Assembly: GCF_009498235.1 (NCBI RefSeq) | Contig: NZ_CP044205.1 | Location: 2,419,389-2,483,388, forward strand | Direction of reading: 5' to 3' | DNA: 64,000 bases | From: Candidatus Methylospira mobilis | GTDB taxonomy: Bacteria; Pseudomonadota; Gammaproteobacteria; Methylococcales; Methylococcaceae | Part shown: positions 1-64,000 of the stretch, piece by piece | Layout of the letters: each line of letters begins with the position of its first letter | How positions within the stretch are numbered: position 1 is the stretch's first letter | Translations under genes and position numbers: made by a program | The notes under the pieces: generated by a model | Seen by the model: the letters and a program-made list of their open reading frames with translations, nothing else | Told to the model about the DNA's origin: nothing | Database searches by the model: none

Positions 1-257
1 GCCAATACATGTTGAACCGACTGTTTCGACGACTCCAGACTGATCGCACAGCCGTCCTGTATCTCCTCTCCATCGCGCGTAATCACCCAGCGCCACATGA
101 AATCGAGATCGTAGGCGTAGGCGCTGTAACGCCCGTTCTCGATCAGCGGCACAGGCTCCAGGCCTTCGGGCATAACCAGAGCGCCGCGCAGATTTTTTTG
201 AAACAAATGTTCCAAATCAAGCACCTTGCTATCTGAATGATCTTCGGTTGTCATCAT
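1..257 (-). CDS. mmoD: MmoD, sMMO operon protein (partial, runs off the left edge)
   Basis: A minus-strand frame opens at ATG 257 (a second ATG follows at 254) and stays open to base 1, giving 85 residues. It includes the aromatic stretch DLDFMWRWVITRDGEEIQDG, which I recognise as the core of MmoD (OrfY). Known for the family: MmoD is a small protein between mmoZ and mmoC that interacts with the hydroxylase and has been linked to the copper switch between sMMO and pMMO. It lies 151 bases downstream of mmoZ on the same strand, the expected position. No strong Shine-Dalgarno sequence is visible before either ATG. The C-terminus and mmoC should lie beyond the window. Confidence 0.85.
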   Translation of the reverse strand, partial: MMTTEDHSDSKVLDLEHLFQKNLRGALVMPEGLEPVPLIENGRYSAYAYDLDFMWRWVITRDGEEIQDGCAISLESSKQSVQHVL

Positions 258-408
258 GGGTACAATCAATTCTGAATTGGTTTTCCATCAACGGGAGTAT
301 TGCCACGGTTCACAACCTGCACGCCGTATACTGCAGAAATACCCCGTCAACAGACTTTATCTCGACTCACTTTCTATAGGGACAGGAAGCGAACCTTGTT
401 TTTCTCGC

Positions 409-921
409 TTAATGCGGTACCTGAATAACGCGAACGCCACGCTGCTTGCGCAGATCCTCAAGCGAGGTATCGTAGTAATTCAGGTTGCGCAGCTCCATCA
501 AACGAGTACCCAATTGGCGCTCGGCGTCCAGGAAAAAATTCACGGGAAGAATCGGCGGTTTATAAGCCTGGCGGAAACCGATGTGGATTTTCTCCGCTTC
601 CCACTTATCCTTGGCGGCATTGATTTTGGCTACCGCCTGATTGACTACCTCTGCGGCGTCCTCACCGGTTGCAGTCTTGTTGCGGAAGTCTTCGTCGCTG
701 AAAGCGTTGGCTTTCAGTACCGCCACCTTTTCTTCGAGCTTGGCTTCGATCCACAGATAGTCGATATCCAGATCGTAGCTTTTTCTGAACGGTGTGCTGT
801 AATCAAGACGGAACTGCGTCAAGGTTTCCGCGCCCTCTTTCAGCGTGCTGATGGCGGCAACTTTCGATTTCCATTCTCTGCGAATGGCGTTATCGTGAAC
901 GGGTTGGTTAGGCATAGTCAT
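409..921 (-). CDS. mmoZ: Methane monooxygenase hydroxylase gamma subunit MmoZ
   Basis: This 170-residue protein has the usual MmoZ length and recognisable segments such as [16 protein letters not shown] and the C-terminal [16 protein letters not shown]. It is the gamma chain of the (alpha-beta-gamma)2 sMMO hydroxylase, which oxidises methane to methanol in the cytoplasm. ATG 921 is preferred over ATG 915 because AGGAG sits five bases before it. The gene follows mmoB after a gap of only 7 bases, consistent with one polycistronic transcript from mmoX. Confidence 0.97.
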
Positions 922-928
922 TCACTCC

Positions 929-1357
929 TTATGCGGCTTTGTAATCTTCGAGCTTGGTATCCAGACCCATCAGTTCACTGGTAATAGTAAACTTGTTGCC
1001 CAGCGTATAAGCGCGACCTATGGTGGAAGAAACATCCACCAGAAAGTCGTAGACGTTGAAGCTGCGTCCCAGCAACTCGGAAATCTCGTCGCAATCGACT
1101 TCGATTTTGCCGTTGGCCTTGATCCACCAGTAACCGGCGCGATCTTCAACGTTGACGGTCGGATTCACGCTCTTCTTGTAATCCTGCAGCAGGATTTCAT
1201 CGATGAAAGTATTGATTTCATCCGATTTTTTCAGAACCAGAACCACGGTATCGCTTTCATGCACAACCTGGTTTTCTTCGGCAAAGAATTCGTCGGCGAA
1301 TGCCTTACCCGTTTTCCCCATGATGCCGGCATCATAAGCGTTCTTATTTACAGTCAT
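929..1357 (-). CDS. mmoB: Methane monooxygenase regulatory protein B (MmoB)
   Basis: This 142-residue protein is the coupling or effector protein of sMMO. It binds the hydroxylase and gates substrate and oxygen access to the diiron site. The N-terminal NAYDAGIMG motif, where MmoB of Methylococcus is proteolytically clipped, is present, as is the highly conserved core VNVEDRAGYWWIKANGKIEV. The spacing is 10 bases from mmoY upstream and 7 bases to mmoZ downstream. AGGAG lies just before ATG 1357. No truncation or missing motif was seen. Confidence 0.97.
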   Translation of the reverse strand: MTVNKNAYDAGIMGKTGKAFADEFFAEENQVVHESDTVVLVLKKSDEINTFIDEILLQDYKKSVNPTVNVEDRAGYWWIKANGKIEVDCDEISELLGRSFNVYDFLVDVSSTIGRAYTLGNKFTITSELMGLDTKLEDYKAA

Positions 1358-1367
1358 GTTTATCTCC

Positions 1368-2537
1368 TTATTTCAGACCGGCCAGAACGGTATTCACGAT
1401 CTGATCGCGATCCACCTTGAAGCCGATTTTGGCGGCATAGTCTTCGGTCCAATCATCAACCACGCGATACAGCGACGCTGTGATTTCTTCTTTACTGGTT
1501 GTGCCGGCAGGCAGCAACGCAAAGATTCCAACGAAGTCGCGCAAGGCGTTGACGGTCTGACCCAGCCACTTCGCGGTCCAATTGTTCAGAACCTTTTTGT
1601 TGTACGCGCCAAATTCGGCGTCTGCTACCAGCGTGGTGTAGAAGTAGTCCTGCACGTCCAGCTTGGTGATACCGTAATAGCTCTGTGCCTGATTTATGAA
1701 GAACGGTGTCAGGTTGTCGCCGAACTTCGGCGCTAGACGCAGAAAGAACTCGCGGCGCACGAACTGGCCGAACAGCGAATCGTAAACGGCGTGAACCGCA
1801 AACAGGCTTTCGTTCCAGTCGAACACATCCTGCCAGATGCCTTCAACAGCAAGGCGGGCGCTCTTGTAGATGTTGCCGGTGGTCCATTCCTTTTTCGGCA
1901 CGGCGGTAGACTCGTCAAATCCGGGAACGATTTTGGCGAGGAAACCGCGTTCCAGCTGGATCATTTGCGCCAGATCGACTTTATCGAAACCCCAGAAGGT
2001 GGCACTGACACGAATGGTATCAGACAACGCTTCGCGCGCTACGGCGGAGTGGGCGTTGAAAAGGCCGTATTCGCTGTGCAGAAAAGCGCCCAGGTACTTG
2101 TTGATGATTTCATCGCACCAGAACCGGTCCATAGTGCGGATCTGGCCGTCGGCTGAGTAGCCCTGCAGGAAACGGTCGGTGACGCGCCATTCCTCGGCCT
2201 TGTCCTTTACATAAGGAGCGTGCCAGCGACGGCTTGGGTCACGATGGCGATACCAGTCCTGAGTGTGCAGCTCGGTGGTCTCGTTGCCCCAGGAAGGGCG
2301 TCCGCCGTGGAATTTTTGCGTCCAGTCGCCCCAGTCCAGGCCGCCTGCAATCCAGTCGGCATTCGGCTGTGCGTAAACCGTCAGCGCTTCGTATTCGGTC
2401 AGACGTTTCCAGCGCGGCGTCACGAAATAACCCATTTTATTCTGGGTATCCAGTGGTGCATCGGGCAATGCTTTCAGAATGACGCTGGCCATTTCCGGAT
2501 CGGTCAGACCACGGGGTCTTTCTCCTAACATACTCAT
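1368..2537 (-). CDS. mmoY: Methane monooxygenase hydroxylase beta subunit MmoY
   Basis: The 389-residue sequence opens with MSMLGERPRGLTDPEMASVI and carries the family stretch ADWIAGGLDWGDWTQKFHGG. It is the beta chain of the sMMO hydroxylase. It has the ferritin-like fold of the alpha subunit but no diiron ligands, and forms the canyon where MmoB and the reductase dock. Length matches the family. It lies 73 bases downstream of mmoX and 10 bases upstream of mmoB. The close resemblance to the gammaproteobacterial (Methylococcus) sequence is the main basis for the taxonomic call. Confidence 0.98.
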   Translation of the reverse strand: MSMLGERPRGLTDPEMASVILKALPDAPLDTQNKMGYFVTPRWKRLTEYEALTVYAQPNADWIAGGLDWGDWTQKFHGGRPSWGNETTELHTQDWYRHRDPSRRWHAPYVKDKAEEWRVTDRFLQGYSADGQIRTMDRFWCDEIINKYLGAFLHSEYGLFNAHSAVAREALSDTIRVSATFWGFDKVDLAQMIQLERGFLAKIVPGFDESTAVPKKEWTTGNIYKSARLAVEGIWQDVFDWNESLFAVHAVYDSLFGQFVRREFFLRLAPKFGDNLTPFFINQAQSYYGITKLDVQDYFYTTLVADAEFGAYNKKVLNNWTAKWLGQTVNALRDFVGIFALLPAGTTSKEEITASLYRVVDDWTEDYAAKIGFKVDRDQIVNTVLAGLK

Positions 2538-2610
2538 AACATATCTTCCTATCTTAAGATTATTCGATTGAGCAACCGGGCCGCATCGAGGGATGAAGCC
2601 CGATAGAGCA

Positions 2611-4194
2611 TCAATTCAGCGCATCGACCGGGTTTTTGAAAACACAGTTCAGCCTTTTGATGTCGTCCAGCGTCCACAGCTTGTCGCCACGTACATGCGG
2701 TTGCGCGATCAAGGTCTTACCGTCGCTGCGCAGGCCGTGCAGTTCCTTGATCACTTCGGACAGTTCGCGTCCTTCGTACTGTTCGAAGATGTTCTGGCAC
2801 TCGTAACGTTCCGGCTCGGACAGCCACATGCGCTCGCCCCACTGGTCGCTGAAGGTATGCTTCTGACCGTTGAACTCATGTACGCGCAGCGTGCTTTCGC
2901 CCTTGCACAACGTCGGGCAGAACGGAACCTGGGATACGCGGTCGATATAGATCGGATGATTGTTTTCGATGAACCACATCAACGGGATGAAACCCGATGA
3001 CGGATCTTCGCAGCCGCGCGCGCGCCACTCGTCATAGATTTTGCCGTAGTGATCGTACCAGCCAGGGTAGTTCTCTTCGAACCAGGCCGATTCTTCCGCA
3101 TCCGGCAGATTCAGGCGGAAGAAGCCTGTGGGCCATAACGCATAAGCCAGCAGGAACAGATCGTGATGCGCCCAGTAGGCGTCTTTCTTCGCATCGCGCA
3201 GGCTCTTCGGCGAATCGACGCCATATTTGCCGAGACGGCCGATCCATATGCCGCCCCAATCTTCATAAACCCAGCGATTCCAGGTTTTAACCCAAGGCTC
3301 TACCTTGAACTTGCTGCCGTACTCGAACAGCATGCCCAGCGCCGGCGTGAAGTACTTCTGTTGCGTCCAGAAAGCATTGTTCAGGTCGGTGTTCAAGTAT
3401 TTTGCCGAAGCAGGGTCGTTGGCGATGGATACCACGGTCTGGTAGCCGTTGGCCATATGACGCAGTTCGTCGGTTTCGATCGACAGGAACACGGTCGGAG
3501 TGATTTCATCGCCGTTGGCTGCAGCCCATTCGGTAACGGCTACGATCAGCGGGTTGGTGAAGCAGGCTTCGCCGACCAGCTGCAGGTTGATGGAACACTC
3601 GACCGCGTCGCCGGAAATAAACCCGTCGGAGAATACGCGCTTCATGCCCTTCCACAGCGGCCCGATGGTGCGCGTGCGGCGCGCATCGTTATGACCGGCA
3701 GGATCCTGACCGTTCTTGGCGAAGTAGTGGTTCACGTAGGCGCACTGGTGGGTGTGACGAATTTCGTCCAGCACCTGGGCCAGGTAGCCGTTCTTCTGCT
3801 CGGCGGCGGTCGCCGAATCCCACAGCATGCCGGTTGCGGCAATAGCGTTGTACTCGCCCACTTCCAGGAAGTTGGAAACCACTTTCATGGTCTCATTCCA
3901 TTTCGGATGCACGCGATGGCCGGCGTTCAAGCGCGTCAGCGCATCCTGCAGACTGCCGAACTGGCGCTCGTCCTTGACGGACTCCATGCGCGCATATTCC
4001 TTGGCGATGAGCTTGAACTGCTCTTTGGTTTCATTCGCCATCTTGTACTTGGTGGCGTACTTGGTGCGGTTGTTTTTGAATTCCCAGTTAAAGCTTTGAA
4101 GCCAACGGTGAACTTCCTGCGCATTGACGCTGGTGGGCGCACGATGTGTGGCCAGGGCGTCGGTTGCGGCTTTGGTAGCTGCGCTTATAGCCAT
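2611..4194 (-). CDS. mmoX: Methane monooxygenase hydroxylase alpha subunit MmoX (catalytic)
   Basis: This 527-residue protein is the catalytic diiron subunit of sMMO. All six iron ligands fall at canonical positions: Glu114, Glu144 and His147 (DEIRHTHQ), Glu209, and Glu243 and His246 (ETDELRH). The active-site Thr213 and Cys151 are also present. The enzyme converts methane, O2 and NADH-derived electrons to methanol. ATG 4194 is preceded by a GAGGAG-type ribosome site. It is the first gene of the operon and lies about 100 bases downstream of a sigma-54 promoter. In known methanotrophs sMMO is expressed only at low copper, which fits the copper genes that follow. Confidence 0.99.
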   Translation of the reverse strand: MAISAATKAATDALATHRAPTSVNAQEVHRWLQSFNWEFKNNRTKYATKYKMANETKEQFKLIAKEYARMESVKDERQFGSLQDALTRLNAGHRVHPKWNETMKVVSNFLEVGEYNAIAATGMLWDSATAAEQKNGYLAQVLDEIRHTHQCAYVNHYFAKNGQDPAGHNDARRTRTIGPLWKGMKRVFSDGFISGDAVECSINLQLVGEACFTNPLIVAVTEWAAANGDEITPTVFLSIETDELRHMANGYQTVVSIANDPASAKYLNTDLNNAFWTQQKYFTPALGMLFEYGSKFKVEPWVKTWNRWVYEDWGGIWIGRLGKYGVDSPKSLRDAKKDAYWAHHDLFLLAYALWPTGFFRLNLPDAEESAWFEENYPGWYDHYGKIYDEWRARGCEDPSSGFIPLMWFIENNHPIYIDRVSQVPFCPTLCKGESTLRVHEFNGQKHTFSDQWGERMWLSEPERYECQNIFEQYEGRELSEVIKELHGLRSDGKTLIAQPHVRGDKLWTLDDIKRLNCVFKNPVDALN

Positions 4195-4223
4195 TTCTAT
4201 CTATCTCCTCAAGGTAGATCACA

Positions 4224-4239
4224 GCCCCGCTTGCGGGGC
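4224..4239. repeat. Perfect hairpin in the mmoX 5' leader
   Basis: GCCCCGC and GCGGGGC (7 + 7 bases, 2-base spacer) form a GC-rich stem 30 bases before the mmoX start, inside the predicted leader. A second imperfect inverted repeat, AAATATC/GATATTT, lies just upstream at about 4246-4270. There is no T-run, so this is not a classic terminator. It may protect the 5' end of the mRNA or tune translation; that is inference. Confidence 0.5.
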
Positions 4240-4301
4240 ATCCTTAAATATCAGCCGGAAGCCGATATTTCCCGTAACCGTAGTCCGGGACAGAAGAGAT
4301 A

Positions 4302-4318
4302 GGGCAATGACTGTGCCA
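4302..4318 (-). promoter_or_regulatory. Sigma-54 (-24/-12) promoter of the sMMO operon
   Basis: On the minus strand the sequence is TGGCAC-AGTCA-TTGCCC. This has the invariant GG and GC ten bases apart and is close to the family consensus TGGCACN5TTGCW. Transcription should start about 12 bases downstream, near 4292, giving a leader of about 98 bases before mmoX. Sigma-54 control of mmoX through MmoR is established in other methanotrophs. Bases 4319-4454 upstream hold two direct TAAACGG repeats (4386-4392, 4399-4405) that could be activator sites, but this is weak. Confidence 0.88.
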
Positions 4319-4454
4319 ACGAGGAAACTTATTGTTTACTCTTTTTAATACAATGATTTATTACAGAACCGTAAAAACGGGAAAGTAAACGGACCACCTA
4401 AACGGCGTATACAAACTAGACAGCGTTTAATAGTTAGACATCGTCCGCGCCGCT

Positions 4455-4560
4455 TCAAAACTCCATCCGTAACAAGCCGATCACGTTTAACGGCGTTCCC
4501 GGCGGGATGTTGTATCGGTTCGTAGCGGCAGCGTAACAGGTTTTGTGGAAAAGATTTTTA
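4455..4560 (-). pseudogene. 3' remnant of a TonB-dependent receptor gene
   Basis: Reading minus from about 4560 to the TGA at 4455-4457 gives a peptide ending TNRYNIPPGTPLNVIGLLRM-EF. The intact receptor just upstream (4964-7492) ends TNRYNILPGTPLNAMGLLRV-EF. Only the last 34 or so codons survive, and no upstream receptor sequence is joined in frame. It is therefore a decayed partial duplication of the neighbouring receptor gene, probably left by recombination between receptor copies. Confidence 0.85.
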
Positions 4561-4705
4561 ACGCACGATCAGCCAAGACCTTTATCCTGAAAGGGCTGGC
4601 AAACGGGGAAATCGGGGTTATTTGCTGAATCACGCCCAAGGGATAGCGTCCAGTAACGGCTATCCACCGTTTTCGGAAAAGGATTAAAGGGGGTGATGCT
4701 GTAGT

Positions 4706-4927
4706 CTCGTTACCAACCATACGCTGGACGCAAGACTTAAAGAACTTGAGCTGAGGCTGAGCAAGGATATTGAGGTGCTTCGCGCAGAAACAAAGCAGTC
4801 TATTACTGAAACGAATGCGCGCATATCGGAAACCAAAGTCGAACTGATCCGCTGGGTCGTTGCCGTAGGCATGCTGCAATCCACAGAGATTGTGGGCGTA
4901 CTGCTTAAGGTCGCTCACTTGGTTTAA
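4706..4927 (+). pseudogene. 5'-truncated DUF1640-like coiled-coil protein fragment
   Basis: A plus-strand frame, without a usable start and bounded by a stop at 4694-4696, encodes about 73 residues ending at TAA 4925-4927. It reads LKELELRLSKDIEVLRAETK, then an NARISETKVELIRW segment and a hydrophobic C-terminal helix. Heptad-rich coiled coil followed by a single membrane helix is typical of the small DUF1640/CCDC90-like proteins. The N-terminal part is missing. An overlapping minus-strand frame here has no family features. Confidence 0.6.
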
Positions 4928-4963
4928 ACGCTGCGCATAAAATGGCTGGACTCCTGTGCCGTA

Positions 4964-7492
4964 TCAGAACTCCACTCGCAGCAACCCCATCGCGTTTAAC
5001 GGCGTTCCCGGCAGTATGTTGTAGCGGTTCGTCGCAGCCGCGTAATAGGTTTTATCGAAAATATTTTTGATGTTCAGTTGCGCGGTCACCCTGTTGCCAA
5101 GAAAAGGAAAGCTGTACGATGCCATCGCATTGACTATGGCGTAGGCCGGCAACTGAAATGAATTGGCGTTATCGCCTTCCTGTATGCCCAGCGCCTGCAC
5201 GCCCAGCGCAGCGCTCATCCCCGTGAAGTCGCCATCTGCATCGTATTTCGCCCAAAAATTCCCCATGTCGGCCGGGGCATTAGGCAAACGCAGGCCGGCA
5301 ACAGCATATTCGGTAGTCAGCGTCGCATTGGGACCGGAAGCGATGTACGGCTGCCCTGAGGTATACCAGACGTCGTCGTGGGTATAATTGGCGATCACGC
5401 TCCAGTGATCGCTCAAGCGTCCGGTAATATCCAGCTCGACGCCGCGGCTTTCCGCAGCGGCGGGGAGAAAGGTCGGCATCCCATTGACATACAGGGTAGG
5501 CGCCGAAAAGAGATTGGTTCCTTCGATGATGACATTGGTTTTGGCAATATCAAAAGCGGCCAGCGTCACCATTAAACTCTTATCGAAAAACTCCATTTTA
5601 ACGCCGCCTTCGTACTGTGTGGCGTATGAAGGCGGGTAAGGTGAGTTACCACCGCCCGGGCTGGAAACATTGGGACTGATCGCCTGGGTAAAATTGCCAT
5701 AAATGGACAACCATGGCGCAGGCTGATAGGTGATGCCGACGCGCGGGTTCCAGGCGCTGACCGTACTGGTGGCGTTACCGGGATTTTGCCGATGGGTAGC
5801 CTCAGCCAAAGAGGGAGAACCAAAACCGTTCCCCATCACCAACGAGTCGTATCGTCCGCCAATCAGCAGGTGCAGCCTATCGTCGAAAAACGAAATCTGA
5901 TCCTGAGCGTAAGCCGCCGTCCAGCCCAGCGCACTTTGAATATATAAGGGTTTGGTATTGGCGGGTACTCCGGTGCCGGTATAAGTGGCGGGATTATAAA
6001 TATTGAACGCTCCGGCTGGATAGCCGCCAAGACCGAAATTGAAGGGAGTCACCGGTTCGTTCATATGATAGTAGTCGAAACCGAGCAAAGCGGAATGCGT
6101 GATAACGCCGGTCTCGAACTTGCCCCGCAAATCCAGATTGGTTGCAATCGTGCCTTGAGGCCATTGGCCTACATTCATCATGCGCGTTGCCCCTCCCGTT
6201 ATCGGGTTAAGAGCGGTGATGCCCGAGTATGAGTCCTGCATTTCCTGATATTGATAATAGAAACGATTAACCACGCTCCAGTCGCGACTCATTTCGAAAA
6301 TCCAGTCATAGCCGATATAGTTTCTTTTCTGCCTCATAATCGGGCTGGTGGTAAAACTCGCATCGCCGAGATAAGTGTTGACCGGCAACGCCGCCGGGCG
6401 ATTGCCTATCGCGGGCAGGCCGGGATATTCGACGATGGCCCTGTCCTGATATTGATAGTCGAGGTTCAGCTTGAATCGATCGACGGGATGCCAGGTAAGC
6501 GAAGGCGCGACGAGCACGTCCTGCGTAGCCCCGTGATTGATGAATGAGCCGGTGTCGTAATATTGCCCGTTGATCCGGTACAGCACTGTTTTATCAGGCG
6601 TCAGCGCGCCGGTCGCATCCGCTGTGGTGCGGTACATCCCATAGGAGCCGAACTGTTGCTGCAACGAATAATAAGATGTCTCCGATGGCCGCTTCAAATT
6701 CATATTAACGATACCGCCCGGCTGGACCTGTCCATACAACATCGCGGAAGCGCCTTTCAGCACATCGACCGACTGCAGGTTATTGGTGTCGAACCCCATG
6801 CTGTCAAGCATGCGCAGGCCGTTCATGTAAATATTGTTACCGGTGTTGAAACCGCGAATACTGAACGTTTGGAAACTCAAGGCGCTCGGGCTTGGAACAA
6901 TGGCGCTGACATTCGGCCCAATTGCATCCTGCACGCTGATGGCCTGCTGATCGTCCATCGTTCTATGCGTAGTACCCTGAATACCGAAAGGCGTCTGCAT
7001 GATCGGCGTGTCCATTTTATTTGCAGTCGAGGAATGGTCCATCAGATAGCGGTCGTCGCCTTCATCCGGCCCCGCATCTTCATCCGGCCCCGCGACCATC
7101 ACGGCCGGCAACAGATTGAATGGCGCCTGAACAGGCGCATCCTCCGGTTTTACTGAAACCGCGCCATCCGGGGTAATCGCATAACTCAGGCCGGTTCCGA
7201 ACAGCAGTTTTTTCAGCGCCTGACGCGTAGTGTAACTGCCCTTCACCCTGTTGCTGCGTTTAGCAGCAACAGTTTGCTCGGCGAAAAACAAGGGCGCGCC
7301 GGACTGCCTGGCCAGTTGCTGCAATGCGCTGCTCAGGGGCTGAGCGGCAATACTGAAAACATGCATGGCTTCTTCCGCACAGGCTGTAGATACGGTAACA
7401 GCCATGATTACCGACACCAGGGATGTTGCGAAAAGTCGACTCCCCCCCGCCGTTTTGCAAGTATTACCGGGAGAAAAGCGGATGGACGGCAT
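4964..7492 (-). CDS. TonB-dependent metallophore receptor with N-terminal STN signalling domain (MbnT-like)
   Basis: This outer-membrane receptor of about 842 residues has four parts in order: a signal peptide (cleavage probably after STACA), an STN domain at about 45-115 (FSIAAQPLSSALQQLARQSG), a plug domain and a 22-strand-type barrel. The barrel ends in an aromatic residue (RVEF). The STN domain binds a FecR-like anti-sigma factor, and a FecI/FecR pair lies at 26725-28581. ATG 7492 was preferred to the more distal GTG 7558 because it gives a normal signal peptide. It is strongly similar throughout to the receptor at 16631-18895 and is probably a paralogue importing copper-methanobactin or another siderophore. 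Substrate is inferred from the mbn-type genes nearby. Confidence 0.8.
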   Translation of the reverse strand: MPSIRFSPGNTCKTAGGSRLFATSLVSVIMAVTVSTACAEEAMHVFSIAAQPLSSALQQLARQSGAPLFFAEQTVAAKRSNRVKGSYTTRQALKKLLFGTGLSYAITPDGAVSVKPEDAPVQAPFNLLPAVMVAGPDEDAGPDEGDDRYLMDHSSTANKMDTPIMQTPFGIQGTTHRTMDDQQAISVQDAIGPNVSAIVPSPSALSFQTFSIRGFNTGNNIYMNGLRMLDSMGFDTNNLQSVDVLKGASAMLYGQVQPGGIVNMNLKRPSETSYYSLQQQFGSYGMYRTTADATGALTPDKTVLYRINGQYYDTGSFINHGATQDVLVAPSLTWHPVDRFKLNLDYQYQDRAIVEYPGLPAIGNRPAALPVNTYLGDASFTTSPIMRQKRNYIGYDWIFEMSRDWSVVNRFYYQYQEMQDSYSGITALNPITGGATRMMNVGQWPQGTIATNLDLRGKFETGVITHSALLGFDYYHMNEPVTPFNFGLGGYPAGAFNIYNPATYTGTGVPANTKPLYIQSALGWTAAYAQDQISFFDDRLHLLIGGRYDSLVMGNGFGSPSLAEATHRQNPGNATSTVSAWNPRVGITYQPAPWLSIYGNFTQAISPNVSSPGGGNSPYPPSYATQYEGGVKMEFFDKSLMVTLAAFDIAKTNVIIEGTNLFSAPTLYVNGMPTFLPAAAESRGVELDITGRLSDHWSVIANYTHDDVWYTSGQPYIASGPNATLTTEYAVAGLRLPNAPADMGNFWAKYDADGDFTGMSAALGVQALGIQEGDNANSFQLPAYAIVNAMASYSFPFLGNRVTAQLNIKNIFDKTYYAAATNRYNILPGTPLNAMGLLRVEF

Positions 7493-7941
7493 CGAAAAAT
7501 TCCAGGTTTTTGCCAACGCGGCATTTAGACATTTTTTTATGCGCTTGCAGGCGCACACAGGGAAGCAAAATAATTTTATCGGCTGCAGGTCCGGATGAAA
7601 CGACGATTAGAATCTACAACCATCAGCAGTAGCAAGTTGTTGATAGTCAGGAGCAGCTTGGACTCTGGCAAAAACTCGACCGCCTTCACGCTCATTGCGG
7701 TTTTATAGCGGCTAGGGAGCATCCATCCATAAAGTTCAAATGCTATCAAGAGTATATAACCATCATTGAAAAGCATAAAACATACCATAACCATAACAAC
7801 TTGTTTTAAAGTTATTTTTTATAATGGCTATGCTTTTTTGAAACGGTCATCGACTCAAAATCCCGCCCGTTCAAGTGAAATGCCACAGGTTAACCTCCCG
7901 ACAGCCTTGACACAGCGCCATGCCTGGTAGTATGAGCGGCT
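7493..7941. other. 449-base intergenic region before the STN receptor
   Basis: No credible gene lies here. The region is AT-rich around 7730-7860 and should hold the receptor's own promoter, so the receptor is probably not simply co-transcribed with the genes upstream. I could not assign -35/-10 elements or a sigma-specific box. A minus-strand frame of 72 residues (7576-7794) has no ribosome site or family feature and was not called. Confidence 0.4.
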
Positions 7942-9693
7942 TCAAGCGCAGGTATTGTCATTTGTCACGATGTTGAACTGAATTAAACCGCCGCGGCTAC
8001 CGCCTTGCAACGCACAGGAAACACCGGCCGGTGCGCAGTAATCAGCCAATACGACGTCGAACGCCAACGATTTCCCGGCAACGTCGTAAGCGAACGTCGC
8101 GCCTTCCAAAGCGGGATAGGCAATATCCGGAGCGGCGGTCAAGGTGACACCGAACGCTTCGGCGACAGCGGTGAAACTCAGGTGGTCGCTGGGGCCGGTG
8201 GCAGTCCATGACGCCCTGAAGTCGCATGCGGCCGACAGTTCCAGTGCAAATGGCCGGCCGCAAATATCAACCGCCGCTTCCCAAAATCCGTTGTCGATAG
8301 TGACGATACAGCGTAATTGAGCGCCGGCAATCTCAAGCGCGCCGTCGAAAGCAAGACGCTCGACCGCCAAGTCCAGGGAAACCTGAATGTCGTTTAGCGG
8401 GAGTCCGAATAGCGCGGAAGATACCTCGGCCTGCAAACTCAACTGATTCGCCAGACCAGAGACGAGACTACCGATGGAAATTTGCTCGATACCGCCATAA
8501 AAAACCAGCGCTCTGTCTTTCTGAAACCTGGCGTTGAGGATGACGCGATTGTTCGAATCGATATAAAAACAGACCGTCACGACAGCTTCCGTTTTCTGGG
8601 CGGTAACGACAAGATTCATTTGCGGCGCGGCAAGCACCAGCTTACCGGGTACGATTTCCCAATCCATGTAGGACTGTGCGTAAAGCCAGAACGTTTTGTT
8701 GGGTACGTCGAGGCGTAGACTCAACGCATGAAACATCATGTCGCGACCGGTTTGCTTCAAAACGACCGAATACTCCGGCGCATATGCGGCCAGCAATTCC
8801 GTTAAATAGAGCGGATTTTCCGGGATCAGATTGCCGGTAAGGTAAAGATCCGGAAGTTTGCCGGCGACCTTAAAGCGGACGCCTAACACTTTAAAGGAAG
8901 CTTGAACGGCGCTATAAGCCCGCCGTTTTTCAGGGTCTGTCGCATTCCGAATCACAAAAAAAACCTTCAAGTCATCGAATGACGCCATGCCGTTATTTAA
9001 CAAATCGATATACGGCTCCAAACCGGCCGTAACAAAAAACAGCGGAACGGTTTTTTGCCGGCGATCGAATTTCACCTTTAAATCAAGCGACAGAAGCGAA
9101 AACTGCACTTTCAAATTATCCGGCATCAGATTGATCCAACTATCATCACCGCACAGTTCACTCAAAATTTCCAGATTTGCGCCGCCGTTCAAAACCAGCG
9201 CAGCATTTAGTACCCATAAGGTATTATCCCCATTTGGAAAATCCACACTGGCAGTTAATTCGGCCTGTTGCAATTCGATGAATCCCTTAAGTCCGCCGTT
9301 AGTGAGCGATATATCGCCCATACCTGAATCACCGGAAAATGAAATAAGAGCGGTATTAAAAAATACAGATAGCGTATTCAGTTTAAACCAGTCTATGCCG
9401 TCAATCTTGAAAATAAGATCAGGACGTAAAGAGCCGCCAAGCGTAAAGTTATAGCGCATTGCGCTGGCCTGGGTCAGATCGCCTTTGAAATCAACTGTTT
9501 CTCCGGAGAAGTTAAGTTTACCGGTAACCGTCAATGACCGGGCGTTGGCGTCGAGGATTACTTGCGAGTCCGAGTTGCCTGCCGCTTCAAACAACCCGGC
9601 CAAGTCGTGAAACTCCTCGATACCTTGAATAAACAGTTTTCCGTCAAGAATGTTGTTATCGATCAGTCTATACAGTTCTGAAACGGTACGCAT
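7942..9693 (-). CDS. Beta-rich protein of unknown function in the methanobactin-type locus
   Basis: The protein has 583 residues from ATG 9693 (AGGAG 13 bases upstream); an earlier TTG at 9705 sits too close to that site. It has no signal peptide, membrane helix or catalytic motif I recognise. The sequence alternates short hydrophobic strands with Asp/Asn/Gly turns from end to end, as in LTVTGKLNFSGETVDFKGDL, suggesting repeated antiparallel beta modules. The C-terminus has several cysteines (DYCAPAGVSCALQGG). It starts 75 bases downstream of the LanM-like dehydratase gene, so it probably belongs to the same unit. I do not assign a function. Confidence 0.7.
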   Translation of the reverse strand: MRTVSELYRLIDNNILDGKLFIQGIEEFHDLAGLFEAAGNSDSQVILDANARSLTVTGKLNFSGETVDFKGDLTQASAMRYNFTLGGSLRPDLIFKIDGIDWFKLNTLSVFFNTALISFSGDSGMGDISLTNGGLKGFIELQQAELTASVDFPNGDNTLWVLNAALVLNGGANLEILSELCGDDSWINLMPDNLKVQFSLLSLDLKVKFDRRQKTVPLFFVTAGLEPYIDLLNNGMASFDDLKVFFVIRNATDPEKRRAYSAVQASFKVLGVRFKVAGKLPDLYLTGNLIPENPLYLTELLAAYAPEYSVVLKQTGRDMMFHALSLRLDVPNKTFWLYAQSYMDWEIVPGKLVLAAPQMNLVVTAQKTEAVVTVCFYIDSNNRVILNARFQKDRALVFYGGIEQISIGSLVSGLANQLSLQAEVSSALFGLPLNDIQVSLDLAVERLAFDGALEIAGAQLRCIVTIDNGFWEAAVDICGRPFALELSAACDFRASWTATGPSDHLSFTAVAEAFGVTLTAAPDIAYPALEGATFAYDVAGKSLAFDVVLADYCAPAGVSCALQGGSRGGLIQFNIVTNDNTCA

Positions 9694-9768
9694 TGTTACG
9701 ACCAAGCTCCTGTGCCATTAGCAGTGATTTAGTTGGATAATCGACAAATATTAATCACATGATTTGCA

Positions 9769-11934
9769 TCAGAAAACATTGCGACACACGCGTGCTGCTT
9801 CACACTCTTCACTATTTTTACTCATGGCATTCATATTTATACTTAGCTGTTTTAATTGTTTCCTTAACTCCTCGACCAATGCCGTTTTATCTGCGAATTG
9901 TATCTGAGTGCGCACAGCCGCCATCGATGGCTCCGGCAAATACGTTTTTTTATTTCCATCAGTTGCTGCGTTTTCATCGGCATTCACCTTAAAACCAAAT
10001 GAATTGTACAAATTGGCGTCATTGAGCCTGTGAACATAAAATGGGATATCAAGACTGGAAAAGTCCTTCAGGTTATTATCGGCGCTCCATAAAAGCCAGG
10101 CATTTAATGAATCCCATGTTACTCCGAAAGCACGCGAATCCGGCACCGTCATCTCAATCCCGGCGCCAATCCTACTAATATCCTTTCCAAGTTCATTGAC
10201 AATCGCCGAAGGATCGCATGCGCCATGACTGCACAACCACCCATACAACGCGGACTTCGCCTTTACCAATCCCCACGTTCCTTCAGCTACATACCGGGTA
10301 GTTATCATTTCTATATCTTCAAGAAATACATACAGCGCTTCATTGGCAACAACCTTGGTTATCGTTTTTTCAAAAAACTTTGCAAGTCGATCGACATAAT
10401 CTTTAAGCGGATACTTTTCGCCATTTAACGAAACTCTATTTTTTCCATTTTGTTCCAGGCCATCAACATCACTGAAAGAATGCTGCGTGACAAAAAACCC
10501 CCGAGCTTCATCCATCGAAATTACATATGAAAACTCACCAGGATCATGCTCACTATCTATGGCGCCCCATACCCTCATTTTGCCTGAAAAAATAAACGTG
10601 TCCGCCAGTTCGTTGAATTTTCTTTTAAAACTATCCTCCAAATCTATAAGACAAGGTTTATTACCATGTGTAATTACGTTTTGCACATGCAAATCCGCAA
10701 TGGAAAATAAACGGGCCATGGCTATAAGCTTTCCCCATACGGAATAGAATATTTCCGCATCATTTTGCGTTGCATTATTGTAGTCGTGTTCTTCGTGACT
10801 TAAAAACTCAACGTATCCGTAAGACTCCCGCACTGGAATACCCGTAGTTTCTTTTGTAAGAAACAAGGACCCGGGAAAACGCGGCAGGATTTTATAGGTG
10901 GGCAAGGAACAGCCGTCATCTCTCATGGCGCCGTTCAGAATCTCAGACAGGCTTTTCCCTGTCAGGAAATAGTTTTTTCTCGATACGTCTATAATATCCG
11001 CCTCGAACTTTTCCTTATCATCGTTAATTCTTGAAAGCAGCGTATCTTTTACCTTGCCCAGGTCTTCTATACATCCAACAAGATAGCAATCAGCCTCGAC
11101 ATCCCTGGGTTTGTACACCAGTTTTCTATAGCATGAGCGCGTACTAAACGTCAGAATTAAAACCTGCTGCCCCCCCTTATGAAAATCGCTGCCTGTACAC
11201 TCAATGGCGCTTAGTTTTTCCAGCTCATCACCAAAAAATTCGCCAATAAGTTCCCAGTCAGCTGATAGCCTATCGATCAACAGCCGAATATTGCTCAGGA
11301 AATGCGATATCTGCTTATCGATCGCGTATTTAGTGCGTGGATTTCTAATAAAAAACGCATCCAGCCCATCTAGCAGTTCACGTTGCGCTTTGCGCGACTC
11401 ATGACCAACCCATATTTTCCGGTCTATTACCCAGTTAAAATAATCGGCATAAGCCTGACCGTGCTCTTTGTATTTTTTAAGTTCAAGCGACTTGCACTTT
11501 AATCTGTTGTTTTCATCTGCACTGTTGAAAAATTTCGCATCACTTACAAAGCCATCCAGGGCAAAGTCATCTATAGAAGAGGGTTTCCCAACTTCTTTTT
11601 GCAATACACAATACAAATGGGTTCGGCATCGGTTAAAATCAGCCATCACACCCGACGCCACATACTGATCCATAATTCTGGCCAGACTTTCTATAAGCTC
11701 CTTATTCTGTAACGCGCAGGAAAATCTTTTTGAATAAAACAAGCTGCGAGAGGCGTCAGAGAAAGACAAGGCCGGAGCTGTAACGTTTCCAAACTTTCCA
11801 AATAGCGTGTTATATGCAATTACCAGGAAATCATTATAAATAGCAGCCCTTCTCCGGCAGGGAACATTCACCTCGACATGAATATCGTTATCAGAGGAAT
11901 CATTTTTTCTAAATTTTAATGTATATGTCGCCAT
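9769..11934 (-). CDS. Stand-alone LanM-type (DUF4135) lanthipeptide dehydratase
   Basis: This protein of about 721 residues matches the N-terminal dehydratase half of class II LanM enzymes. Motifs seen are RKLVYKPRD (about 270-278), YGYVEFL (about 372-378), DLHVQNVITHG (about 414-424), LIDLED (about 429-434) and DIPFYVHRLND near the end of the domain. These correspond to the kinase-like fold that phosphorylates Ser/Thr and eliminates phosphate to give dehydroamino acids. The C-terminal LanC-like zinc cyclase domain is absent, because the protein ends soon after. It lies 131 bases downstream of the MATE exporter on the same strand. ATG 11934 was chosen; a GTG at 11946 is possible. A substrate is not proven; the MbnA-like core nearby has Ser and Thr. 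Confidence 0.8.
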   Translation of the reverse strand: MATYTLKFRKNDSSDNDIHVEVNVPCRRRAAIYNDFLVIAYNTLFGKFGNVTAPALSFSDASRSLFYSKRFSCALQNKELIESLARIMDQYVASGVMADFNRCRTHLYCVLQKEVGKPSSIDDFALDGFVSDAKFFNSADENNRLKCKSLELKKYKEHGQAYADYFNWVIDRKIWVGHESRKAQRELLDGLDAFFIRNPRTKYAIDKQISHFLSNIRLLIDRLSADWELIGEFFGDELEKLSAIECTGSDFHKGGQQVLILTFSTRSCYRKLVYKPRDVEADCYLVGCIEDLGKVKDTLLSRINDDKEKFEADIIDVSRKNYFLTGKSLSEILNGAMRDDGCSLPTYKILPRFPGSLFLTKETTGIPVRESYGYVEFLSHEEHDYNNATQNDAEIFYSVWGKLIAMARLFSIADLHVQNVITHGNKPCLIDLEDSFKRKFNELADTFIFSGKMRVWGAIDSEHDPGEFSYVISMDEARGFFVTQHSFSDVDGLEQNGKNRVSLNGEKYPLKDYVDRLAKFFEKTITKVVANEALYVFLEDIEMITTRYVAEGTWGLVKAKSALYGWLCSHGACDPSAIVNELGKDISRIGAGIEMTVPDSRAFGVTWDSLNAWLLWSADNNLKDFSSLDIPFYVHRLNDANLYNSFGFKVNADENAATDGNKKTYLPEPSMAAVRTQIQFADKTALVEELRKQLKQLSINMNAMSKNSEECEAARVCRNVF

Positions 11935-12065
11935 TAAGACAAGCACCCTGTGGAGAAAAAATTTGACGTGGTGATCGCATGTCCCGCCTGCTGAATAAAT
12001 AAGTTGCTCGCGCGACAGGAGCTTTATTAACCCAACTATTCAATATTAATCAGGGGGAACGGTTT

Positions 12066-13571
12066 TTATAGTGCTTCATCAGGTAATAGCAAGGTATACA
12101 AGGGTATGGAATAGCGAACGGCCATTGCCAGATGAGGGGATAAACCGGTTCCGGACACCATCCGGCGCGTCTTTTTAATGCGTGGACGACCAATGGCGGA
12201 TATCCGGTAAAACGGCAGCAAATAGCCCCTTCCCATCCACACCATCGCCAGCAGTTCTCCCACAAAGATCTGACTGAAGGCAATAAACGGATTATCAAAA
12301 TAAAGCCCGGCAACGATCACAGGAAAGTTAAAAAGCCAGATAATGCGGGTATCCACTCTGGCGACCAGGTTGAACTGCATACGCGCCAGCAGTAATCCGC
12401 GCTGCAACTGATTGAAGTAACGCAAGGGCAACGATAACGACAACATCAACAGCAGTACCGACCACCACCTCCCGTGCAACTGGCCGTACAAAGTCTTCAC
12501 TAGCCAATCTCCGCGGAGCAGCAGTGCGGCCGTCACCCCCAGTACAGGCGGTAAGCCTGTCCGGCATAATAAATTGAAAGTCGAAATCATGACGAGCATT
12601 GAGCAGCCTGCCAGTTGCTGCGAGAACGAGCGCATTAACGCCATCAGCGGAGCGCTCAGCAGCAACATCAGCGCGGTTCCCATTGAAACAGCACTCAGGC
12701 GCTCCATTTTCATCGGCACGATGTACGAAGACGAAAACAGCACCAGCGTCAGCAATCCGTAAATTTGTGCCGACAACAGGCGCTGCACTTCCCAGCCGAT
12801 ATTACAGACAAAATCCCGCAGCCACGCGCGTTTCGGCCAACACAAACGCAAATTCAGTTCCGTGCGTATAACAATCAAAGACCCAAGGCTGGTCAGCAGC
12901 ATGACAATAACGCCGGCTATGTAGCAACCGTTAAAGCCCCGTGCCCAGAAAAATATCAGCACATAATTCAACAGAATTTTAAGCAGGCACTCGATACACT
13001 TCCAGACGATCACGAGACCTCCATGGTCTAACGCAATCAGAATAAACGTAGCGCTGCACGCAATCATGCGAAATGGCGCGCTGATCGAAAACCAAAACAC
13101 TGCATCGGACGCCAGTCCAGACAGTTCACGATTATCCAACAACAGAGCGGCCAGATGAGGATAGAACAATAAACCGGCCACCGCTGTAACTACGCCGATC
13201 AATACGCTGATCACTATCATTTGCGGGACGACGATTTCAACGTTTCCATCCCGCCGCCCCCGGGATACGAAAACGGAAGTCACTGCCCCTGTTGCCATCA
13301 TAATAATAGCGTCCAGTACGGCGATGCGCATCAGCGCAATATAAGCAATCGTGGATGTCTCACTCAAACGAGACAGCATGACCAGATCGATTTGCAGCGT
13401 CAACTGCGCAATACCGAAGGTAAAAAACAGCGGGAAAAAACCGCGCAGGAATTCGCGCCCTTTCATTGAAGGATTAGGTATAGATCGCTCATAGGGAACA
13501 GATTCTGCTCGTATCCTGCTGAAATCAGAAAAGATACGGAATCGAATGATTTTCAACAAACCGGAGTTCAT
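12066..13571 (-). CDS. MATE-family multidrug/metallophore exporter (MbnM-like)
   Basis: The protein has about 501 residues and roughly twelve hydrophobic segments. The MATE signature region begins at FFPLFFTFGIAQLTLQIDLV, followed by MLSRLSETSTIAYIALMRI. MATE proteins are H+ or Na+ antiporters of the inner membrane, and in methanobactin operons MbnM exports the finished peptide. The gene starts 95 bases after the MbnA-like precursor gene on the same strand. ATG 13571 with GGGG five bases upstream was chosen; TTG 13598 and ATG 13466 are alternatives. The function is supported by family and position. Confidence 0.82.
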   Translation of the reverse strand: MNSGLLKIIRFRIFSDFSRIRAESVPYERSIPNPSMKGREFLRGFFPLFFTFGIAQLTLQIDLVMLSRLSETSTIAYIALMRIAVLDAIIMMATGAVTSVFVSRGRRDGNVEIVVPQMIVISVLIGVVTAVAGLLFYPHLAALLLDNRELSGLASDAVFWFSISAPFRMIACSATFILIALDHGGLVIVWKCIECLLKILLNYVLIFFWARGFNGCYIAGVIVMLLTSLGSLIVIRTELNLRLCWPKRAWLRDFVCNIGWEVQRLLSAQIYGLLTLVLFSSSYIVPMKMERLSAVSMGTALMLLLSAPLMALMRSFSQQLAGCSMLVMISTFNLLCRTGLPPVLGVTAALLLRGDWLVKTLYGQLHGRWWSVLLLMLSLSLPLRYFNQLQRGLLLARMQFNLVARVDTRIIWLFNFPVIVAGLYFDNPFIAFSQIFVGELLAMVWMGRGYLLPFYRISAIGRPRIKKTRRMVSGTGLSPHLAMAVRYSIPLYTLLLPDEAL

Positions 13572-13666
13572 AAAACCCCGTATTCTGTTAGTATACAAAA
13601 TACGGAGTCCCTAGTTAAACCCTTAGGGCTTGTGTCACCAGTATTGGTAAAGAAGCCTCGGTTTAC

Positions 13667-13762
13667 TTATGCGGCGCTGGAGCTGCAAATGGTGCCGCCG
13701 CACTGTGCGGAACCAATTACGTTTACGGTCAAAGCCTGTTTTTTTGCTACTTTGATTTTCAT
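13667..13762 (-). CDS. Methanobactin-type precursor peptide (MbnA-like), 31 aa
   Basis: This short gene starts at ATG 13762 with AGGAG (bases 13771-13775) eight bases upstream. The leader reads MKIKVAKKQALTVNVIG, which closely follows known MbnA leaders (M-T-I/V-K-I-A-K-K, then a hydrophobic L-V-I-G segment). The likely core is SAQCGGTICSSSAA, with two cysteines (Cys21, Cys26) that MbnB/MbnC could convert to oxazolone-thioamide copper ligands. The four-residue Cys spacing differs from the Methylosinus and Methylocystis cores I know. Genes for MbnC and the truncated MbnB lie directly upstream, and a MATE exporter lies downstream. The cleavage point and modified residues are inferred. Confidence 0.85.
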   Translation of the reverse strand: MKIKVAKKQALTVNVIGSAQCGGTICSSSAA

Positions 13763-13851
13763 ACTATTCTCTCCTAAAGATAAGTATCAAACAATACGGC
13801 GGAATTTTCTGCCCGCACATACCCGATCCGCCATAACAGGTATGTACTTTC

Positions 13852-13878
13852 CGATGAATCTGTAGGGCAGATTCATCG
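13852..13878. repeat. 11-bp stem-loop between mbnC and the precursor gene
   Basis: CGATGAATCTG (13852-13862) and CAGATTCATCG (13868-13878) pair perfectly around a 5-base loop. It lies in the 162-base gap between the mbnC stop and the mbnA-like start. No T-run follows on the minus strand, so termination is unlikely. Such a structure commonly acts as an RNase barrier that raises the level of the downstream segment, which would favour excess precursor over enzymes. The role is inference. Confidence 0.6.
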
Positions 13879-13924
13879 AATCTTTATAATTTCCAGCTTG
13901 CGTACATGCGCAGGAAACAACCCG

Positions 13925-14530
13925 TCACTGCGGTATCTCGGACCAACCAGGAAACAAATCCAACTCGAATTGCGGCACGGTAAAATAACCCAGCCATTGC
14001 TCCGGCTTCGGCAACGGCTCGTCCAGTTCAATCAATTCCACTTCGCGCCTTCCGTCAACGGCATGTTGCTTCCATCCGGCAAAAACTTCCGGAAAATCGC
14101 TTCCGCCAATCACGATGCCGCTGTTGATGCCGCGGTCCATCACCGCCCAGCGCGCCGCCGAAGCCGCGATCAGTTTGTGCACAATTTCCGGCGTCAGCTT
14201 TGTGGCGAATTCTGATTGCAGCAGCCAGCAATAAACCCAAAGATAAAACGTCCAGTTAAACGATAACTGCAATTTTTCAGCCCACATCATGAAAGGGCGG
14301 AATATGGGCAAGCCGTCAGGCTGTCCTGAAAGGCCGATCAACTCAGGACAGACATCGTACAAGGTATGCCAATAAACACGAAAACTGAGATCGAGACGAA
14401 CATAGGCGCGCGTATGGCGCGGATAAGCGCCCTGCCAGTCAGGCGTATCCAGCGACTGATGATCCCAGACCGGGTGAGGTACCGGCAGCAGGTTGAGCAG
14501 ATCGGAGTCGAATATCAGTCTCCCGTTCAT
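13925..14530 (-). CDS. mbnC: MbnC-like partner of the methanobactin oxygenase
   Basis: This 201-residue protein overlaps the end of mbnB by four bases (ATGA), the coupling expected for the obligate MbnB-MbnC heterodimer. It is soluble, rich in aromatic residues (SFNWTFYLWVYCWL) and has no signal peptide. Length and gene order match MbnC, which binds the MbnA leader and with MbnB installs oxazolone and thioamide groups on cysteine. Assignment rests on length, position and general resemblance rather than on a single catalytic motif, because MbnC family members are divergent. Confidence 0.8.
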   Translation of the reverse strand: MNGRLIFDSDLLNLLPVPHPVWDHQSLDTPDWQGAYPRHTRAYVRLDLSFRVYWHTLYDVCPELIGLSGQPDGLPIFRPFMMWAEKLQLSFNWTFYLWVYCWLLQSEFATKLTPEIVHKLIAASAARWAVMDRGINSGIVIGGSDFPEVFAGWKQHAVDGRREVELIELDEPLPKPEQWLGYFTVPQFELDLFPGWSEIPQ

Positions 14531-15300
14531 GCTGCCGCTCCTTCCGTATCACAGAAGACAGCGCGTAACTTTCTGATATCGGATACGATGCTGTCATATT
14601 CGATATTCTGATCACGCTCATAAGTCATGGTCGCGCCGGGTTTTTCGAAACGTTTTTTATAACCTGCAAGGAATCCCAGCGTTTCTTCGGACATTAAACC
14701 GTCGTGGGAATCCACGATGACTGAGGGGTTCTCCGTCAGGGACTGACGGTAACTCGCCACATGATAATGAAGGGTCGAGTCGATGACGTTTTCCCAACTG
14801 TCCAGCGCGAGACCGCAATTAAGATAGGCGCAAACAGCATTGGACGCATCGAACAGGGTTTCGGAACCGGTCTCCTTTGCTAGACGCATGAAAAATTCCG
14901 GTGCGTCCGCTCCGCTGTCCATGATCGATGGAAAATTTTCCAGATAAAGCGGCTGCCTCAGCTGTTCCTGCCACCATTCGACTTTTTGCCTCACCCGCTC
15001 GTAATCGCGCTGATAATCCAGTTCCGCCAGATGGTAAAGCTGCCGTCCTTTCGGATTGGAGAAATGCGCCAGATGATCGGAAACGTACAAGGGTTTCATC
15101 GCATCGATAAACTCGCGCAAACGTTTGGCAAACGAGATCAAATGATCTTCGTCGCTTTCCAGAAACCGGGAATGCATAATATGAAAGCCGACCGGACAAT
15201 CGAAGGCCTCTGCAACTTCCTTGACAGGAACATGCAGAAAATTATCGATCAAAAACTCGACGTAATCGACCTCCCCTTCCCCTACCATCTGCCGCACCAT
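14527..15300 (-). CDS. mbnB: MbnB-like MNIO (DUF692) iron oxygenase, 5' end removed by an IS element
   Basis: The remaining 257 residues carry MNIO/MbnB motifs: GFHIM (His40), YVSDHLAHF (Asp75, His76), YLENFPSIMD (Glu121), FDASNA (Asp151), YHVASYR (His180), VDSHD (Asp197, His199) and TYERD (Glu228). These supply the multinuclear iron site that oxidises Cys to oxazolone-thioamide. Upstream of ATG 15300 the frame continues as TFTQGSTLE to base 15324, matching the MbnB N-terminus, but it then enters the IS3 element and meets a stop. The original start codon and first beta strand are missing. Any product must begin at ATG 15300 or an IS-derived start, so the gene may be inactive. Confidence 0.85.
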   Translation of the reverse strand: MVRQMVGEGEVDYVEFLIDNFLHVPVKEVAEAFDCPVGFHIMHSRFLESDEDHLISFAKRLREFIDAMKPLYVSDHLAHFSNPKGRQLYHLAELDYQRDYERVRQKVEWWQEQLRQPLYLENFPSIMDSGADAPEFFMRLAKETGSETLFDASNAVCAYLNCGLALDSWENVIDSTLHYHVASYRQSLTENPSVIVDSHDGLMSEETLGFLAGYKKRFEKPGATMTYERDQNIEYDSIVSDIRKLRAVFCDTEGAAA

Positions 15301-15388
15301 TTCCAGCGTGGAACCCTGAGTAAATGTAATGGTTTAATGAACCCGGACACTTCCAAAGGCAGAATTTATACTGTCAGCAGAGGTGAGC

Positions 15389-15706
15389 ATGAAGACAAAC
15401 GAGACAAAATACAAGCGCCCCAAATACAGTCTGGAATTCAAGCAGGATGCCGCCAAGCTGGTTCTTGAAAAAGGCTACAGCCTGAACCAGGCTGCCGATC
15501 ATTTGGGCATATCATTAAGTGCCCTGGGACGCTGGGTCCGGACGGAACGCAAGCCTTCCGGCAATGAGTCTGCGACGAAAAAGCCAGGCTTGAATCTGGG
15601 GGATCACGATGAATTGATTCGTTTGCGCAAGGAAATTGAACAATTACGCATGGAGCGTGAAATCTTAAAAAAGGCCGCAGTCTTCTTTGCGAAAGAAGCC
15701 GAATAA
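15389..15706 (+). CDS. IS3-family transposase OrfA (helix-turn-helix subunit)
   Basis: This protein of about 105 residues has a helix-turn-helix region (YSLNQAADHLGISLSALGRW) and a C-terminal leucine-zipper stretch (DELIRLRKEIEQLRMEREIL). This is the standard OrfA architecture for binding IS ends. ATG 15389 is preceded by GAGGTGAGC; GTG 15383 is an alternative. Near its 3' end an A6G run (AAAAAAG, about 15667-15673) provides the slippery site for the -1 frameshift that yields the OrfAB fusion transposase. Confidence 0.93.
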   Translation: MKTNETKYKRPKYSLEFKQDAAKLVLEKGYSLNQAADHLGISLSALGRWVRTERKPSGNESATKKPGLNLGDHDELIRLRKEIEQLRMEREILKKAAVFFAKEAE

Positions 15707-15723
15707 AGTACGGGTTTATTCAG

Positions 15724-16572
15724 GTGCAACAGAAGACGTATCCAGTGACCGTGCTCTGTCGAGTGATGCAGGTGAGTACCAGTGCGTATTATGAGTGGTT
15801 AAAAGCCCGACAGGACAGCGATAAGGATCAACAAGATCAAAAGCTTGCCGAGAAGGCGAGGCAGATTTTCATCGACAATAAACAGTGCTTTGGTTCGCGT
15901 CGTTTAGCGGATCGATTGCAAAAACAAGGTCATGCCGTTGGGCGTTTTAAAACGCGGCGCATCATGCGAGATTTAAAGTTGAAGGTTCGCTATCCCAGGC
16001 GAGTTAAGGTCACCACCGATAGTAACCATAACGAGGCCATTTCGCCCAACCGCTTGGACCGGCAGTTCCAGGTTGCCAAACCCAATCAAGTATGGACGAC
16101 AGATATTACCTACGTGTGGACCCTACAAGGCTGGCTTTATGTCGCGGTGGTCATCGATCTGTTTTCCCGGCAAGTCGTGGGCTGGGCGATTGATGATCAC
16201 ATGCGGACCTCGCTGTGCGTCAAGGCCTTGCAAATGGCCTTCTGGCGCCGTAAGCCGCCACCCGGTCTGTTGCATCACTCGGATCGTGGCAGCCAGTATG
16301 CGAGCCGGGAATATCGCCGGCATTTAGAAGTGATGAAGATGGAACAGAGTATGAGCCGTAAAGGGAACTGTTGGGACAACTCGCCGACCGAACGCTTTTT
16401 TCGCAGCTTGAAGCATGAGCAGCTCAACTACGAAAAATTCAAGACCCAAGAGGCCGCAAAACTGAGTGTGATCGATTATTTGGCTTTTTATAATGGCCGT
16501 CGTTCACACTCAATATTGGGTTATCAGACCCCTCTCGAATTCGAGCGGGAATTTTATCGAAACGCTGCCTGA
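15724..16572 (+). CDS. IS3-family transposase OrfB (DDE integrase domain)
   Basis: The integrase-core protein of about 282 residues has its three acidic residues in the expected contexts: VWTTDITYV, LHHSDRGSQYAS and GNCWDNSPTERFF (Glu). It lies in the -1 frame relative to OrfA and is normally made as an OrfAB fusion by frameshifting. The GTG at 15724 is only the first possible independent start. Both frames are intact, so the element may still move. Confidence 0.94.
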   Translation: MQQKTYPVTVLCRVMQVSTSAYYEWLKARQDSDKDQQDQKLAEKARQIFIDNKQCFGSRRLADRLQKQGHAVGRFKTRRIMRDLKLKVRYPRRVKVTTDSNHNEAISPNRLDRQFQVAKPNQVWTTDITYVWTLQGWLYVAVVIDLFSRQVVGWAIDDHMRTSLCVKALQMAFWRRKPPPGLLHHSDRGSQYASREYRRHLEVMKMEQSMSRKGNCWDNSPTERFFRSLKHEQLNYEKFKTQEAAKLSVIDYLAFYNGRRSHSILGYQTPLEFEREFYRNAA

Positions 16573-16630
16573 ACAGGTGTCCGGTTTTTGTTGACCATTA
16601 CATACCTCCGTAGCGCTACGCAGACGATGA

Positions 16631-18895
16631 TTAGAAATCCACCCGCAACGCACCCATCACGTTAAGCGGTGTTCCCGGAATAATGTTGAAACGATTGCTC
16701 GCCGTCAGGTAATACTGTTTGTCGAACAGGTTTTTAAGATTCAGCTGCGCCGTGACCTTTTTGCCGAGCAGCGGGAAGCTGTAACCGATCATCGCGTTGG
16801 CAACGGCATAGGCCGGCAGCTGATACGAGTTGGCGTTGTCGCCTTGCTGTTGCCCCATAGCTTGAACGCCCAGAGCGGTGCTCAGACCGCTGAGATCCCC
16901 ATCTCCCTCGTATTTCACCCACAAGTTACCCATGTCAGCGGGTACACCAGGCAACCGGTTTCCGGCAACGGCGTACTGCGTGGTAATCGTCGCAGTGGCG
17001 CCGGATGCGACATAAGGCTGCCCAGAGGTGTACCAGACGTCGTCATGGGTATAGTTGGCGATCACGCTCCAGTTCTCGTCGATGCGCCCGGTGATGTCGA
17101 GTTCTGCGCCCCGGCTTTCCGCCGAAGCAGGTATTGAAGTCGGATATCCGTTGATATAGAAAGTAGGAGCCGAAAGCAGGTTAGTGCCGCCCATAATCAC
17201 ATTGGTTTTGGTGATATCGTAAGCCGCCAGCGTCATCATCAAGCGCTTGTCGAAGAATTCCATCTTGATGCCGCCTTCGAACTGCGTACCGTAAGAAGGA
17301 GGATAAGGAGGAAAGCCGCCGCTGTAACCGCCCGCATTGGGGCTGAGCGTCTGCGTAAAGTTGCCGTAGATCGAAATCCACTTTTCAGGCTGCAGCACGA
17401 TACCGGCGCGTGGATTCCATGCGCTGGTGGTGGCAAAAGCTTGACTGAGATTCGTTCTATTGCTGGTAGCGGGGAAAGCGGGCGAACCGAATCCGTTACC
17501 GACAATCAGCGAATCGAAACGCCCGCCCAGAAGTATCTGCAGCATGTCGTCGAAGAAGCTCATCTGGTCCGTAGCATACGCCGCCGTCCAGTTTTGATAG
17601 TTCTGGGTATATACCAGATTGCTCGCACTACTGAACGGTACGCCGGTACCGGTATAGGTAGCCGGGTTATATATATTGAACTTGCCGGCCGGATAGCCGG
17701 CCAATCCGAAGTTCAGCGCGTCCGCCGGATTGTTCATATAAAAGTAATCGAAACCGAGCAAGGTCGAATGTTTTACCGGACCGGTTTCGAATTTACCCTT
17801 AAGATCCAGGTTGGTGGCGATGCTGTCTTCGAAGAACTGCCCGATATTCGTGCTGCGCGTAGCCGCGCCGGTATTCTGAGTAACGCCGCTGACTGACGTA
17901 CCTGAGTTATAGTTCCCCATGTATTGGTAATAGAAACGGTTAACCAGGCTCCAGTCGTCGTTGAACTTGAAAGTAGCGTCATAGCCGACATAATTTCTAA
18001 CCTGACGAGTCAACGGACTGTTGGTGATGCTGGAGTCGCCGAGATAAGTGCTGACCGGCAATGCCGCAGGCCGGTTATAGATTGCGGGCAGGCCGGGATA
18101 CATAACCATCGCCTTGTCCTGATACTGGTAGTCTAGGTTCAGCGTAAACTGTTCTGTCGGCTTCCATGTCAGCGACGGCGCCACCAGCGTGTCCTGATTG
18201 GTCGACATGTTGTCGATAAAAGAGCCCGTGGTGTAATACTGGGCATTGAGCCGGTAAAGCAGCGTTTTATCAGGTGTAATAGCGCCGGTCGCATCCGCCG
18301 TGGTGCGGTACATTCCGAAAGAACCGAACTGCTGCTGCAACGAATAATACGGCGTATCCGAGGCGCGCTTCAGATTCAGGTTAATCATGCCGCCCGGCTG
18401 CACCAGCCCGTACAGCATTGCGGCCGCGCCTTTCAGCACATCGATCGACTGCACGTTATTGGTATCCATCCCCATACTGTCGCCAATTCTCAGTCCGTTC
18501 ATATAAATATAGTTGCCTGTATTAAAGCCACGTATGGTGTAAGTCTGATAGGTAAACGCGGGGCTGCCCTGCACTACGGAACTGGTATTGGCGTTGATCG
18601 CGTCCTGCACGCTGATCGCCTGCTGGTCGTCCATGGTTCTGCGCGTTATGGACTGTACGGCGAACGGCGTATCCATGATCGGCGTATCCATTTTATTCGC
18701 TGTCGAGGTGTGATCGATCACATAGTTGTCCCCCCCCTCTTCCACACCGTCTACCAGCGATTTCTCCGCTGTGTCCTTCACCGTAACTGTCGGCAATTGA
18801 GCAGGTGTGGATGCCTGAGCAGGAGTTTCGGCGTAAGCCGCTTGCGCCAATCCTGTCAGAAACGCAGCCATTAAAGGTGTTACGATCTGTTTCAT
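16631..18895 (-). CDS. TonB-dependent metallophore receptor (MbnT-like), first gene of the methanobactin-type operon
   Basis: The outer-membrane receptor has about 754 residues from ATG 18895 (AAGGGA ten bases upstream). It has a signal peptide ending AQAAYA, a short linker, a plug domain starting NKMDTPIMDTPFAVQSITRR and a large barrel ending RVDF. It has no STN domain, unlike its close paralogue at 4964-7492. Before the IS insertion its stop codon was followed, after about 20 bases, by the mbnB ribosome site, so receptor and biosynthesis genes were one operon. Import of the copper-loaded peptide is the likely role, inferred from context. Confidence 0.83.
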   Translation of the reverse strand: MKQIVTPLMAAFLTGLAQAAYAETPAQASTPAQLPTVTVKDTAEKSLVDGVEEGGDNYVIDHTSTANKMDTPIMDTPFAVQSITRRTMDDQQAISVQDAINANTSSVVQGSPAFTYQTYTIRGFNTGNYIYMNGLRIGDSMGMDTNNVQSIDVLKGAAAMLYGLVQPGGMINLNLKRASDTPYYSLQQQFGSFGMYRTTADATGAITPDKTLLYRLNAQYYTTGSFIDNMSTNQDTLVAPSLTWKPTEQFTLNLDYQYQDKAMVMYPGLPAIYNRPAALPVSTYLGDSSITNSPLTRQVRNYVGYDATFKFNDDWSLVNRFYYQYMGNYNSGTSVSGVTQNTGAATRSTNIGQFFEDSIATNLDLKGKFETGPVKHSTLLGFDYFYMNNPADALNFGLAGYPAGKFNIYNPATYTGTGVPFSSASNLVYTQNYQNWTAAYATDQMSFFDDMLQILLGGRFDSLIVGNGFGSPAFPATSNRTNLSQAFATTSAWNPRAGIVLQPEKWISIYGNFTQTLSPNAGGYSGGFPPYPPSYGTQFEGGIKMEFFDKRLMMTLAAYDITKTNVIMGGTNLLSAPTFYINGYPTSIPASAESRGAELDITGRIDENWSVIANYTHDDVWYTSGQPYVASGATATITTQYAVAGNRLPGVPADMGNLWVKYEGDGDLSGLSTALGVQAMGQQQGDNANSYQLPAYAVANAMIGYSFPLLGKKVTAQLNLKNLFDKQYYLTASNRFNIIPGTPLNVMGALRVDF

Positions 18896-19221
18896 GATTT
18901 TTTTATCCCTTCTTGTCAATCTGGCATATTTCGTAGACGCCGAAGACAGGTAAAAACCGCCAACTTTTTTTAGAAAAGTTAAATATTATTTGCCGTTTCA
19001 ATTTTCAGATTAATTGGCGGGTTTTCCGGACGCAGGCGTCTATCTTTAGATAAACACTATCGGCCGTAAAGCTCGTGTAATACTGAAAAATGCAGTGCTG
19101 CTCATGGGTCGACAAAGCCCCCCTGAGCGCACTATAAGAATTTGTATCCTCGACAAAAAACAACTTGAAATCCACCCTGAGTCTATTGATGGACTTAATC
19201 AATCCGTTTTAAGGGAGCATC
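18896..19221. promoter_or_regulatory. Divergent promoter region between the receptor and aminotransferase genes
   Basis: This 326-base AT-rich region separates the minus-strand receptor/mbn operon from the plus-strand aminotransferase. Promoters for both must lie here. I could not identify a sigma-54 site or a clear operator palindrome. A minus-strand frame (19005-19202) shows no gene features. Confidence 0.4.
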
Positions 19222-20529
19222 ATGCAGACTGGTCAAACACTTTGGAAACGCGCAAAACAGATCATTCCAGGCGGAAATATGTTGCTGGCCAAACGTCCGG
19301 AATCGTTCCTGCCTGACTTGTGGCCGGCTTATTTCAGCAAAGCGAAAGGCTGCAGAGTATGGGATATGGACGGAAACGAGTATATCGACATGTCCATCAT
19401 GGGTATCGGCGCGCATCTCCTTGGTTATGGCCACCCTGCGGTTGACGAAGCGGTGTGCAAGGTGATCGCCGACGGCAATATGTCCACACTGAACGGCCCT
19501 GAGGAAGTCTATCTGGCGGAAAAATTGATCGAACTTCACCCTTGGGCGGATATGGCGCGCTTTGCACGCACGGGCAGCGATGCCAATGCGGTCGCCATCC
19601 GTATCGCGCGCGCCGCCAGCGGCAGGGATAAAGTGGCTTTTTGCGGCTTTCACGGCTGGCACGATTGGTATATGTCGGCCAGCCACGACGATAAAGACTG
19701 TCTGGCGCAACAGTTCCTGCCTGGCCTTGAACCCAACGGCATACCGAAAACGCTGAGCGGAACCGCTCTTCCGTTCGTCTATAACGATTACGCATCGCTG
19801 GAAACACTGGTGCAGCAACACGATATCGGCGCCATCAAGCTGGAAATAGCACGCCACACGGAGCCTCAGGACGGTTTTCTGCATCAGGTGCGCAAACTGG
19901 CGAGCGAGCGCGGCATCGTGCTGATTTTCGATGAATGCACCTCAGGCTTTCGCGAAACACTGGGCGGCGTGCACAAAAGATACGATGTAGAACCCGACAT
20001 GGCGCTGTTCGGCAAAACGCTGGGCAACGGTTACGCGATATCGGCAATTCTGGGAAAACGCCAGATAATGGAAGCAGCGCAAACCTCGCTGATCAGCAGC
20101 ACGTTCTGGACTGATCGTATCGGACCGGCTGCCGCGTTGAAAACACTGGAGATCATGGAGCAAACAGCGCCATGGGACGCCGTGATCCGTACCGGATTCG
20201 AAATACGCCAGGGCTGGCAACACCTCGCCGACAAATATGACGTTCCTATCAGACATTGGGGGTTGCCTTCAATGGCGCGTATCAACTTCCCTTGCACCAA
20301 CAACGGGCTGGCTTACAAGACGCTGATCACTCAGGAAATGCTGGCGCGCGGCTATCTGGCCGCCAACAGCGTTTTCGTATGCATCGAACATAGGCCTGAC
20401 ATCATCGCCGGTTTCTTTGAAGCACTGGATCCAGTATTCGCATTAATCGGGGAATGCGAACATGGGCGCGATGTGACGGCACTGCTCAAAGGTCCGGTAT
20501 GCCATGGGAGCTTCAAGCGTGTAAACTGA
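19222..20529 (+). CDS. Class III (glutamate-1-semialdehyde mutase-like) PLP aminotransferase
   Basis: The protein has 435 residues. Features of the fold are the glycine-rich phosphate-binding segment FARTGSDANAVAIRIAR, the PLP-ring Asp in LIFDECTSGFR and the Schiff-base Lys in ALFGKTLGNGYAISAI. GGGAG lies before ATG 19222. The substrate cannot be read from sequence; relatives include HemL-like and sugar aminotransferases. Some methanobactin operons encode the aminotransferase MbnN, which converts the N-terminal amine to a carbonyl. This gene is divergent from the receptor/mbn operon and could play a similar part, but I cannot show that it belongs to the MbnN family. Confidence 0.85.
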   Translation: MQTGQTLWKRAKQIIPGGNMLLAKRPESFLPDLWPAYFSKAKGCRVWDMDGNEYIDMSIMGIGAHLLGYGHPAVDEAVCKVIADGNMSTLNGPEEVYLAEKLIELHPWADMARFARTGSDANAVAIRIARAASGRDKVAFCGFHGWHDWYMSASHDDKDCLAQQFLPGLEPNGIPKTLSGTALPFVYNDYASLETLVQQHDIGAIKLEIARHTEPQDGFLHQVRKLASERGIVLIFDECTSGFRETLGGVHKRYDVEPDMALFGKTLGNGYAISAILGKRQIMEAAQTSLISSTFWTDRIGPAAALKTLEIMEQTAPWDAVIRTGFEIRQGWQHLADKYDVPIRHWGLPSMARINFPCTNNGLAYKTLITQEMLARGYLAANSVFVCIEHRPDIIAGFFEALDPVFALIGECEHGRDVTALLKGPVCHGSFKRVN

Positions 20530-20635
20530 AACATGATGACACGCAGAACAAGACTTCATGGGCCGGAAAAACTTTCGGATTCATGGCCCCTGTATAAAGG
20601 CAAGGAAACGGCTCGTCCGTAGGCGGCATCCATTT

Positions 20636-21109
20636 TCAAAACTTACCCGCATCCAAGCCCACCGGCACATCGGCAGTAACCTGATCGAAGCGGAGCATGC
20701 GCTTGCCTTTGTGATCTTTCATAAAATCGGCGGCGTCTTCCGGCGTTGCCAGCGGCACCAGTTCATGGCCCATCGGGCCAAGCACGTCGGAGCCGGTGAC
20801 AAAAAGCGCCTTTTTCGCATCGATTCTTTCCAGGCTGTAAAACTCGGTCACATAAATGGCGCTGATTTCCTCGCGCTTGTGACCGGGAGCGTACCTGGCA
20901 AGATCGTAAAGAAACTTGAACATATCCTTGGCGCCATCGAAATGATGAGCATGGCCGTTCTTCCACACTACGGTAGCCACCCAGTTCGGATACTTGGCAA
21001 CAAGCATGCCGCAGACCGGACAGAGACTTTTCGTGTCGGGCTTGGGCGGCTCTGCCGCCAGGAGCACGGCAGATGTAAAAAAAGCGACAAGAAATGCCAG
21101 ACTTCTCAT
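20636..21109 (-). CDS. NosL-family copper-binding protein
   Basis: This exported protein of 157 residues has a signal peptide (AFLVAFFTSAVLLAA) followed by the NosL copper motif CPVCGM (Cys30, Cys33, Met35). NosL proteins are periplasmic Cu(I) chaperones. In denitrifiers they serve nitrous-oxide reductase, but many methanotrophs carry them without nos genes. It is the last gene of a minus-strand run (24783-20636) that also encodes an ABC transporter and a SCO protein, so copper delivery across the inner membrane is the probable theme. Confidence 0.85.
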   Translation of the reverse strand: MRSLAFLVAFFTSAVLLAAEPPKPDTKSLCPVCGMLVAKYPNWVATVVWKNGHAHHFDGAKDMFKFLYDLARYAPGHKREEISAIYVTEFYSLERIDAKKALFVTGSDVLGPMGHELVPLATPEDAADFMKDHKGKRMLRFDQVTADVPVGLDAGKF

Positions 21110-21116
21110 TGTATGT

Positions 21117-22115
21117 TCATTCCAGAAGAATCAGGTTGGATCGTCCTACCATCAGCGTAGCGATAGCGGCGAACAGCAGGTATCCTCCCACTGCAACCGC
21201 GGCCAGGCGCACGGAAACTTCCGGCACGATATCCGACAAGCTTGCCATGCCGCGGAACGGCTGAATTGCGCCGATGCCCAGTCCTGCCGCTGTAGCCGTG
21301 AATAGCGGCACGTAGAGCCAGTATCCCTGGTAATCGTATTCCGGTTTCAGAATGCAGAACGGGCAGTGGTGGTGCGGGTGTTCATAAAGGTAGAGCGACA
21401 GAAAAGACAGAATGCCGGCGACAGCGACGAACATGGCGGCGGCGCTGCCAGCAGCAACAACATAGCCGCCCCGGCGGTATCGACTATAAAAAACCGCCGC
21501 CCCCACGACCAGCGTCAGCGAGCCATAAAAAGCAATCAGCGCCAAACCGGGAGGCAGCGCGGAAAGATCCCCGGACAAGCCATGAGCCTCGCTAGAGAAC
21601 AGGCTGCCGCAACAAGAGGTGATAATGTCGGTGCGAAGACCGGAGAAATATCGCCATTGCAGCATTAGCACCGCCGCCAGCATCGGCAGCATGGCGATCA
21701 ACAGGCCGTACTTGATCTTCACCAGCGGATAATCGCGGCCGCGCGTATCCACATGATTGATCGTCAGCCACATCGAAGCAAGAAAGAACATCGCCGTCTG
21801 TGCGCTCAGCGCCGGAAAACCGTAGCTATTAGCGTTAAGCGTACCCACCGCGCACATCGCGCCGACGAACATCACCGCCATTCGGTCGGCGTTGAACACG
21901 AACAGCAGCAAGGAAACAAGCTGTAACGCCAGCACGAAGGTGACCAGCGTTGAAAACAGATAGATGCGCCGTTCCAGCGTCAGTTGCAGCTCGGAGCCGC
22001 TGCCGATATCCCAGTAGCGGATCACTTGCAGCGCGAACGGCGTAGCGGTCAACAGCATCCCGACACCCAGGCCGGACGCCAGCAACAGCGCAATAATCGA
22101 GGGCTGAAAAATCAC
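21117..22115 (-). CDS. Polytopic inner-membrane protein of a copper-linked ABC cluster
   Basis: The 332-residue protein has about eight to nine hydrophobic segments and no enzyme motif I recognise. A loop before the last helices carries HPHHHCPFCILKPEY, three consecutive His with a CPFC pair, a plausible metal- or haem-binding site. Another loop has TSCCGSLF. It overlaps the ABC ATPase gene by four bases (ATGA) and ends 8 bases before nosL. Co-transcription with an ABC transporter and copper chaperones suggests a metal or redox role in the membrane. Confidence 0.7.
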   Translation of the reverse strand: MIFQPSIIALLLASGLGVGMLLTATPFALQVIRYWDIGSGSELQLTLERRIYLFSTLVTFVLALQLVSLLLFVFNADRMAVMFVGAMCAVGTLNANSYGFPALSAQTAMFFLASMWLTINHVDTRGRDYPLVKIKYGLLIAMLPMLAAVLMLQWRYFSGLRTDIITSCCGSLFSSEAHGLSGDLSALPPGLALIAFYGSLTLVVGAAVFYSRYRRGGYVVAAGSAAAMFVAVAGILSFLSLYLYEHPHHHCPFCILKPEYDYQGYWLYVPLFTATAAGLGIGAIQPFRGMASLSDIVPEVSVRLAAVAVGGYLLFAAIATLMVGRSNLILLE

Positions 22116-22786
22116 GATGCGACAATCCTGCCGTCGCGCATATGAACCACGCGATGGATGTCGGCGGATTCGATTACCAGCGGGTCGTGGCTGGTGACCA
22201 GCATTGTCCGCCCCTCGGCGTTCAATTCCGCCAATATCCCCATGAACTGCTTCGACAGCATGGTGTCGAGATTCGCGGTCGGTTCGTCGGCGATCACCAC
22301 TTCCGGATCATTGATCAACGCGCGAGCAATCGCGACGCGTTGCTGCTCGCCGCCGGACAGCCATTCCACGCGCGCGTCGCAGCGTTGCGCAAGCTTGAGC
22401 CGATCAAGTAGGGCCATGGCCTTGTTGCGCACTTCACGGTGCGGCCTGCCGGTGGGCGCGGCGGGAAGCATGATATTGTCAAGCGCGGTGAGTCCCTTGA
22501 TCAGGTTGAACTGCTGGAAAATAAAACCGAAGCTCTGACGGCGGATTTCAGTAAGAAAACGCTCGGGCAGTCCGGAAATGTCTTCGCCCTTGAACCTGAC
22601 GCGCCCCTGCGTCGGGCGCGCCAGACAGCCGATGATGGTCAGCATGGTAGTTTTCCCCGAACCGCTGGGACCGCACAGAACAGTGACCTTTTTCGCCTCA
22701 ATGGAAAGATCGACGCCGCTCAGCGCCCAATATTCGTTGGGTTTACCCTGGTTGAATGCTTTACGAATTTCATTCAGCTCTATCAT
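22112..22786 (-). CDS. ABC transporter ATP-binding protein (MacB/LolD type)
   Basis: The protein has 224 residues and all ABC motifs: Walker A GPSGSGKTT, Q-loop FIFQQFNLI, signature LSGGEQQRVAIARAL, Walker B VVIADEPTANLD and the switch His in TSHD. The MacB/LolD/FtsE class normally pairs with FtsX-type permeases, and the next gene upstream encodes one. Overlaps of four bases with both neighbours indicate tight translational coupling. The cargo is unknown; NosL and SCO genes in the same run suggest copper or copper-protein handling. Confidence 0.9.
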   Translation of the reverse strand: MIELNEIRKAFNQGKPNEYWALSGVDLSIEAKKVTVLCGPSGSGKTTMLTIIGCLARPTQGRVRFKGEDISGLPERFLTEIRRQSFGFIFQQFNLIKGLTALDNIMLPAAPTGRPHREVRNKAMALLDRLKLAQRCDARVEWLSGGEQQRVAIARALINDPEVVIADEPTANLDTMLSKQFMGILAELNAEGRTMLVTSHDPLVIESADIHRVVHMRDGRIVAS

Positions 22787-23922
22787 GCTCTCATCACCGC
22801 ATCAGGGTCGGTTGTCGCCGCGCGCCAGATCGGCACCAGCACAGCCGCCGTGTAAGGAATGACCGTGAAGAAAAACAGCGTCAATACCGATACGCCGTCT
22901 ATGACCGGGGTCAGTGAAAAACGAGGGTAAAGCACGGCCCAGCCCTTCAGCACCGGCTCGAACAGTCCCGCATCGAAGCGGAAAACGTGAAGATAGGCGG
23001 CTATGTAGCCTATCAGGAAAGCGGCGAGCGAGATCATCGCTCCCTCCCAGAATTTCATTTTAATCACATCGCCGGTCTCCCAGCCAATGGCTTTGAGAAT
23101 GCCGATTTCGCGTTTTTCTTCGGCGGACAGCCCGGCAGCCTTGTCCCAGGCAAGTATAGCGAAAGCGAACAGCGTACCCGACAGCACGGTCAGCACGATG
23201 CCCTCACGCCAGTCGAACAGCGATGCGTAGCTACGCAGTATTTCCTCGCGCAGGATGGGACGGGAATCAGACAAGGCGCTCGCCAGCTTGGCGGCCACGG
23301 TGCGCGCCTCATTCGGGTTGGCCACGGACAGCGCTATGTCGGTGTAATGACCCGCCGGGTAGGCGAAAAAGGCGCGAAAGTCGTGTTCGGACAGCAGCAC
23401 CAGATCGGCGCTGGCCAATTCGGAGCGCTGCGGCAGCACGGCCGCAATCTTAAAAGTAAACAACTGGCCGGAATAGGAGCGGAAAGACACCGCGCTGCCT
23501 GCCGTCAGCTCACGCGCACGCGCCAGCGCCGGTCCGATGACCAGCGCGCCGTCACTGACTGTGTAGCCGGGCACCATGAAAGTATAGTTGGCCTTGATCA
23601 CCGGATCGTAGTAGTAACCCCACAGCCGCCCCTGCTTCTGCTGCACGCCGCGTATGCGGCCAATGCTGTCCAGGTAGTCGGGCGGAATCAGGTCGTGACG
23701 GCCGGCCACCATGCGTTGGAGTATGACTTCGGGCGCGCCGGCCAGCACGGCGGCCGCTTCCTGACGCAGCGCGTGCGTAAACAGCATCACCGAAGCCAGC
23801 ACGAAGACCAGCGCTGCATAAACCGTCAGCAACCCCAGGTTGCGCGTCTTGCGCCGCGCCAGCGAAGCCAGCGTAAAATCAATCAGGCTGCGCTGTTTTT
23901 CTATCCAGGAGTTCATAGGCAT
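22783..23922 (-). CDS. FtsX/MacB-type ABC transporter permease
   Basis: The 379-residue protein has one N-terminal membrane helix, a large periplasmic domain and three C-terminal helices, the FtsX layout. The conserved EKREIGILKAIGWETGDVI stretch that contacts the ATPase is present. It overlaps the ATPase gene by four bases and the upstream 109-residue gene by 44 bases. ATG 23922 was used; ATG 23916 is equally possible. Such mechanotransmission transporters usually act on periplasmic or outer-membrane cargo rather than carrying ions through the membrane. Confidence 0.87.
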   Translation of the reverse strand: MPMNSWIEKQRSLIDFTLASLARRKTRNLGLLTVYAALVFVLASVMLFTHALRQEAAAVLAGAPEVILQRMVAGRHDLIPPDYLDSIGRIRGVQQKQGRLWGYYYDPVIKANYTFMVPGYTVSDGALVIGPALARARELTAGSAVSFRSYSGQLFTFKIAAVLPQRSELASADLVLLSEHDFRAFFAYPAGHYTDIALSVANPNEARTVAAKLASALSDSRPILREEILRSYASLFDWREGIVLTVLSGTLFAFAILAWDKAAGLSAEEKREIGILKAIGWETGDVIKMKFWEGAMISLAAFLIGYIAAYLHVFRFDAGLFEPVLKGWAVLYPRFSLTPVIDGVSVLTLFFFTVIPYTAAVLVPIWRAATTDPDAVMRA

Positions 23923-24208
23923 AAGTCCGTGGCGGCATCAGGCTGCCGGTTGGAAAATGGTCGAAGGCAAGCGGATGATCCTGAAAGGCCGAGTGCAAAT
24001 CCGCCTGTGCCGGGTGCCGGGTATAGCGCGCCTCGTTGAACAGGGCAAGATCGGCGAGACCGAGCCCCGCTGCCAGCCCGGCGGTTTCCGCCCGCTCGGC
24101 AGCGCGTGATCGCGCAAGCAGCGCAGCATCGATAAAACTCAGGCAGAACAGCGCCATCGCGATGGTCAGCGCCGCCAGCGCCAGGGTCGAAGGATGCAGC
24201 GTTTTCAT
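23879..24208 (-). CDS. Small membrane-anchored protein of the copper-linked ABC operon
   Basis: This 109-residue protein has a single N-terminal hydrophobic helix (TLALAALTIAMALFCLSFID), probably an uncleaved anchor, and a soluble tail rich in Ala and His. It overlaps the SCO gene by four bases upstream and the permease gene by 44 bases downstream, which argues that it is real despite its size. No family was recognised. Confidence 0.65.
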   Translation of the reverse strand: MKTLHPSTLALAALTIAMALFCLSFIDAALLARSRAAERAETAGLAAGLGLADLALFNEARYTRHPAQADLHSAFQDHPLAFDHFPTGSLMPPRTYAYELLDRKTAQPD

Positions 24209-24783
24209 AACAGCTTTCTGACCGCGGCCACCACTTTCTCTACCGGCGTGTCGAAACCGAGCACGGCGGCGAGTTTGCCGTCTGGCGCTATGACATAGGT
24301 CTGCTGGCTGTGATCGACCGCATAACTGCCGTTCGGTCGCACCGGCTGCTTTTCATAACCGACGCCATAGCGCTTTGCCACCGCGTCAATCTCGTCCACG
24401 GTGCCGGTCACGCCTATCATTTCCGGATGAAAATAAGCCGTATAGTCCTTCAAGCGCTGCGTCGTATCGCGTTGCGGATCAACGGTCACCAGCACCATGC
24501 GCACCCTGGCGCGCTCTTCGGCTGAAAGCCGCTTTAGCGCCTGCGCGCCGTAGATGGGTGAACAATTGTCGGGACAGCTCGTATAACCGAAATAAAGCAG
24601 CAAAACCTTGCCGCGCTGCGCCTGGGTATCGAACGGGCCGTCGGCGGATTGCAGTATGAAATCGCCGCCGGCAGGCAGCTTGGCCTGAGGTCCGGCGCCG
24701 GAACACGCAGCAATCATCGCAAGCAGGATAAACGGTACGAACGGAATTATCCGGCTCCGGCAAACTTGTCGGTATCTGAACAT
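24205..24783 (-). CDS. SCO1/SenC-family copper chaperone lipoprotein
   Basis: This 192-residue thioredoxin-fold protein has the SCO copper ligands: the CxxxC pair in TSCPDNCSP and the distal His in AVDHSQQTYVI. The N-terminus ends in a lipobox-like LLAMIAAC, so it is probably lipid-anchored in the periplasm. SCO proteins deliver Cu(I) to cytochrome oxidase CuA or reduce its cysteines. No oxidase genes are near, so here it more likely works with the NosL proteins and ABC transporter of the same operon. Confidence 0.9.
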   Translation of the reverse strand: MFRYRQVCRSRIIPFVPFILLAMIAACSGAGPQAKLPAGGDFILQSADGPFDTQAQRGKVLLLYFGYTSCPDNCSPIYGAQALKRLSAEERARVRMVLVTVDPQRDTTQRLKDYTAYFHPEMIGVTGTVDEIDAVAKRYGVGYEKQPVRPNGSYAVDHSQQTYVIAPDGKLAAVLGFDTPVEKVVAAVRKLL

Positions 24784-24962
24784 CTGATGTAATGCTGAAT
24801 TGGAATTTAGGGAAAACCGCTGTTATCAAAAAACGCACGATAAGGAAACGGGCCGGAGATTGTGTATCCTTTGTTGCGCAAAGGATAACGCCATGATGCT
24901 ACACTTGATGGCTCATGCTCTCTGACCCGCTAGGAACAGCCCTATTTAACATGGGGAACCTG

Positions 24963-25715
24963 CTAATCCAAAGTCCTGACGATACGGAATCCGAAATCGC
25001 CGCTACGATATTCGGGAGAAAAAGCAAAACGCAATGCGGCGCGGCTATACTGGGAACCGCTGAGCCACGACCCTCCGCGCAAAATACGGCTACCGCACCC
25101 GCCGGCGTCCACCCATGCCGAACCGTCCGCAGGCGCACCGTTGTAATCGGCGTGCTTGCAATCCTGAGTCCACTCCCAAACATTGCCGCTCATGTCGTAC
25201 AAACCCCAGGCGTTGGGCTGCTTCAACCCGACCTTTTGAGCCCCGCCTTCCGTGTTTCCGTACCAGGCCGCCTTACCCGGGTCGTCCCCCCCGCAAAAAT
25301 CACGCTGTTCTCCTGCCCTGCAGGCATATTCCCATTCAGCTTCCGTCGGCAACCGGTATTTCTTGCCGGTCCTGGCGCTCAGCCGCTCCGCGAATACCTG
25401 GGCCTCATGCCAGTTAACGCTCGTCACCGGACATGCATCGCCGCAGGCGCCGGCCTTGCCGGGAGGACCGCCCCCCATCACCGCCTTCCATTCCTTGCGA
25501 GTGATTTCATACTTCCCTATCGCGAAGCGCGGCAGTGCCACGCTATGCACGGGTTCGGTCATCGCCGCGCGCTGTCCTGCTGCACCCATCTGAAAACTTC
25601 CGGCCGTCAGCTCTACCATCTCCGGGCAGCCGGCGCAGTCGCGGAAAGAAGAAGCTTCGGCATTAACGACCCACATCAACGCCATCATCAATAAAATTTC
25701 TATCATGATTTTCAC
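24963..25715 (-). CDS. SUMF1/FGE-fold protein lacking the catalytic cysteine pair
   Basis: The 250-residue exported protein has the formylglycine-generating-enzyme sulfatase fold: YRLPTEAEWEYACRAG, NAWGLYDMSGNVWEWTQD and RILRGGSW. In true FGE the last motif is followed by the copper-binding Cys pair; here it reads LSGSQYSRAALR, with Ser at those places. It is therefore unlikely to make formylglycine and may be a binding or other oxidative member of the fold. GTG 25715 is favoured because AGGA sits six bases upstream. It lies 31 bases after the NosL-like gene. The link to copper is by context only. Confidence 0.85.
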   Translation of the reverse strand: MKIMIEILLMMALMWVVNAEASSFRDCAGCPEMVELTAGSFQMGAAGQRAAMTEPVHSVALPRFAIGKYEITRKEWKAVMGGGPPGKAGACGDACPVTSVNWHEAQVFAERLSARTGKKYRLPTEAEWEYACRAGEQRDFCGGDDPGKAAWYGNTEGGAQKVGLKQPNAWGLYDMSGNVWEWTQDCKHADYNGAPADGSAWVDAGGCGSRILRGGSWLSGSQYSRAALRFAFSPEYRSGDFGFRIVRTLD

Positions 25716-25746
25716 GGATCATCCTCTATGGCATGAGAGACAAACG

Positions 25747-26364
25747 TTAGCGCTGTTGACGGCCGGCGGCTCTTTTGCGGCGCTCTTCACGGTTCTTGCG
25801 CATTTTGTCGACATCGTCGGCAAGATCGGTGAAGGAAATTCGCAAGGTCTGCTGAAAATCAGCGAGCTGACCGCCATGGATTTTTTGCGCTGCGGCGGCC
25901 GCTTCAGCGTTGCCATAGGCGACCTTGCTATTCCAGGTCATCACCCCAGGCAGGTCGCTGCCGACAAGGAAGGTAGCCTTGCCAACCTCGACCAGAGGCT
26001 TTGGATCCACATCCGGCGCATTATCTCCCGCATAAATGACTTTTGGATCAAGCGCAAGATTCAGCGCGAGACTGATCGCGGCGCAGTGTATGGAGCAAAG
26101 CGGATCCGGCAAATCGTTTCCGTAATGGATCAGCATCCTCGAGCTGTGATTGAAACGTCGGTCCATCCCGCAATAGGGACACATCGGGTACTTTTCAATG
26201 TCGTTCACCTCCGGCTTCGGATCGGCCGGCAATTTGGGCAGAAACTGTGCCGGCGTGCCGGCGGTCGACTTGACCATGGACTTGGGCTGGGTCTGAGCGA
26301 AAGCGGGAGCGGCAATACCGATGCCCGCCAGCATGGGAAGTTTCAGCAGTTCGCGTCGTTTCAT
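25747..26364 (-). CDS. NosL-like protein with Tat-type signal
   Basis: The 205-residue protein starts MKRRELLKLPMLAGIGIAAP, a twin-arginine-like signal. A NosL motif follows: CPYCGMDRRFNHSSRM, with further His and Cys in DLPDPLCSIHCAA. The last 20 residues are very basic. It is a second, longer NosL-type protein heading the minus-strand run that continues with the SUMF1-fold gene. Periplasmic copper binding is inferred from the motif. Its partner is not known. Confidence 0.83.
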   Translation of the reverse strand: MKRRELLKLPMLAGIGIAAPAFAQTQPKSMVKSTAGTPAQFLPKLPADPKPEVNDIEKYPMCPYCGMDRRFNHSSRMLIHYGNDLPDPLCSIHCAAISLALNLALDPKVIYAGDNAPDVDPKPLVEVGKATFLVGSDLPGVMTWNSKVAYGNAEAAAAAQKIHGGQLADFQQTLRISFTDLADDVDKMRKNREERRKRAAGRQQR

Positions 26365-26724
26365 AAATTATCTGAATATCCAGGAAGTTATCTTGTGTTC
26401 CATACCCATGCCTTTGCAGCGGATACGTTGCCGGACCGAATAGAGGCTGACCAGGAAGCCAAGTAAAACTCACTACCCTTATTGCAGTCTCACACAAGTA
26501 GACGTACCGCATCGATCAAACCGCCACGTATTTACAAAAAATTGCAAATATTCGGTTTGCATGTCCAAGTGAAATACGCATTGAACTCTTCGATGGACTG
26601 AACGACCAACAGGATTTTGCGCCCGTTCGCAGCGAACGCATCAACCGGCTTGCGTAGAAAAAACAAATGCGGGCGCAAGCCTTCTATGATTTGCTCGCGA
26701 TTGCTTACGCAGAAACGTTCAGGC
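26365..26724. other. 360-base intergenic region downstream of fecR, with a stem-loop
   Basis: No credible gene is present. An inverted repeat, GGCTTGCG (26647-26654) and CGCAAGCC (26674-26681), lies about 45 bases beyond the fecR stop and could form an 8-bp stem. It lacks a T-run on the minus strand. The promoter of the NosL-like gene should be near 26380-26520, but no elements were assigned. Confidence 0.4.
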
Positions 26725-27699
26725 TCAGCTTTTTTTGCCCAGAGGCTTCAGCAGAACTTCATGTTCATTGATACGCTCGACCTTGACCGGCAAGGTGGAG
26801 GTGATGGTGTTAAGAATGGCGTCGAGACTGGCGGTGCGAAACGCGCCGCTGACACGCAGGTTGCGCTGTTTGGCATCGGAAATACGGATGCTGATATCGT
26901 GATAACGTCCGATTTCGCTTAGCACTTCGCTTAAAGGACGATCGTGGAATACCATCCGGCCCTGCCGCCAGGCGGTGAGATCTGCGATTTCCCGGGCAGG
27001 TATCATGGAAAATTCTCCCCGCCGATTATAAGTGATCTGTTGACCCGCAGCCAGATTACAGCTGCCGCGGGCTTCGACCCTGACACGACCTTCCTGGACG
27101 GCGACCAGCACGGTTTCCGGCTGGAGATAAACTTCGAAAGCCGTGCCAATATCCGTGGTGCGCCCTCCCCCGGCCTGTACTTCGAAAGGCCGCTCGCCAT
27201 CGTGCGTCACATTGAAATAAACTTCGCCCCTGACCAACTCCACGCTGCGCCGCCAGCGATTCAAATGGACCTTGATTTCGCTGTCGGTGTTAAGCTCCAG
27301 ACGCGAACCGTCATTGAGAACAACGACCTCGCGCTCGCCTTTAGCAGCGATGTAACGGGTGCCGACGTCGTACCAGCCGCCCAGCCTTAAGACGATCATG
27401 CCGCAAAACAGCAGCAGCGAAGCTGCGGTTGCGAAAATAACAAGCCGTTTTGGTGTAAGCTTGTTCTTCGGCCTGTAGCGTAAAGCATCCTCACGCGCAC
27501 GGAAGCGCTGCGATTTGAACTGCTCCATCCACCGCCACTGCGCTTCGGCCTGCGCGTAGGCTGCGCGGTGCCGGGGGCTTTCCGCCAGCCATCGATTACA
27601 AGCGCGCCGTTCGGCCTCATTACATCCGGGCGCATGCAGACGCACCAGCCACGCGATGGCTTCTTCACGCAGTTTGTCGGTGTCCTCGGGTTGTTCCAC
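26725..27699 (-). CDS. FecR-family anti-sigma/sigma regulator
   Basis: The protein has 324 residues: a cytoplasmic N-terminal domain (EEAIAWLVRLHAPGCNEAER), one membrane helix (LVIFATAASLLLFCGMIVL) and a periplasmic FecR domain with LNDGSRLELNTDSEIKV and ELVRGEVYFNV. A C-terminal STN-binding region (SEVLSEIGRYHDISIRIS) follows. FecR relays the signal from an STN-bearing TonB receptor to an ECF sigma factor. The STN receptor at 4964-7492 is the only such receptor in this window and is a likely partner. The start is GTG 27699, with a weak ribosome site. Confidence 0.92.
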   Translation of the reverse strand: MEQPEDTDKLREEAIAWLVRLHAPGCNEAERRACNRWLAESPRHRAAYAQAEAQWRWMEQFKSQRFRAREDALRYRPKNKLTPKRLVIFATAASLLLFCGMIVLRLGGWYDVGTRYIAAKGEREVVVLNDGSRLELNTDSEIKVHLNRWRRSVELVRGEVYFNVTHDGERPFEVQAGGGRTTDIGTAFEVYLQPETVLVAVQEGRVRVEARGSCNLAAGQQITYNRRGEFSMIPAREIADLTAWRQGRMVFHDRPLSEVLSEIGRYHDISIRISDAKQRNLRVSGAFRTASLDAILNTITSTLPVKVERINEHEVLLKPLGKKS

Positions 27700-27867
27700 T
27701 ATTTTGAAGTTCTAAATTACGGTATGCGCAGTTTAGCGGATTATTAGGTAAGACGCGATAACAGCCCAAAGCCGCCAGCGCCCTGCCGGGAAGGTGCTGA
27801 ATAAAGCTTTCCGTTCAGCGTCCTACCAGATTTTCCTGGGCCAGTCGATGGATTAGCGGCATCTCGC

Positions 27868-28058
27868 GTAACGATTCAGCTATCGGATTCGGTGCCGGGG
27901 GTAAGGCGGTCGATATATACTGAAGCGTATCGCCGCCTATCTCTATCCGCTACGCCATAAATCCATACTGGAGGCTCGGGGTTTGTCTCCGCATCATGGA
28001 CGTTCGACACCCCCAGCCGCTTTGAATCACCCCACATTCGGTGGTACCGAATAGTTAC
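27868..28058. repeat. MITE-like element (copy 1, about 191 bp) between fecI and fecR
   Basis: The segment is bounded by GTAACGATTC (27868-27877) and GAATAGTTAC (28049-28058), which are inverted repeats with one mismatch. Two other segments in the window have the same ends and nearly the same length (53573-53760, 59470-59658). There is no coding frame inside. It lies in the 363-base gap between the sigma and anti-sigma genes, which are normally adjacent, so it probably inserted there and split the operon. Confidence 0.55.
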
Positions 28059-28062
28059 CCTT

Positions 28063-28581
28063 TCACAGGCAATCGACAGACTCTAAATGCTTGGCGATGT
28101 GTTGCGTGGCCTTCATGACATGGCGCTCTGAAGTACGCACGGCAATACCCAGGCGAACGGCGATTTCCGCATGCGATAGTCCTTCTATGCGAAACAGCAC
28201 AAAAGCGTGGCGGCGCACTTCCGGCAACTGATCGAGCAGTTCCGTGAAACGGTCAAGATCACTTTGGGTTTCCCAGCGACGTGCCGGACACATGCTGGTA
28301 TCAGGCAGAGATTCCAGCTCTATGTCAGGTTCCGCAAGTTCGTTTCGCGTGATATGCCGCCGATGCTGATCAACAACGAGGTTTGACGCAATCTGGAACA
28401 GGTACGCGCGAGGGTTCTGTATCGCCATCGGATCGGGACATTGCGACAAACGCAGAAAGGACTCCTGAACGATATCGTCAACATCTGTTTCGCCGGGCCA
28501 GCGGCCGCGTATAAAAGCAGTCATTTCCCGTGCATGGCGAAGGAAAGCGTCATGCAGAAAACAGCGTTTATGGTCGGACAT
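28063..28581 (-). CDS. FecI-type ECF sigma factor
   Basis: The protein has about 172 residues from ATG 28581. Region 2 is seen as VDDIVQESFLRLSQ with PRAYLFQIASNLVVDQHRR. Region 4 is seen as LPEVRRHAFVLFRIEGLSHAEIA, then a helix-turn-helix RTSERHVMKAT. FecI-group factors transcribe TonB receptor genes when the receptor is loaded. FecR lies downstream across a repeat element. Methanobactin operons of other bacteria begin with an equivalent pair (mbnI, mbnR), but here the pair is about 8 kb or more from the receptors. Confidence 0.92.
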   Translation of the reverse strand: MSDHKRCFLHDAFLRHAREMTAFIRGRWPGETDVDDIVQESFLRLSQCPDPMAIQNPRAYLFQIASNLVVDQHRRHITRNELAEPDIELESLPDTSMCPARRWETQSDLDRFTELLDQLPEVRRHAFVLFRIEGLSHAEIAVRLGIAVRTSERHVMKATQHIAKHLESVDCL

Positions 28582-29120
28582 GAGCAGACTTACAGATGAG
28601 TTGAAAGACAACGGAATTACCCTGGACTCAATGAAGGATGACGAAATCCGGGCACGAATACCACCATATCAAGCAATATTCATTCCCAAATAAAACGATT
28701 ATAAATCAATTAACTGATACCATATATAAAAATAGTTGCGGCATATGCCTGATACTGCCACGGAGAAAATACGGCATATGACACACGCAACTCTTTGCCG
28801 CACCGCCCATCTCAATAAACCGCCCTTCGCTCGACGCGAGCATGAGCCTTTATTAGAGCGCCGAAAAAAGAAAACCACATCATTCCGGCATGGATTGCCG
28901 GAAATCAGCGACAAGGACGTTACTTGGACGTTGCATTATCAGTTCGGTGATTCTTTATGCCGGGACGCCTTGAAACAGCACGCTGTATAGAAGGCACCCA
29001 AGAGAGATTCATTCATTACCGGTTTGCGGAACCGCGAACAAAACCTCTTTCGGAAACTTTTTCAGGTGGCTGCCGATTATATCGCCTGCTTTTATATTTC
29101 CGCAGACGGTTTCAGCAACA
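28582..29120. other. 539-base intergenic region with a palindrome
   Basis: No supported gene. The perfect inverted repeat TTCCGGCA (28883-28890) and TGCCGGAA (28896-28903), with a 5-base loop, looks like an extragenic palindromic repeat. Open frames at 28736-28990 and 28957-29157 have no ribosome site or recognisable protein features. Confidence 0.4.
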
Positions 29121-30932
29121 TCAAGCCTTGATGCCGTACTGCGTCATTTTCTTATAAAGCGTCGCTCGCGTTATGCCCAATTGCCTAGCAGCGCGGGTAA
29201 TATTATTTTCCGCGATTTGCAGCGCCGAAAGAATCGCCTTTTTTTCGTGCGCTATCAGACTGCCCGACGCGTAGCGGCTCGACATGCCGTCGTCATCCTC
29301 TGGCGGCACGGGACCGAGAGCCGGCATACAGATCTCAATGCCCTGCGATCCGGTTTCGATTTCCGCTATAAAGTCGCCAGGTAAATGCCGCAGCCCAATA
29401 ACGCCTTCACCGGCAATAATCGCCGCGCAGCGGATCACGTTGGAGAGTTGCCGCACATTCCCAGGCCAGCTATGACGCATGAACAGCGCGATGACTTCAT
29501 CGCCGAGAAAAAGATTGCCGGGAAGGTTGCTGCGCATGATCTCTCTGCGCAATACCTCATCCATCAACGCGCGTTTATCTTCACGGCTACGCAAGGGCGG
29601 CAACACCACCTGCATGCCGTTCAGGCGATAATATAAGTCGCGGCGAAAACGTCCCGCCTTGACGGCCTCGCCGATCGGAACATTGGTTGCGGCAAAAACC
29701 TGCACATCGACTCGCACCGGCGCCGTGGCGCCTACCGGATAAAATTCGGAGTTTTCCAGCACACGCAACAGCGTCGACTGCATGTCCAGACTCATGTCGC
29801 CGATTTCGTCAAGAAACAACACGCCTTTGTCGGCCAGCTGAAACTTGCCGGGCTTGCCTTCGCGCCGCGCGCCGGTAAAACTGCCTGACGCGTAGCCGAA
29901 CAATTCGCTTTCGATCAAGTCACGGGGTATGGACGCGCAGTTGACCGGGATGAAAGGGCCGCTCGCGCGTGGTCCCTGCTCATAAGCCTTGCGCACGAAG
30001 TGCTCCTTGCCGGCCCCGGATTCACCGATAACCAGCACCGGAATACGGTGCTTCTGCAAGCGTACCACGCGTTCCAGGGTTTCGTCTCCGGCCGCGCCTT
30101 CGCAATGGCAAACTTCGGTTGCAACGGCGTTGCTTTGCTGCAAACGCAGGTTCGCGGAAGATGAGGCCGGTTTTTTCGATGCAATCCCGGCGGCTTGCGC
30201 ATCGAGAAAATCGCGCTGTATGCCGCCGCCGACCAAAACGGTCATGGTTTTAAGTATGCCGGGGTCCACGCGCTGATCGCTCAATATACCGAGCCCCCAT
30301 TCCAGTTTGCCGTCAGCCCCGAACAGAGGATAACCTGCCGTGGCGAAAGGATGGAGCAAGCGCAGAAAATGCTCCTCGCCGCAAAATGCAGCCGGCTTCC
30401 CGCATAGTATGGATGAACCGATGCCGTTATTTCCCATCATCTGTTCATTCCAGCTAACCACATGCCGAGTCAGTTGCGACCCGCGGGTATAGTCATCGAA
30501 TGGCCGGCCGAATGTGCTCAGCACCTGACCGCGGCTGTCTGCCAGATACAGCATCAAGCCGTCATTAAGGAATAGCGACGCGACAGCGCGCTGAAAACAC
30601 GCTACCATCCCGGTAGTCGCATCCGGGGCAATGATTTCATCTACGGGATAATGCTGCTTCTTCAACTCCGAAACGGGCACGTCCATGGAAGACGACAATT
30701 GATAATCTTCGATGCAACGTCGCCAGGAGCGCGCTACCTCATCGCGCACCCACTCATCCGGCGCAGGCACCTGCAAGGTCTGCCGCATCCATTCCCACGC
30801 CTGACGCGGACGCTCCAGCAGGTTAAACGTTTTAAGAAAACCGTCCAGATGCGACACCCCTGTTTCGCTCACTGACGGCGAACAATCATCTACCAATGAC
30901 CGCGATACCGGCGATACCTGCATTGAAACCAT
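29121..30932 (-). CDS. Sigma-54-dependent transcriptional activator, AcoR/MmoR type
   Basis: The 603-residue protein has an N-terminal region with ARSWRRCIEDYQL and a GAF-like sensor (about 90-230), then a sigma-54 AAA+ domain and a Fis-type C-terminal helix-turn-helix (NNITRAARQLGITRATLYKK). The AAA+ domain has Walker A GESGAGKE, the sigma-54 loop as GSFTGA rather than GAFTGA, Walker B LFLDEIGDM and an arginine finger region. It is AcoR-like, as MmoR is. It is the only sigma-54 activator in the window and mmoX has a sigma-54 promoter, so it may be MmoR; this is inference. AGAGGG precedes ATG 30932. Confidence 0.9.
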   Translation of the reverse strand: MVSMQVSPVSRSLVDDCSPSVSETGVSHLDGFLKTFNLLERPRQAWEWMRQTLQVPAPDEWVRDEVARSWRRCIEDYQLSSSMDVPVSELKKQHYPVDEIIAPDATTGMVACFQRAVASLFLNDGLMLYLADSRGQVLSTFGRPFDDYTRGSQLTRHVVSWNEQMMGNNGIGSSILCGKPAAFCGEEHFLRLLHPFATAGYPLFGADGKLEWGLGILSDQRVDPGILKTMTVLVGGGIQRDFLDAQAAGIASKKPASSSANLRLQQSNAVATEVCHCEGAAGDETLERVVRLQKHRIPVLVIGESGAGKEHFVRKAYEQGPRASGPFIPVNCASIPRDLIESELFGYASGSFTGARREGKPGKFQLADKGVLFLDEIGDMSLDMQSTLLRVLENSEFYPVGATAPVRVDVQVFAATNVPIGEAVKAGRFRRDLYYRLNGMQVVLPPLRSREDKRALMDEVLRREIMRSNLPGNLFLGDEVIALFMRHSWPGNVRQLSNVIRCAAIIAGEGVIGLRHLPGDFIAEIETGSQGIEICMPALGPVPPEDDDGMSSRYASGSLIAHEKKAILSALQIAENNITRAARQLGITRATLYKKMTQYGIKA

Positions 30933-31425
30933 AACGTACCCTCTAAGCTGTCTTCATGCTCTCCGTGCCAGAACCGCGCTTAATAAAACTTTGACAGGCA
31001 ACGCGCAAGATACTCATCCCTTAGCACTGAAAAACCCTTTCCATGGCATATCAGCATATAGACTGATTACTCCAGTCGCAATGCGGCATATTGACGCATA
31101 AATCAATATCTTAAATTTACTCCAGATATAGTTTAGAACGTTAAATGACACACTCTGCTACGGCATTTAACACAATAAACAGAAGGGAATGACAAAATAC
31201 TTACCAAGAGAACGCAAGCCATGCTATCTGTTTTTTTCTTGTTTTCAACTGAATTTAACAGGTTAAAAACAGTCTGACCATAAAAACACCTTTCGCGCCG
31301 CTTGCTGGCATCATTTGTGTTACATACTAACCTCGTTGGCTTTCGGAAGTACCTTTACTCTGGAAACGCTGTCCGCGATCAAAAATCAATAAAAAAACAA
31401 ACCTGCTCGCCATAAGGAAAAATGG
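30933..31425. promoter_or_regulatory. Divergent control region between the sigma-54 activator and copper-storage genes
   Basis: This 493-base AT-rich region has two symmetric sites sharing the half-site GTTAAA. GTTAAATG (31140-31147) pairs with CATTTAAC (31164-31171), and TTTAAC-AG-GTTAAA spans 31254-31267. They resemble operators for a dimeric regulator acting on one or both divergent genes. No sigma-54 site was accepted here. The RNA start of the csp gene was not located. Confidence 0.45.
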
Positions 31426-31779
31426 ATGACCGACCCCAACCAAAGTTGTATAACTATTTGCCAGGAATGCGTCGTTGCCTGCGAGGCGTGTGTTACCTCA
31501 TGCCTCGCATCCGCCGGCGGCATGAGCGGCTGCGTGTCCTACTGCCGGGACTGCATCGATCTGTGCACGCTCTGCGTTGCCTTTATGGCGCGCGGTTCAA
31601 CATTGAGCGCCGAAGTCTGTAAACTTTGCGCCGCCGCCTGCAAGGTGTGTTCAGAAGAATGCGCCAAGTATGCCGCGAACTGCGAACACTGCCGTCGTTG
31701 CGCCGAAATCTGCGCCAGGTGCGCGGAAGAATGCTCGAAATGCGCGGAGCACTGTGAAAAGTCATCCTGCTGTAAATAA
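31426..31779 (+). CDS. Cytosolic four-helix-bundle copper storage protein (Csp3-like, DUF326)
   Basis: The protein has 117 residues with 26 cysteines, most in CxxC or CxxxC spacing along predicted helices (for example CQECVVACEACVTSC and CRRCAEICARCAEECSKCAE). This is the signature of Csp proteins, which pack many Cu(I) ions in the core of a four-helix bundle. No Tat or Sec signal is present, so it is a cytosolic Csp3 type rather than exported Csp1. ATG 31426 follows AAGGA. It heads a plus-strand run of copper-related genes and is followed by a terminator. Confidence 0.93.
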   Translation: MTDPNQSCITICQECVVACEACVTSCLASAGGMSGCVSYCRDCIDLCTLCVAFMARGSTLSAEVCKLCAAACKVCSEECAKYAANCEHCRRCAEICARCAEECSKCAEHCEKSSCCK

Positions 31780-31791
31780 GGCAGGCGAGTG

Positions 31792-31821
31792 AATGAAACC
31801 GGGCTGCCCGGATTCATTTTT
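31792..31821 (+). terminator. Rho-independent terminator after the copper storage gene
   Basis: A 13-bp stem with one mismatch (AATGAAACCGGGC with GCCCGGATTCATT) is followed by a T-run. It lies 13 bases after the csp stop and 28 bases before the next start. It would end or attenuate transcription so that csp is made in excess of the genes that follow. Confidence 0.75.
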
Positions 31822-31849
31822 GTATATCTTTTAGGAGTATGAGGGAATC

Positions 31850-32920
31850 ATGACCGAACGCCAACAACCATCTACGCCGGCACCGACCAATACAGGTTTT
31901 CGGCTCACCATAGAATTCGACAGCGAAAACCGCGTATTATCGGCCAGCGTAAATGGCAATCAAATCAGCGGAATAGTGCCGGACAATACGCGGGCGATTG
32001 CCAATGCCGGCGCTGAAAGCTGCTGCTCATCGGAAGGACCAGCCCCCATGCCAGTACGTTCCGACGCCGAAAGCTGCTGCTCGGTCGAAATTCCCTCATC
32101 GCGCAGCATCAGTCTGGAAGTATTAAAAAAAGTTTCGGTACAGACCATTATCGCGACTCTCATCGTCGTGCTGCTGCAATATGCGGTCTACCGTACCCAG
32201 TTCCATGACCCCGATTTTGTGAAACGCTATGGCTGGTGGCTGTTCTATCTCGATATCAGCATTATCCCGCTGGTGACCGCCATGGTTTACCTGCGTGCCT
32301 TCCTCTATGAAAAAACCTCGCACATGATGGGCATGATGATCGGCATGACGCTGGGCATGCAGGTCGGCACCATGGTCGGCGCGGTGCTGGGAGCCACCAA
32401 CGGCTTTTTTATCGGTGCGCTGGTCGGCATGCTCAGCGGCGTTTTCGTCGCGATGTACGCGGCCTGGTGCTGCGGCCCGATGGCGGTCATGCACAGCCTG
32501 ATGGGCGGCATCATGGGCGGCACCATGGGCTCTATGATACTGGTCATGATGATGATGGATCATGTATTGATCTTCATGCCGGTATTCACCGTACTGAACA
32601 TCGCCCTGGTCGTGTGGTTTATCTACCTGTACTACAAAGAATGCTGCTGTACGGAAAACCTGCAGCTAGGCAAGCCCGTCAATGGATTCGTACTGACTTC
32701 CGTCAATATCGTCAGCATCGGCCTTATTTCGGCGCTGATGCTTTATGGTCCCAAGGGACCCGGCAGCTGGATGGGCGAGCCGGCGGATATGAGCGCATCG
32801 AATGAAGAATGCATCGACGACGCGGGGAATCCGTTCGAAGCCAAAGCCTGGCAGAAACCCTGCAAGACCAAGGGAGCCTCGCAGATGGCGTGCGGCGCCA
32901 TGATGAACAGCGGCGGCTAG
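31850..32920 (+). CDS. Met/Cys-rich polytopic membrane protein, putative copper handling
   Basis: The 356-residue protein starts with a soluble N-terminal region carrying two repeats, AESCCSSE and AESCCSVE. About seven hydrophobic segments follow that are unusually rich in Met and Gly (HMMGMMIGMTLGMQVGTMVG, MSLMGG-type repeats, VMMMMDH). A further Cys cluster, YYKECCCTEN, and a Cys/Met-rich tail complete it. Glycine-zipper helices lined with Met suggest Cu(I) contacts within the membrane. I do not recognise a named family with a proven function. ATG 31850 has TTTAGGAG upstream. The location next to csp supports a copper role. Confidence 0.75.
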   Translation: MTERQQPSTPAPTNTGFRLTIEFDSENRVLSASVNGNQISGIVPDNTRAIANAGAESCCSSEGPAPMPVRSDAESCCSVEIPSSRSISLEVLKKVSVQTIIATLIVVLLQYAVYRTQFHDPDFVKRYGWWLFYLDISIIPLVTAMVYLRAFLYEKTSHMMGMMIGMTLGMQVGTMVGAVLGATNGFFIGALVGMLSGVFVAMYAAWCCGPMAVMHSLMGGIMGGTMGSMILVMMMMDHVLIFMPVFTVLNIALVVWFIYLYYKECCCTENLQLGKPVNGFVLTSVNIVSIGLISALMLYGPKGPGSWMGEPADMSASNEECIDDAGNPFEAKAWQKPCKTKGASQMACGAMMNSGG

Positions 32921-33053
32921 ACCTTAAGCACTGCGCATTTAAGTACCCCCTCAAAAAACCGAGTTAAACGGCGCTGATTCCGGCTTTCCGGTCAGCGCAC
33001 GAGGGCGTGTATTTGTTTTTTTTCGACGTTTTGTTAAATCAATGGAGAAACGC

Positions 33054-34475
33054 ATGACTACGATAACGGCAAACCCAAATACCGGAATATTTCGCAGGCG
33101 TACCCTGGAGCTTTGCATAGGCCTGACGTTGACGGGTGGACTGACCATGCAGCCCGCCATCGTCGAGGCCAAATCCAAACGCCATCAACCAACCCGGCAG
33201 GAAATCGAACTGGAAGATGAAAACGCCGAATTGCGTAGACAGGTTTCCGAGCTGCAATCCAAACTGAATGCGGCTCCGGCTACAAATGCCTCCGCCACGC
33301 CGTTTGCCGCCACGCCCATCCCCAAAAGCACCGCGCCAGTCACCGCCGCAGCTGCGCCGGCAGCGGCAGCCAACGGCGGCATGGCCTGTGGAGCCAACAT
33401 GGGCGGGATGAAAATGGAGCCCGGCTCCAAATTCCTGATGAATCCGGTCTGGGGCGGTCTGGACATGTTCTGGAACATGCCCAAGGATTCCATCATGATG
33501 AACGTCAAATGGATGCACAATCAGCAAAACGGCCTGGGACAAGGTACCAGCTCCGTACCCGTCAACGTCGCTTCGTCACCCTACAACAAATACATGATGC
33601 CGGGCGCAAGCCAGTCCATGGATATGTTCATGTTCATGCCGATGTGGGGCGTAACCGAAGACATTACGCTGATGGCGATGATCAACTACATGTACATGTC
33701 GATGCCCAGCCAGATGCTGATGGGCAACCCATTGCAAAGCTACAGCATGTCGCCGATGAATACCGGCGGCATCATGGACACCGACTTCGATATCATCTAC
33801 CGCATCAGCCACGATTTTGTCGGCACCTTCCAGGTCAGCGCGCCCACCGGCAGCACCCAGCAGACCTATAACCCGTCAGGCATGGTTGGTTACCAACCAG
33901 GCGCTTGCAAAGGCATGATGAGCGGACCAGGCTGCTGGAACCAGCTAACGTCCTACGGCATGCAGATGGGCGCAGGCGTACCCGGATTGATGCCGGCGCT
34001 GACTTACAACTGGATCAGCGAAGACGCGCAATGGAATCTCGGCGGGCAGGCGTCGTATAACGCCTTTGCCGGCACCAACAACGGCTGGAGTCCCGGCAAC
34101 ATGTTCAAACTGTCGGTCTGGGCGCAACACGAGCTGTTCGACGACTGGACCGTGTGGCTGCGCTCCAATTTCACCGATCAGGCGCAGATCCAGGGCTGCA
34201 GCAACCAGATCAGCGGTATTGCTTACTGCGAAAATCGCAGCCTTACCAATACCTATATGCCGGGATTCAATCCCAGCATGTACGGCGGCAAGGTTGCGAC
34301 TTTATTGCTGGGCTTCAGTTATACCTACGGCATGTTCAACATCGGCGTAGAGGGCGGCATACCCGTTTACCAGAACCTGAACGTCGGAGATAACACAATG
34401 AGCAACGGCCAGCCAATCGGCATGCAGTTGCAAAACGCCTATTATATCAACGCAGGCACTTCTTTTATGTTCTAA
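33054..34475 (+). CDS. Outer-membrane beta-barrel protein with Met-rich N-terminal region
   Basis: The protein has about 473 residues from ATG 33054 (GGAG seven bases before; ATG 33042 is less likely). The N-terminal segment includes a signal-like hydrophobic stretch and a short coiled coil (EIELEDENAELRRQVSELQS). An Ala/Pro linker and many Met residues (MGGMKMEPGSKFLMNP) follow. The rest alternates strands and ends in the aromatic barrel signature TSFMF. It resembles outer-membrane transporter proteins of the phenol-degradation MetA-like group. Met clusters and neighbours suggest copper passage at the outer membrane; this is inference. Confidence 0.72.
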   Translation: MTTITANPNTGIFRRRTLELCIGLTLTGGLTMQPAIVEAKSKRHQPTRQEIELEDENAELRRQVSELQSKLNAAPATNASATPFAATPIPKSTAPVTAAAAPAAAANGGMACGANMGGMKMEPGSKFLMNPVWGGLDMFWNMPKDSIMMNVKWMHNQQNGLGQGTSSVPVNVASSPYNKYMMPGASQSMDMFMFMPMWGVTEDITLMAMINYMYMSMPSQMLMGNPLQSYSMSPMNTGGIMDTDFDIIYRISHDFVGTFQVSAPTGSTQQTYNPSGMVGYQPGACKGMMSGPGCWNQLTSYGMQMGAGVPGLMPALTYNWISEDAQWNLGGQASYNAFAGTNNGWSPGNMFKLSVWAQHELFDDWTVWLRSNFTDQAQIQGCSNQISGIAYCENRSLTNTYMPGFNPSMYGGKVATLLLGFSYTYGMFNIGVEGGIPVYQNLNVGDNTMSNGQPIGMQLQNAYYINAGTSFMF

Positions 34476-34591
34476 AACATAGCGTTGAACCCGTCCTGTG
34501 CATTGCCGGATCGATTCAACGGTAAGCCGTCCGGCTTTATTTCGTTTACAGATATTAGACTGAAACCATTACACACGCTGAGGAGACTGTT

Positions 34592-34936
34592 ATGAAAAAA
34601 AATGATAAAAATTCTTTTACCGTACTGGTAGGCGCTGGCGTTATGACTGCTTTTGTTGCTCCGACGGCAACCGCCGAAAACAACCCTTTTGCACTTAACG
34701 ATCTTTCCGGTAACACCATGCACGTTGCGGCAGCCAACACGCAAATGAAATGCGGACAAGGCAAATGTGGCGCGGGCATGATGAAACAAGGCGCACAACA
34801 AGCCAATAAACCCGCGCCTACGCCACCCCAGAATGCCAATACGGGAACCGCCGCCAACACAACGACCGGGGGTAATGCCGCCTCGCCCGCCACCCAGCAA
34901 ACACCCCCCGTAAAAAATCAATCCAACCCGAAATAA
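34592..34936 (+). CDS. HvfA-like metallophore-type precursor peptide with MKCGQGKCG motif
   Basis: The 114-residue protein has a signal peptide (VLVGAGVMTAFVAPTATA), then NPFALNDLSGNTMHVA, then the motif MKCGQGKCGAGMM (Cys54, Cys59), then a disordered Pro/Thr/Asn tail. The order signal peptide, NPF-x-L-x-x-L-S, then (E/Q)GKCG repeats is the pattern I know from HvfA-type and DUF692-associated secreted copper-binding peptides. In those an MNIO enzyme modifies EGKCG cysteines. No hvfB/hvfC pair lies next to it; the nearest MNIO gene is the damaged mbnB at 14527. ATG 34592 follows GAGGAG. Confidence 0.7.
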   Translation: MKKNDKNSFTVLVGAGVMTAFVAPTATAENNPFALNDLSGNTMHVAAANTQMKCGQGKCGAGMMKQGAQQANKPAPTPPQNANTGTAANTTTGGNAASPATQQTPPVKNQSNPK

Positions 34937-35020
34937 TGAAAAAATGTTTATGCAGGCAATTACATGCACCGGCCTGAAACATTAACTGTAGACAATATAC
35001 AACATAGGAGTACAGCTATT

Positions 35021-35758
35021 ATGAATATTATTGCCGGCAACACGCAGGAACAGCTCGTCATGAACCTGGACCTGGAACCACATGTCCTAAAACTGATTTC
35101 CGATGAAGGTACTGGCTGGTCTTTAGACTATGCTCTCAAGGTTGAAAAGGAATATCGCGCCTTCCTTATTCTGCACCTGCGCTATCCCAATGCCACTCAC
35201 ATTCCAACCAAAAGCATAGACACTTTCTGGCATACGCATATCCTTGACACAATAAAGTACATGGAAGACTGCGATGCTATTTTCGGCCATTACTTCCATC
35301 ACTTTCCCTATATGGGTTTACGCGGCGAATCCGATGCGGAGTTCGCCGCGGTATCCTTCAACAATACCGTCAACCTGTTCCAAAGCGAGTTCGGAATTGA
35401 CATTAGTGTGCGCGACAGCTCACCCAGGGTAAGCGCGGCAAACTGCAGCGGTAATTGCTCAGGCAATTGCAGCGGTAATGTTACCCCGCATAAAAAGTCT
35501 TCCGCTATCCGGGTCCATGCAAATCAAAAACCCGCCAAGCCGGTTTCAGCAAATTGCAGCGGCAACTGTTCGGGCAACTGTAGCGGAAGTATTCATCAGC
35601 AGCAAAAACCCGCCCACAAGGAAATAAATACGCACCATTCTGCAACCGGGCTGACCACGGCAAATTGCAGTGGTAACTGCTCCGGCAATTGCAGCGGCAG
35701 TATTTACAGAGACCGCCCGTCTCTTGCAGGTTTTATGAATACCCACCGCGTTCAATAA
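35021..35758 (+). CDS. WHTHIL-domain (GRDP-like) protein with three (NCSG)3 cysteine repeat blocks
   Basis: The protein has 245 residues from ATG 35021 (TAGGAG eleven bases before; a start at 34964 is less likely). Residues 1-130 match the glycine-rich-domain-protein-like family: DTFWHTHILDTIKYMEDCD then FGHYFHHFP, rich in potential metal-binding His. Residues 141-152, 178-189 and 215-226 each read NCSGNCSGNCSG, separated by basic linkers. The three blocks use different synonymous codons, so selection is on the peptide. There is no signal peptide. Cys every fourth residue suggests multi-copper binding or a modified (RiPP-like) substrate. It is the last gene of the copper-storage run. Confidence 0.75.
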   Translation: MNIIAGNTQEQLVMNLDLEPHVLKLISDEGTGWSLDYALKVEKEYRAFLILHLRYPNATHIPTKSIDTFWHTHILDTIKYMEDCDAIFGHYFHHFPYMGLRGESDAEFAAVSFNNTVNLFQSEFGIDISVRDSSPRVSAANCSGNCSGNCSGNVTPHKKSSAIRVHANQKPAKPVSANCSGNCSGNCSGSIHQQQKPAHKEINTHHSATGLTTANCSGNCSGNCSGSIYRDRPSLAGFMNTHRVQ

Positions 35759-35834
35759 AGACAAAAAGCTAAAGTCGTTGGGCCCAAACCCCGTTAATGA
35801 CGGATTTGAGGCCACAAATCTCCAATGCCGTTAG

Positions 35835-35875
35835 TTACCCGGCCCCATCTCCCTTTGGGAAAGGGGGCCGGGTAA
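35835..35875. repeat. Extragenic palindromic repeat
   Basis: TTACCCGGCCCC (35835-35846) pairs with GGGGCCGGGTAA (35864-35875) across a CCCTTTGGGA-containing loop. This is a 12-bp stem of a type widespread between genes in proteobacteria. It may also serve as a transcript end for the copper-storage run. The remainder of 35759-36115 holds no gene that I can support. Confidence 0.7.
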
Positions 35876-36115
35876 GGACAGAAAGCGCTGTTTCACACCA
35901 AAATACCGTTGATAAATAAGATACTTTTACATCATCCAGCGGAAGAGCAGACATGGAGATACCTCCTGCTCTGCGAGGCATGCCTCCTGGCTTATGGCAT
36001 TGCATCCAAACAAACCTGCTCATTTTATACAACCTGCAACTTTGGCATAGCGCCTAAATGCATTTGGATAAACGAAACTGGAAAAGCGCATAATAAAGCG
36101 TCCCGGCCGACTTCG

Positions 36116-36742
36116 TCAGGTTCCAGGAAATGTCAGCACGACGACGACAACCGGAATAGTCAATACGACAGCGGCTACCAGTAAAGAGAGCAGAGCTGCA
36201 TTATTCTTCATGGAAACACCATCTTCAGCAGATTTCTTCCCCAGATTGATGTTAAAGTCGCGGTGTTTATGGAATAAGCTTTCTATTTCATTCAGAATGC
36301 GCTGATTGCTCATCAACAACTTATACGCCTGATCGCTTTTATTTTCATTTGAGAGAGCAAGCACCTTTCCGCTCATGTCATCGTATTCGGCAAGCGCCTG
36401 ATAATCTTCCTGTAAAAGACGGCGATCCTCCTCATTGAAAACAAGCGGTTCATAATCATTCAGATAGCCGTCAATTTTTGTGCGCGATTCTGTTATCATG
36501 GACATGACAACGGACATGCCACCACTGCCGCTTTGAGCGACACGCTGACAAACAATGAGTTGCAGTTTGGTAATTTCCAGTAATGCCGCATCCAATACCA
36601 CTACGCTCGGCAGCGAATTGGAAAGCGCGTAATTGGCTTCTTTATATACACGGCTCGTCTGATACTGATTGAATCCGAAAAAACCCAACAACCAAATCAA
36701 AACCCAGCCGCCAAGCAGAAAAATACGTGATTTAACATTCAT
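36116..36742 (-). CDS. Sensor-only chemoreceptor fragment (4HB-MCP domain without signalling tail)
   Basis: The 208-residue protein has an N-terminal membrane helix (IFLLGGWVLIWLLGFFGF), a four-helix-bundle ligand domain and a second helix (LLSLLVAAVVLTIPVVVVVL), after which it stops. Its N-terminal half resembles the chemoreceptor at 56570-58471 ([20 protein letters not shown]). HAMP and methyl-accepting regions are missing. It is either a truncated receptor gene or a membrane sensor with no output domain. No downstream remnant of the missing half was seen. Confidence 0.7.
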   Translation of the reverse strand: MNVKSRIFLLGGWVLIWLLGFFGFNQYQTSRVYKEANYALSNSLPSVVVLDAALLEITKLQLIVCQRVAQSGSGGMSVVMSMITESRTKIDGYLNDYEPLVFNEEDRRLLQEDYQALAEYDDMSGKVLALSNENKSDQAYKLLMSNQRILNEIESLFHKHRDFNINLGKKSAEDGVSMKNNAALLSLLVAAVVLTIPVVVVVLTFPGT

Positions 36743-36976
36743 AGTTTGATTCCTTGATGGTTTTGACTTTACAGCGCGACCCGATCTGAACTATCAAAAG
36801 ACGACCGTCTCAGGTCGAAGCGAGTCTCCAACGAAATATTCGCTAACGTTATCTCAATTTTGGCCGAAGTGGATATTTTATGTTTCAATACACGAGTTGA
36901 ACATATATAATGATTTATTATATACAATAAGTCAACATGACACAGAAGCCATACACTGGAGCCTTGGGAGGGTTTA

Positions 36977-37423
36977 ATGCCGGAACTTCTCGACCAAATA
37001 GTCAATCTGGTAATACATTCCCTGGTGTTATTTTCCAGTCTGGGTATTTTTGTGCTAACGCTGAATGCTCGCTACATCCACGCCGTATTTCTATTAAGAG
37101 GCGTTCATGGTGAATTAAAAACCTGCCAGAAATCCGCAGCGCTGGAAATGGAATTGAATTCGCTGATTTACCGGTGCCGGTTATTGAAGTGGAGTTTCGT
37201 GCTGATTCTGTGCAGCGCAATGAGCAGCTGCATTTTCTTGATGAGTTCCATTTTTTTCCGCATGATTGACAACACACACATCGAAACCTTGATTGTTTCA
37301 ATTGTCGCCAGTGTTTTCTTTATTCTAAGTTCAATGATTTTACTATTAATGGAAGTGATATCGTCTTTTAAAGATACATTAATACACATTGGTCACATTG
37401 AGATAACGCAGGAAAGTCAGTAA
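36977..37423 (+). CDS. DUF2721-type small membrane protein
   Basis: The 148-residue protein has three hydrophobic segments: one near the N-terminus (LVIHSLVLFSSLGIFVLTL) and two adjacent ones in the C-terminal half. Between them is the charged stretch LNARYIHAVFLLRGVHGEL. This layout and the region around ARY..A resemble DUF2721. Function is unknown. GGAGGG lies before ATG 36977. The gene is convergent with the DMT transporter gene that follows. Confidence 0.7.
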   Translation: MPELLDQIVNLVIHSLVLFSSLGIFVLTLNARYIHAVFLLRGVHGELKTCQKSAALEMELNSLIYRCRLLKWSFVLILCSAMSSCIFLMSSIFFRMIDNTHIETLIVSIVASVFFILSSMILLLMEVISSFKDTLIHIGHIEITQESQ

Positions 37424-37441
37424 GTCCGTTTTGTAGCTCGG

Positions 37442-38497
37442 TCAGTGATCGTGCCGGTGATGCGCATCCGGGAAGTGCCGGTGGCTATGGTTCAGCGGTG
37501 TGTGATCATGAAGATGACTATGCTTGACGCCTGAAGGAACAGGTTGGACATGGCCATGCAGATGGTGTTCGTCGTGTACATGTTCATGCTCATGGGTCAT
37601 CGCTTCATGACGATGCAAGTGGCTATGCTGTTCGCTCAGATGCAGCAGAACGCCCAGCACCATCAGCATTCCCGCCGCCAGCAATTGCAAGGTAATGGTT
37701 TCGCCCAGCACCACGACTGCGAGCACCGCGCCGAAGAACGGCGCAACCGAGAAATAGGCTCCGGTTCTCGCAGTACCCAGACGGCGGAGGCCGACGACAA
37801 ACAGGACCAGGCTTACGCCGTAAGCGCACAGGCCCAAAGTCAACGCTGCGCCCATTTCCAGAGCAGGCGGCCATGTGGCGCCCTGCGAAAAGGCCAGACC
37901 CAGATTAGCCGTACCGGCCACCATCCCCTTAACCGCGGCTATCCAGGCGGCATCGGCGTGCGCGACATGACGCGTAAAATTATTATCCAAACCCCAGGCC
38001 AGACAGGCGGTCAATATCAGCAGAACAGGCGGGAGGCTATCGAAACGCGCCTGATCCTCCGGCCAGCTGAGCACCGCGGCGCCGGCCACTATAAAAAGCA
38101 TGCCCAATACCAAACGCCGGTCGAAGTTTTCCCGAAAAACAAACCAGGCCAGCAAAGCGGTAAAAACCCCCTCGGCATTGAGCAGCAAGGAAGCTCCGGC
38201 AGCCGGCATCCGGTTAAGCCCCCACAATAACAGCACCGGCGCGGCAATGCCGCCCGCGCCTATTCCACCGGTAAACCATAACCATTCGCTGCCGCTGAGT
38301 TTGACGCGCAAGCCGCCGCGAATGCATAGATAGACACTCAGCCCCAACCCGGAGCCCAGGTAAAGCAAGCCGGCCAGCAACCAGGGATCGACACTGAGCA
38401 ACAGCCGCTTGGCCAGCGGCGTGCCGGCGCCAAACAGAAAAGCCGCCGTCAACGCGGCAATCACGCCGGGTTCACGAATTCCATACAGTCGTTTCAT
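37442..38497 (-). CDS. EamA/DMT-family transporter with a histidine-rich C-terminal tail
   Basis: The 351-residue protein has ten predicted membrane helices in two EamA repeats (FGAGTPLAKRLLLSVDPWLL and ACLAWGLDNNFTRHVAHAD). About 65 residues at the C-terminus are packed with His (for example HSHLHRHEAMTHEHEHVHD). The tail is typical of proteins that sense or buffer Zn, Ni or Co. The family exports or imports metabolites or metal-linked solutes, and the substrate cannot be read here. A TonB receptor and a ZnuA-like gene follow nearby, which suggests a zinc- or cobalt-related neighbourhood. Confidence 0.87.
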   Translation of the reverse strand: MKRLYGIREPGVIAALTAAFLFGAGTPLAKRLLLSVDPWLLAGLLYLGSGLGLSVYLCIRGGLRVKLSGSEWLWFTGGIGAGGIAAPVLLLWGLNRMPAAGASLLLNAEGVFTALLAWFVFRENFDRRLVLGMLFIVAGAAVLSWPEDQARFDSLPPVLLILTACLAWGLDNNFTRHVAHADAAWIAAVKGMVAGTANLGLAFSQGATWPPALEMGAALTLGLCAYGVSLVLFVVGLRRLGTARTGAYFSVAPFFGAVLAVVVLGETITLQLLAAGMLMVLGVLLHLSEQHSHLHRHEAMTHEHEHVHDEHHLHGHVQPVPSGVKHSHLHDHTPLNHSHRHFPDAHHRHDH

Positions 38498-38812
38498 CGT
38501 TGGCCTATTTCAAAATACACCGGTTGAATCGGGGCGTCCCAGTCTGCGACATGAGGCCATATGACACAGCTTTCGGTCAAAAACCATAGACAGACCTGTA
38601 ATCGGCTGCATCCCGAATTGCGCCATATATAAATTATCTCAGCAATAGTCTATAAATTAACAGCATAGACGCTACTAAATACGCTGATCAGCACGAGACG
38701 CGGACGCATACTATGGCATTAGTTTTGCTTTTAGTTTCAAAGCGTTTCTGTTAACCAGTAACAAAAAAATTAAACCAGAAACAATAACAGCGCATCGTCC
38801 TCAAGGATAACA
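38498..38812. other. 315-base intergenic region between divergent DMT and TonB receptor genes
   Basis: AT-rich region that must hold promoters in both directions. I see no clear Fur, Zur or sigma-54 box. The receptor has no strong Shine-Dalgarno apart from AAGGA shortly before its ATG. Confidence 0.35.
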
Positions 38813-41296
38813 ATGAAAACCACTCCCATACTCATCGCCGGCAGATCACGAAAACTGTCCGCGTTTAAATATGCGCCGCTTACCACCGGCCTGATCTTTT
38901 GCGTATTTCTCGAGGCTACGGCGGCCGAAACACAAACGGCAACAGACACGCCACCGGTCAGCTCCGGCAGCGTCAGCCCTAACCCGGATAGTGATAAGTC
39001 ACGCAGTTCAATAGAACAAAATCCGGCAGCCCGCCCGCGAGCGCTCAACACCGGTAACGGCCCCGAAGCAACGGCAGAGCAAGATTCTCCCGTTTCCGCA
39101 AATACAGTGCCGGACAAACCCATGGGGTTGCAATCATTAGACACGGTCAGCGTAAAGGGACGTGCCGACATACAGGGGCGCGCCAATGATTTAACCGGGA
39201 TAGCCTCCTCGGCCTCGCAGGGCGAAGTGAGCAACGACGACATCAAATACCGCCCGACATCGCGCACCGGCGAAATCATCGAAGTGGTTCCCGGCATGAT
39301 CTCCACCCAGCACAGCGGCACCGGCAAGGCCAATCAATACTTCCTGCGCGGCTTCAACTTGGATCACGGCACCGATTTTACCACCTGGGTCGACGGCATC
39401 CCGATGAATCTGCGCTCCAATGCGCACGGTCAGGGCTACATGGACCTGAACAGTCTGATTCCGGAAATGGTGGAGAAAATCGAGTTCGGCAAAGGCCCCT
39501 ATTACGCCGATCAGGGCGATTTTTCATCGGCGGGCTACGCGCGCATGACTACCAAGAACAAGGTCACCGGCTTCAATAACGACAGCGACTACGGTTATGC
39601 GAAGTTCGAAGGCGGCATGTTCGATTATTACCGCGCGTTGTTCGCCAACTCCAATCCTGTCGGCATCGGCGATCTGTTGTACGCCTTGGAATACACCGGT
39701 TATAACGGCCCTTGGACCGTATCCGAGAACAGCAACAAATACAACGGAATGCTGAAATACAGCTTCGGCGAGCAGGACTGGCGGGTCGCCTTCAACGGCA
39801 AGGCTTATTACAGCCACTGGGTCGCCACCAACCAGATTCCGCTCGCCGGCCTCGGCCAGTCGCTCAGTCCCACCTGCTGCGATATCAACGGCGCGAACGG
39901 CGTCGGCGGCGACGGGCGTTACGGTTCGATGAATCCGACCGATGGCGGCGTCACCAACCGCTACAGCGGCTCGGTGAATGCCTGGAGCCGGGGCGACAAC
40001 TACAAGAATGAGATGAACCTTTACGCGCTTTATTACAATCTGGATTTGTTTTCCGATTTTACCTATTTTTCCGCCAACCCGATTCAGGGCGACCAGGTGC
40101 ATCAGCAGGAACGGCGTGTCCAGGCCGGCGGCAATGCCGAACAAACCTGGCTTCACAAGCTGTACGGCTTCGACATGGAAAACAAACTCGGCGTCCAGCT
40201 TCGCTACGACGGCATACGCAACCTCGGCGTCAGCAATACTTATAATCAGCAGCCGGTGGCGAACAACTCATATCTGCCGCCTTCGCTGTATAATGTCGAC
40301 GAAACCAGTCTGTGGGTTTACGCACAGAACGAAACGCGCTGGACTGATAAAGTCCGCAGCATCGTTTCCGGACGTAGTGATACCTTCTGGTTCAACGTAC
40401 AGAGTATTACCCCAGGGTTTCAATACAACGCGCAAAACTCGGGTACTACCGCAGCCACGGCCTTGAGTCCGAAATTCAATTTGATTTTCGGGCCATGGGC
40501 GGAAACCGAAGCGTTCATCAACAGCGGTTACAGCTACCACTCCAACGACGCGCGCGGCACCGTGATTCACTATAACCCGGACGGCACGGCGGCCACGCCG
40601 GTAACGCCGCTGTCCTGGTCGCGCGGCGCTGAAACCGGGATTAGAACGCAGTACATCCCGCACCTGAACACCACCCTGGCGGTCTGGTATCTGCAAATGA
40701 GCGGAGAACTGGTGTTCGAGGGCGATACCGGCACCACGGCGGAAACCGGCGGCACCAACCGCTACGGCGTCGAGTGGACAAACTACTACAAGCCGCTGGA
40801 CTGGCTGACATTGGACGCCGACTTTGCGTTTACCAGTTCCCGCTATCAGAGCCTCCAGGACCCCGGCTGCGTTGCCGGCACCACCAACATTCCCGCCAAC
40901 GGCTGCGGCAGCGGCTATTCCGTTCCCAATGCTGTAGGACGCGTCATCACCGCGGGCGCGCAAATCGACCTGCCGGAAGGCTATTTTGCCAGTCTGCGGC
41001 TGAGAAGCTTCGGACAGGATGCGCTCAATAATAACGCGACTGCATGGCTGGGCAATACCAATATCGTCAATTTCGGCGCCGGCTGGCATAACGAGCGCGT
41101 CAAAATAGAAGTGGATATCTTTAACTTGTTAAACTCGCAGGCAAACGATATTGCCTACTGGTATCAATACGGTCTTTGCAATACGTTCAGCAACAATAAT
41201 CAATGCGCCGGCGGCAATGTAACGCAATACAACGGCGCCACGTTCCATCCGATACAACCGCGCATGGTCAGGGCGGGAATCACGGTAAATTTCTAA
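38813..41296 (+). CDS. TonB-dependent receptor, putative metal or metallophore uptake
   Basis: The outer-membrane protein has 827 residues. A long N-terminal Ser/Pro-rich segment precedes the TonB-box region (LDTVSVKGRAD). A plug follows with GKANQYFLRGFNLDHGTDF and NAHGQGYMDLNSLIPE, then a barrel ending GITVNF. It belongs to a different receptor group from the two MbnT-like proteins in this window and has no STN domain. The substrate is unknown. A ZnuA-like binding protein, an FtsX-type ABC transporter and the His-tailed DMT protein on either side suggest zinc or another divalent metal. Confidence 0.85.
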   Translation: MKTTPILIAGRSRKLSAFKYAPLTTGLIFCVFLEATAAETQTATDTPPVSSGSVSPNPDSDKSRSSIEQNPAARPRALNTGNGPEATAEQDSPVSANTVPDKPMGLQSLDTVSVKGRADIQGRANDLTGIASSASQGEVSNDDIKYRPTSRTGEIIEVVPGMISTQHSGTGKANQYFLRGFNLDHGTDFTTWVDGIPMNLRSNAHGQGYMDLNSLIPEMVEKIEFGKGPYYADQGDFSSAGYARMTTKNKVTGFNNDSDYGYAKFEGGMFDYYRALFANSNPVGIGDLLYALEYTGYNGPWTVSENSNKYNGMLKYSFGEQDWRVAFNGKAYYSHWVATNQIPLAGLGQSLSPTCCDINGANGVGGDGRYGSMNPTDGGVTNRYSGSVNAWSRGDNYKNEMNLYALYYNLDLFSDFTYFSANPIQGDQVHQQERRVQAGGNAEQTWLHKLYGFDMENKLGVQLRYDGIRNLGVSNTYNQQPVANNSYLPPSLYNVDETSLWVYAQNETRWTDKVRSIVSGRSDTFWFNVQSITPGFQYNAQNSGTTAATALSPKFNLIFGPWAETEAFINSGYSYHSNDARGTVIHYNPDGTAATPVTPLSWSRGAETGIRTQYIPHLNTTLAVWYLQMSGELVFEGDTGTTAETGGTNRYGVEWTNYYKPLDWLTLDADFAFTSSRYQSLQDPGCVAGTTNIPANGCGSGYSVPNAVGRVITAGAQIDLPEGYFASLRLRSFGQDALNNNATAWLGNTNIVNFGAGWHNERVKIEVDIFNLLNSQANDIAYWYQYGLCNTFSNNNQCAGGNVTQYNGATFHPIQPRMVRAGITVNF

Positions 41297-41573
41297 TCAG
41301 CCCCGCCAATACAACTGCGGGATATGCCGACTCATTTAAGCCATATCCCGCATTAAATACGGGTTCCCATCGGGAAAAATCACAGGAGCAATTGCAATAT
41401 ATTGATATATTGCAATTAATTAAAATGATAAAGTCAGGCATGAATTATGCTTATACTGGTAGTTCGCTGGTAAAGAAAAATCATTCATTCCATCGTAGAT
41501 ATGACTGTTGTTCAAGGAAAAGCCCATGAACATGTCGTTGATTATTTTAATTTAAATAAACTTTGAGGTTCAG

Positions 41574-41963
41574 ATGAGAAAAACCAATTTATTGCGTGCA
41601 CTATCGATTTTGTTCTTTTTGTCTATAAGCAATATAAGCTTCGCCGGCGGACGCTATGAAGATCCACCAGACGGTCTGGTGGAGGTTTACGGTCTCTCAC
41701 AACAAATTCTGCAAGCATTGGATGCAGGCGATAATGCCAAAGCATTGGAAATCGTTAAGCAGGCGCGCAAAATTGCACTCGATTCCTACAAGGAAAAAAG
41801 CTCAATGCCTATGCAAATTGCCAGCTCCGGCATGAAGGAAGCACGAAACGCGTTGGAAGCCAATCCGGCAGACGTTGCCAAAGCCAAACAGGAAGTTCAG
41901 CATGCCTATGAGAAACTGAGCAGTGAAATAGAATATTACAAAAAAGAAGGCAAAATAAAATAA
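41574..41963 (+). CDS. Small secreted helical protein of unknown function
   Basis: The 129-residue protein has a clear signal peptide (LLRALSILFFLSISNISFA, cleavage before GGRYEDPP). Its mature part is all-helical, with Lys/Glu/Ala-rich segments that look like a small four-helix bundle. GAGG precedes ATG 41574. No family is recognised. It lies 277 bases after the TonB receptor on the same strand and may be linked with metal uptake. Confidence 0.72.
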   Translation: MRKTNLLRALSILFFLSISNISFAGGRYEDPPDGLVEVYGLSQQILQALDAGDNAKALEIVKQARKIALDSYKEKSSMPMQIASSGMKEARNALEANPADVAKAKQEVQHAYEKLSSEIEYYKKEGKIK

Positions 41964-42136
41964 ACCGCTCACGCGGTTTGCGTACAGCCGGCCCTGAATA
42001 CGGGGGCCGGCTTTCATCGATACTAATGCAATAGAAACTATTCCACCGCAGCTCTTGTAACCAAAAAGAAACGCTGTAACCCGTGTCCATACAGGCCTCG
42101 GCAGTTTTCCAGCTCGCCATCCCCGATAAGTTGCAC

Positions 42137-43093
42137 TCAATTAAACACGGGACTGAGATTTTCTATATTTCGCCGCATCACCGACAGGAAATCGCCCTGC
42201 TCCGGCCTGTTCGCGCAAGGATCGAACACTGCGTTTTTAATTCCCAGGCTGTTCAGCCGTTCCGTAATCGGGCTATCCGGCAGACTTTCCCAGATCATCC
42301 ATTGCGCATGATGGTTTTTCATCAGCTGCTGCATATTTTTCCATTCGTCTTCCGCTGGCATTTCATTCGCTTCCCAGTGCACGCTCTTTAGATTCAAACC
42401 ATAGCGTCTGGCCAGATATTGATAAACGGGATGAGATGCGAACAGCGGACGTGTTTGATTACTCGCGACCAAACGCCTGAGCTCATCATCCAACTGCCGC
42501 AAATCGGCCTGCAAACTTTGCAGGTTATGCGTGATTTCCGTTTTTAAACCCGGATATTTTTTAATCGCAACGCTGGCAAGCGCATCGGCCTGTTGCTCAG
42601 CCTGGGTAAAATCAAGCCAGGTCGTAAAAGCGGTTCCTGCGTGGGAATGTTCGCCGTCCGGACCATGGCTGTGAATAATCGCATCGTCAATCACGATATA
42701 ACTGTTTTTAAAGCCAGCCGAGGTATCCACCAGCTTCAGCCTGGATAACGCCACTTTCGGCAACCATTTTTCATAATCTGCGCCATTCAGGACCACGAGC
42801 CCGGCTTTCTGCATCAACGCGATGGCCGGAAAGGAGGGTTTCCAGAAAGCCGGGTCCTGATCGGGGGGAACAGGTAAATCAACGCGGGCATGGCTCCCGA
42901 ACAACCGCTCCGCAAAATAAACCAGCGGATAATTGCTTGCCACAATGTCGGGCACAGGCCCGGTTCCTGCTAACCCATCCGCATTGGCCACCGCTCCCTG
43001 CGCAGACAGCAGCAGGGCCGCGCAACAATTCAGTAATGTTTTACCTAGGTGCGTACTTTTTAAAGCACGCTGCATATTTAAGGAATGGCGCAT
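42137..43093 (-). CDS. ZnuA-like metal ABC transporter substrate-binding protein
   Basis: The 318-residue periplasmic protein has the cluster A-I fold: IVASNYPLVYFAERL, LNGADYEKWLPK, a His-rich loop (IIHSHGPDGEHSHAG) before TTWLD, and SHPVYQYLARRYGL. These His and acidic residues are the usual Zn/Mn ligands. It is the last gene of a minus-strand run with an FtsX-type permease and an ABC ATPase instead of the standard ZnuB/ZnuC, an unusual pairing. Zinc is the likely ligand by family. Confidence 0.85.
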   Translation of the reverse strand: MRHSLNMQRALKSTHLGKTLLNCCAALLLSAQGAVANADGLAGTGPVPDIVASNYPLVYFAERLFGSHARVDLPVPPDQDPAFWKPSFPAIALMQKAGLVVLNGADYEKWLPKVALSRLKLVDTSAGFKNSYIVIDDAIIHSHGPDGEHSHAGTAFTTWLDFTQAEQQADALASVAIKKYPGLKTEITHNLQSLQADLRQLDDELRRLVASNQTRPLFASHPVYQYLARRYGLNLKSVHWEANEMPAEDEWKNMQQLMKNHHAQWMIWESLPDSPITERLNSLGIKNAVFDPCANRPEQGDFLSVMRRNIENLSPVFN

Positions 43094-43106
43094 AATAATA
43101 ATACCC

Positions 43107-44291
43107 TCAGGGCAGAACGAGAAACCGGACCAGTGGAGCGATGTTGGCGCGAACCACTGCCATCAATACCACGCAAACCGTAGCGCATGCCAGGCTCAGC
43201 AACACCGCCTCGGCGAATAACAGTCTGACGACCTTGCCGCGGCTGCAACCCAGCAGATAAATGGCATTGATTTCACTTTCTCTCAACCTGAGCGTCAGCG
43301 CGAAAACCAGGCCGACGATACAAAACGTTGCGATGCCGACCAGCAGCAGCGCCGAATCAAACAGGCGGCGTATGCGGAAAATGTTCGCCAGTAAGCCGGT
43401 AATCGTCTTCAACGGCTGCACGATCTGCGTAGCGGCGTCATCGGCAACATAGCGCCCTCTCAGCAATGCTGCCGATTTGCGATCATACGGTATCGCAATA
43501 ATCGCGCTGACGGGATAGTTACCGGCATCGCCGTGAAAATGGAAGGCATCCAGGTTTTCCGGCGTGATTTCGGTGTAGGTAACCAGCCCTGCATCCGCGA
43601 CGCGTACCCGGACATCCTCCGCTATCAACGGGTTTATCGCATGACCGATGGCTTTTGACTCCGAATGACCGTGTCCCAAACCTTCCATAACCCACGCGGT
43701 TTGCAAATCAATGAAAATCGCCTGGTCGTCGGGGCTGTGCGAACGCGCAAGCACACCGCTCACATGCAGACGCAGCGGATACACTCCGGCAAGGTCGAAC
43801 AGATTTTCCGGCGTGGTCAACAGCGTGTCGCCAGGCTTCAGCTTCAAATCCTGCGCAGCATCGACTCCCAGAATACATTCGCCCAGCATGCCCATCATGC
43901 GTCCGGTCCGGATAGATAATCCGCGGAAATCGTGATAATCCAATGTCGCGCCCACCAGCGGATGTCCCTGAATGCGGAAACGCGTATAAATCGGCAGCGC
44001 ATCGGCCAACCCGCTTTCCTGTATGCTATTGACTTCAACCATCGGAATCACGGGCGCGGCAGCTATACTGAAATAGAGCGCATTGAGCGTCAGATCGACC
44101 GCGCTTCCTTTGGCTCCGACCAGCAGCGGCGTTTGCGCTGCGCGCAAGCTCAGTTGGCGTTCTCCCTCATCCAGAACAAGATGCAACGCCAGCGGCAGCA
44201 CCGCAAGCAAACTCAATGAAGAAACGAGGATCAGGCTACGGATGCGATGATGGACAAGGTAGCGCCACGCCAGATAAAAGTCATGCCGCAT
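43107..44291 (-). CDS. FtsX/MacB-type ABC transporter permease (metal-linked cluster)
   Basis: The protein has 394 residues: one N-terminal helix (LILVSSLSLLAVLPLALHLV), a large periplasmic domain and three C-terminal helices. The coupling motif RLRESEINAIYLLGCSRGKV is present. The periplasmic part holds His-rich segments (EGLGHGHSESKAIGHA and DAFHFHGDAG) that could bind metal. It starts 3 bases after the ATPase gene and ends 13 bases before the ZnuA-like gene. Confidence 0.87.
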   Translation of the reverse strand: MRHDFYLAWRYLVHHRIRSLILVSSLSLLAVLPLALHLVLDEGERQLSLRAAQTPLLVGAKGSAVDLTLNALYFSIAAAPVIPMVEVNSIQESGLADALPIYTRFRIQGHPLVGATLDYHDFRGLSIRTGRMMGMLGECILGVDAAQDLKLKPGDTLLTTPENLFDLAGVYPLRLHVSGVLARSHSPDDQAIFIDLQTAWVMEGLGHGHSESKAIGHAINPLIAEDVRVRVADAGLVTYTEITPENLDAFHFHGDAGNYPVSAIIAIPYDRKSAALLRGRYVADDAATQIVQPLKTITGLLANIFRIRRLFDSALLLVGIATFCIVGLVFALTLRLRESEINAIYLLGCSRGKVVRLLFAEAVLLSLACATVCVVLMAVVRANIAPLVRFLVLP

Positions 44292-44294
44292 ACC

Positions 44295-44981
44295 CTACCC
44301 TTCCCCGGACGGAAAGTTCGACAGTTCGCGGCGCATCGGCATGAAATCCACAACGCGGTCGAATTGCGGAAGCAGCTCGTGATCGTGCGTGACCGCGACT
44401 ACCGTGGCTTGCCGCTCGTCAGCCGCCTTGAACAGCAGGTTTAGAATTTTTACCTTGTTGACCGGGTCCAGATTACCGGTAGCCTCATCCGCCAGAATCA
44501 GATCAGGCTCAGTCAGCAGCGCGCGGCAAACGGCGACGCGTTGCCGCTCGCCCTGAGACAGGGTATCCGGCATGGCGTTCAGCCTGCCGGACAATCCGAC
44601 TCTTTCCGCCGCAAACCGCGCGCGCGCGCGAATTTGACCATCCAGTTTAAGCACCGGGTTGATGCGAAAGGCGTGGACTATATTGTCCATGACATGCAGA
44701 TAATCCAGTAGCTCGATTTCCTGAAAGATAAAGCCGATACGAGTAATCCGAAAATTGCTCCGCTCCGACCCGTCAAGCTGATGCAGCGCAGCGCCGTCGA
44801 CAAACAATTGCCCGCAATCTGGCTGTAAAATGCCGGCAATCAGTTTTAAAAGCGTGGTTTTTCCGGCGCCGCTCGGCCCGATAATCGCTATTTTTTCACC
44901 GGATGCGATATGCAGCGCCGGTATATCCAGCTCGAATTCGGCATCGGGATAGCGAAATTTGACGCGATTGAGTTTGATCAT
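44295..44981 (-). CDS. ABC transporter ATP-binding protein (metal-linked cluster)
   Basis: The protein has about 228 residues from ATG 44981, which overlaps the stop of the upstream gene as ATGA; a start at 45113 would overlap that gene by 136 bases. Motifs present are Walker A GPSGAGKTT, FIFQEIELL, signature LSQGERQRVAVCRAL, Walker B LILADEATGNLD and the switch His in VTHDH. It is of LolD/MacB type and partners the FtsX-type permease that follows. Confidence 0.9.
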   Translation of the reverse strand: MIKLNRVKFRYPDAEFELDIPALHIASGEKIAIIGPSGAGKTTLLKLIAGILQPDCGQLFVDGAALHQLDGSERSNFRITRIGFIFQEIELLDYLHVMDNIVHAFRINPVLKLDGQIRARARFAAERVGLSGRLNAMPDTLSQGERQRVAVCRALLTEPDLILADEATGNLDPVNKVKILNLLFKAADERQATVVAVTHDHELLPQFDRVVDFMPMRRELSNFPSGEG

Positions 44982-46711
44982 TGACTTTCGCCCCCAACCA
45001 GAGGGCGGCCGTCCAGGAAAGCCAGTTGCGTGATGCGCCATTCTCCCCTGCGGCTTGCCGCCAACCGCAAACGCGCTTCGTAGAGGTTCCGGCGATCGTG
45101 CGCATGTCCCCAATGAGAAACAACGCCTTCGACCAGCCAGCGCGCAGTCACATCGTAGTGCCGAGGAAATCTTCCTTTATCCTGAATTTGCAAATCCAAT
45201 AACTCGACACGGCTGACTTTACCTTCGCCGCCCAATCCACGCGCCTGTTTGAGTAGCGCCCTGCGCTGCTGCAAATAAATTTCATCGAGAATATCCTCAT
45301 CGAGACTATTGGCCAGCCGGTCATAGACCGCATTTTCTTCCCGCAACTGAAATGCGCGATAGGCGTTATGTAACAGCGCTGCGAGAATAGCCTTGACCCG
45401 ATCGGTTTCCGATGCGGGCTGCTCGCCGCTTTTGATTTCCAGCGCGGAATAGTCCTCGCCGGCGGCAGACAAAGGCTCCATCATTTCCTCGCTCGACCAG
45501 GACAACAACGGCTGTTCGATGGAGACATCGGCATCCAAAGTCTCCCTGCCTTGCAAAATGGTAAATGATCGCAATGCATGGGCGATCCGAGGCGCGCCGG
45601 AAAAATCCCAGGTCAAACTCAACGACGTAACCGGTTTATCGACAAAATAGGCCAGAACCACTCCCAGCAGTGCGTTATCGGCATCCTGACGGCTGTTATC
45701 GTCCAATGGAACGATGCCTTGCCGGCTGAATGAAACGAAGCCTATGCGATCCATCTGCGGTAAAACCGTTATACCGTCCAGCACCATCGGGTTGCGCTGC
45801 AGAAGCCGTGGAGCAAGCGCTTCGACCAAGCGCTGCCGCAGCGCGGCGTTCAAAGCTCCGGCGTTTAATTCGGCTTTCAATGAATCAGGAAGCCAATCGC
45901 GCACGCCGGACAGGCGTATCAGTATTTCGTGCCTTACTTCCAGCGGCTCGAGGTAAATCCAGGACCTGGGCGCAGCATGATGGCGCACGCGGCTGCTGTC
46001 GTCGAAATGCGTCTCCCATGCGTCGTTCCAATTGAAACTCACCGTAAGCGGATGTTCGAACGCCATTAAATCGCTGACCGGAATGCCTTGATGGGTCACG
46101 ATCAATCCCAGCGACAATTGACCGTTTCGATGTGTTTTATCCTGGGTAAAAACGGCCGATGTCAAAGTAAGGGATTTGAGTTTATGTGGAATCGGATAGA
46201 CCATCGCACTTTCCCAAACCTTTACACTGCCTACGTTCTCAGAAACTGCGACTGGCGGCGCTGATCCTGCCGTTAACCGGCTATCCTCGCCCAGCATATT
46301 CACAAGCCTTAAACCAAAACAGCCAATGCGGACGTTTGCGGGCAATGCAGGCGGACAGGACTGCGCAATTTCCGGAATTTCCGCCATCGCCGGCAGACTG
46401 TTATCGGAAATACGCACGCCGACATCCGCCTGCGCATCGCTTACATTGACCTCAATAACGGCCTGAAACCTGGACATTCCGGCCCAATCGCCATAAGCAG
46501 GCATCGAAAACAGCGGCAACAGCAAACCGGCCGCCAGGCATGAACGCAACCCGGATTTTAAGCCGGCAAGGAAGAAAGCGGGTGTTGCTATAAACGAATA
46601 CAACATGAACCATGCAGCGAGCAATGTATTGGATGCGCGACGAAAAAAACCAAGCCAGGAGACAACATCAGAATCCAGCGTAGCCGTGAGAAGGAAAAAG
46701 TCTTGCCGCAC
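44978..46711 (-). CDS. Secreted or membrane-anchored protein of unknown function heading the metal-linked ABC operon
   Basis: The protein has up to 577 residues from GTG 46711; an ATG at 46606 would also give a signal-like N-terminus (CLAAGLLLPLFSMPAYG). The mature part is mixed alpha/beta with several long amphipathic stretches and no motif I recognise. It ends inside the start codon of the ABC ATPase gene (ATGA), so the four genes 46711-42137 form one coupled operon. It may be a periplasmic partner of the transporter. The N-terminal boundary is uncertain. Confidence 0.65.
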   Translation of the reverse strand: MRQDFFLLTATLDSDVVSWLGFFRRASNTLLAAWFMLYSFIATPAFFLAGLKSGLRSCLAAGLLLPLFSMPAYGDWAGMSRFQAVIEVNVSDAQADVGVRISDNSLPAMAEIPEIAQSCPPALPANVRIGCFGLRLVNMLGEDSRLTAGSAPPVAVSENVGSVKVWESAMVYPIPHKLKSLTLTSAVFTQDKTHRNGQLSLGLIVTHQGIPVSDLMAFEHPLTVSFNWNDAWETHFDDSSRVRHHAAPRSWIYLEPLEVRHEILIRLSGVRDWLPDSLKAELNAGALNAALRQRLVEALAPRLLQRNPMVLDGITVLPQMDRIGFVSFSRQGIVPLDDNSRQDADNALLGVVLAYFVDKPVTSLSLTWDFSGAPRIAHALRSFTILQGRETLDADVSIEQPLLSWSSEEMMEPLSAAGEDYSALEIKSGEQPASETDRVKAILAALLHNAYRAFQLREENAVYDRLANSLDEDILDEIYLQQRRALLKQARGLGGEGKVSRVELLDLQIQDKGRFPRHYDVTARWLVEGVVSHWGHAHDRRNLYEARLRLAASRRGEWRITQLAFLDGRPLVGGESQ

Positions 46712-47520
46712 CTTTATGTTCTTAACTTAATGAAAAAAACCACGACGAATCGCCCTTGTCCCTGGTTTGACGCTGGGAAAGCAACCCGTCATGATAAAAA
46801 GGAGGAATTACTCACGAACAGCAATATTAAGCATATATTACGCCAACAGATAAATACACTTTGATTCATCAACTTACTAAATGGCTATAGGCGTTAATAC
46901 CGCAAGCTACAGGTTATATCGCGCCCATGTGCGTGATATGCCGCAGATTGCCCTCAAGGACATATCCATGCAACAGCCAAAGCGGTGACTAAAAGGCATG
47001 TATAAAGTGTCATGTCGTCTCCAAAAAAAAGAACCCCAACCGTCCTTGGACCGTTGGGGTTGTCAAGTTTGCACATGCGTAAAGTTTTTACACACATATT
47101 GAGGCGAAGAGAGTTTTCAGAGAGTCCTGCGGCACACTACGCACAGGAACGCCGAACACTATCGCTGTACTATAAAGCAGTTAACGTGCCAATGGCTGGC
47201 GATTACTACCCGACTCTTTAATTACTGATGATTCAAGCTCTGCCAGCGGATTGATCTGCAAACAACATAATGTTTTATAAAACCTTAAAACGATAATGAT
47301 ACCGCGTTTACGCCCCTCGTCATGAGTGGGCCTTGTAGGCTGTTTCCCAAATAGAGAACCATATTGACTCGTCGGCAAACAAATCGGCGTATCCATGTTT
47401 AAAAAATAAACGCTATCTGTATTAATCCGGGCAAGAGAAAACACCGTCTGAGCTGAACGCTGTTGAACGGCAAGGCTTGTATGGCGTATTCTGACCCGGT
47501 TCGGATCGAGAGGATGCCCC
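46712..47520. other. 809-base intergenic region with an orphan terminator
   Basis: No protein gene is supported. The only strong signal is the minus-strand terminator at 47023-47061. Whatever it ends must be transcribed leftward from about 47100-47520, where no convincing protein frame exists, so a small RNA is possible. A 113-residue minus-strand frame (47181-47522) has no ribosome site or family features. Confidence 0.45.
47023..47061 (-). terminator. Strong rho-independent terminator, minus strand, without a recognised gene
   Basis: On the minus strand GGACCGTTGGGGTT-type arms (14 bp, one mismatch; plus-strand 47032-47045 and 47048-47061) are followed by eight T residues. It is oriented to stop leftward transcription. 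The nearest minus-strand protein gene upstream is more than 1.5 kb away (glk), pointing to a short unannotated transcript. Confidence 0.75.
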
Positions 47521-47799
47521 ATGAGCCACCATTTAAATCTGCTTCATGCCATATTTGAGGACCCGCTCAGGGGCAACATCCACTGGCGCGACGTCGAGTC
47601 GCTGCTTCACCATCTGGGCGCAGCCGTACAACCCAGTCACGGAGCCCGTTTTCGGGTGACGCTTAACTCAGTCGAGGGCATACTGCATCACCCGCACCAG
47701 GGCAATGTCTGCAGCAAACAGGAAATAAAACATTTGCGCGAATATCTGGCGGAAGCCGGTGTCACTCCTTCCCGCTACGAGACGCAACGAAATCAATAG
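47521..47799 (+). CDS. HicA-like mRNA interferase family protein
   Basis: The 92-residue protein contains the HicA-like dsRBD-fold pattern: DVESLLHHLGAAVQPSHGAR, then FRVTLNSVEGILHHPH and a C-terminal EIKHLREYLAEAGV. HicA toxins cleave mRNA and normally sit beside a HicB antitoxin; none is visible in the neighbouring bases. It may be a solitary, possibly inactive relative. The ATG at 47521 has a GAGAGGA site upstream. Confidence 0.7.
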   Translation: MSHHLNLLHAIFEDPLRGNIHWRDVESLLHHLGAAVQPSHGARFRVTLNSVEGILHHPHQGNVCSKQEIKHLREYLAEAGVTPSRYETQRNQ

Positions 47800-48672
47800 C
47801 CTTACGGCTACCTTGAGATGACTTTTAAACATGCCGTGTTGATCACACAACACATTGACATACCCCGGATATTGTTTTGTCGATCTTTTGGTAACTGTTC
47901 AACGTACCCACTGAAGAAGCATGGTGAAATCCGGACAAGAGCTTCTGCGACTCCGGGGAAGGGCGTAGGGAGCTTCCGGGGCCTGTCCTGAACGGCGGCA
48001 GGATGAGCCTGCTGCGTGGAGAATTTACCGACACGCTTCCGCGCGCCGCATCGGCAGCCTTAGCCCCAGCCGCCAAAGCCGCTAGCTGCAAAATTACGAT
48101 TTTTTAATCCACAGAAACTGTGGATAACTCTGTGTATAGCGTGTTGCTCCGATCGCTATCGTCGCGTTATTACGCCGGTTTTATTGCATTGTCCAAATTG
48201 GAAACAGCTAGGACAGCAAGGATTGACAAATATTAACTAATTGTTTTTTATATTTTTTAAAGGATAAAAACAAAGAATCAAGCACTTGAAAATTCGAGTT
48301 GCGCGTTTCGAAAAGCCGCCGGCGCAAGAGTGGATAAATAATAACTATTACTCGGCGTATACCTTAAAAATACGCTCCGCTCAGCCGTCGAATTTTCCGT
48401 TCGTCCTGAGCCTGTCGAACGGTAAATGGAAACCCTCTCGTCCGACAGTTAATCCGCACATGGTTCGACAGGGTTCTCCTGAGCGTAGCCGAAGGGCCCA
48501 CCAGGAACGGATACCTTAAGGAAACTCTGATTAAGTGCCATTTTTACCGATTTAAAAACTCCAATATAATGAATGCACAGTAAATAATATTACGCAATGG
48601 GCTTGATCAAAGGTTCCTTAAAAACATAGTGGCTCCTGACAAATGAGCCGAATAATTACAAAAAACGAAAAA
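47800..48672. other. 873-base intergenic region holding repeat sequences
   Basis: No supported gene. It contains a possible remnant of the GTAACTATTC-ended repeat (GTAACTGTTC at 47891, without a matching right end) and the palindromic repeat at 48398-48496. The region 48100-48290 is AT-rich. Nothing else was recognised. Confidence 0.4.
48398..48496. repeat. Imperfect palindromic intergenic repeat
   Basis: TTCGTCCTGAGCCTGTCGAA at about 48400-48419 is partly inverted at GTTCGACAGGGTTCTCCTGA (48463-48482), followed by GCGTAGCCGAAGGG. This paired sequence is a common extragenic palindromic repeat in many proteobacteria. It has no coding potential. Confidence 0.75.
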
Positions 48673-49689
48673 TCAGTCCGACAACTCCCGGGCCGCGTAA
48701 GCCGCGCCGAGCAATGCGCTGTCGGGATTGAGCGCAACGCGCACCGAACAGTTGCTCAGCAGTTCTCTGAACCGCCCCTTGTCCAAAAAAGCGGGAAGAA
48801 AGGTGCCGTTCGAGAGTATTTTCAAAATTTTTGGCGCGATTCCTCCGCCAAGCACCACCCCGCCGACCGCCAGGGTCTTCAACGCCCAGTTTCCAGCTTC
48901 GGCGCCGTAAATTTCAACGAATAAATGCAAAGCATCGAGACACAGCGGATCACGCTGCTCCAAACCGCATTGCCCTATCAATGCGGCCGGGTCCGTTGCC
49001 GCGCGGATGTTCGCATCAATCGCCGCTACGACATTTTCCGGGCGGGTTTCACTCAAAAACTGATAGATGCTGAAAAGGCCGGGGCCGGAAAGTACGCGCT
49101 CGCAGCTGACATGCCCGCCATGTTTGTCGCGCAGCCATGCCAACAGCTTGTCCTGTTCGACGCTGTTGGCGGCGAAATCGCTATGGCCGCCCTCCGTGGC
49201 GACGGGATGGTGTTGCCTTCCATCCCAGTACAGCAGGGCTTCCCCCAGTCCGGTCCCAGCCGCCAGCACTGCAATATTGCCTGCTCTGGGTTCGGCGATG
49301 ACCGCCATCGGATTCAACTCGACAAATTCATACGCTTGCAGATGCAACACGCCCAGGGCCGTGGCTTCGAGGTCGTTCAACAGCCTGACCCGGGCGATCC
49401 CTGTCCGTTCGGCGATTTCCCCGGCATCGATCAACCAAGGCAGATTGGTAGTTTGGCAGCGCCCGTCGCGCACCGGACCGGCAACGCCTAAACACGCGGC
49501 CAACGGTAATTCGCCGGCATGCGCATCTTTGAGAAAATCGTCGACGACATCGGCGAACGCAGAATAAGCCACGCTGGCATAAGTCTGGTCGCGTACCGAT
49601 AGCAGGCCGCTCTCCGTTTTTCGAAACAAGGCCAATCGCGTCTTGGTGCCGCCTATATCGCCGGCCAAAACCAAAGCTGCCATAGTCAT
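48673..49689 (-). CDS. glk: Glucokinase
   Basis: The protein has about 338 residues of the bacterial Glk family: phosphate-binding LAGDIGGTKTRLALF at the N-terminus, LNDLEATALG and AAGTGLGEALL around the active site, and TEGGHSDFA. It phosphorylates glucose with ATP in the cytoplasm. ATG 49689 overlaps the stop of the upstream gene (ATGA) and has AAGGGGG before it, so it is preferred to TTG 49692. Coupling with the GH94-type phosphorylase suggests that glucose and glucose phosphates released from a beta-glucan enter glycolysis. Confidence 0.93.
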   Translation of the reverse strand: MTMAALVLAGDIGGTKTRLALFRKTESGLLSVRDQTYASVAYSAFADVVDDFLKDAHAGELPLAACLGVAGPVRDGRCQTTNLPWLIDAGEIAERTGIARVRLLNDLEATALGVLHLQAYEFVELNPMAVIAEPRAGNIAVLAAGTGLGEALLYWDGRQHHPVATEGGHSDFAANSVEQDKLLAWLRDKHGGHVSCERVLSGPGLFSIYQFLSETRPENVVAAIDANIRAATDPAALIGQCGLEQRDPLCLDALHLFVEIYGAEAGNWALKTLAVGGVVLGGGIAPKILKILSNGTFLPAFLDKGRFRELLSNCSVRVALNPDSALLGAAYAARELSD

Positions 49690-52600
49690 CAAGCCCCCTT
49701 CCCCATGGTAATTTCCACGTTATGTTGCAAACCGTCGCGCTGCAATGGTATGCGTAACGCGCCGTCCGGCTCCTCCAGCAATCTCAAGGATTCACCATCC
49801 AGGGTCGCGACAACAATACGCTCGGCGCTGCGGGACGGATTGTTGATCTTGATGAGATAGCCAGTGCTTTCGCCAGGCAAACGGTAATCAAGAGAGTAGC
49901 TGTCCCAATCGTCGGGAATGCAAGGCTTCAGCAACAAGGCGCTGCCTTGCTCCACGCTGAAACCCAGCACCGATTCGATGCCGACGCGGTAAAGCCAGCC
50001 CGCCGAACCGGTGTACCATGTCCAGCCACCGCGCCCGATATGCGGTTCTTCGCCGTAGATATCGGCGGCGACCACATAGGGTTCAGTCTGATAGCGCGCC
50101 ACATCGTCAGCGGTCAAGGCATGCTCGACCGGGCTAAGCATTTGCAGCCAGACCGCCGCCTTGTCACGCCATCTCTGTTCCGCCAGCGCTTTCACCACCC
50201 AGCATGCGGCATGCGTGTATTGCCCGCCATTCTCGCGCACTCCGGCCACATACCCCTTGATATAGCCGGGGTCGTTCGGCGTATCGACGAAAGCCGGCGT
50301 CAGCAGGCGAATCAAACCGGGCGGATCGGACAGCAATTGCCTCTCCACCGCATATAACGCGCTATTGCCGCGCTCTCTCGGAGCAACGCCGGATATAACT
50401 GCCCACGCCTGCGCCAACGCGTCGATTTGACATTCATCGCTGTCTTTCGACCCCATCACCGCACCATTGTCGTAATAGGCGCGCCGGTACCATTCGCCGT
50501 CCCAGCCGTCCCGGTTTAAAGCGGCTTCTAGTTCGCTACGGTAAGCGCTATAGCGCTCCGCGCGCACGCTATCACCGCGCTGTGCGCATAGCGGCAAGAA
50601 GTCGCTGATAATGCGGCACAGAAAAAACCCCATCCAGACGCTTTCTCCGCGGCCTTCGCGCCCAACCCGGTTCATACCGTCATTCCAGTCGCCAGTACCC
50701 ATCAACGGCAAACCGTGCTCGCCGCGCGTCAGCGAACGATCCAGCGCACGGCAGCAATGTTCGTAAACATCGGCGCGCTGCTTTGAAACGCCGGGCCGCA
50801 GATAGTTTTCATCTTCGCCGGGCTCCAGCGGCGGCGCGCTGATAAAACCGACCGGCTCGTTCAGGATCGCGCTGTCGCCTGTGCTGCTTATATAGGTAGC
50901 CGTAATCCACGGCAGCCACAGCAAATCATCGGCGAAACGGGTGCGCTGTCCGCGATTGGCCGGTTCCGGGTGCCACCAGTGCAATACGTCGCCTTCCTCG
51001 AACTGATGCGCGGCATTGAGCAGTATCTGTTTTCTGGTCAGATCGGGACGCAGCAGCAACAAGGCTGCCGAGTCCTGCAGCTGGTCGCGGAAACCGAAAG
51101 CGCCCCCTCCCTGGTAAAAGGCGGAGCGCCCCCACAGACGGCAACTGAGATTCTGGTAGGTAAGCCAGCCGTTCAACATTAAATCGATAGCAGGTACCGG
51201 CGTCTTTACCTGCAAGCCGCCCACGGTATCTCGCCAGAATGCCTGTACCTGAAATAAAGCCTCGGCTATAGCTCCGGGCTGACGATAACGTTGCAATAGT
51301 GTGGCAAGCTGCCGGGCATCCCCCGCCTCGCCCAGCAGCAACGCGCAATCGATAGTATCGCCCGCTTCGAGGGTAAGCCGCGCCTGCATGGCAAAACAGG
51401 GATCCAGCCCTGCGCCGGTGCAACCATCCAGCACCGGTTTCGATAACGCCGCCGGCGCCGACAGCGTTTGACCGTAACCCAGAAAAGCTTCACGATCGGC
51501 GCTGTAATGCAGTGCGGCGCCTGTAGGCGCGCTGACCGCGCAAAATACGAAGCCGTCGGCAAAATCGCCGCTGTAGCGCTGGCGCGCAATCAATACCTGT
51601 AGTTTGTCTTCGTAAAGAGTTTCGATGCGCTGCGCCTGATCGTTGGCGCTGCTGCCCAGCAACAATTGCTGGAATGAAAACAATGACAGGCTGCGCGTAC
51701 GCATACTGTTATTAGTCAAGCGGATGCGAACGATTTTAACCGGATCGTTACGCGGAACAAAGACGGTGGTTTCCTGGGCTATGCCGGCCCCGTTATGAAT
51801 AAAACGGCTGTAGCCGTAACCATGCGCGGCCTGGTAAGCGCCTGCCCCCGCTATCGGGCCGGGCAGAGGAGACCAGACAGTACCGTCTTCTTCGTCGCGC
51901 AAATACAGCGCCTCGCCGTGAGGATCGAGCAGCGGATCGTTCGACCATGGCGTTAGACGGTATTCGCGGCTGTTACGCGACCAGGTGTACCCAGCCCCGG
52001 TTTCGCTGATCAGGAACCCGAAATGCTCGTTGGAAACGACATTGACCCAGGGTAGCGGCGGTAATAAAAGACGGTCGTTCGTCTCGTCAGCTGAGTTCAA
52101 CCTGATAACATACTCGCTGCCGTCGGCTGAAAAGCCGCCGTACCCGTTGAAAAAATGCAGATCGGAGGGTGGCGTAAACGCCTGCTCGCGACCTGGCTCC
52201 GCAGGCCGCTTGATCCGGTAACGAGAGTACAGCGGGTCGACAGCCGATACCTCCAGCTCCGTCCCGGCAAGCAGGCGCGCATACGATAATATAGCGATGA
52301 AGTCCTTGCGTCCGATATCGCAGCAGCTGCGGACGTACAGACAGGCATCAGGAGAGATAAAACCGGGGGGCGCTTCCGCAAATATCAATACCGTGCATAC
52401 AAACCCCTTGATGCGCCAATAAGCTATCAACTTCGCATACAAAGCAATTGCTTCGCTAAAGCAGAGATTCTGATCATTGACAACCAGCAACGGCCCGGAA
52501 ACGGCGACGCCCAGACGCGCCAGAGCGGCGCACGAATCGAACCGTTCAGGCAACCCAAGATTCTTCGCCCGCAGGACTGGCTGCTCATACTGCACAGCAG

Positions 52601-53522
52601 CGGCCAGAACCTGAAACTGCGCAGCCTGATCTTCAGATAAGGACAAATGCGCGCAATGCCCGCGTTCAAAAAGCAATGCCTGTTCGAAAACTGGCGCAGC
52701 CGAGGGGAAATCCGCATAACGCTGCGCCACAGCCAACGCACCCGTGCGGCTTTCAGCCACACCCAGAAAAAAAACAACCACAGCCTGCTCGCCCGGTTCG
52801 AGCTCTACGACTCGCCGCATGCTGAAAACAGGGTCGAGCACATTACCTGCAGTCCCCGATAATGCGTGATTGCCGAGCAGCGCGGCAGGATCATGGCGGG
52901 TATGCCCTCGTCCGATGAAACGCGTGCGATCGGTTTCAAAACCGGCGTCGACGCCTGCTCCTCCGACGCGATGAAACATCCACAACCCGGTTTCCGAGGC
53001 CGCGCGCGGACGGCGATGCGCCAGCAAGGTTCCGCTTTCCGCATCATGTTCGGTCTGTATGAACAACCGCGAAAAGGCAGGATGAGACGCATCCGCAGCC
53101 GGATGGTTCAGCACCACATCCAGCAAACTGGTCAATTCCAGAGTACGCTTGCGTTCCGAACGGTTGCTCAACGTCAGGCTCCGGACTTCAACCGCATCGT
53201 CCGGGCTTACTGCAACAGCCATCAAGCTAACGATTTCCTGATTGGCGCGCTCCAGACGCATGGACGCCACATCTCCGTCTACCCGGTAATGATCGGGAGG
53301 ACGCAAGCCTGGCTGCAAGCCCGGCGACCACCAGTCGCCGGTATCCATGTCTCTCAGGTAAAGAAAATAACCGTCACCGTCGCTAACCCGGTCGCCGCTC
53401 CAGCGAGTCAGCGCAATCTCTCCATAGCTGCAGTAACCACTGCCTGCCCCAGTTATCAAACTGGTAAAATGACCATTGGAAAGCAGGCGAGCCGTTGGCA
53501 ATGGATAGCGGGATTTGCTCAT
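49689..53522 (-). CDS. GH94-type beta-glucan phosphorylase (C-terminal half of cyclic glucan synthase type)
   Basis: The protein has about 1277 residues. Two beta-sandwich domains of the glycosyltransferase-36/GH94 N-terminal type occur in tandem (SNGHFTSLITGAGSGYCSYG and SNEHFGFLISETGAGYTWSR). An (alpha/alpha)6 catalytic domain follows with FRDQLQDSAALL, the general acid in GTGDWNDGMNRVG and IGRGGWTWYTGSAGW. This is the architecture of the phosphorylase half of cyclic beta-1,2-glucan synthase without the GT84 part, and of free beta-1,2-oligoglucan phosphorylases. It cleaves beta-glucosides with phosphate to glucose-1-phosphate; the linkage is not certain. ATG 53522 was chosen over TTG 53537. 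Confidence 0.87.
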   Translation of the reverse strand: MSKSRYPLPTARLLSNGHFTSLITGAGSGYCSYGEIALTRWSGDRVSDGDGYFLYLRDMDTGDWWSPGLQPGLRPPDHYRVDGDVASMRLERANQEIVSLMAVAVSPDDAVEVRSLTLSNRSERKRTLELTSLLDVVLNHPAADASHPAFSRLFIQTEHDAESGTLLAHRRPRAASETGLWMFHRVGGAGVDAGFETDRTRFIGRGHTRHDPAALLGNHALSGTAGNVLDPVFSMRRVVELEPGEQAVVVFFLGVAESRTGALAVAQRYADFPSAAPVFEQALLFERGHCAHLSLSEDQAAQFQVLAAAVQYEQPVLRAKNLGLPERFDSCAALARLGVAVSGPLLVVNDQNLCFSEAIALYAKLIAYWRIKGFVCTVLIFAEAPPGFISPDACLYVRSCCDIGRKDFIAILSYARLLAGTELEVSAVDPLYSRYRIKRPAEPGREQAFTPPSDLHFFNGYGGFSADGSEYVIRLNSADETNDRLLLPPLPWVNVVSNEHFGFLISETGAGYTWSRNSREYRLTPWSNDPLLDPHGEALYLRDEEDGTVWSPLPGPIAGAGAYQAAHGYGYSRFIHNGAGIAQETTVFVPRNDPVKIVRIRLTNNSMRTRSLSLFSFQQLLLGSSANDQAQRIETLYEDKLQVLIARQRYSGDFADGFVFCAVSAPTGAALHYSADREAFLGYGQTLSAPAALSKPVLDGCTGAGLDPCFAMQARLTLEAGDTIDCALLLGEAGDARQLATLLQRYRQPGAIAEALFQVQAFWRDTVGGLQVKTPVPAIDLMLNGWLTYQNLSCRLWGRSAFYQGGGAFGFRDQLQDSAALLLLRPDLTRKQILLNAAHQFEEGDVLHWWHPEPANRGQRTRFADDLLWLPWITATYISSTGDSAILNEPVGFISAPPLEPGEDENYLRPGVSKQRADVYEHCCRALDRSLTRGEHGLPLMGTGDWNDGMNRVGREGRGESVWMGFFLCRIISDFLPLCAQRGDSVRAERYSAYRSELEAALNRDGWDGEWYRRAYYDNGAVMGSKDSDECQIDALAQAWAVISGVAPRERGNSALYAVERQLLSDPPGLIRLLTPAFVDTPNDPGYIKGYVAGVRENGGQYTHAACWVVKALAEQRWRDKAAVWLQMLSPVEHALTADDVARYQTEPYVVAADIYGEEPHIGRGGWTWYTGSAGWLYRVGIESVLGFSVEQGSALLLKPCIPDDWDSYSLDYRLPGESTGYLIKINNPSRSAERIVVATLDGESLRLLEEPDGALRIPLQRDGLQHNVEITMGKGA

Positions 53523-53572
53523 GGGATATGTCACCAAAGTCAGGGTTGATTGGCCAGCAAGTAAAAAAACCC

Positions 53573-53760
53573 GTAACTATGGCGGCTACCGGTCTGGAGG
53601 CCGCGGGTAAGACTGTCCAGACATGCGGAAGCGTGCAGATCTATCGACAATGCCGGCCGCCCCTACCTGGAAGCTCGACTTTTACCTCCGGCCATAAACG
53701 CTCTCGCCAGCCTCCGCAGTTCTTCAGACAGCGGCAAAACCGGTGGCGCCGAATAGTTAC
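53573..53760. repeat. MITE-like element (copy 2, about 188 bp)
   Basis: GTAACTAT (53573-53580) and ATAGTTAC (53753-53760) are perfect inverted ends. The right end extends as GAATAGTTAC as in the other copies. A GCGGGTAAG motif lies about 30 bases inside the left end, as in the copy at 59470. Interiors are otherwise poorly conserved and non-coding. The rest of this gap, 53761-54212, has no gene I can support. Confidence 0.55.
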
Positions 53761-54212
53761 AAGTCGGCATAATCTACCAGCTTTTCGGTTGATGTTGCAC
53801 CTGATGAACGGCGGAATAATCGCCCGAACAGTGCTTGACTAACTCCACTCATGGTTTTCTTGCGATACCGGCTGATCCAATGCACTTCGCTCAGCCGTTT
53901 TCACAGAGTTTAGTTGACAACAAAGTATTATACTATCAATATATTATAAAATCCCAACCTTACAGCGTAGCGCTCTTGGGCATGGACGAAGAATTCCGGA
54001 CAAACCAAAAAGTCTTTATGTGAACGGCATCGGCGGCTGGTAGTGCTTATTCCAAAAATCATGGCTATGTCGACATTAGAGCAGTCTGCCGACACAGGAA
54101 CCTGTATTCCGGAAATACCTACCGTACACGTCCTACCCCGCTTTGGCGTACCCGCTGCGAGGTAGTCGTTAAGTCAACTAATTCTGAAGATCATCACAAA
54201 ACGGCATAAAAC

Positions 54213-56252
54213 ATGTTTAAGAATATTAAAGTGGGAGTACGGTTGATATTCGGCTTCATGATCATAGTATTGCTTTTGATACTGATCGCATTCATCGGGC
54301 TAACGAGAATGAACACGTTGAATGCCGACCTCGACAAGGTAATTAATTCCGAATATCCGGGAACCGCTCTTGCAAACGAAATTGCTTTTCTGTCGCTGGA
54401 CAATACGCGCATTGTCCGCAATCTGATACTGATGACGGACGAAAGCAAAAAAATGGCTAACAAGGAGAACTATGACAAGAATATTGTAAAGATAGACGAA
54501 GACTTCGTGCTGCTGGACAAACTGACCACAGGCGAAACAGGGCAAGAACTGTTGGCGGAGATGAAAGCCGCCAAACTGGTATTTCGCAGTTTCACGCACA
54601 AAGTAATAACACTGGCCTTGGCTCACAAAGCCGCAGAAGCGACCGCCGAACTCTATGGCGAAGACTATTTATCCCAGATCACTTATTTGAACAGCATCAA
54701 AAAAATGGTCCAGTTTCAAACGGAGTCCATGAAAAACGCCGGCGAAAAGGCTGCGCAGATCTGCAACGAAGACCGGCAACTGATGCTGGTTCTGGCGGGC
54801 ATATCGATCCTGTTATCGGTTTTGATCGCATTTACCACCATACGAAGCATCACCAGGCCGCTGAAGGCGGTAATGGATGCGCTTAATAAAGTCGCCAAGG
54901 GCGAGCTCCCTCCGCGAATCAAGGAAAACTATGGCGGTGAGTTCGATACGCTCAGGGACAGCCTGAATAATTCAGTCAGCGCGGTAAACGCCCTGGCAAC
55001 AGACGTATCGATGCTTTCCAGCGCGGCTGTGGCCGGCCGGTTGGGAACCCGCGCCGACGCCGAAAAACATCAGGGCGACTTCCGCAAGATCGTCGAGGGC
55101 GTCAATGATACGCTGAATGCCGTGATCGAGCCGTTAAGCGTGGCGGCGAACCACATCGACCGCATTGCCAAGGGCGACATTCCTCCGCATATCGGCGAAC
55201 ATTATAACGGCGACTTCAACAGCCTGAAAAACAATCTCAACACGGCTATCGATGGGATCAATGCACTGGTGGCAGACATCTCCCTGCTTTCGGAGGCGGC
55301 GGAAAAGGGCAGGCTGGAAATACGGGCCGACTCGGCCCGGCATCAGGGCGATTTCCGCAAAATCGTGGAAGGCGCCAACAAGACCGTGGATATCCAGGAG
55401 CGCACCATCGGCGAAGTGATTGCCGCAGTCGACGTGCTATCCGGCGCAATAGCCGAAGTCAATGCCACCGCACAGCTGTTGGCGCAAATGACCACAGAAC
55501 AGGCGGTCAGCGTCGAGGAAACCGGCGCATCGATAGAGCAAATGAACGCGTCCATCAAACATAATGCGGAAAACGCCCGACTGACCGATGTCATGGCAGC
55601 CAAAACCGCCAGGGAAGCCGACGAGGGCGGCGAGGCGGTGACTCAAACAGTGAGCGCGATGAAAAATATCGCCAGCATGATCGGCATCATCAACGATATC
55701 GCCAGCCAGACCAATCTGCTGGCCCTTAACGCCGCTATCGAGGCGGCGCGCGCCGGTGAACACGGCAGAGGCTTTGCCGTTGTCGCTGCTGAAGTGCGCA
55801 AGCTATCAGAACGCAGCCAGATGGCCGCGCAGGAAATCAGCGAACTGACCGACAGCAGCGTGACCATGGCGGAAAAAGCCGGGCGTCGACTGAATGATAT
55901 AGTACCCGACGTCGCAAAAACATCCAGTCTGATACAGGAAATCGCCTATTCATCCAAGGAACAATCTTGTGGCGTTGAGCAGATCAACCACGCCATGGAG
56001 CAGCTAAACCAGATCACGCAACAGAACGCCAATGCATCCGAAAAGCTGGCGGCAACGGCTGAAGAAATGAATGAGCAGGCAGAACGCCTAAAAAATCATA
56101 TGAGCTTCTTTTCGATTAAATACCGGCCAAGGCAAAAGAGTGAAACAAACCGCTCTTCTGCCGTGGATTCAAACCCGGCGCTGCCTATGAAAGAAAGTTC
56201 GCATGCCGTTGCGGCGGCGCCTGTAAACGAAGAGGAATTTGTTCAGTTTTAG
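54213..56252 (+). CDS. Methyl-accepting chemotaxis protein
   Basis: The chemoreceptor has 679 residues: a first membrane helix ([14 protein letters not shown]), a four-helix-bundle periplasmic domain, a second helix near 190, and repeated HAMP modules with [20 protein letters not shown] and [20 protein letters not shown]. The signalling hairpin contains [25 protein letters not shown]. It ends NEEEFVQF, a tail shared in form with the receptor at 56570 and the fragment between them; it may be a tether or recognition site for adaptation enzymes. It lies upstream of a CheW/CheA module at 59706 and probably feeds it. Confidence 0.93.
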
Positions 56253-56338
56253 CCGTTGGTTATAATTCGCTGAAAGCGCTAAATAATCGGAAAGCTTACC
56301 AACCCAGCAGAATAAAGACTTTGTTCAGTGTTAACACC

Positions 56339-56541
56339 ATGTTAAACAAAATGAAAGTTGTGCAACGCTTGGCGTTGGGATTACGGCTGAAAAAGCATAT
56401 GAGTTTTTTTCCGTTACCAACCGGCACAGGCAACACCGTGAAACAGCAGCGTACCCCGTCCCGCTCAAACCCGCAACGGAACTTGCACTGGCTACTATTG
56501 TTGCCGAAAGCATGGACGAAGCCGAATTCGTTCGCTTTTGA
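56339..56541 (+). pseudogene. Internally deleted chemoreceptor gene remnant
   Basis: From ATG 56339 the frame begins like a receptor (MLNKMKVVQRLALG) but joins directly to the tail segment LRLKKHMSFF, which in the neighbouring receptors lies near the C-terminus. A frame shift follows; in the shifted frame the end reads ATELALATIVAESMDEAEFV-RF and stops at 56541. That matches the tail of the receptor at 56570. About 1.9 kb of sensor and signalling sequence has been lost, probably by recombination within this tandem array. Confidence 0.8.
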
Positions 56542-56569
56542 CCATAATTCTATGCAGAGAAGCTGACCC

Positions 56570-58471
56570 ATGACTGTTAAAGCTCGTATATCGATGTTGC
56601 TGGGTTGCGCCTTGGTAGGATTTCTGGGACTGACTGGTTTGAACGAGTACCTGCTTGACCAAGTGTTTACCACAACCAATTACGCCAACATCAACACGGT
56701 ACCCAGCGTTATGAGTCTGGCAACAGCCAGGAACTCGTTCAATCAACTCCGGATACGGGTATTCCGTCATATTTTCACCAACGACGCAGTCAAAATGACA
56801 GAAATTGACGCCTCGATCAACGAGGCTCAAGCGACCATCGAAGACGCTCTAAAAAAATATGAACCCTTGATTTCCGATGACGAAGATAAGCAGTTGCTGG
56901 CTGATGACCGGGCGCTGCTGACGGAGTATCTCCACACCCTGAAACCGGTACTGCTTCTTTCCCGCCAGAATAAGGACGTTCAAGCCCATAATGCGTTGGT
57001 CAATGCCGACATTGTTGCACGAAATCTCTACACAGCCATCGAAAGGCATGTCGCCCATAACGAACGGTTAGGTAAACGATATGCCGACGATGCTGTCGAA
57101 GCAAAACACCGCGCCGCCAACTTGTCCCGCACCATAGCCCTGTTGATGCTGGCTACGGTCGGCGCGATGGGCTTGCTGATCATTCGTAGCCTGCAACAGC
57201 AATTGGGCGGAGAGCCCGGCAAAGCTGCGGAGATCGCCAACAGGATCGCTGTAGGCGACTTGTCCGTCCGTATCGACTTACGCCCCGGAGATACATCAAG
57301 CCTGATGGCTGCAATGGAAAATATGTCCGCATCGATCCAGGCGCTGGTTGTCGATAGTACAGCGCTATCCGTAGCAGCGCAGGAAGGCCGTTTGGATGTA
57401 CGAGCCGGCACAGACAGGCATAAGGGAGACTTCTACAAAATCGTCATAGGAATCAACAACACCCTTGATGCGATGATCGAACCGATCCACGAAGCCAGTC
57501 GAGTATTGGCCGCACTGGAGCAAGGAAATCTATCCCAACGCATAACGGCGGAATACCACGGTCAATTTCGTAGACTACGCGATAGCGTAAACAACACGGT
57601 GGACAAACTGGCGCATACCATTGAGCAGGTAATGGCGGCTACCGAAACCTTGTCGCACGCAACCGGAGAAGTCAGCGCCACCGCGCAATCGATAGCGCAG
57701 ATGGTCAACGAACAGGCTGTCAGCGTAGAGGAAACAAGTTCATCCATCGAACAAATGAGCGCGTCCATCAGACAGAACGCCGAAAACGCCAAAGTTACCG
57801 ATACCATGGCCGCAAAAAGCGCAAAAGAAGCACATGAAGGCGGCGTGGCGGTAATGCAGACTGTAACCGCGATGAAAAGCATTGCCGATATGATCAATAT
57901 CATCAACGATATTGCCGGGCAAACCAATCTGCTCGCGCTCAACGCGGCTATCGAAGCGGCGCGCGCCGGAGATCAAGGCAAAGGTTTTGCGGTAGTCGCC
58001 GCCGAAATTCGCAAGCTGTCGGAACGTAGCCAGATGGCGGCTCAGGAAATAGGCGAGCTGGCGGGCAACAGCGTGGTAACGGCGGAAAAAGCAGGACAAA
58101 TGTTAAAGGAAATTGTACCCAGCGTCACAAAAACCTCGGATCTGGTTCAAGAGATAGCCTGCGCATCCGAGGAGCAGTCATGCGGCGTGGAACAAATCGG
58201 CCGAGCCATGGACCAGCTCAACCGGGTCACGCATCAGAGCGCCAGCATATCCGAGGAACTGGCGGCGACGGCGGAAGAAATGAGCGAGCAGGCGGAACAG
58301 CTCAGAAAGCATATGGGTTTCTTTTCCGTAAATAAGCTGGCCGAACAGCGAAAAGACACCTGCCATCCCAGCACAAACGCCCACGGCTCCCCAATATCGT
58401 CCGAATCGGAACTCGCCGCGCCGTCTATAACTGCCGGCAACATAAACGAAGCTGAATTTGTTCGTTTTTAA
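56570..58471 (+). CDS. Methyl-accepting chemotaxis protein
   Basis: The protein has 633 residues: an N-terminal membrane helix ([18 protein letters not shown]), a 4HB-MCP ligand domain, a second helix ([18 protein letters not shown]), HAMP modules and the signalling tip [20 protein letters not shown]. It ends INEAEFVRF. The sensor half resembles the sensor-only protein at 36116-36742, while the C-terminal half resembles the receptor just upstream, so the genes arose by duplication and domain swapping. The ligand is unknown. Confidence 0.93.
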
Positions 58472-58782
58472 ACAGGCAAAGTATGCAACGATACGGCCGC
58501 TGACCGTCTTTATTCGAAACAGGCCACAAGATGATATTCTAGAAATCAATTTCCAATTGAAAGTATGTAGGGTAGCAGGGTGAAATCAGCGTCTCCTTCG
58601 GACAGTTTCAATTGAAACAACAAGTGATATCTTCAGAGCCCGCCCCGGACTTGATCCGGGTGAATGACGATTTTTCTTTTTCCAATACTAATTTATTGAT
58701 ATAGTAATGTATTTTTCACTCTAGTGTCAACTGAACCTTAAGCGCTGCCCAAGGGCGGGCATCGCGTCCGGATCTGTGGCCT
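58472..58782. other. 311-base intergenic region with a palindrome
   Basis: No gene. CCCGGA (58644-58649) and TCCGGG (58655-58660) form a 6-bp hairpin of the common CCGGACTTGATCCGG type. TTTCCAATTGAAA and TTTCAATTGAAA form a near-direct repeat at about 58550 and 58605. A terminator for the receptor gene may be among these, but none is clear. Confidence 0.4.
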
Positions 58783-59190
58783 TTATACAACGCCTTTAGA
58801 ATTCAGGTACTTCCCCAGCAATTGATCCGACTCCATTATATGATGATATAACCATTCCTTCAGAAAAATCATGGTTTCGGCGGTAATCAACGCATGACCG
58901 CTATTCAGCCTTGTTTGCAGATCCGTGGCGGTTGCAACCAGCTTTTCATGTTCGTGCAAATGAGCCGCCGCGTGTGGATAACCATGCGCTTTCATCAGAC
59001 GCTCTTCCGTTGTGAAATGAAAGCCGGTGTATTCGATTACCCTGTCCAAGACCTTGCCCATAATCTCGCGTGCGTCTCCCGCCAGCATATGATCGTGCAA
59101 GCCATTAATCAGCTGCACCAGTTTCCTGTGTTGATTATCGATTTCCGCTACCCCAACGCACAAATCGTCGTTCCAGGTAAATAAAGACAT
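58783..59190 (-). CDS. Bacteriohemerythrin
   Basis: The hemerythrin has about 135 residues and the diiron ligand set: IDNQHRKLV, HFTTEERLMKAHGYPHA, HLHEHEKLV and LKEWLYHHIMESDQ. Bacteriohemerythrins bind O2 reversibly and in methanotrophs have been linked to oxygen supply for methane monooxygenase. ATG 59190 was chosen because GGGAGGA lies seven bases upstream (59193 and 59202 are also ATG). It is a single gene convergent with the chemoreceptor, so an O2-sensing or storage role is possible. Confidence 0.93.
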   Translation of the reverse strand: MSLFTWNDDLCVGVAEIDNQHRKLVQLINGLHDHMLAGDAREIMGKVLDRVIEYTGFHFTTEERLMKAHGYPHAAAHLHEHEKLVATATDLQTRLNSGHALITAETMIFLKEWLYHHIMESDQLLGKYLNSKGVV

Positions 59191-59469
59191 CATTCCTCCC
59201 ATTCCAATCAGGTTAATGAACTTATTAGCTTTTAAAAACCCGCATACCCTTCGAATACCGGCAGGAAGGCATTACAATACAACGATACGAACTTTGATGC
59301 TCGATCTTTCGTTTAGCAGGCGACAGGTATCGCGTCCCCCTATAGATAGGCTAGAATTACCCGGTATTTACCAAAGTGGCGTAGAGGGAAACCCATCGAA
59401 ACAGCACGCCTTCACAGCTAAGGATTGCACTTGCCGGCAGCATCGAGGTTAATGTGTTATAAAAAACAG

Positions 59470-59658
59470 GTAACTATTCCGTATGGACTAGCGTGACGCT
59501 GTAAACAGGGTTGCGGGTAAGGGTAGGCGCGACCGACTGCGGGAAGAATGCAGCAGTCGGGGTTCCATGGCCTGTACTGAGCGGTGGCCGATGGGATGGA
59601 TACACGGCGTGTCTCGACTGCCTTACCTCAACCCCCAGGCCGGCGGCTGAATAGTTAC
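59470..59658. repeat. MITE-like element (copy 3, about 189 bp)
   Basis: The segment is flanked by GTAACTATTC (59470-59479) and GAATAGTTAC (59649-59658), perfect 10-bp inverted repeats. It has a GCGGGTAAG motif near the left end. It is non-coding and lies in the promoter region of the CheW gene (59706). Its length agrees within three bases with the copies at 27868 and 53573. Confidence 0.6.
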
Positions 59659-59705
59659 AAAATTAGTTACCTTTCATAAACACAGTCAGGCAAGATTCGT
59701 TAACC

Positions 59706-60164
59706 ATGTTACTCGTACCTTTCCAGCTTGGCGGCGAACACTACGCGCTCCCCGCCTCCGGCATTATCGCGATAACGCAAGTCCCGCATCTGCATGCGCT
59801 GCCTCGTGCGCCGGAGTGGATAAAAGGTCTGTTCCGCTATCAAGGCGCAGTACTTCCCGCTGTCGATATGGGTACGCTGATTACCGGAACGCCATGCAGA
59901 GACTGGCTGAGCACGCGCTTGCTGCTGGTCGGGACCGAAGAAGATCACGATAGCCGCAAACCGGCAATCGGATTAGTGGCCGAGCGCGTCACCAGCACGC
60001 TATCCATCGATCAGAACTCACTAAGCGAAACGGGAGTTCAGTTTGCAACTGCACCGTGGCTGGGATCCGTCGCCGCGCTCGATCATGCCTTATTGCAACT
60101 TATACGATGGGAACCGCTGCTTACGGATGACCTGGCGCGGCTATGCGCCGAGACGGCTTTATGA
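59706..60164 (+). CDS. CheW-type coupling protein (WspB-like)
   Basis: The 152-residue protein is a single CheW domain: MLLVPFQLGGEHYALPASGI at the N-terminus, WIKGLFRYQGAVLPAVDMG in the middle and LVAERVTSTLSI later. It links chemoreceptors to CheA. The stop overlaps the next start (ATGA at 60161), showing operon structure. Position ahead of a WspD-like and a CheA-REC gene matches WspB of Wsp-type surface-sensing systems. Confidence 0.9.
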   Translation: MLLVPFQLGGEHYALPASGIIAITQVPHLHALPRAPEWIKGLFRYQGAVLPAVDMGTLITGTPCRDWLSTRLLLVGTEEDHDSRKPAIGLVAERVTSTLSIDQNSLSETGVQFATAPWLGSVAALDHALLQLIRWEPLLTDDLARLCAETAL

Positions 60165-60859
60165 ACGGAACAGCAGCCGGCATCCAGAATACGCTGGAGT
60201 CTTCCAACGCAGTGAACACTCTCGAATATTGCTGGAAGCGGATAGGCACATTAGGCGGAGACCGCACTTGTGATCGTCTGGCCGGACTGATCCACTGCCG
60301 GAACTGCGCAGTCTACCATCAAGCGGCACACACCCTGCTGGATCGTCCCCCTCAAAAAAAATACGTCGACCTGTGGACGGAACAATTGGCCGCGCAACCC
60401 GAAAAAGACGAAGGAAACGAGCAGATTTCCATCGTAATTTTCCAGATCGGACATGAATGGTTCGGTCTGCCCACGGCACGCGTCGGCGCGGGAAGCGAAG
60501 GCTGCCGCTGGCGGCGTATACCGCATCGCAGCAATAAGGAGTTTCTCGGACTGATGGCGGTACGCGGCGAACTGGTACTGTGCTTTTCGCTCCATGCCAT
60601 ACTGGATATCGACCCCGACGAATACAGTACATGCACACATGTGCTGGTCTGTGGAGAAGAAAGCCGCCGGCTTGCTTTTCCGGTGCAAAAAATTGGCGGC
60701 GAAAGACGCATTATCCTCACTCAGCACAGCAAGCCGCCCGTTACCATCTCGCGAGCTGTAGACACTTATACCCAGGCGCTGGTGGAAACGGAAGGATATT
60801 CGGTCGCCGTGCTGGATGCCGACCGCTTGTTTCGAGCCATGGAGGCGAAAGTGCGATGA
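60161..60859 (+). CDS. WspD-like CheW protein with N-terminal Cys motif
   Basis: The protein has about 232 residues from ATG 60161, which overlaps the upstream stop. Residues 20-75 carry the WspD signature YCWKRIGTLGGDRTCDRL then IHCRNCAVYHQAAHTLLDRP, including CRNC. The CheW domain follows (IVIFQIGHEWFGLPTARVG). WspD proteins are the second coupling protein of Wsp clusters. The stop overlaps the CheA start (ATGA at 60856). The usual wspC (CheR-type methyltransferase) between wspB and wspD is absent. Confidence 0.88.
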   Translation: MNGTAAGIQNTLESSNAVNTLEYCWKRIGTLGGDRTCDRLAGLIHCRNCAVYHQAAHTLLDRPPQKKYVDLWTEQLAAQPEKDEGNEQISIVIFQIGHEWFGLPTARVGAGSEGCRWRRIPHRSNKEFLGLMAVRGELVLCFSLHAILDIDPDEYSTCTHVLVCGEESRRLAFPVQKIGGERRIILTQHSKPPVTISRAVDTYTQALVETEGYSVAVLDADRLFRAMEAKVR

Positions 60860-63159
60860 ACGATTTTGCTTTATTGGATTTGTTCCAGGAAGAAGTAGAC
60901 ACGCACGCGAATATGCTCACATCCGGCCTGATCGCGCTGGAATCCGCCCCCTGTGACGCGGTCGCTATCGAACCGCTGATGCGAGCCGCTCATTCGCTCA
61001 AGGGCGCAGCCAGGGTAATCGGCCTGGATACGGTTGTACGTATTGCCCACGCAATGGAAGACGGACTGGTTGCCGCCATGGAAGGGAAGCTCGAACTGAC
61101 GCCGGCGCGTATCGACGTGCTGCTGCATGCCGTGGATTGGATCACCACGCTGGCCGCAGTAAGCGAAGCTGACTTACCGGGCTGGTTGGTAACGCAAGCC
61201 GACGCGGCGGATGAGATAGAGCAGCGTTTAACTGTTTTGGCCACACCGCCTGAAGACCCCGCCATCAAAAAACAGGATACAGCGACGCCATCACCTGAAA
61301 ACACAACAGAACAAATCGCTACTGTGGTCGCCGTTGCGACCGTCCGGAAAGATACAATAGCGGCTCCCGCCATGGCCAGCGCGCTGGGAAATGCCGAGCC
61401 GAAATTGACTAACGCGGTAAAAATCAACGCCGATGTATTGAATCGCTTCATCAACCTCGCGTCGGAATCGCTGGTCGAAGCTCACCGGATAGATAAATTG
61501 TTGCTCGCTTTCCAGAGGATACGGCAACGTTTGACGCAACAGAACGCTTCGTTACGCCGCAACAGCATACAGATAGGTAAAAACTCAAACTATGACGAAG
61601 ACGAAGACGAAGACGCGCTTGCCAAAGAGTGCGAAGCCTTCGATCAGATTCAACTGGCGTTGATAGAAGGTCTGGACGATCTGGATGCCCATGCGCGCCG
61701 CATGTCGCTGATTGCCGAATCACAGTTCAGGGAAGTGATTGCGAGCCGGATGCAGCCCTTCGAAGAGGGCGCGCGCTCTTTTCCCCGTCAGGTGCGCGAT
61801 CTTGCTCGCGACCTGGGGAAACAGGTCAATTTCGAAATCAAGGGGCTGGAAACCTCTATCGACCGGGACATACTCGCCAAACTGGAAGCGCCGCTCGGCC
61901 ACCTGCTCAGAAATGCGCTGGATCACGGACTGGAATCGCGTGAGGAACGCCTGATGGCTGGAAAACCTGAAACCGCATCCATCAGCCTGGAAGCGCGTCA
62001 CCACGCCGGCTCGTTGTTGATAACCGTCAGCGACGACGGCCGCGGCGTAGACCGTGAACGCCTGCGGAAGAAAATCGTCGAACGCAATCTGACCACGACT
62101 GAACTGGCGGCAGGCATGAACGATGGAGAGCTGTTCGACTTTCTGTTTCTTCCCGGCCTGTCAACCCGAGAAAAATTGAGCCAGGTATCCGGGCGCGGCG
62201 TGGGACTGGATGTGGTGCAGTCCATGGTACAAAGCGCCGGGGGCCAGGTGTCGGTTAAGTCGGAGCTCGGGCGTGGTACCGTATTCCAGCTACAATTGCC
62301 GATTACCCGCTCGGTTGTTCGCGCGCTGATGGTGGAAATCGGAGCCGAGCGCTACGCATTGCCGCTGGCGCGCATCATCCGTCTGGTCGAATTGAGACGC
62401 GAAAAGCTTAATCTGGTCGAAGGCCGCTGCTATTTCGTACTCGACGGCGTCAATATTGCGCTGATTCCCAGTCACGAACTATTGGATCTGCAACGGGCGC
62501 CGGAAGAAAACGACATGATCAAAGCAGTAATGCTGCTCGACCGCGGCGAGTATTATGCCATCGAAGTGGAGTGCTTTCTGGGAGAAAGCGAACTGGTGGT
62601 CAGACCTTTGGACCCGCGCCTGGGCCGCATACCCCATATCGCTTCGGCATCCATAGACGAGAGCGGCGTGCCGCTACTGGTACTCGACATCGACGACATG
62701 CTTCGCTCCATTGCCTCGCTGCTGGCCGGTGGACATCCGGTAGGCCGGCGCGAACAAACCGGCTCATCCATGCGCAAAAATGTCCGCCGCATTCTGATCG
62801 TCGACGATTCGATCACCGTGCGGGAACTCGAACGGCGCGTATTCGAACGCCAGGGCTACGAAGTAAACGTGGCGGTCGACGGTGTGGACGGCTGGAATGC
62901 GCTGAATCTGGGCAATTTCGATCTGGTAGTCACCGATGTCGATATGCCGCGCATGACCGGCATAGAACTGGTAAAACTGATCCGGGCGGATGCAATACTG
63001 AAACGGCTACCGGTGTTGATGGTTTCCTACAAGGACCGGCCCGAAGATAAAAAAGCCGGACTGGAGGCCGGAGCCAGCCAATATCTGGCCAAAAGCGAAT
63101 TCCAGGACGATACCCTGATCAAGGCGGTACAAAACCTGATCGGCACCGCAAATATTTAA
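60856..63159 (+). CDS. CheA-type hybrid histidine kinase with receiver domain (WspE-like)
   Basis: The protein has about 767 residues from ATG 60856; an earlier in-frame start at 60580 would overlap the upstream gene. In order: Hpt domain with the phosphorylated His46 (AAHSLKGAARV), dimerisation helices, HATPase with HLLRNALDHGLES and DDGRGVDRE and GRGVGLDVV, a CheW-like domain and a C-terminal receiver (LIVDDS and LVVTDVDMPRMTG, with the Asp). It autophosphorylates in response to receptors and passes phosphate to its own receiver or a separate regulator. An acidic stretch (DEDEDEDA) lies near 240. Confidence 0.93.
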   Translation: MNDFALLDLFQEEVDTHANMLTSGLIALESAPCDAVAIEPLMRAAHSLKGAARVIGLDTVVRIAHAMEDGLVAAMEGKLELTPARIDVLLHAVDWITTLAAVSEADLPGWLVTQADAADEIEQRLTVLATPPEDPAIKKQDTATPSPENTTEQIATVVAVATVRKDTIAAPAMASALGNAEPKLTNAVKINADVLNRFINLASESLVEAHRIDKLLLAFQRIRQRLTQQNASLRRNSIQIGKNSNYDEDEDEDALAKECEAFDQIQLALIEGLDDLDAHARRMSLIAESQFREVIASRMQPFEEGARSFPRQVRDLARDLGKQVNFEIKGLETSIDRDILAKLEAPLGHLLRNALDHGLESREERLMAGKPETASISLEARHHAGSLLITVSDDGRGVDRERLRKKIVERNLTTTELAAGMNDGELFDFLFLPGLSTREKLSQVSGRGVGLDVVQSMVQSAGGQVSVKSELGRGTVFQLQLPITRSVVRALMVEIGAERYALPLARIIRLVELRREKLNLVEGRCYFVLDGVNIALIPSHELLDLQRAPEENDMIKAVMLLDRGEYYAIEVECFLGESELVVRPLDPRLGRIPHIASASIDESGVPLLVLDIDDMLRSIASLLAGGHPVGRREQTGSSMRKNVRRILIVDDSITVRELERRVFERQGYEVNVAVDGVDGWNALNLGNFDLVVTDVDMPRMTGIELVKLIRADAILKRLPVLMVSYKDRPEDKKAGLEAGASQYLAKSEFQDDTLIKAVQNLIGTANI

Positions 63160-63181
63160 CACCAGGATATAGCATACCGGT

Positions 63182-64000
63182 ATGACTGAAGAACATGACG
63201 TATCAGCTGCATTACTGATCAAGCATCGCATTGTGGTACTGCTGATCGACGATCAAAAAATCATCGGCGAAGCGATCCGCCGCATGCTTAAAGACGAAAC
63301 CGACATCGATTTCCATTTCTGCAACGACCCGTCTCTGGCGCTAGGCGAAGCGCAACGGCTGCAACCGACGTTGATACTTCAGGACCTGGTCATGCCGGAT
63401 ATTAACGGACTCGACCTGGTATTGCTATTTCGCGGCAACCCGGTAACGCGCAATGTACCGTTGATCGTGCTATCCAGCAAAGAAGAACCGGCAGTTAAAG
63501 CGGAAGCCTTTGCCCGCGGCGCGAACGATTATCTGGTCAAACTACCGGATCGCATCGAACTCATTGCCCGCATGCGTTATCACTCCAATGCCTATATTGC
63601 CCAATTACAGCGCGATGAGGCTTATAACGCCCTGGCCGCCGAACTGGGCGAAGCGGCTACTTACGTGCGCTCGCAATTGCCGCTTCCCATTGCCTCCGGT
63701 TCGATCAGAACCGCCTGGGAGTTCGTACCTTCCACCATGCTCGGAGGCGACTCGTTCGGTTATTTCAGCATAGACCCGGAACATTTCGCATTTTTCCTGC
63801 TCGACGTTTGCGGTCACGGCGTGGGTCCGGCGCTGCTCTCGGTTTCAGCCATGGCCGCGCTCAACGGACAAACCTTAGCCGACGTCGACTACAAAAGCCC
63901 CAGCGAGGTGCTTACTGCGCTCAACGCCGCTTATGCGATGGAAAAGCACAATCAGCTTTATTTCACTATCTGGTACGGCGTATTCAACCGCAACAGCCGT
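63182..64000 (+). CDS. Response regulator with PP2C (RsbU/SpoIIE-type) phosphatase domain (partial, runs off right edge)
   Basis: From ATG 63182 the frame stays open to the last base (273 codons). It has a receiver domain with LLIDD, the phospho-Asp in LILQDLVMPDING and the Lys in LSSKEEPAVK. A coiled linker and the start of a PP2C-like domain follow (MLGGDSFGYFSI and FFLLDVCGHGVGPALLSVS, with metal-binding Asp). This is the output protein expected downstream of the Wsp-like kinase. Known Wsp systems end in the diguanylate cyclase WspR; here the output would be a Ser/Thr phosphatase controlling a partner-switching pathway. The C-terminus is outside the window. Confidence 0.92.
   Translation, partial: MTEEHDVSAALLIKHRIVVLLIDDQKIIGEAIRRMLKDETDIDFHFCNDPSLALGEAQRLQPTLILQDLVMPDINGLDLVLLFRGNPVTRNVPLIVLSSKEEPAVKAEAFARGANDYLVKLPDRIELIARMRYHSNAYIAQLQRDEAYNALAAELGEAATYVRSQLPLPIASGSIRTAWEFVPSTMLGGDSFGYFSIDPEHFAFFLLDVCGHGVGPALLSVSAMAALNGQTLADVDYKSPSEVLTALNAAYAMEKHNQLYFTIWYGVFNRNSR

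Follow-up and report, generated by a model that had tools for sequence, protein, structure and literature searches.

The methanobactin gene cluster and its surroundings

The window analysed here, a 64,000-nucleotide stretch of the Candidatus Methylospira mobilis genome within which all positions below are given, contains on its minus strand a group of genes related to those for methanobactin (mbn) biosynthesis and export. Reading downstream along that strand, a gene for a TonB-dependent receptor is followed by an insertion sequence (IS), mbnB, mbnC, mbnA, mbnM, a gene for a LanM-like dehydratase, a gene for a 587-amino-acid protein, a second receptor gene and the sMMO genes. Each of the four mbn products, which lie in the order B-C-A-M, scores above the curated cut-off of its own family model. 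The precursor MbnA, encoded by a 31-codon open reading frame (13667–13762), reaches 51.9 bits with the Pfam Methanobactin model (PF25751, cut-off 27) and 29.4 bits with TIGR04071 (cut-off 24). The MNIO protein read from 14527–15300 reaches 390.8 bits with the MbnB model (TIGR04159, cut-off 325), as against 73.6 bits for BufB, the best other MNIO model, and 43.7 bits for HvfB. The partner of MbnB, MbnC (13925–14530), has a start that overlaps the mbnB stop; it reaches 280.9 bits (TIGR04160, cut-off 185) and matches the solved MbnC chains 7fc0 and 7tcr. The MATE exporter MbnM (12066–13466) reaches 551.6 bits (NF045578, cut-off 285); its listed frame extends to a TTG at 13598, the model match starts at residue 49 of that frame, and the ATG at 13466 is the likely start. 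No stop codon or frameshift lies within any of the four genes. A sequence-only reading of this DNA had named a precursor, an MbnC gene, an MbnB-like MNIO gene and a MATE exporter, and by these sequence models the cluster is confirmed as one of genuine mbn genes.

The cluster lies 8 kb from an mmoX-like gene (2611–4194, minus strand), which we take to encode the sMMO hydroxylase alpha subunit. Homologues 89–95% identical to this gene are present in 11 other of the 38 family genomes searched. The earlier placement of the mbn genes near sMMO in a gammaproteobacterial (Methylococcales) methanotroph is upheld. Matches to MbnP, MbnH and MbnF were absent from 8001–24000 of the window, and a genome-wide search for MbnH yielded partial matches, at 34–43%, with frames of a generic di-haem peroxidase-like kind. 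No sigma-70-like site appears on the minus strand from 13791 to 19400; the promoter scan is weak overall, with 9 sites against an expectation of 7.9.

The precursor peptide and its upstream RNA

The MbnA open reading frame, preceded by a ribosome-binding-like AGGAGAG upstream of its ATG, reads MKIKVAKKQALTVNVIGSAQCGGTICSSSAA. It combines the lysine/arginine-rich leader and the cysteine core of methanobactin precursors, and its leader, in which 20 residues precede the first core cysteine, aligns with those of its relatives without gaps. The leader had been described earlier as MbnA-type, and its conservation across the 34 other MbnA found supports that description, except that the arginine at position –5 relative to a core cysteine, present in all 34, is absent here. 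The core region is about QCGGTICSSSAA and offers two candidate sites, Cys21 and Cys26, in Q-C and I-C pairs. The first of these cysteines lies in a C-G-G motif and not in C-[GAS]-[ST], and the second lies in C-S-S; the rule that every MbnA has at least one C(G|A|S)(S|T) motif, as given in the accessible part of PMC3621798, is satisfied at the second cysteine only.

The unusual first cysteine and the missing leader arginine are what might be expected if the product were a divergent MNIO-modified peptide and not a copper-binding methanobactin. We regard this as very improbable: the equivalog models for MbnB, MbnC and MbnM are all passed, the second cysteine does fit the published rule, and the C-x4-C spacing of the two-cysteine core resembles that of MbnA from Komagataeibacter and from FeB_33.

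The position of mbnA is also unusual. Here it follows mbnC, whereas it lies directly upstream of mbnB in all 34 other loci with an mbnA, out of the 35 loci compared (32 named genome-contig loci and three plasmid loci). This upstream placement is described as the rule for all but Group V operons in the portion of PMC3621798 that is accessible. The B-C-A-M order is unique among the loci compared, in agreement with the earlier remark that it departs from the usual one. It should be kept in mind that the placement of mbnA before mbnB is a trait of the known operons and not of the chemistry.

The 162-bp intergenic region between mbnC and mbnA (13763–13924, minus strand) is predicted to form an RNA fold with two long hairpins (–53.1 kcal/mol, z –3.5 against shuffled sequences), and it occurs as a single full-length copy within the genome. 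An Rfam search of 12000–19400 gave no match. Comparable folding z values were found upstream of mbnA in just 3 of 34 relatives, and the idea that a structured RNA before mbnA is a shared hallmark of these loci was rejected.

An IS3-family element has replaced the start of mbnB

The mbnB reading frame contains no ATG, GTG or TTG upstream of the ATG at 15300, because an IS3-family element of 1,278 bp fills 15325–16602. The element lies on the plus strand, antisense to mbnB, and carries HTH_Tnp_1 and rve domains in two transposase frames (15383–15706 and 15724–16572). What is left of mbnB (14527–15324) begins at codon 7 (FTQGSTLEMV...), and the frame across the junction reads, 5′ to 3′, TAA ACC ATT ACA at the end of the IS and then TTT ACT CAG GGT TCC ACG CTG GAA ATG, the last of these being the ATG at 15300. 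The left flank of the element accordingly opens with TTT ACT CAG GGT; its right flank consists of the end of the receptor gene and a 28-bp spacer (16603–16630) that runs from the receptor stop codon to the IS, ends in GGAGGT(A) and holds none of the mbnB start codons. Codons 1–6, which read M-x-I-G-x-N in relatives, are therefore missing at both flanks, and the gene is no longer complete and translatable from its original start. With these codons gone from the junction, a simple insertion does not suffice as an explanation, and an adjacent deletion or rearrangement appears to have accompanied the element.

The boundaries of the IS were set by comparison with at least 11 other full-length copies in the genome (95.4–99.8% identity); of 48 candidates from the first look, 40 were scored, which makes this a lower bound. 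Of the 12 copies listed, 6 are flanked by a perfect target-site duplication of 3 bp and one more by a 4-bp repeat; the remaining 5, among them the copy in mbnB, have none. Reciprocal recombination between copies was considered and rejected for want of support, since the flanks at mbnB find no counterpart at any of the duplication-free copies. Likewise, the lost start, sought with a degenerate pattern (ATG NNN ATH GGN NTN AAY), gave no match up to 300 bp from the listed copies of the IS. The nearest sister copy differs at 3 of 1,278 bases (99.8% identity), suggesting that the event was recent. The accessible text of PMC6956133 counts 211 IS regions in the Shm1 genome, mostly IS3 and IS5, and that of PMC3621798 describes methanobactin operons as known close to mobile elements.

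The term 'biosynthesis genes' used in the sequence-only reading consequently stands in part. The genes are genuine mbn genes, but with the start of mbnB lost to the IS the term may overstate what the strain is able to do. Since mbnA lies upstream of mbnB in all the other loci that have it, the deleted stretch may also have included a canonical mbnA, although this is speculation.

Consequences for the MbnB protein

The positions of the iron ligands named in the accessible part of PMC8888699 are retained in the MbnB remnant, the correspondence being drawn from position and motif in an alignment that did not include the Vibrio sequence. What alignment with intact relatives shows to be lost is the M-x-I-G-x-N start motif. 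In an AlphaFold model of the intact Gallionella MbnB (mean pLDDT 90.8) there are eight strands, with β1 formed by residues 2–7, whereas the model of MbnB from ATG 15300 (mean pLDDT 87.4) has seven strands, no β1 and a first helix shortened from 12 to 6 residues. We infer a loss of MbnB function from this modelled barrel without β1 and with a shortened helix; misfolding does not follow from the model, in which the truncated chain has a confident fold.

It is worth considering whether the operon is functional despite the IS, with MbnB made from ATG 15300, or from an AUU at the end of the IS, modifying MbnA so that methanobactin is produced. From codon 7 onwards the frame stays open up to the stop codon, and either the ATG or the rare AUU start could yield some protein, which counts against our preferred explanation. 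The remaining parts of mbnB and the other three mbn genes are likewise open and conserved, mbnA has a good ribosome-binding-like site, and the truncated enzyme is modelled with confidence. However, the barrel strand β1 with its conserved G and N is gone, the mbnB strand has neither an upstream ribosome site nor a promoter-like match, and the transposase is antisense to mbnB; on balance we think a working operon unlikely. We note that RefSeq lists mbnB of Methylosinus trichosporium OB3b, a producer, as a pseudogene, according to the accessible text of PMC12997803, so that an annotation that looks broken does not prove that methanobactin is not made.

A different question is whether the gene set was drifting before the element arrived. 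Of 67 sites that are invariant in all its relatives, the MbnB remnant departs at 9, the highest count among 31 rows (the next row has 4 of 62; L089 and L093–L096 were left out of the count), and 2 of the 9 departures are the lost start G and N. These departures and the long branch of the protein, together with the missing MbnA arginine, the displacement of mbnA behind mbnC and the lack of adjoining MbnP and MbnH, found in many relatives, would fit a gene set that has always or long been non-functional for methanobactin, with decay older than the IS. We consider this improbable, since the four genes are free of stop codons and frameshifts, the iron-ligand positions are kept, neither MbnC (2 of 37) nor MbnM (2 of 31) is an outlier among relatives at invariant sites, and the near-identity of the IS to another copy speaks for a recent event. 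The pattern is better read, from the sequence at hand, as a recent loss, perhaps on top of relaxed constraint. Under this reading of recent loss, the system in the sequenced strain would be broken at its first step.

Ancestry of the cluster

The MNIO protein falls inside the MbnB clade, as the sequence-only reading had supposed: the 17 MbnB rows, including that of Methylospira, are split at 100/100 from an outgroup of 30 other Methylococcales DUF692 proteins, into which TglH was not entered as such. Among the loci compared, identity is highest to Gallionella sp. MAG STB_49 (L067; MbnB 65% and MbnC 59% over tree columns, MbnM 49%). The Methylospira protein pairs with this Gallionella at 98/96 in the first MbnB tree, in which the L089 row was poorly extracted (25% filled), and at 94/88 in the MbnC tree. 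A concatenated MbnB, MbnC and MbnM tree (29 of 36 loci, leaving out L081, L082, L089 and L093–L096; 913 columns), in which the Methylospira row failed the composition test, likewise makes the Gallionella locus its sister (100/100) and places both clusters on the side of the non-methanotroph (Group III) clusters (96/99).

Acquisition from alphaproteobacterial methanotrophs was rejected as the origin of the cluster. In AU tests, grouping with the alphaproteobacterial methanotrophs is rejected (p-AU 0.000124), as is grouping with Methylocystis parvus (p 1.6e-13), with the caveat that the MbnB-only tree of 17 rows and 30 distant DUF692 proteins sets Methylospira beside M. parvus (95/53, a weak SH-aLRT value). 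Given that the biosynthetic genes fall in the non-methanotroph lineage with Gallionella nearest, the best reading of these trees is that they were acquired separately from the operons of alphaproteobacterial methanotrophs.

Comparison with the known systems reveals both shared and differing features. The Gallionella locus has the order P-H-A-B-C-M and an intact mbnB, in contrast to the B-C-A-M order and broken mbnB of Methylospira, and its TonB receptor looks unrelated (24% over 115 amino acids). Frames on the same contig, presumably recO, pdxJ and acpS to judge from their translations, are consistent with a chromosomal locus. The Group I/II operons of Methylosinus and Methylocystis also have the A, B, C and M core genes, in the order A-B-C-M-F; plasmid-borne MbnB proteins of this type are 54–60% identical to that of Methylospira, with MbnF next in line at each of the three plasmid loci. 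In Group III (Pseudomonas, Azospirillum, Cupriavidus and others, following the grouping in the accessible part of PMC3621798), mbnA comes first, the cores are mostly cysteine doublets, and MbnP and MbnH usually adjoin the mbn genes, which is not so beside the Methylospira cluster.

Receptors and other neighbours

The first TonB-dependent receptor (16631–18919, minus strand), upstream of mbnB, matches TIGR01783 and the Pfam plug and barrel domains and is a candidate importer of copper-methanobactin; the second (4964–7558, minus strand), between the mbn and sMMO genes, has STN signalling, plug and barrel domains. They are 65% identical to each other. The mbn-linked receptor of M. parvus, the closest in type, is 45% and 40% identical to the first and second, respectively; the two are about 40% identical to the Methylosinus C49 receptor and nearly unrelated to that of Gallionella. 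At E ≤ 1e-100, receptor matches occur in 8 of 38 family genomes, Methylospira included, and the nearest in another family genome is 44% identical. Because this homologue is as near as the mbn receptor of M. parvus, the TonB receptors noted in the sequence-only reading are indeed present but are not assignable to methanobactin, and import by these retained candidates is possible. FecI/FecR-like genes are also present (28063–28611 and 26725–27699), and between these and the receptor are genes for two NosL proteins, one SCO1 and one FGE-like protein.

Just downstream of mbnM, the LanM-like dehydratase (9769–11946, minus strand) keeps the kinase-site motifs DxH, YKPR and DLHxxN. It has no match in plasmids or in the 35 other mbn loci, and in 311 Methylococcales genomes it has two distant matches besides itself. 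One could imagine a hybrid product, a methanobactin-lanthipeptide chalkophore in which MbnBC heterocycles are combined with the action of the LanM-like protein on Thr/Ser of QCGGTICSSSAA. This would need the shortened MbnB to work, and with no LanM-like match at the 35 other mbn loci the link to methanobactin is without comparative support; we think the combination extremely improbable. The 587-amino-acid protein (7942–9705, minus strand), which lies between the LanM-like gene and the second receptor, has no Pfam match. A phage search gave no match, and viral contigs contained one relative at 31%.

Distribution

Within the genome, MbnB exceeds its cut-off at one place, and the second DUF692 protein scores 35 bits. 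Among 311 Methylococcales genomes the Methylospira genome itself is the only one with MbnB above the cut-off; the best other match, at 79.6 bits against the cut-off of 325, led us to reject the MNIO proteins of other methanotrophs as MbnB. In the same way, a search of 38 family genomes with the MbnB protein matched Methylospira alone, and among 369 sampled Gammaproteobacteria, as among 398 genomes sampled across the phylum, MbnC exceeds its cut-off in Methylospira and in no other; five more genomes of the phylum sample, all of one genus, score below it. These samples of order, family, class and phylum overlap.

The genome is a single contig of 4,703,534 bases. It encodes a vanadium nitrogenase that scores above the cut-off, and the G+C content of the window is about 53%. 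The accessible text of PMC6956133 gives 4.7 Mb, 54% G+C and both molybdenum and vanadium nitrogenases for Methylospira mobilis Shm1, and the words methanobactin and chalkophore are absent from that text.

Discussion

Methanobactin operons are already known in non-methanotrophic Gammaproteobacteria, so the new point here is the methanotroph host and not the class, and the novelty suggested by the sequence-only reading holds to that extent. According to the accessible text of PMC3621798, neither Methylococcus capsulatus Bath nor Methylomicrobium album BG8 was found to have an mbn operon, and the corresponding text of PMC12997803 gives BG8 an mbnT only, without biosynthetic genes. Similarly, methanobactin may be limited to a few type II methanotrophs (PMC4688376, in its accessible part), and a few alphaproteobacterial species only have been reported as producers (PMC8262016, likewise); in the accessible parts of PMC12452194, PMC11964084 and PMC6423226 no gammaproteobacterial methanotroph with mbn genes is named. 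In the literature searched, mbn biosynthetic genes had not been reported from any genome of the Methylococcales, and an earlier notice in the 2017 or 2024 reviews or in the 'theft' paper is possible.

We consider it probable that an sMMO-bearing gammaproteobacterial methanotroph gained an mbnB-mbnC-mbnA-mbnM operon separately and that an IS then disabled this operon in the sequenced strain. In an intact system, MbnC would hold the MbnA leader while the tri-iron MbnB would oxidise the core cysteines at Q20-C21 and I25-C26, each to a heterocycle and a thioamide; the leader would then be removed, MbnM would export the product and a TonB receptor would bring the copper complex back in. The IS3-family element would have inserted into mbnB at its 5′ end, with a deletion next to it that removed codons 1–6 along with the ribosome-binding site and, perhaps, an mbnA in the canonical upstream position. 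With the gene for the key enzyme deprived of its start by a jumping gene, the strain probably no longer makes methanobactin; production is at best doubtful, and the strain would now appear at most to import it. In this it would resemble the gammaproteobacterial methanotrophs reportedly engaged in methanobactin 'theft', a term associated with Kang-Yun 2022, whose TonB receptors possibly import methanobactin; Methylospira has biosynthetic genes in addition.

Methanobactin in methanotrophs has so far been tied to the Alphaproteobacteria, and the gammaproteobacterial methanotrophs have been described as having no genes for its biosynthesis or as importing the product of others. An mbn operon of different ancestry beside sMMO would, if true, imply at least two gains of this copper system among methanotrophs. 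The seemingly recent insertion that disrupts the operon would offer a testable case of a producer becoming a consumer, and it serves as a warning that the methanobactin trait may be gone from cultured stocks.

Neighborhood and relatives of the methanobactin genes

Immediately 3′ of mbnM, and sharing its strand, lies a gene encoding a LanM-like protein (9769–11946, minus strand) that contains a lanthipeptide dehydratase domain (DUF4135) and, in comparison with CylM, retains the kinase-site motifs; a domain search returned no match to a cyclase domain. The G+C content of this gene is low (0.42), its product has no counterpart in the 35 other methanobactin loci used for comparison, and no clear candidate for a precursor of its own was noticed among the small ORFs nearby. 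The gene that follows (7942–9705, minus strand) encodes a 587-amino-acid protein for which a Pfam search gave zero matches, even at an E-value of 5.

The gap between mbnC and mbnA (13763–13924, minus strand) has an unusually strong predicted RNA fold (z −3.5) with two long hairpins. An Rfam search of this gap identified no family, and there is no second full-length copy within the genome.

Among other sequences, the Gallionella MAG carries a methanobactin cluster in the order mbnP-mbnH-mbnA-mbnB-mbnC-mbnM (L067:5513–10659), and an MbnB relative (31% identical) is encoded on an IMG/VR contig (L152, 5001–5780). In a literature search combining methanobactin and Gallionella, no match had either word in its title.

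Possible copper-related genes elsewhere in the window

A cysteine-rich protein encoded at 31426–31779 (plus strand) weakly matches the Csp1 copper storage family, at 26.2 bits and thus below the cut-off of 100; a sigma-54 activator (29121–30932) is encoded nearby. The minus-strand block at 20636–28611 comprises genes for NosL, a membrane protein, an ABC ATPase and permease, SCO1, an FGE-sulfatase domain protein and a second NosL, followed within the block by FecR and a FecI-type sigma factor (minus strand). This block looks like a copper-handling gene set.
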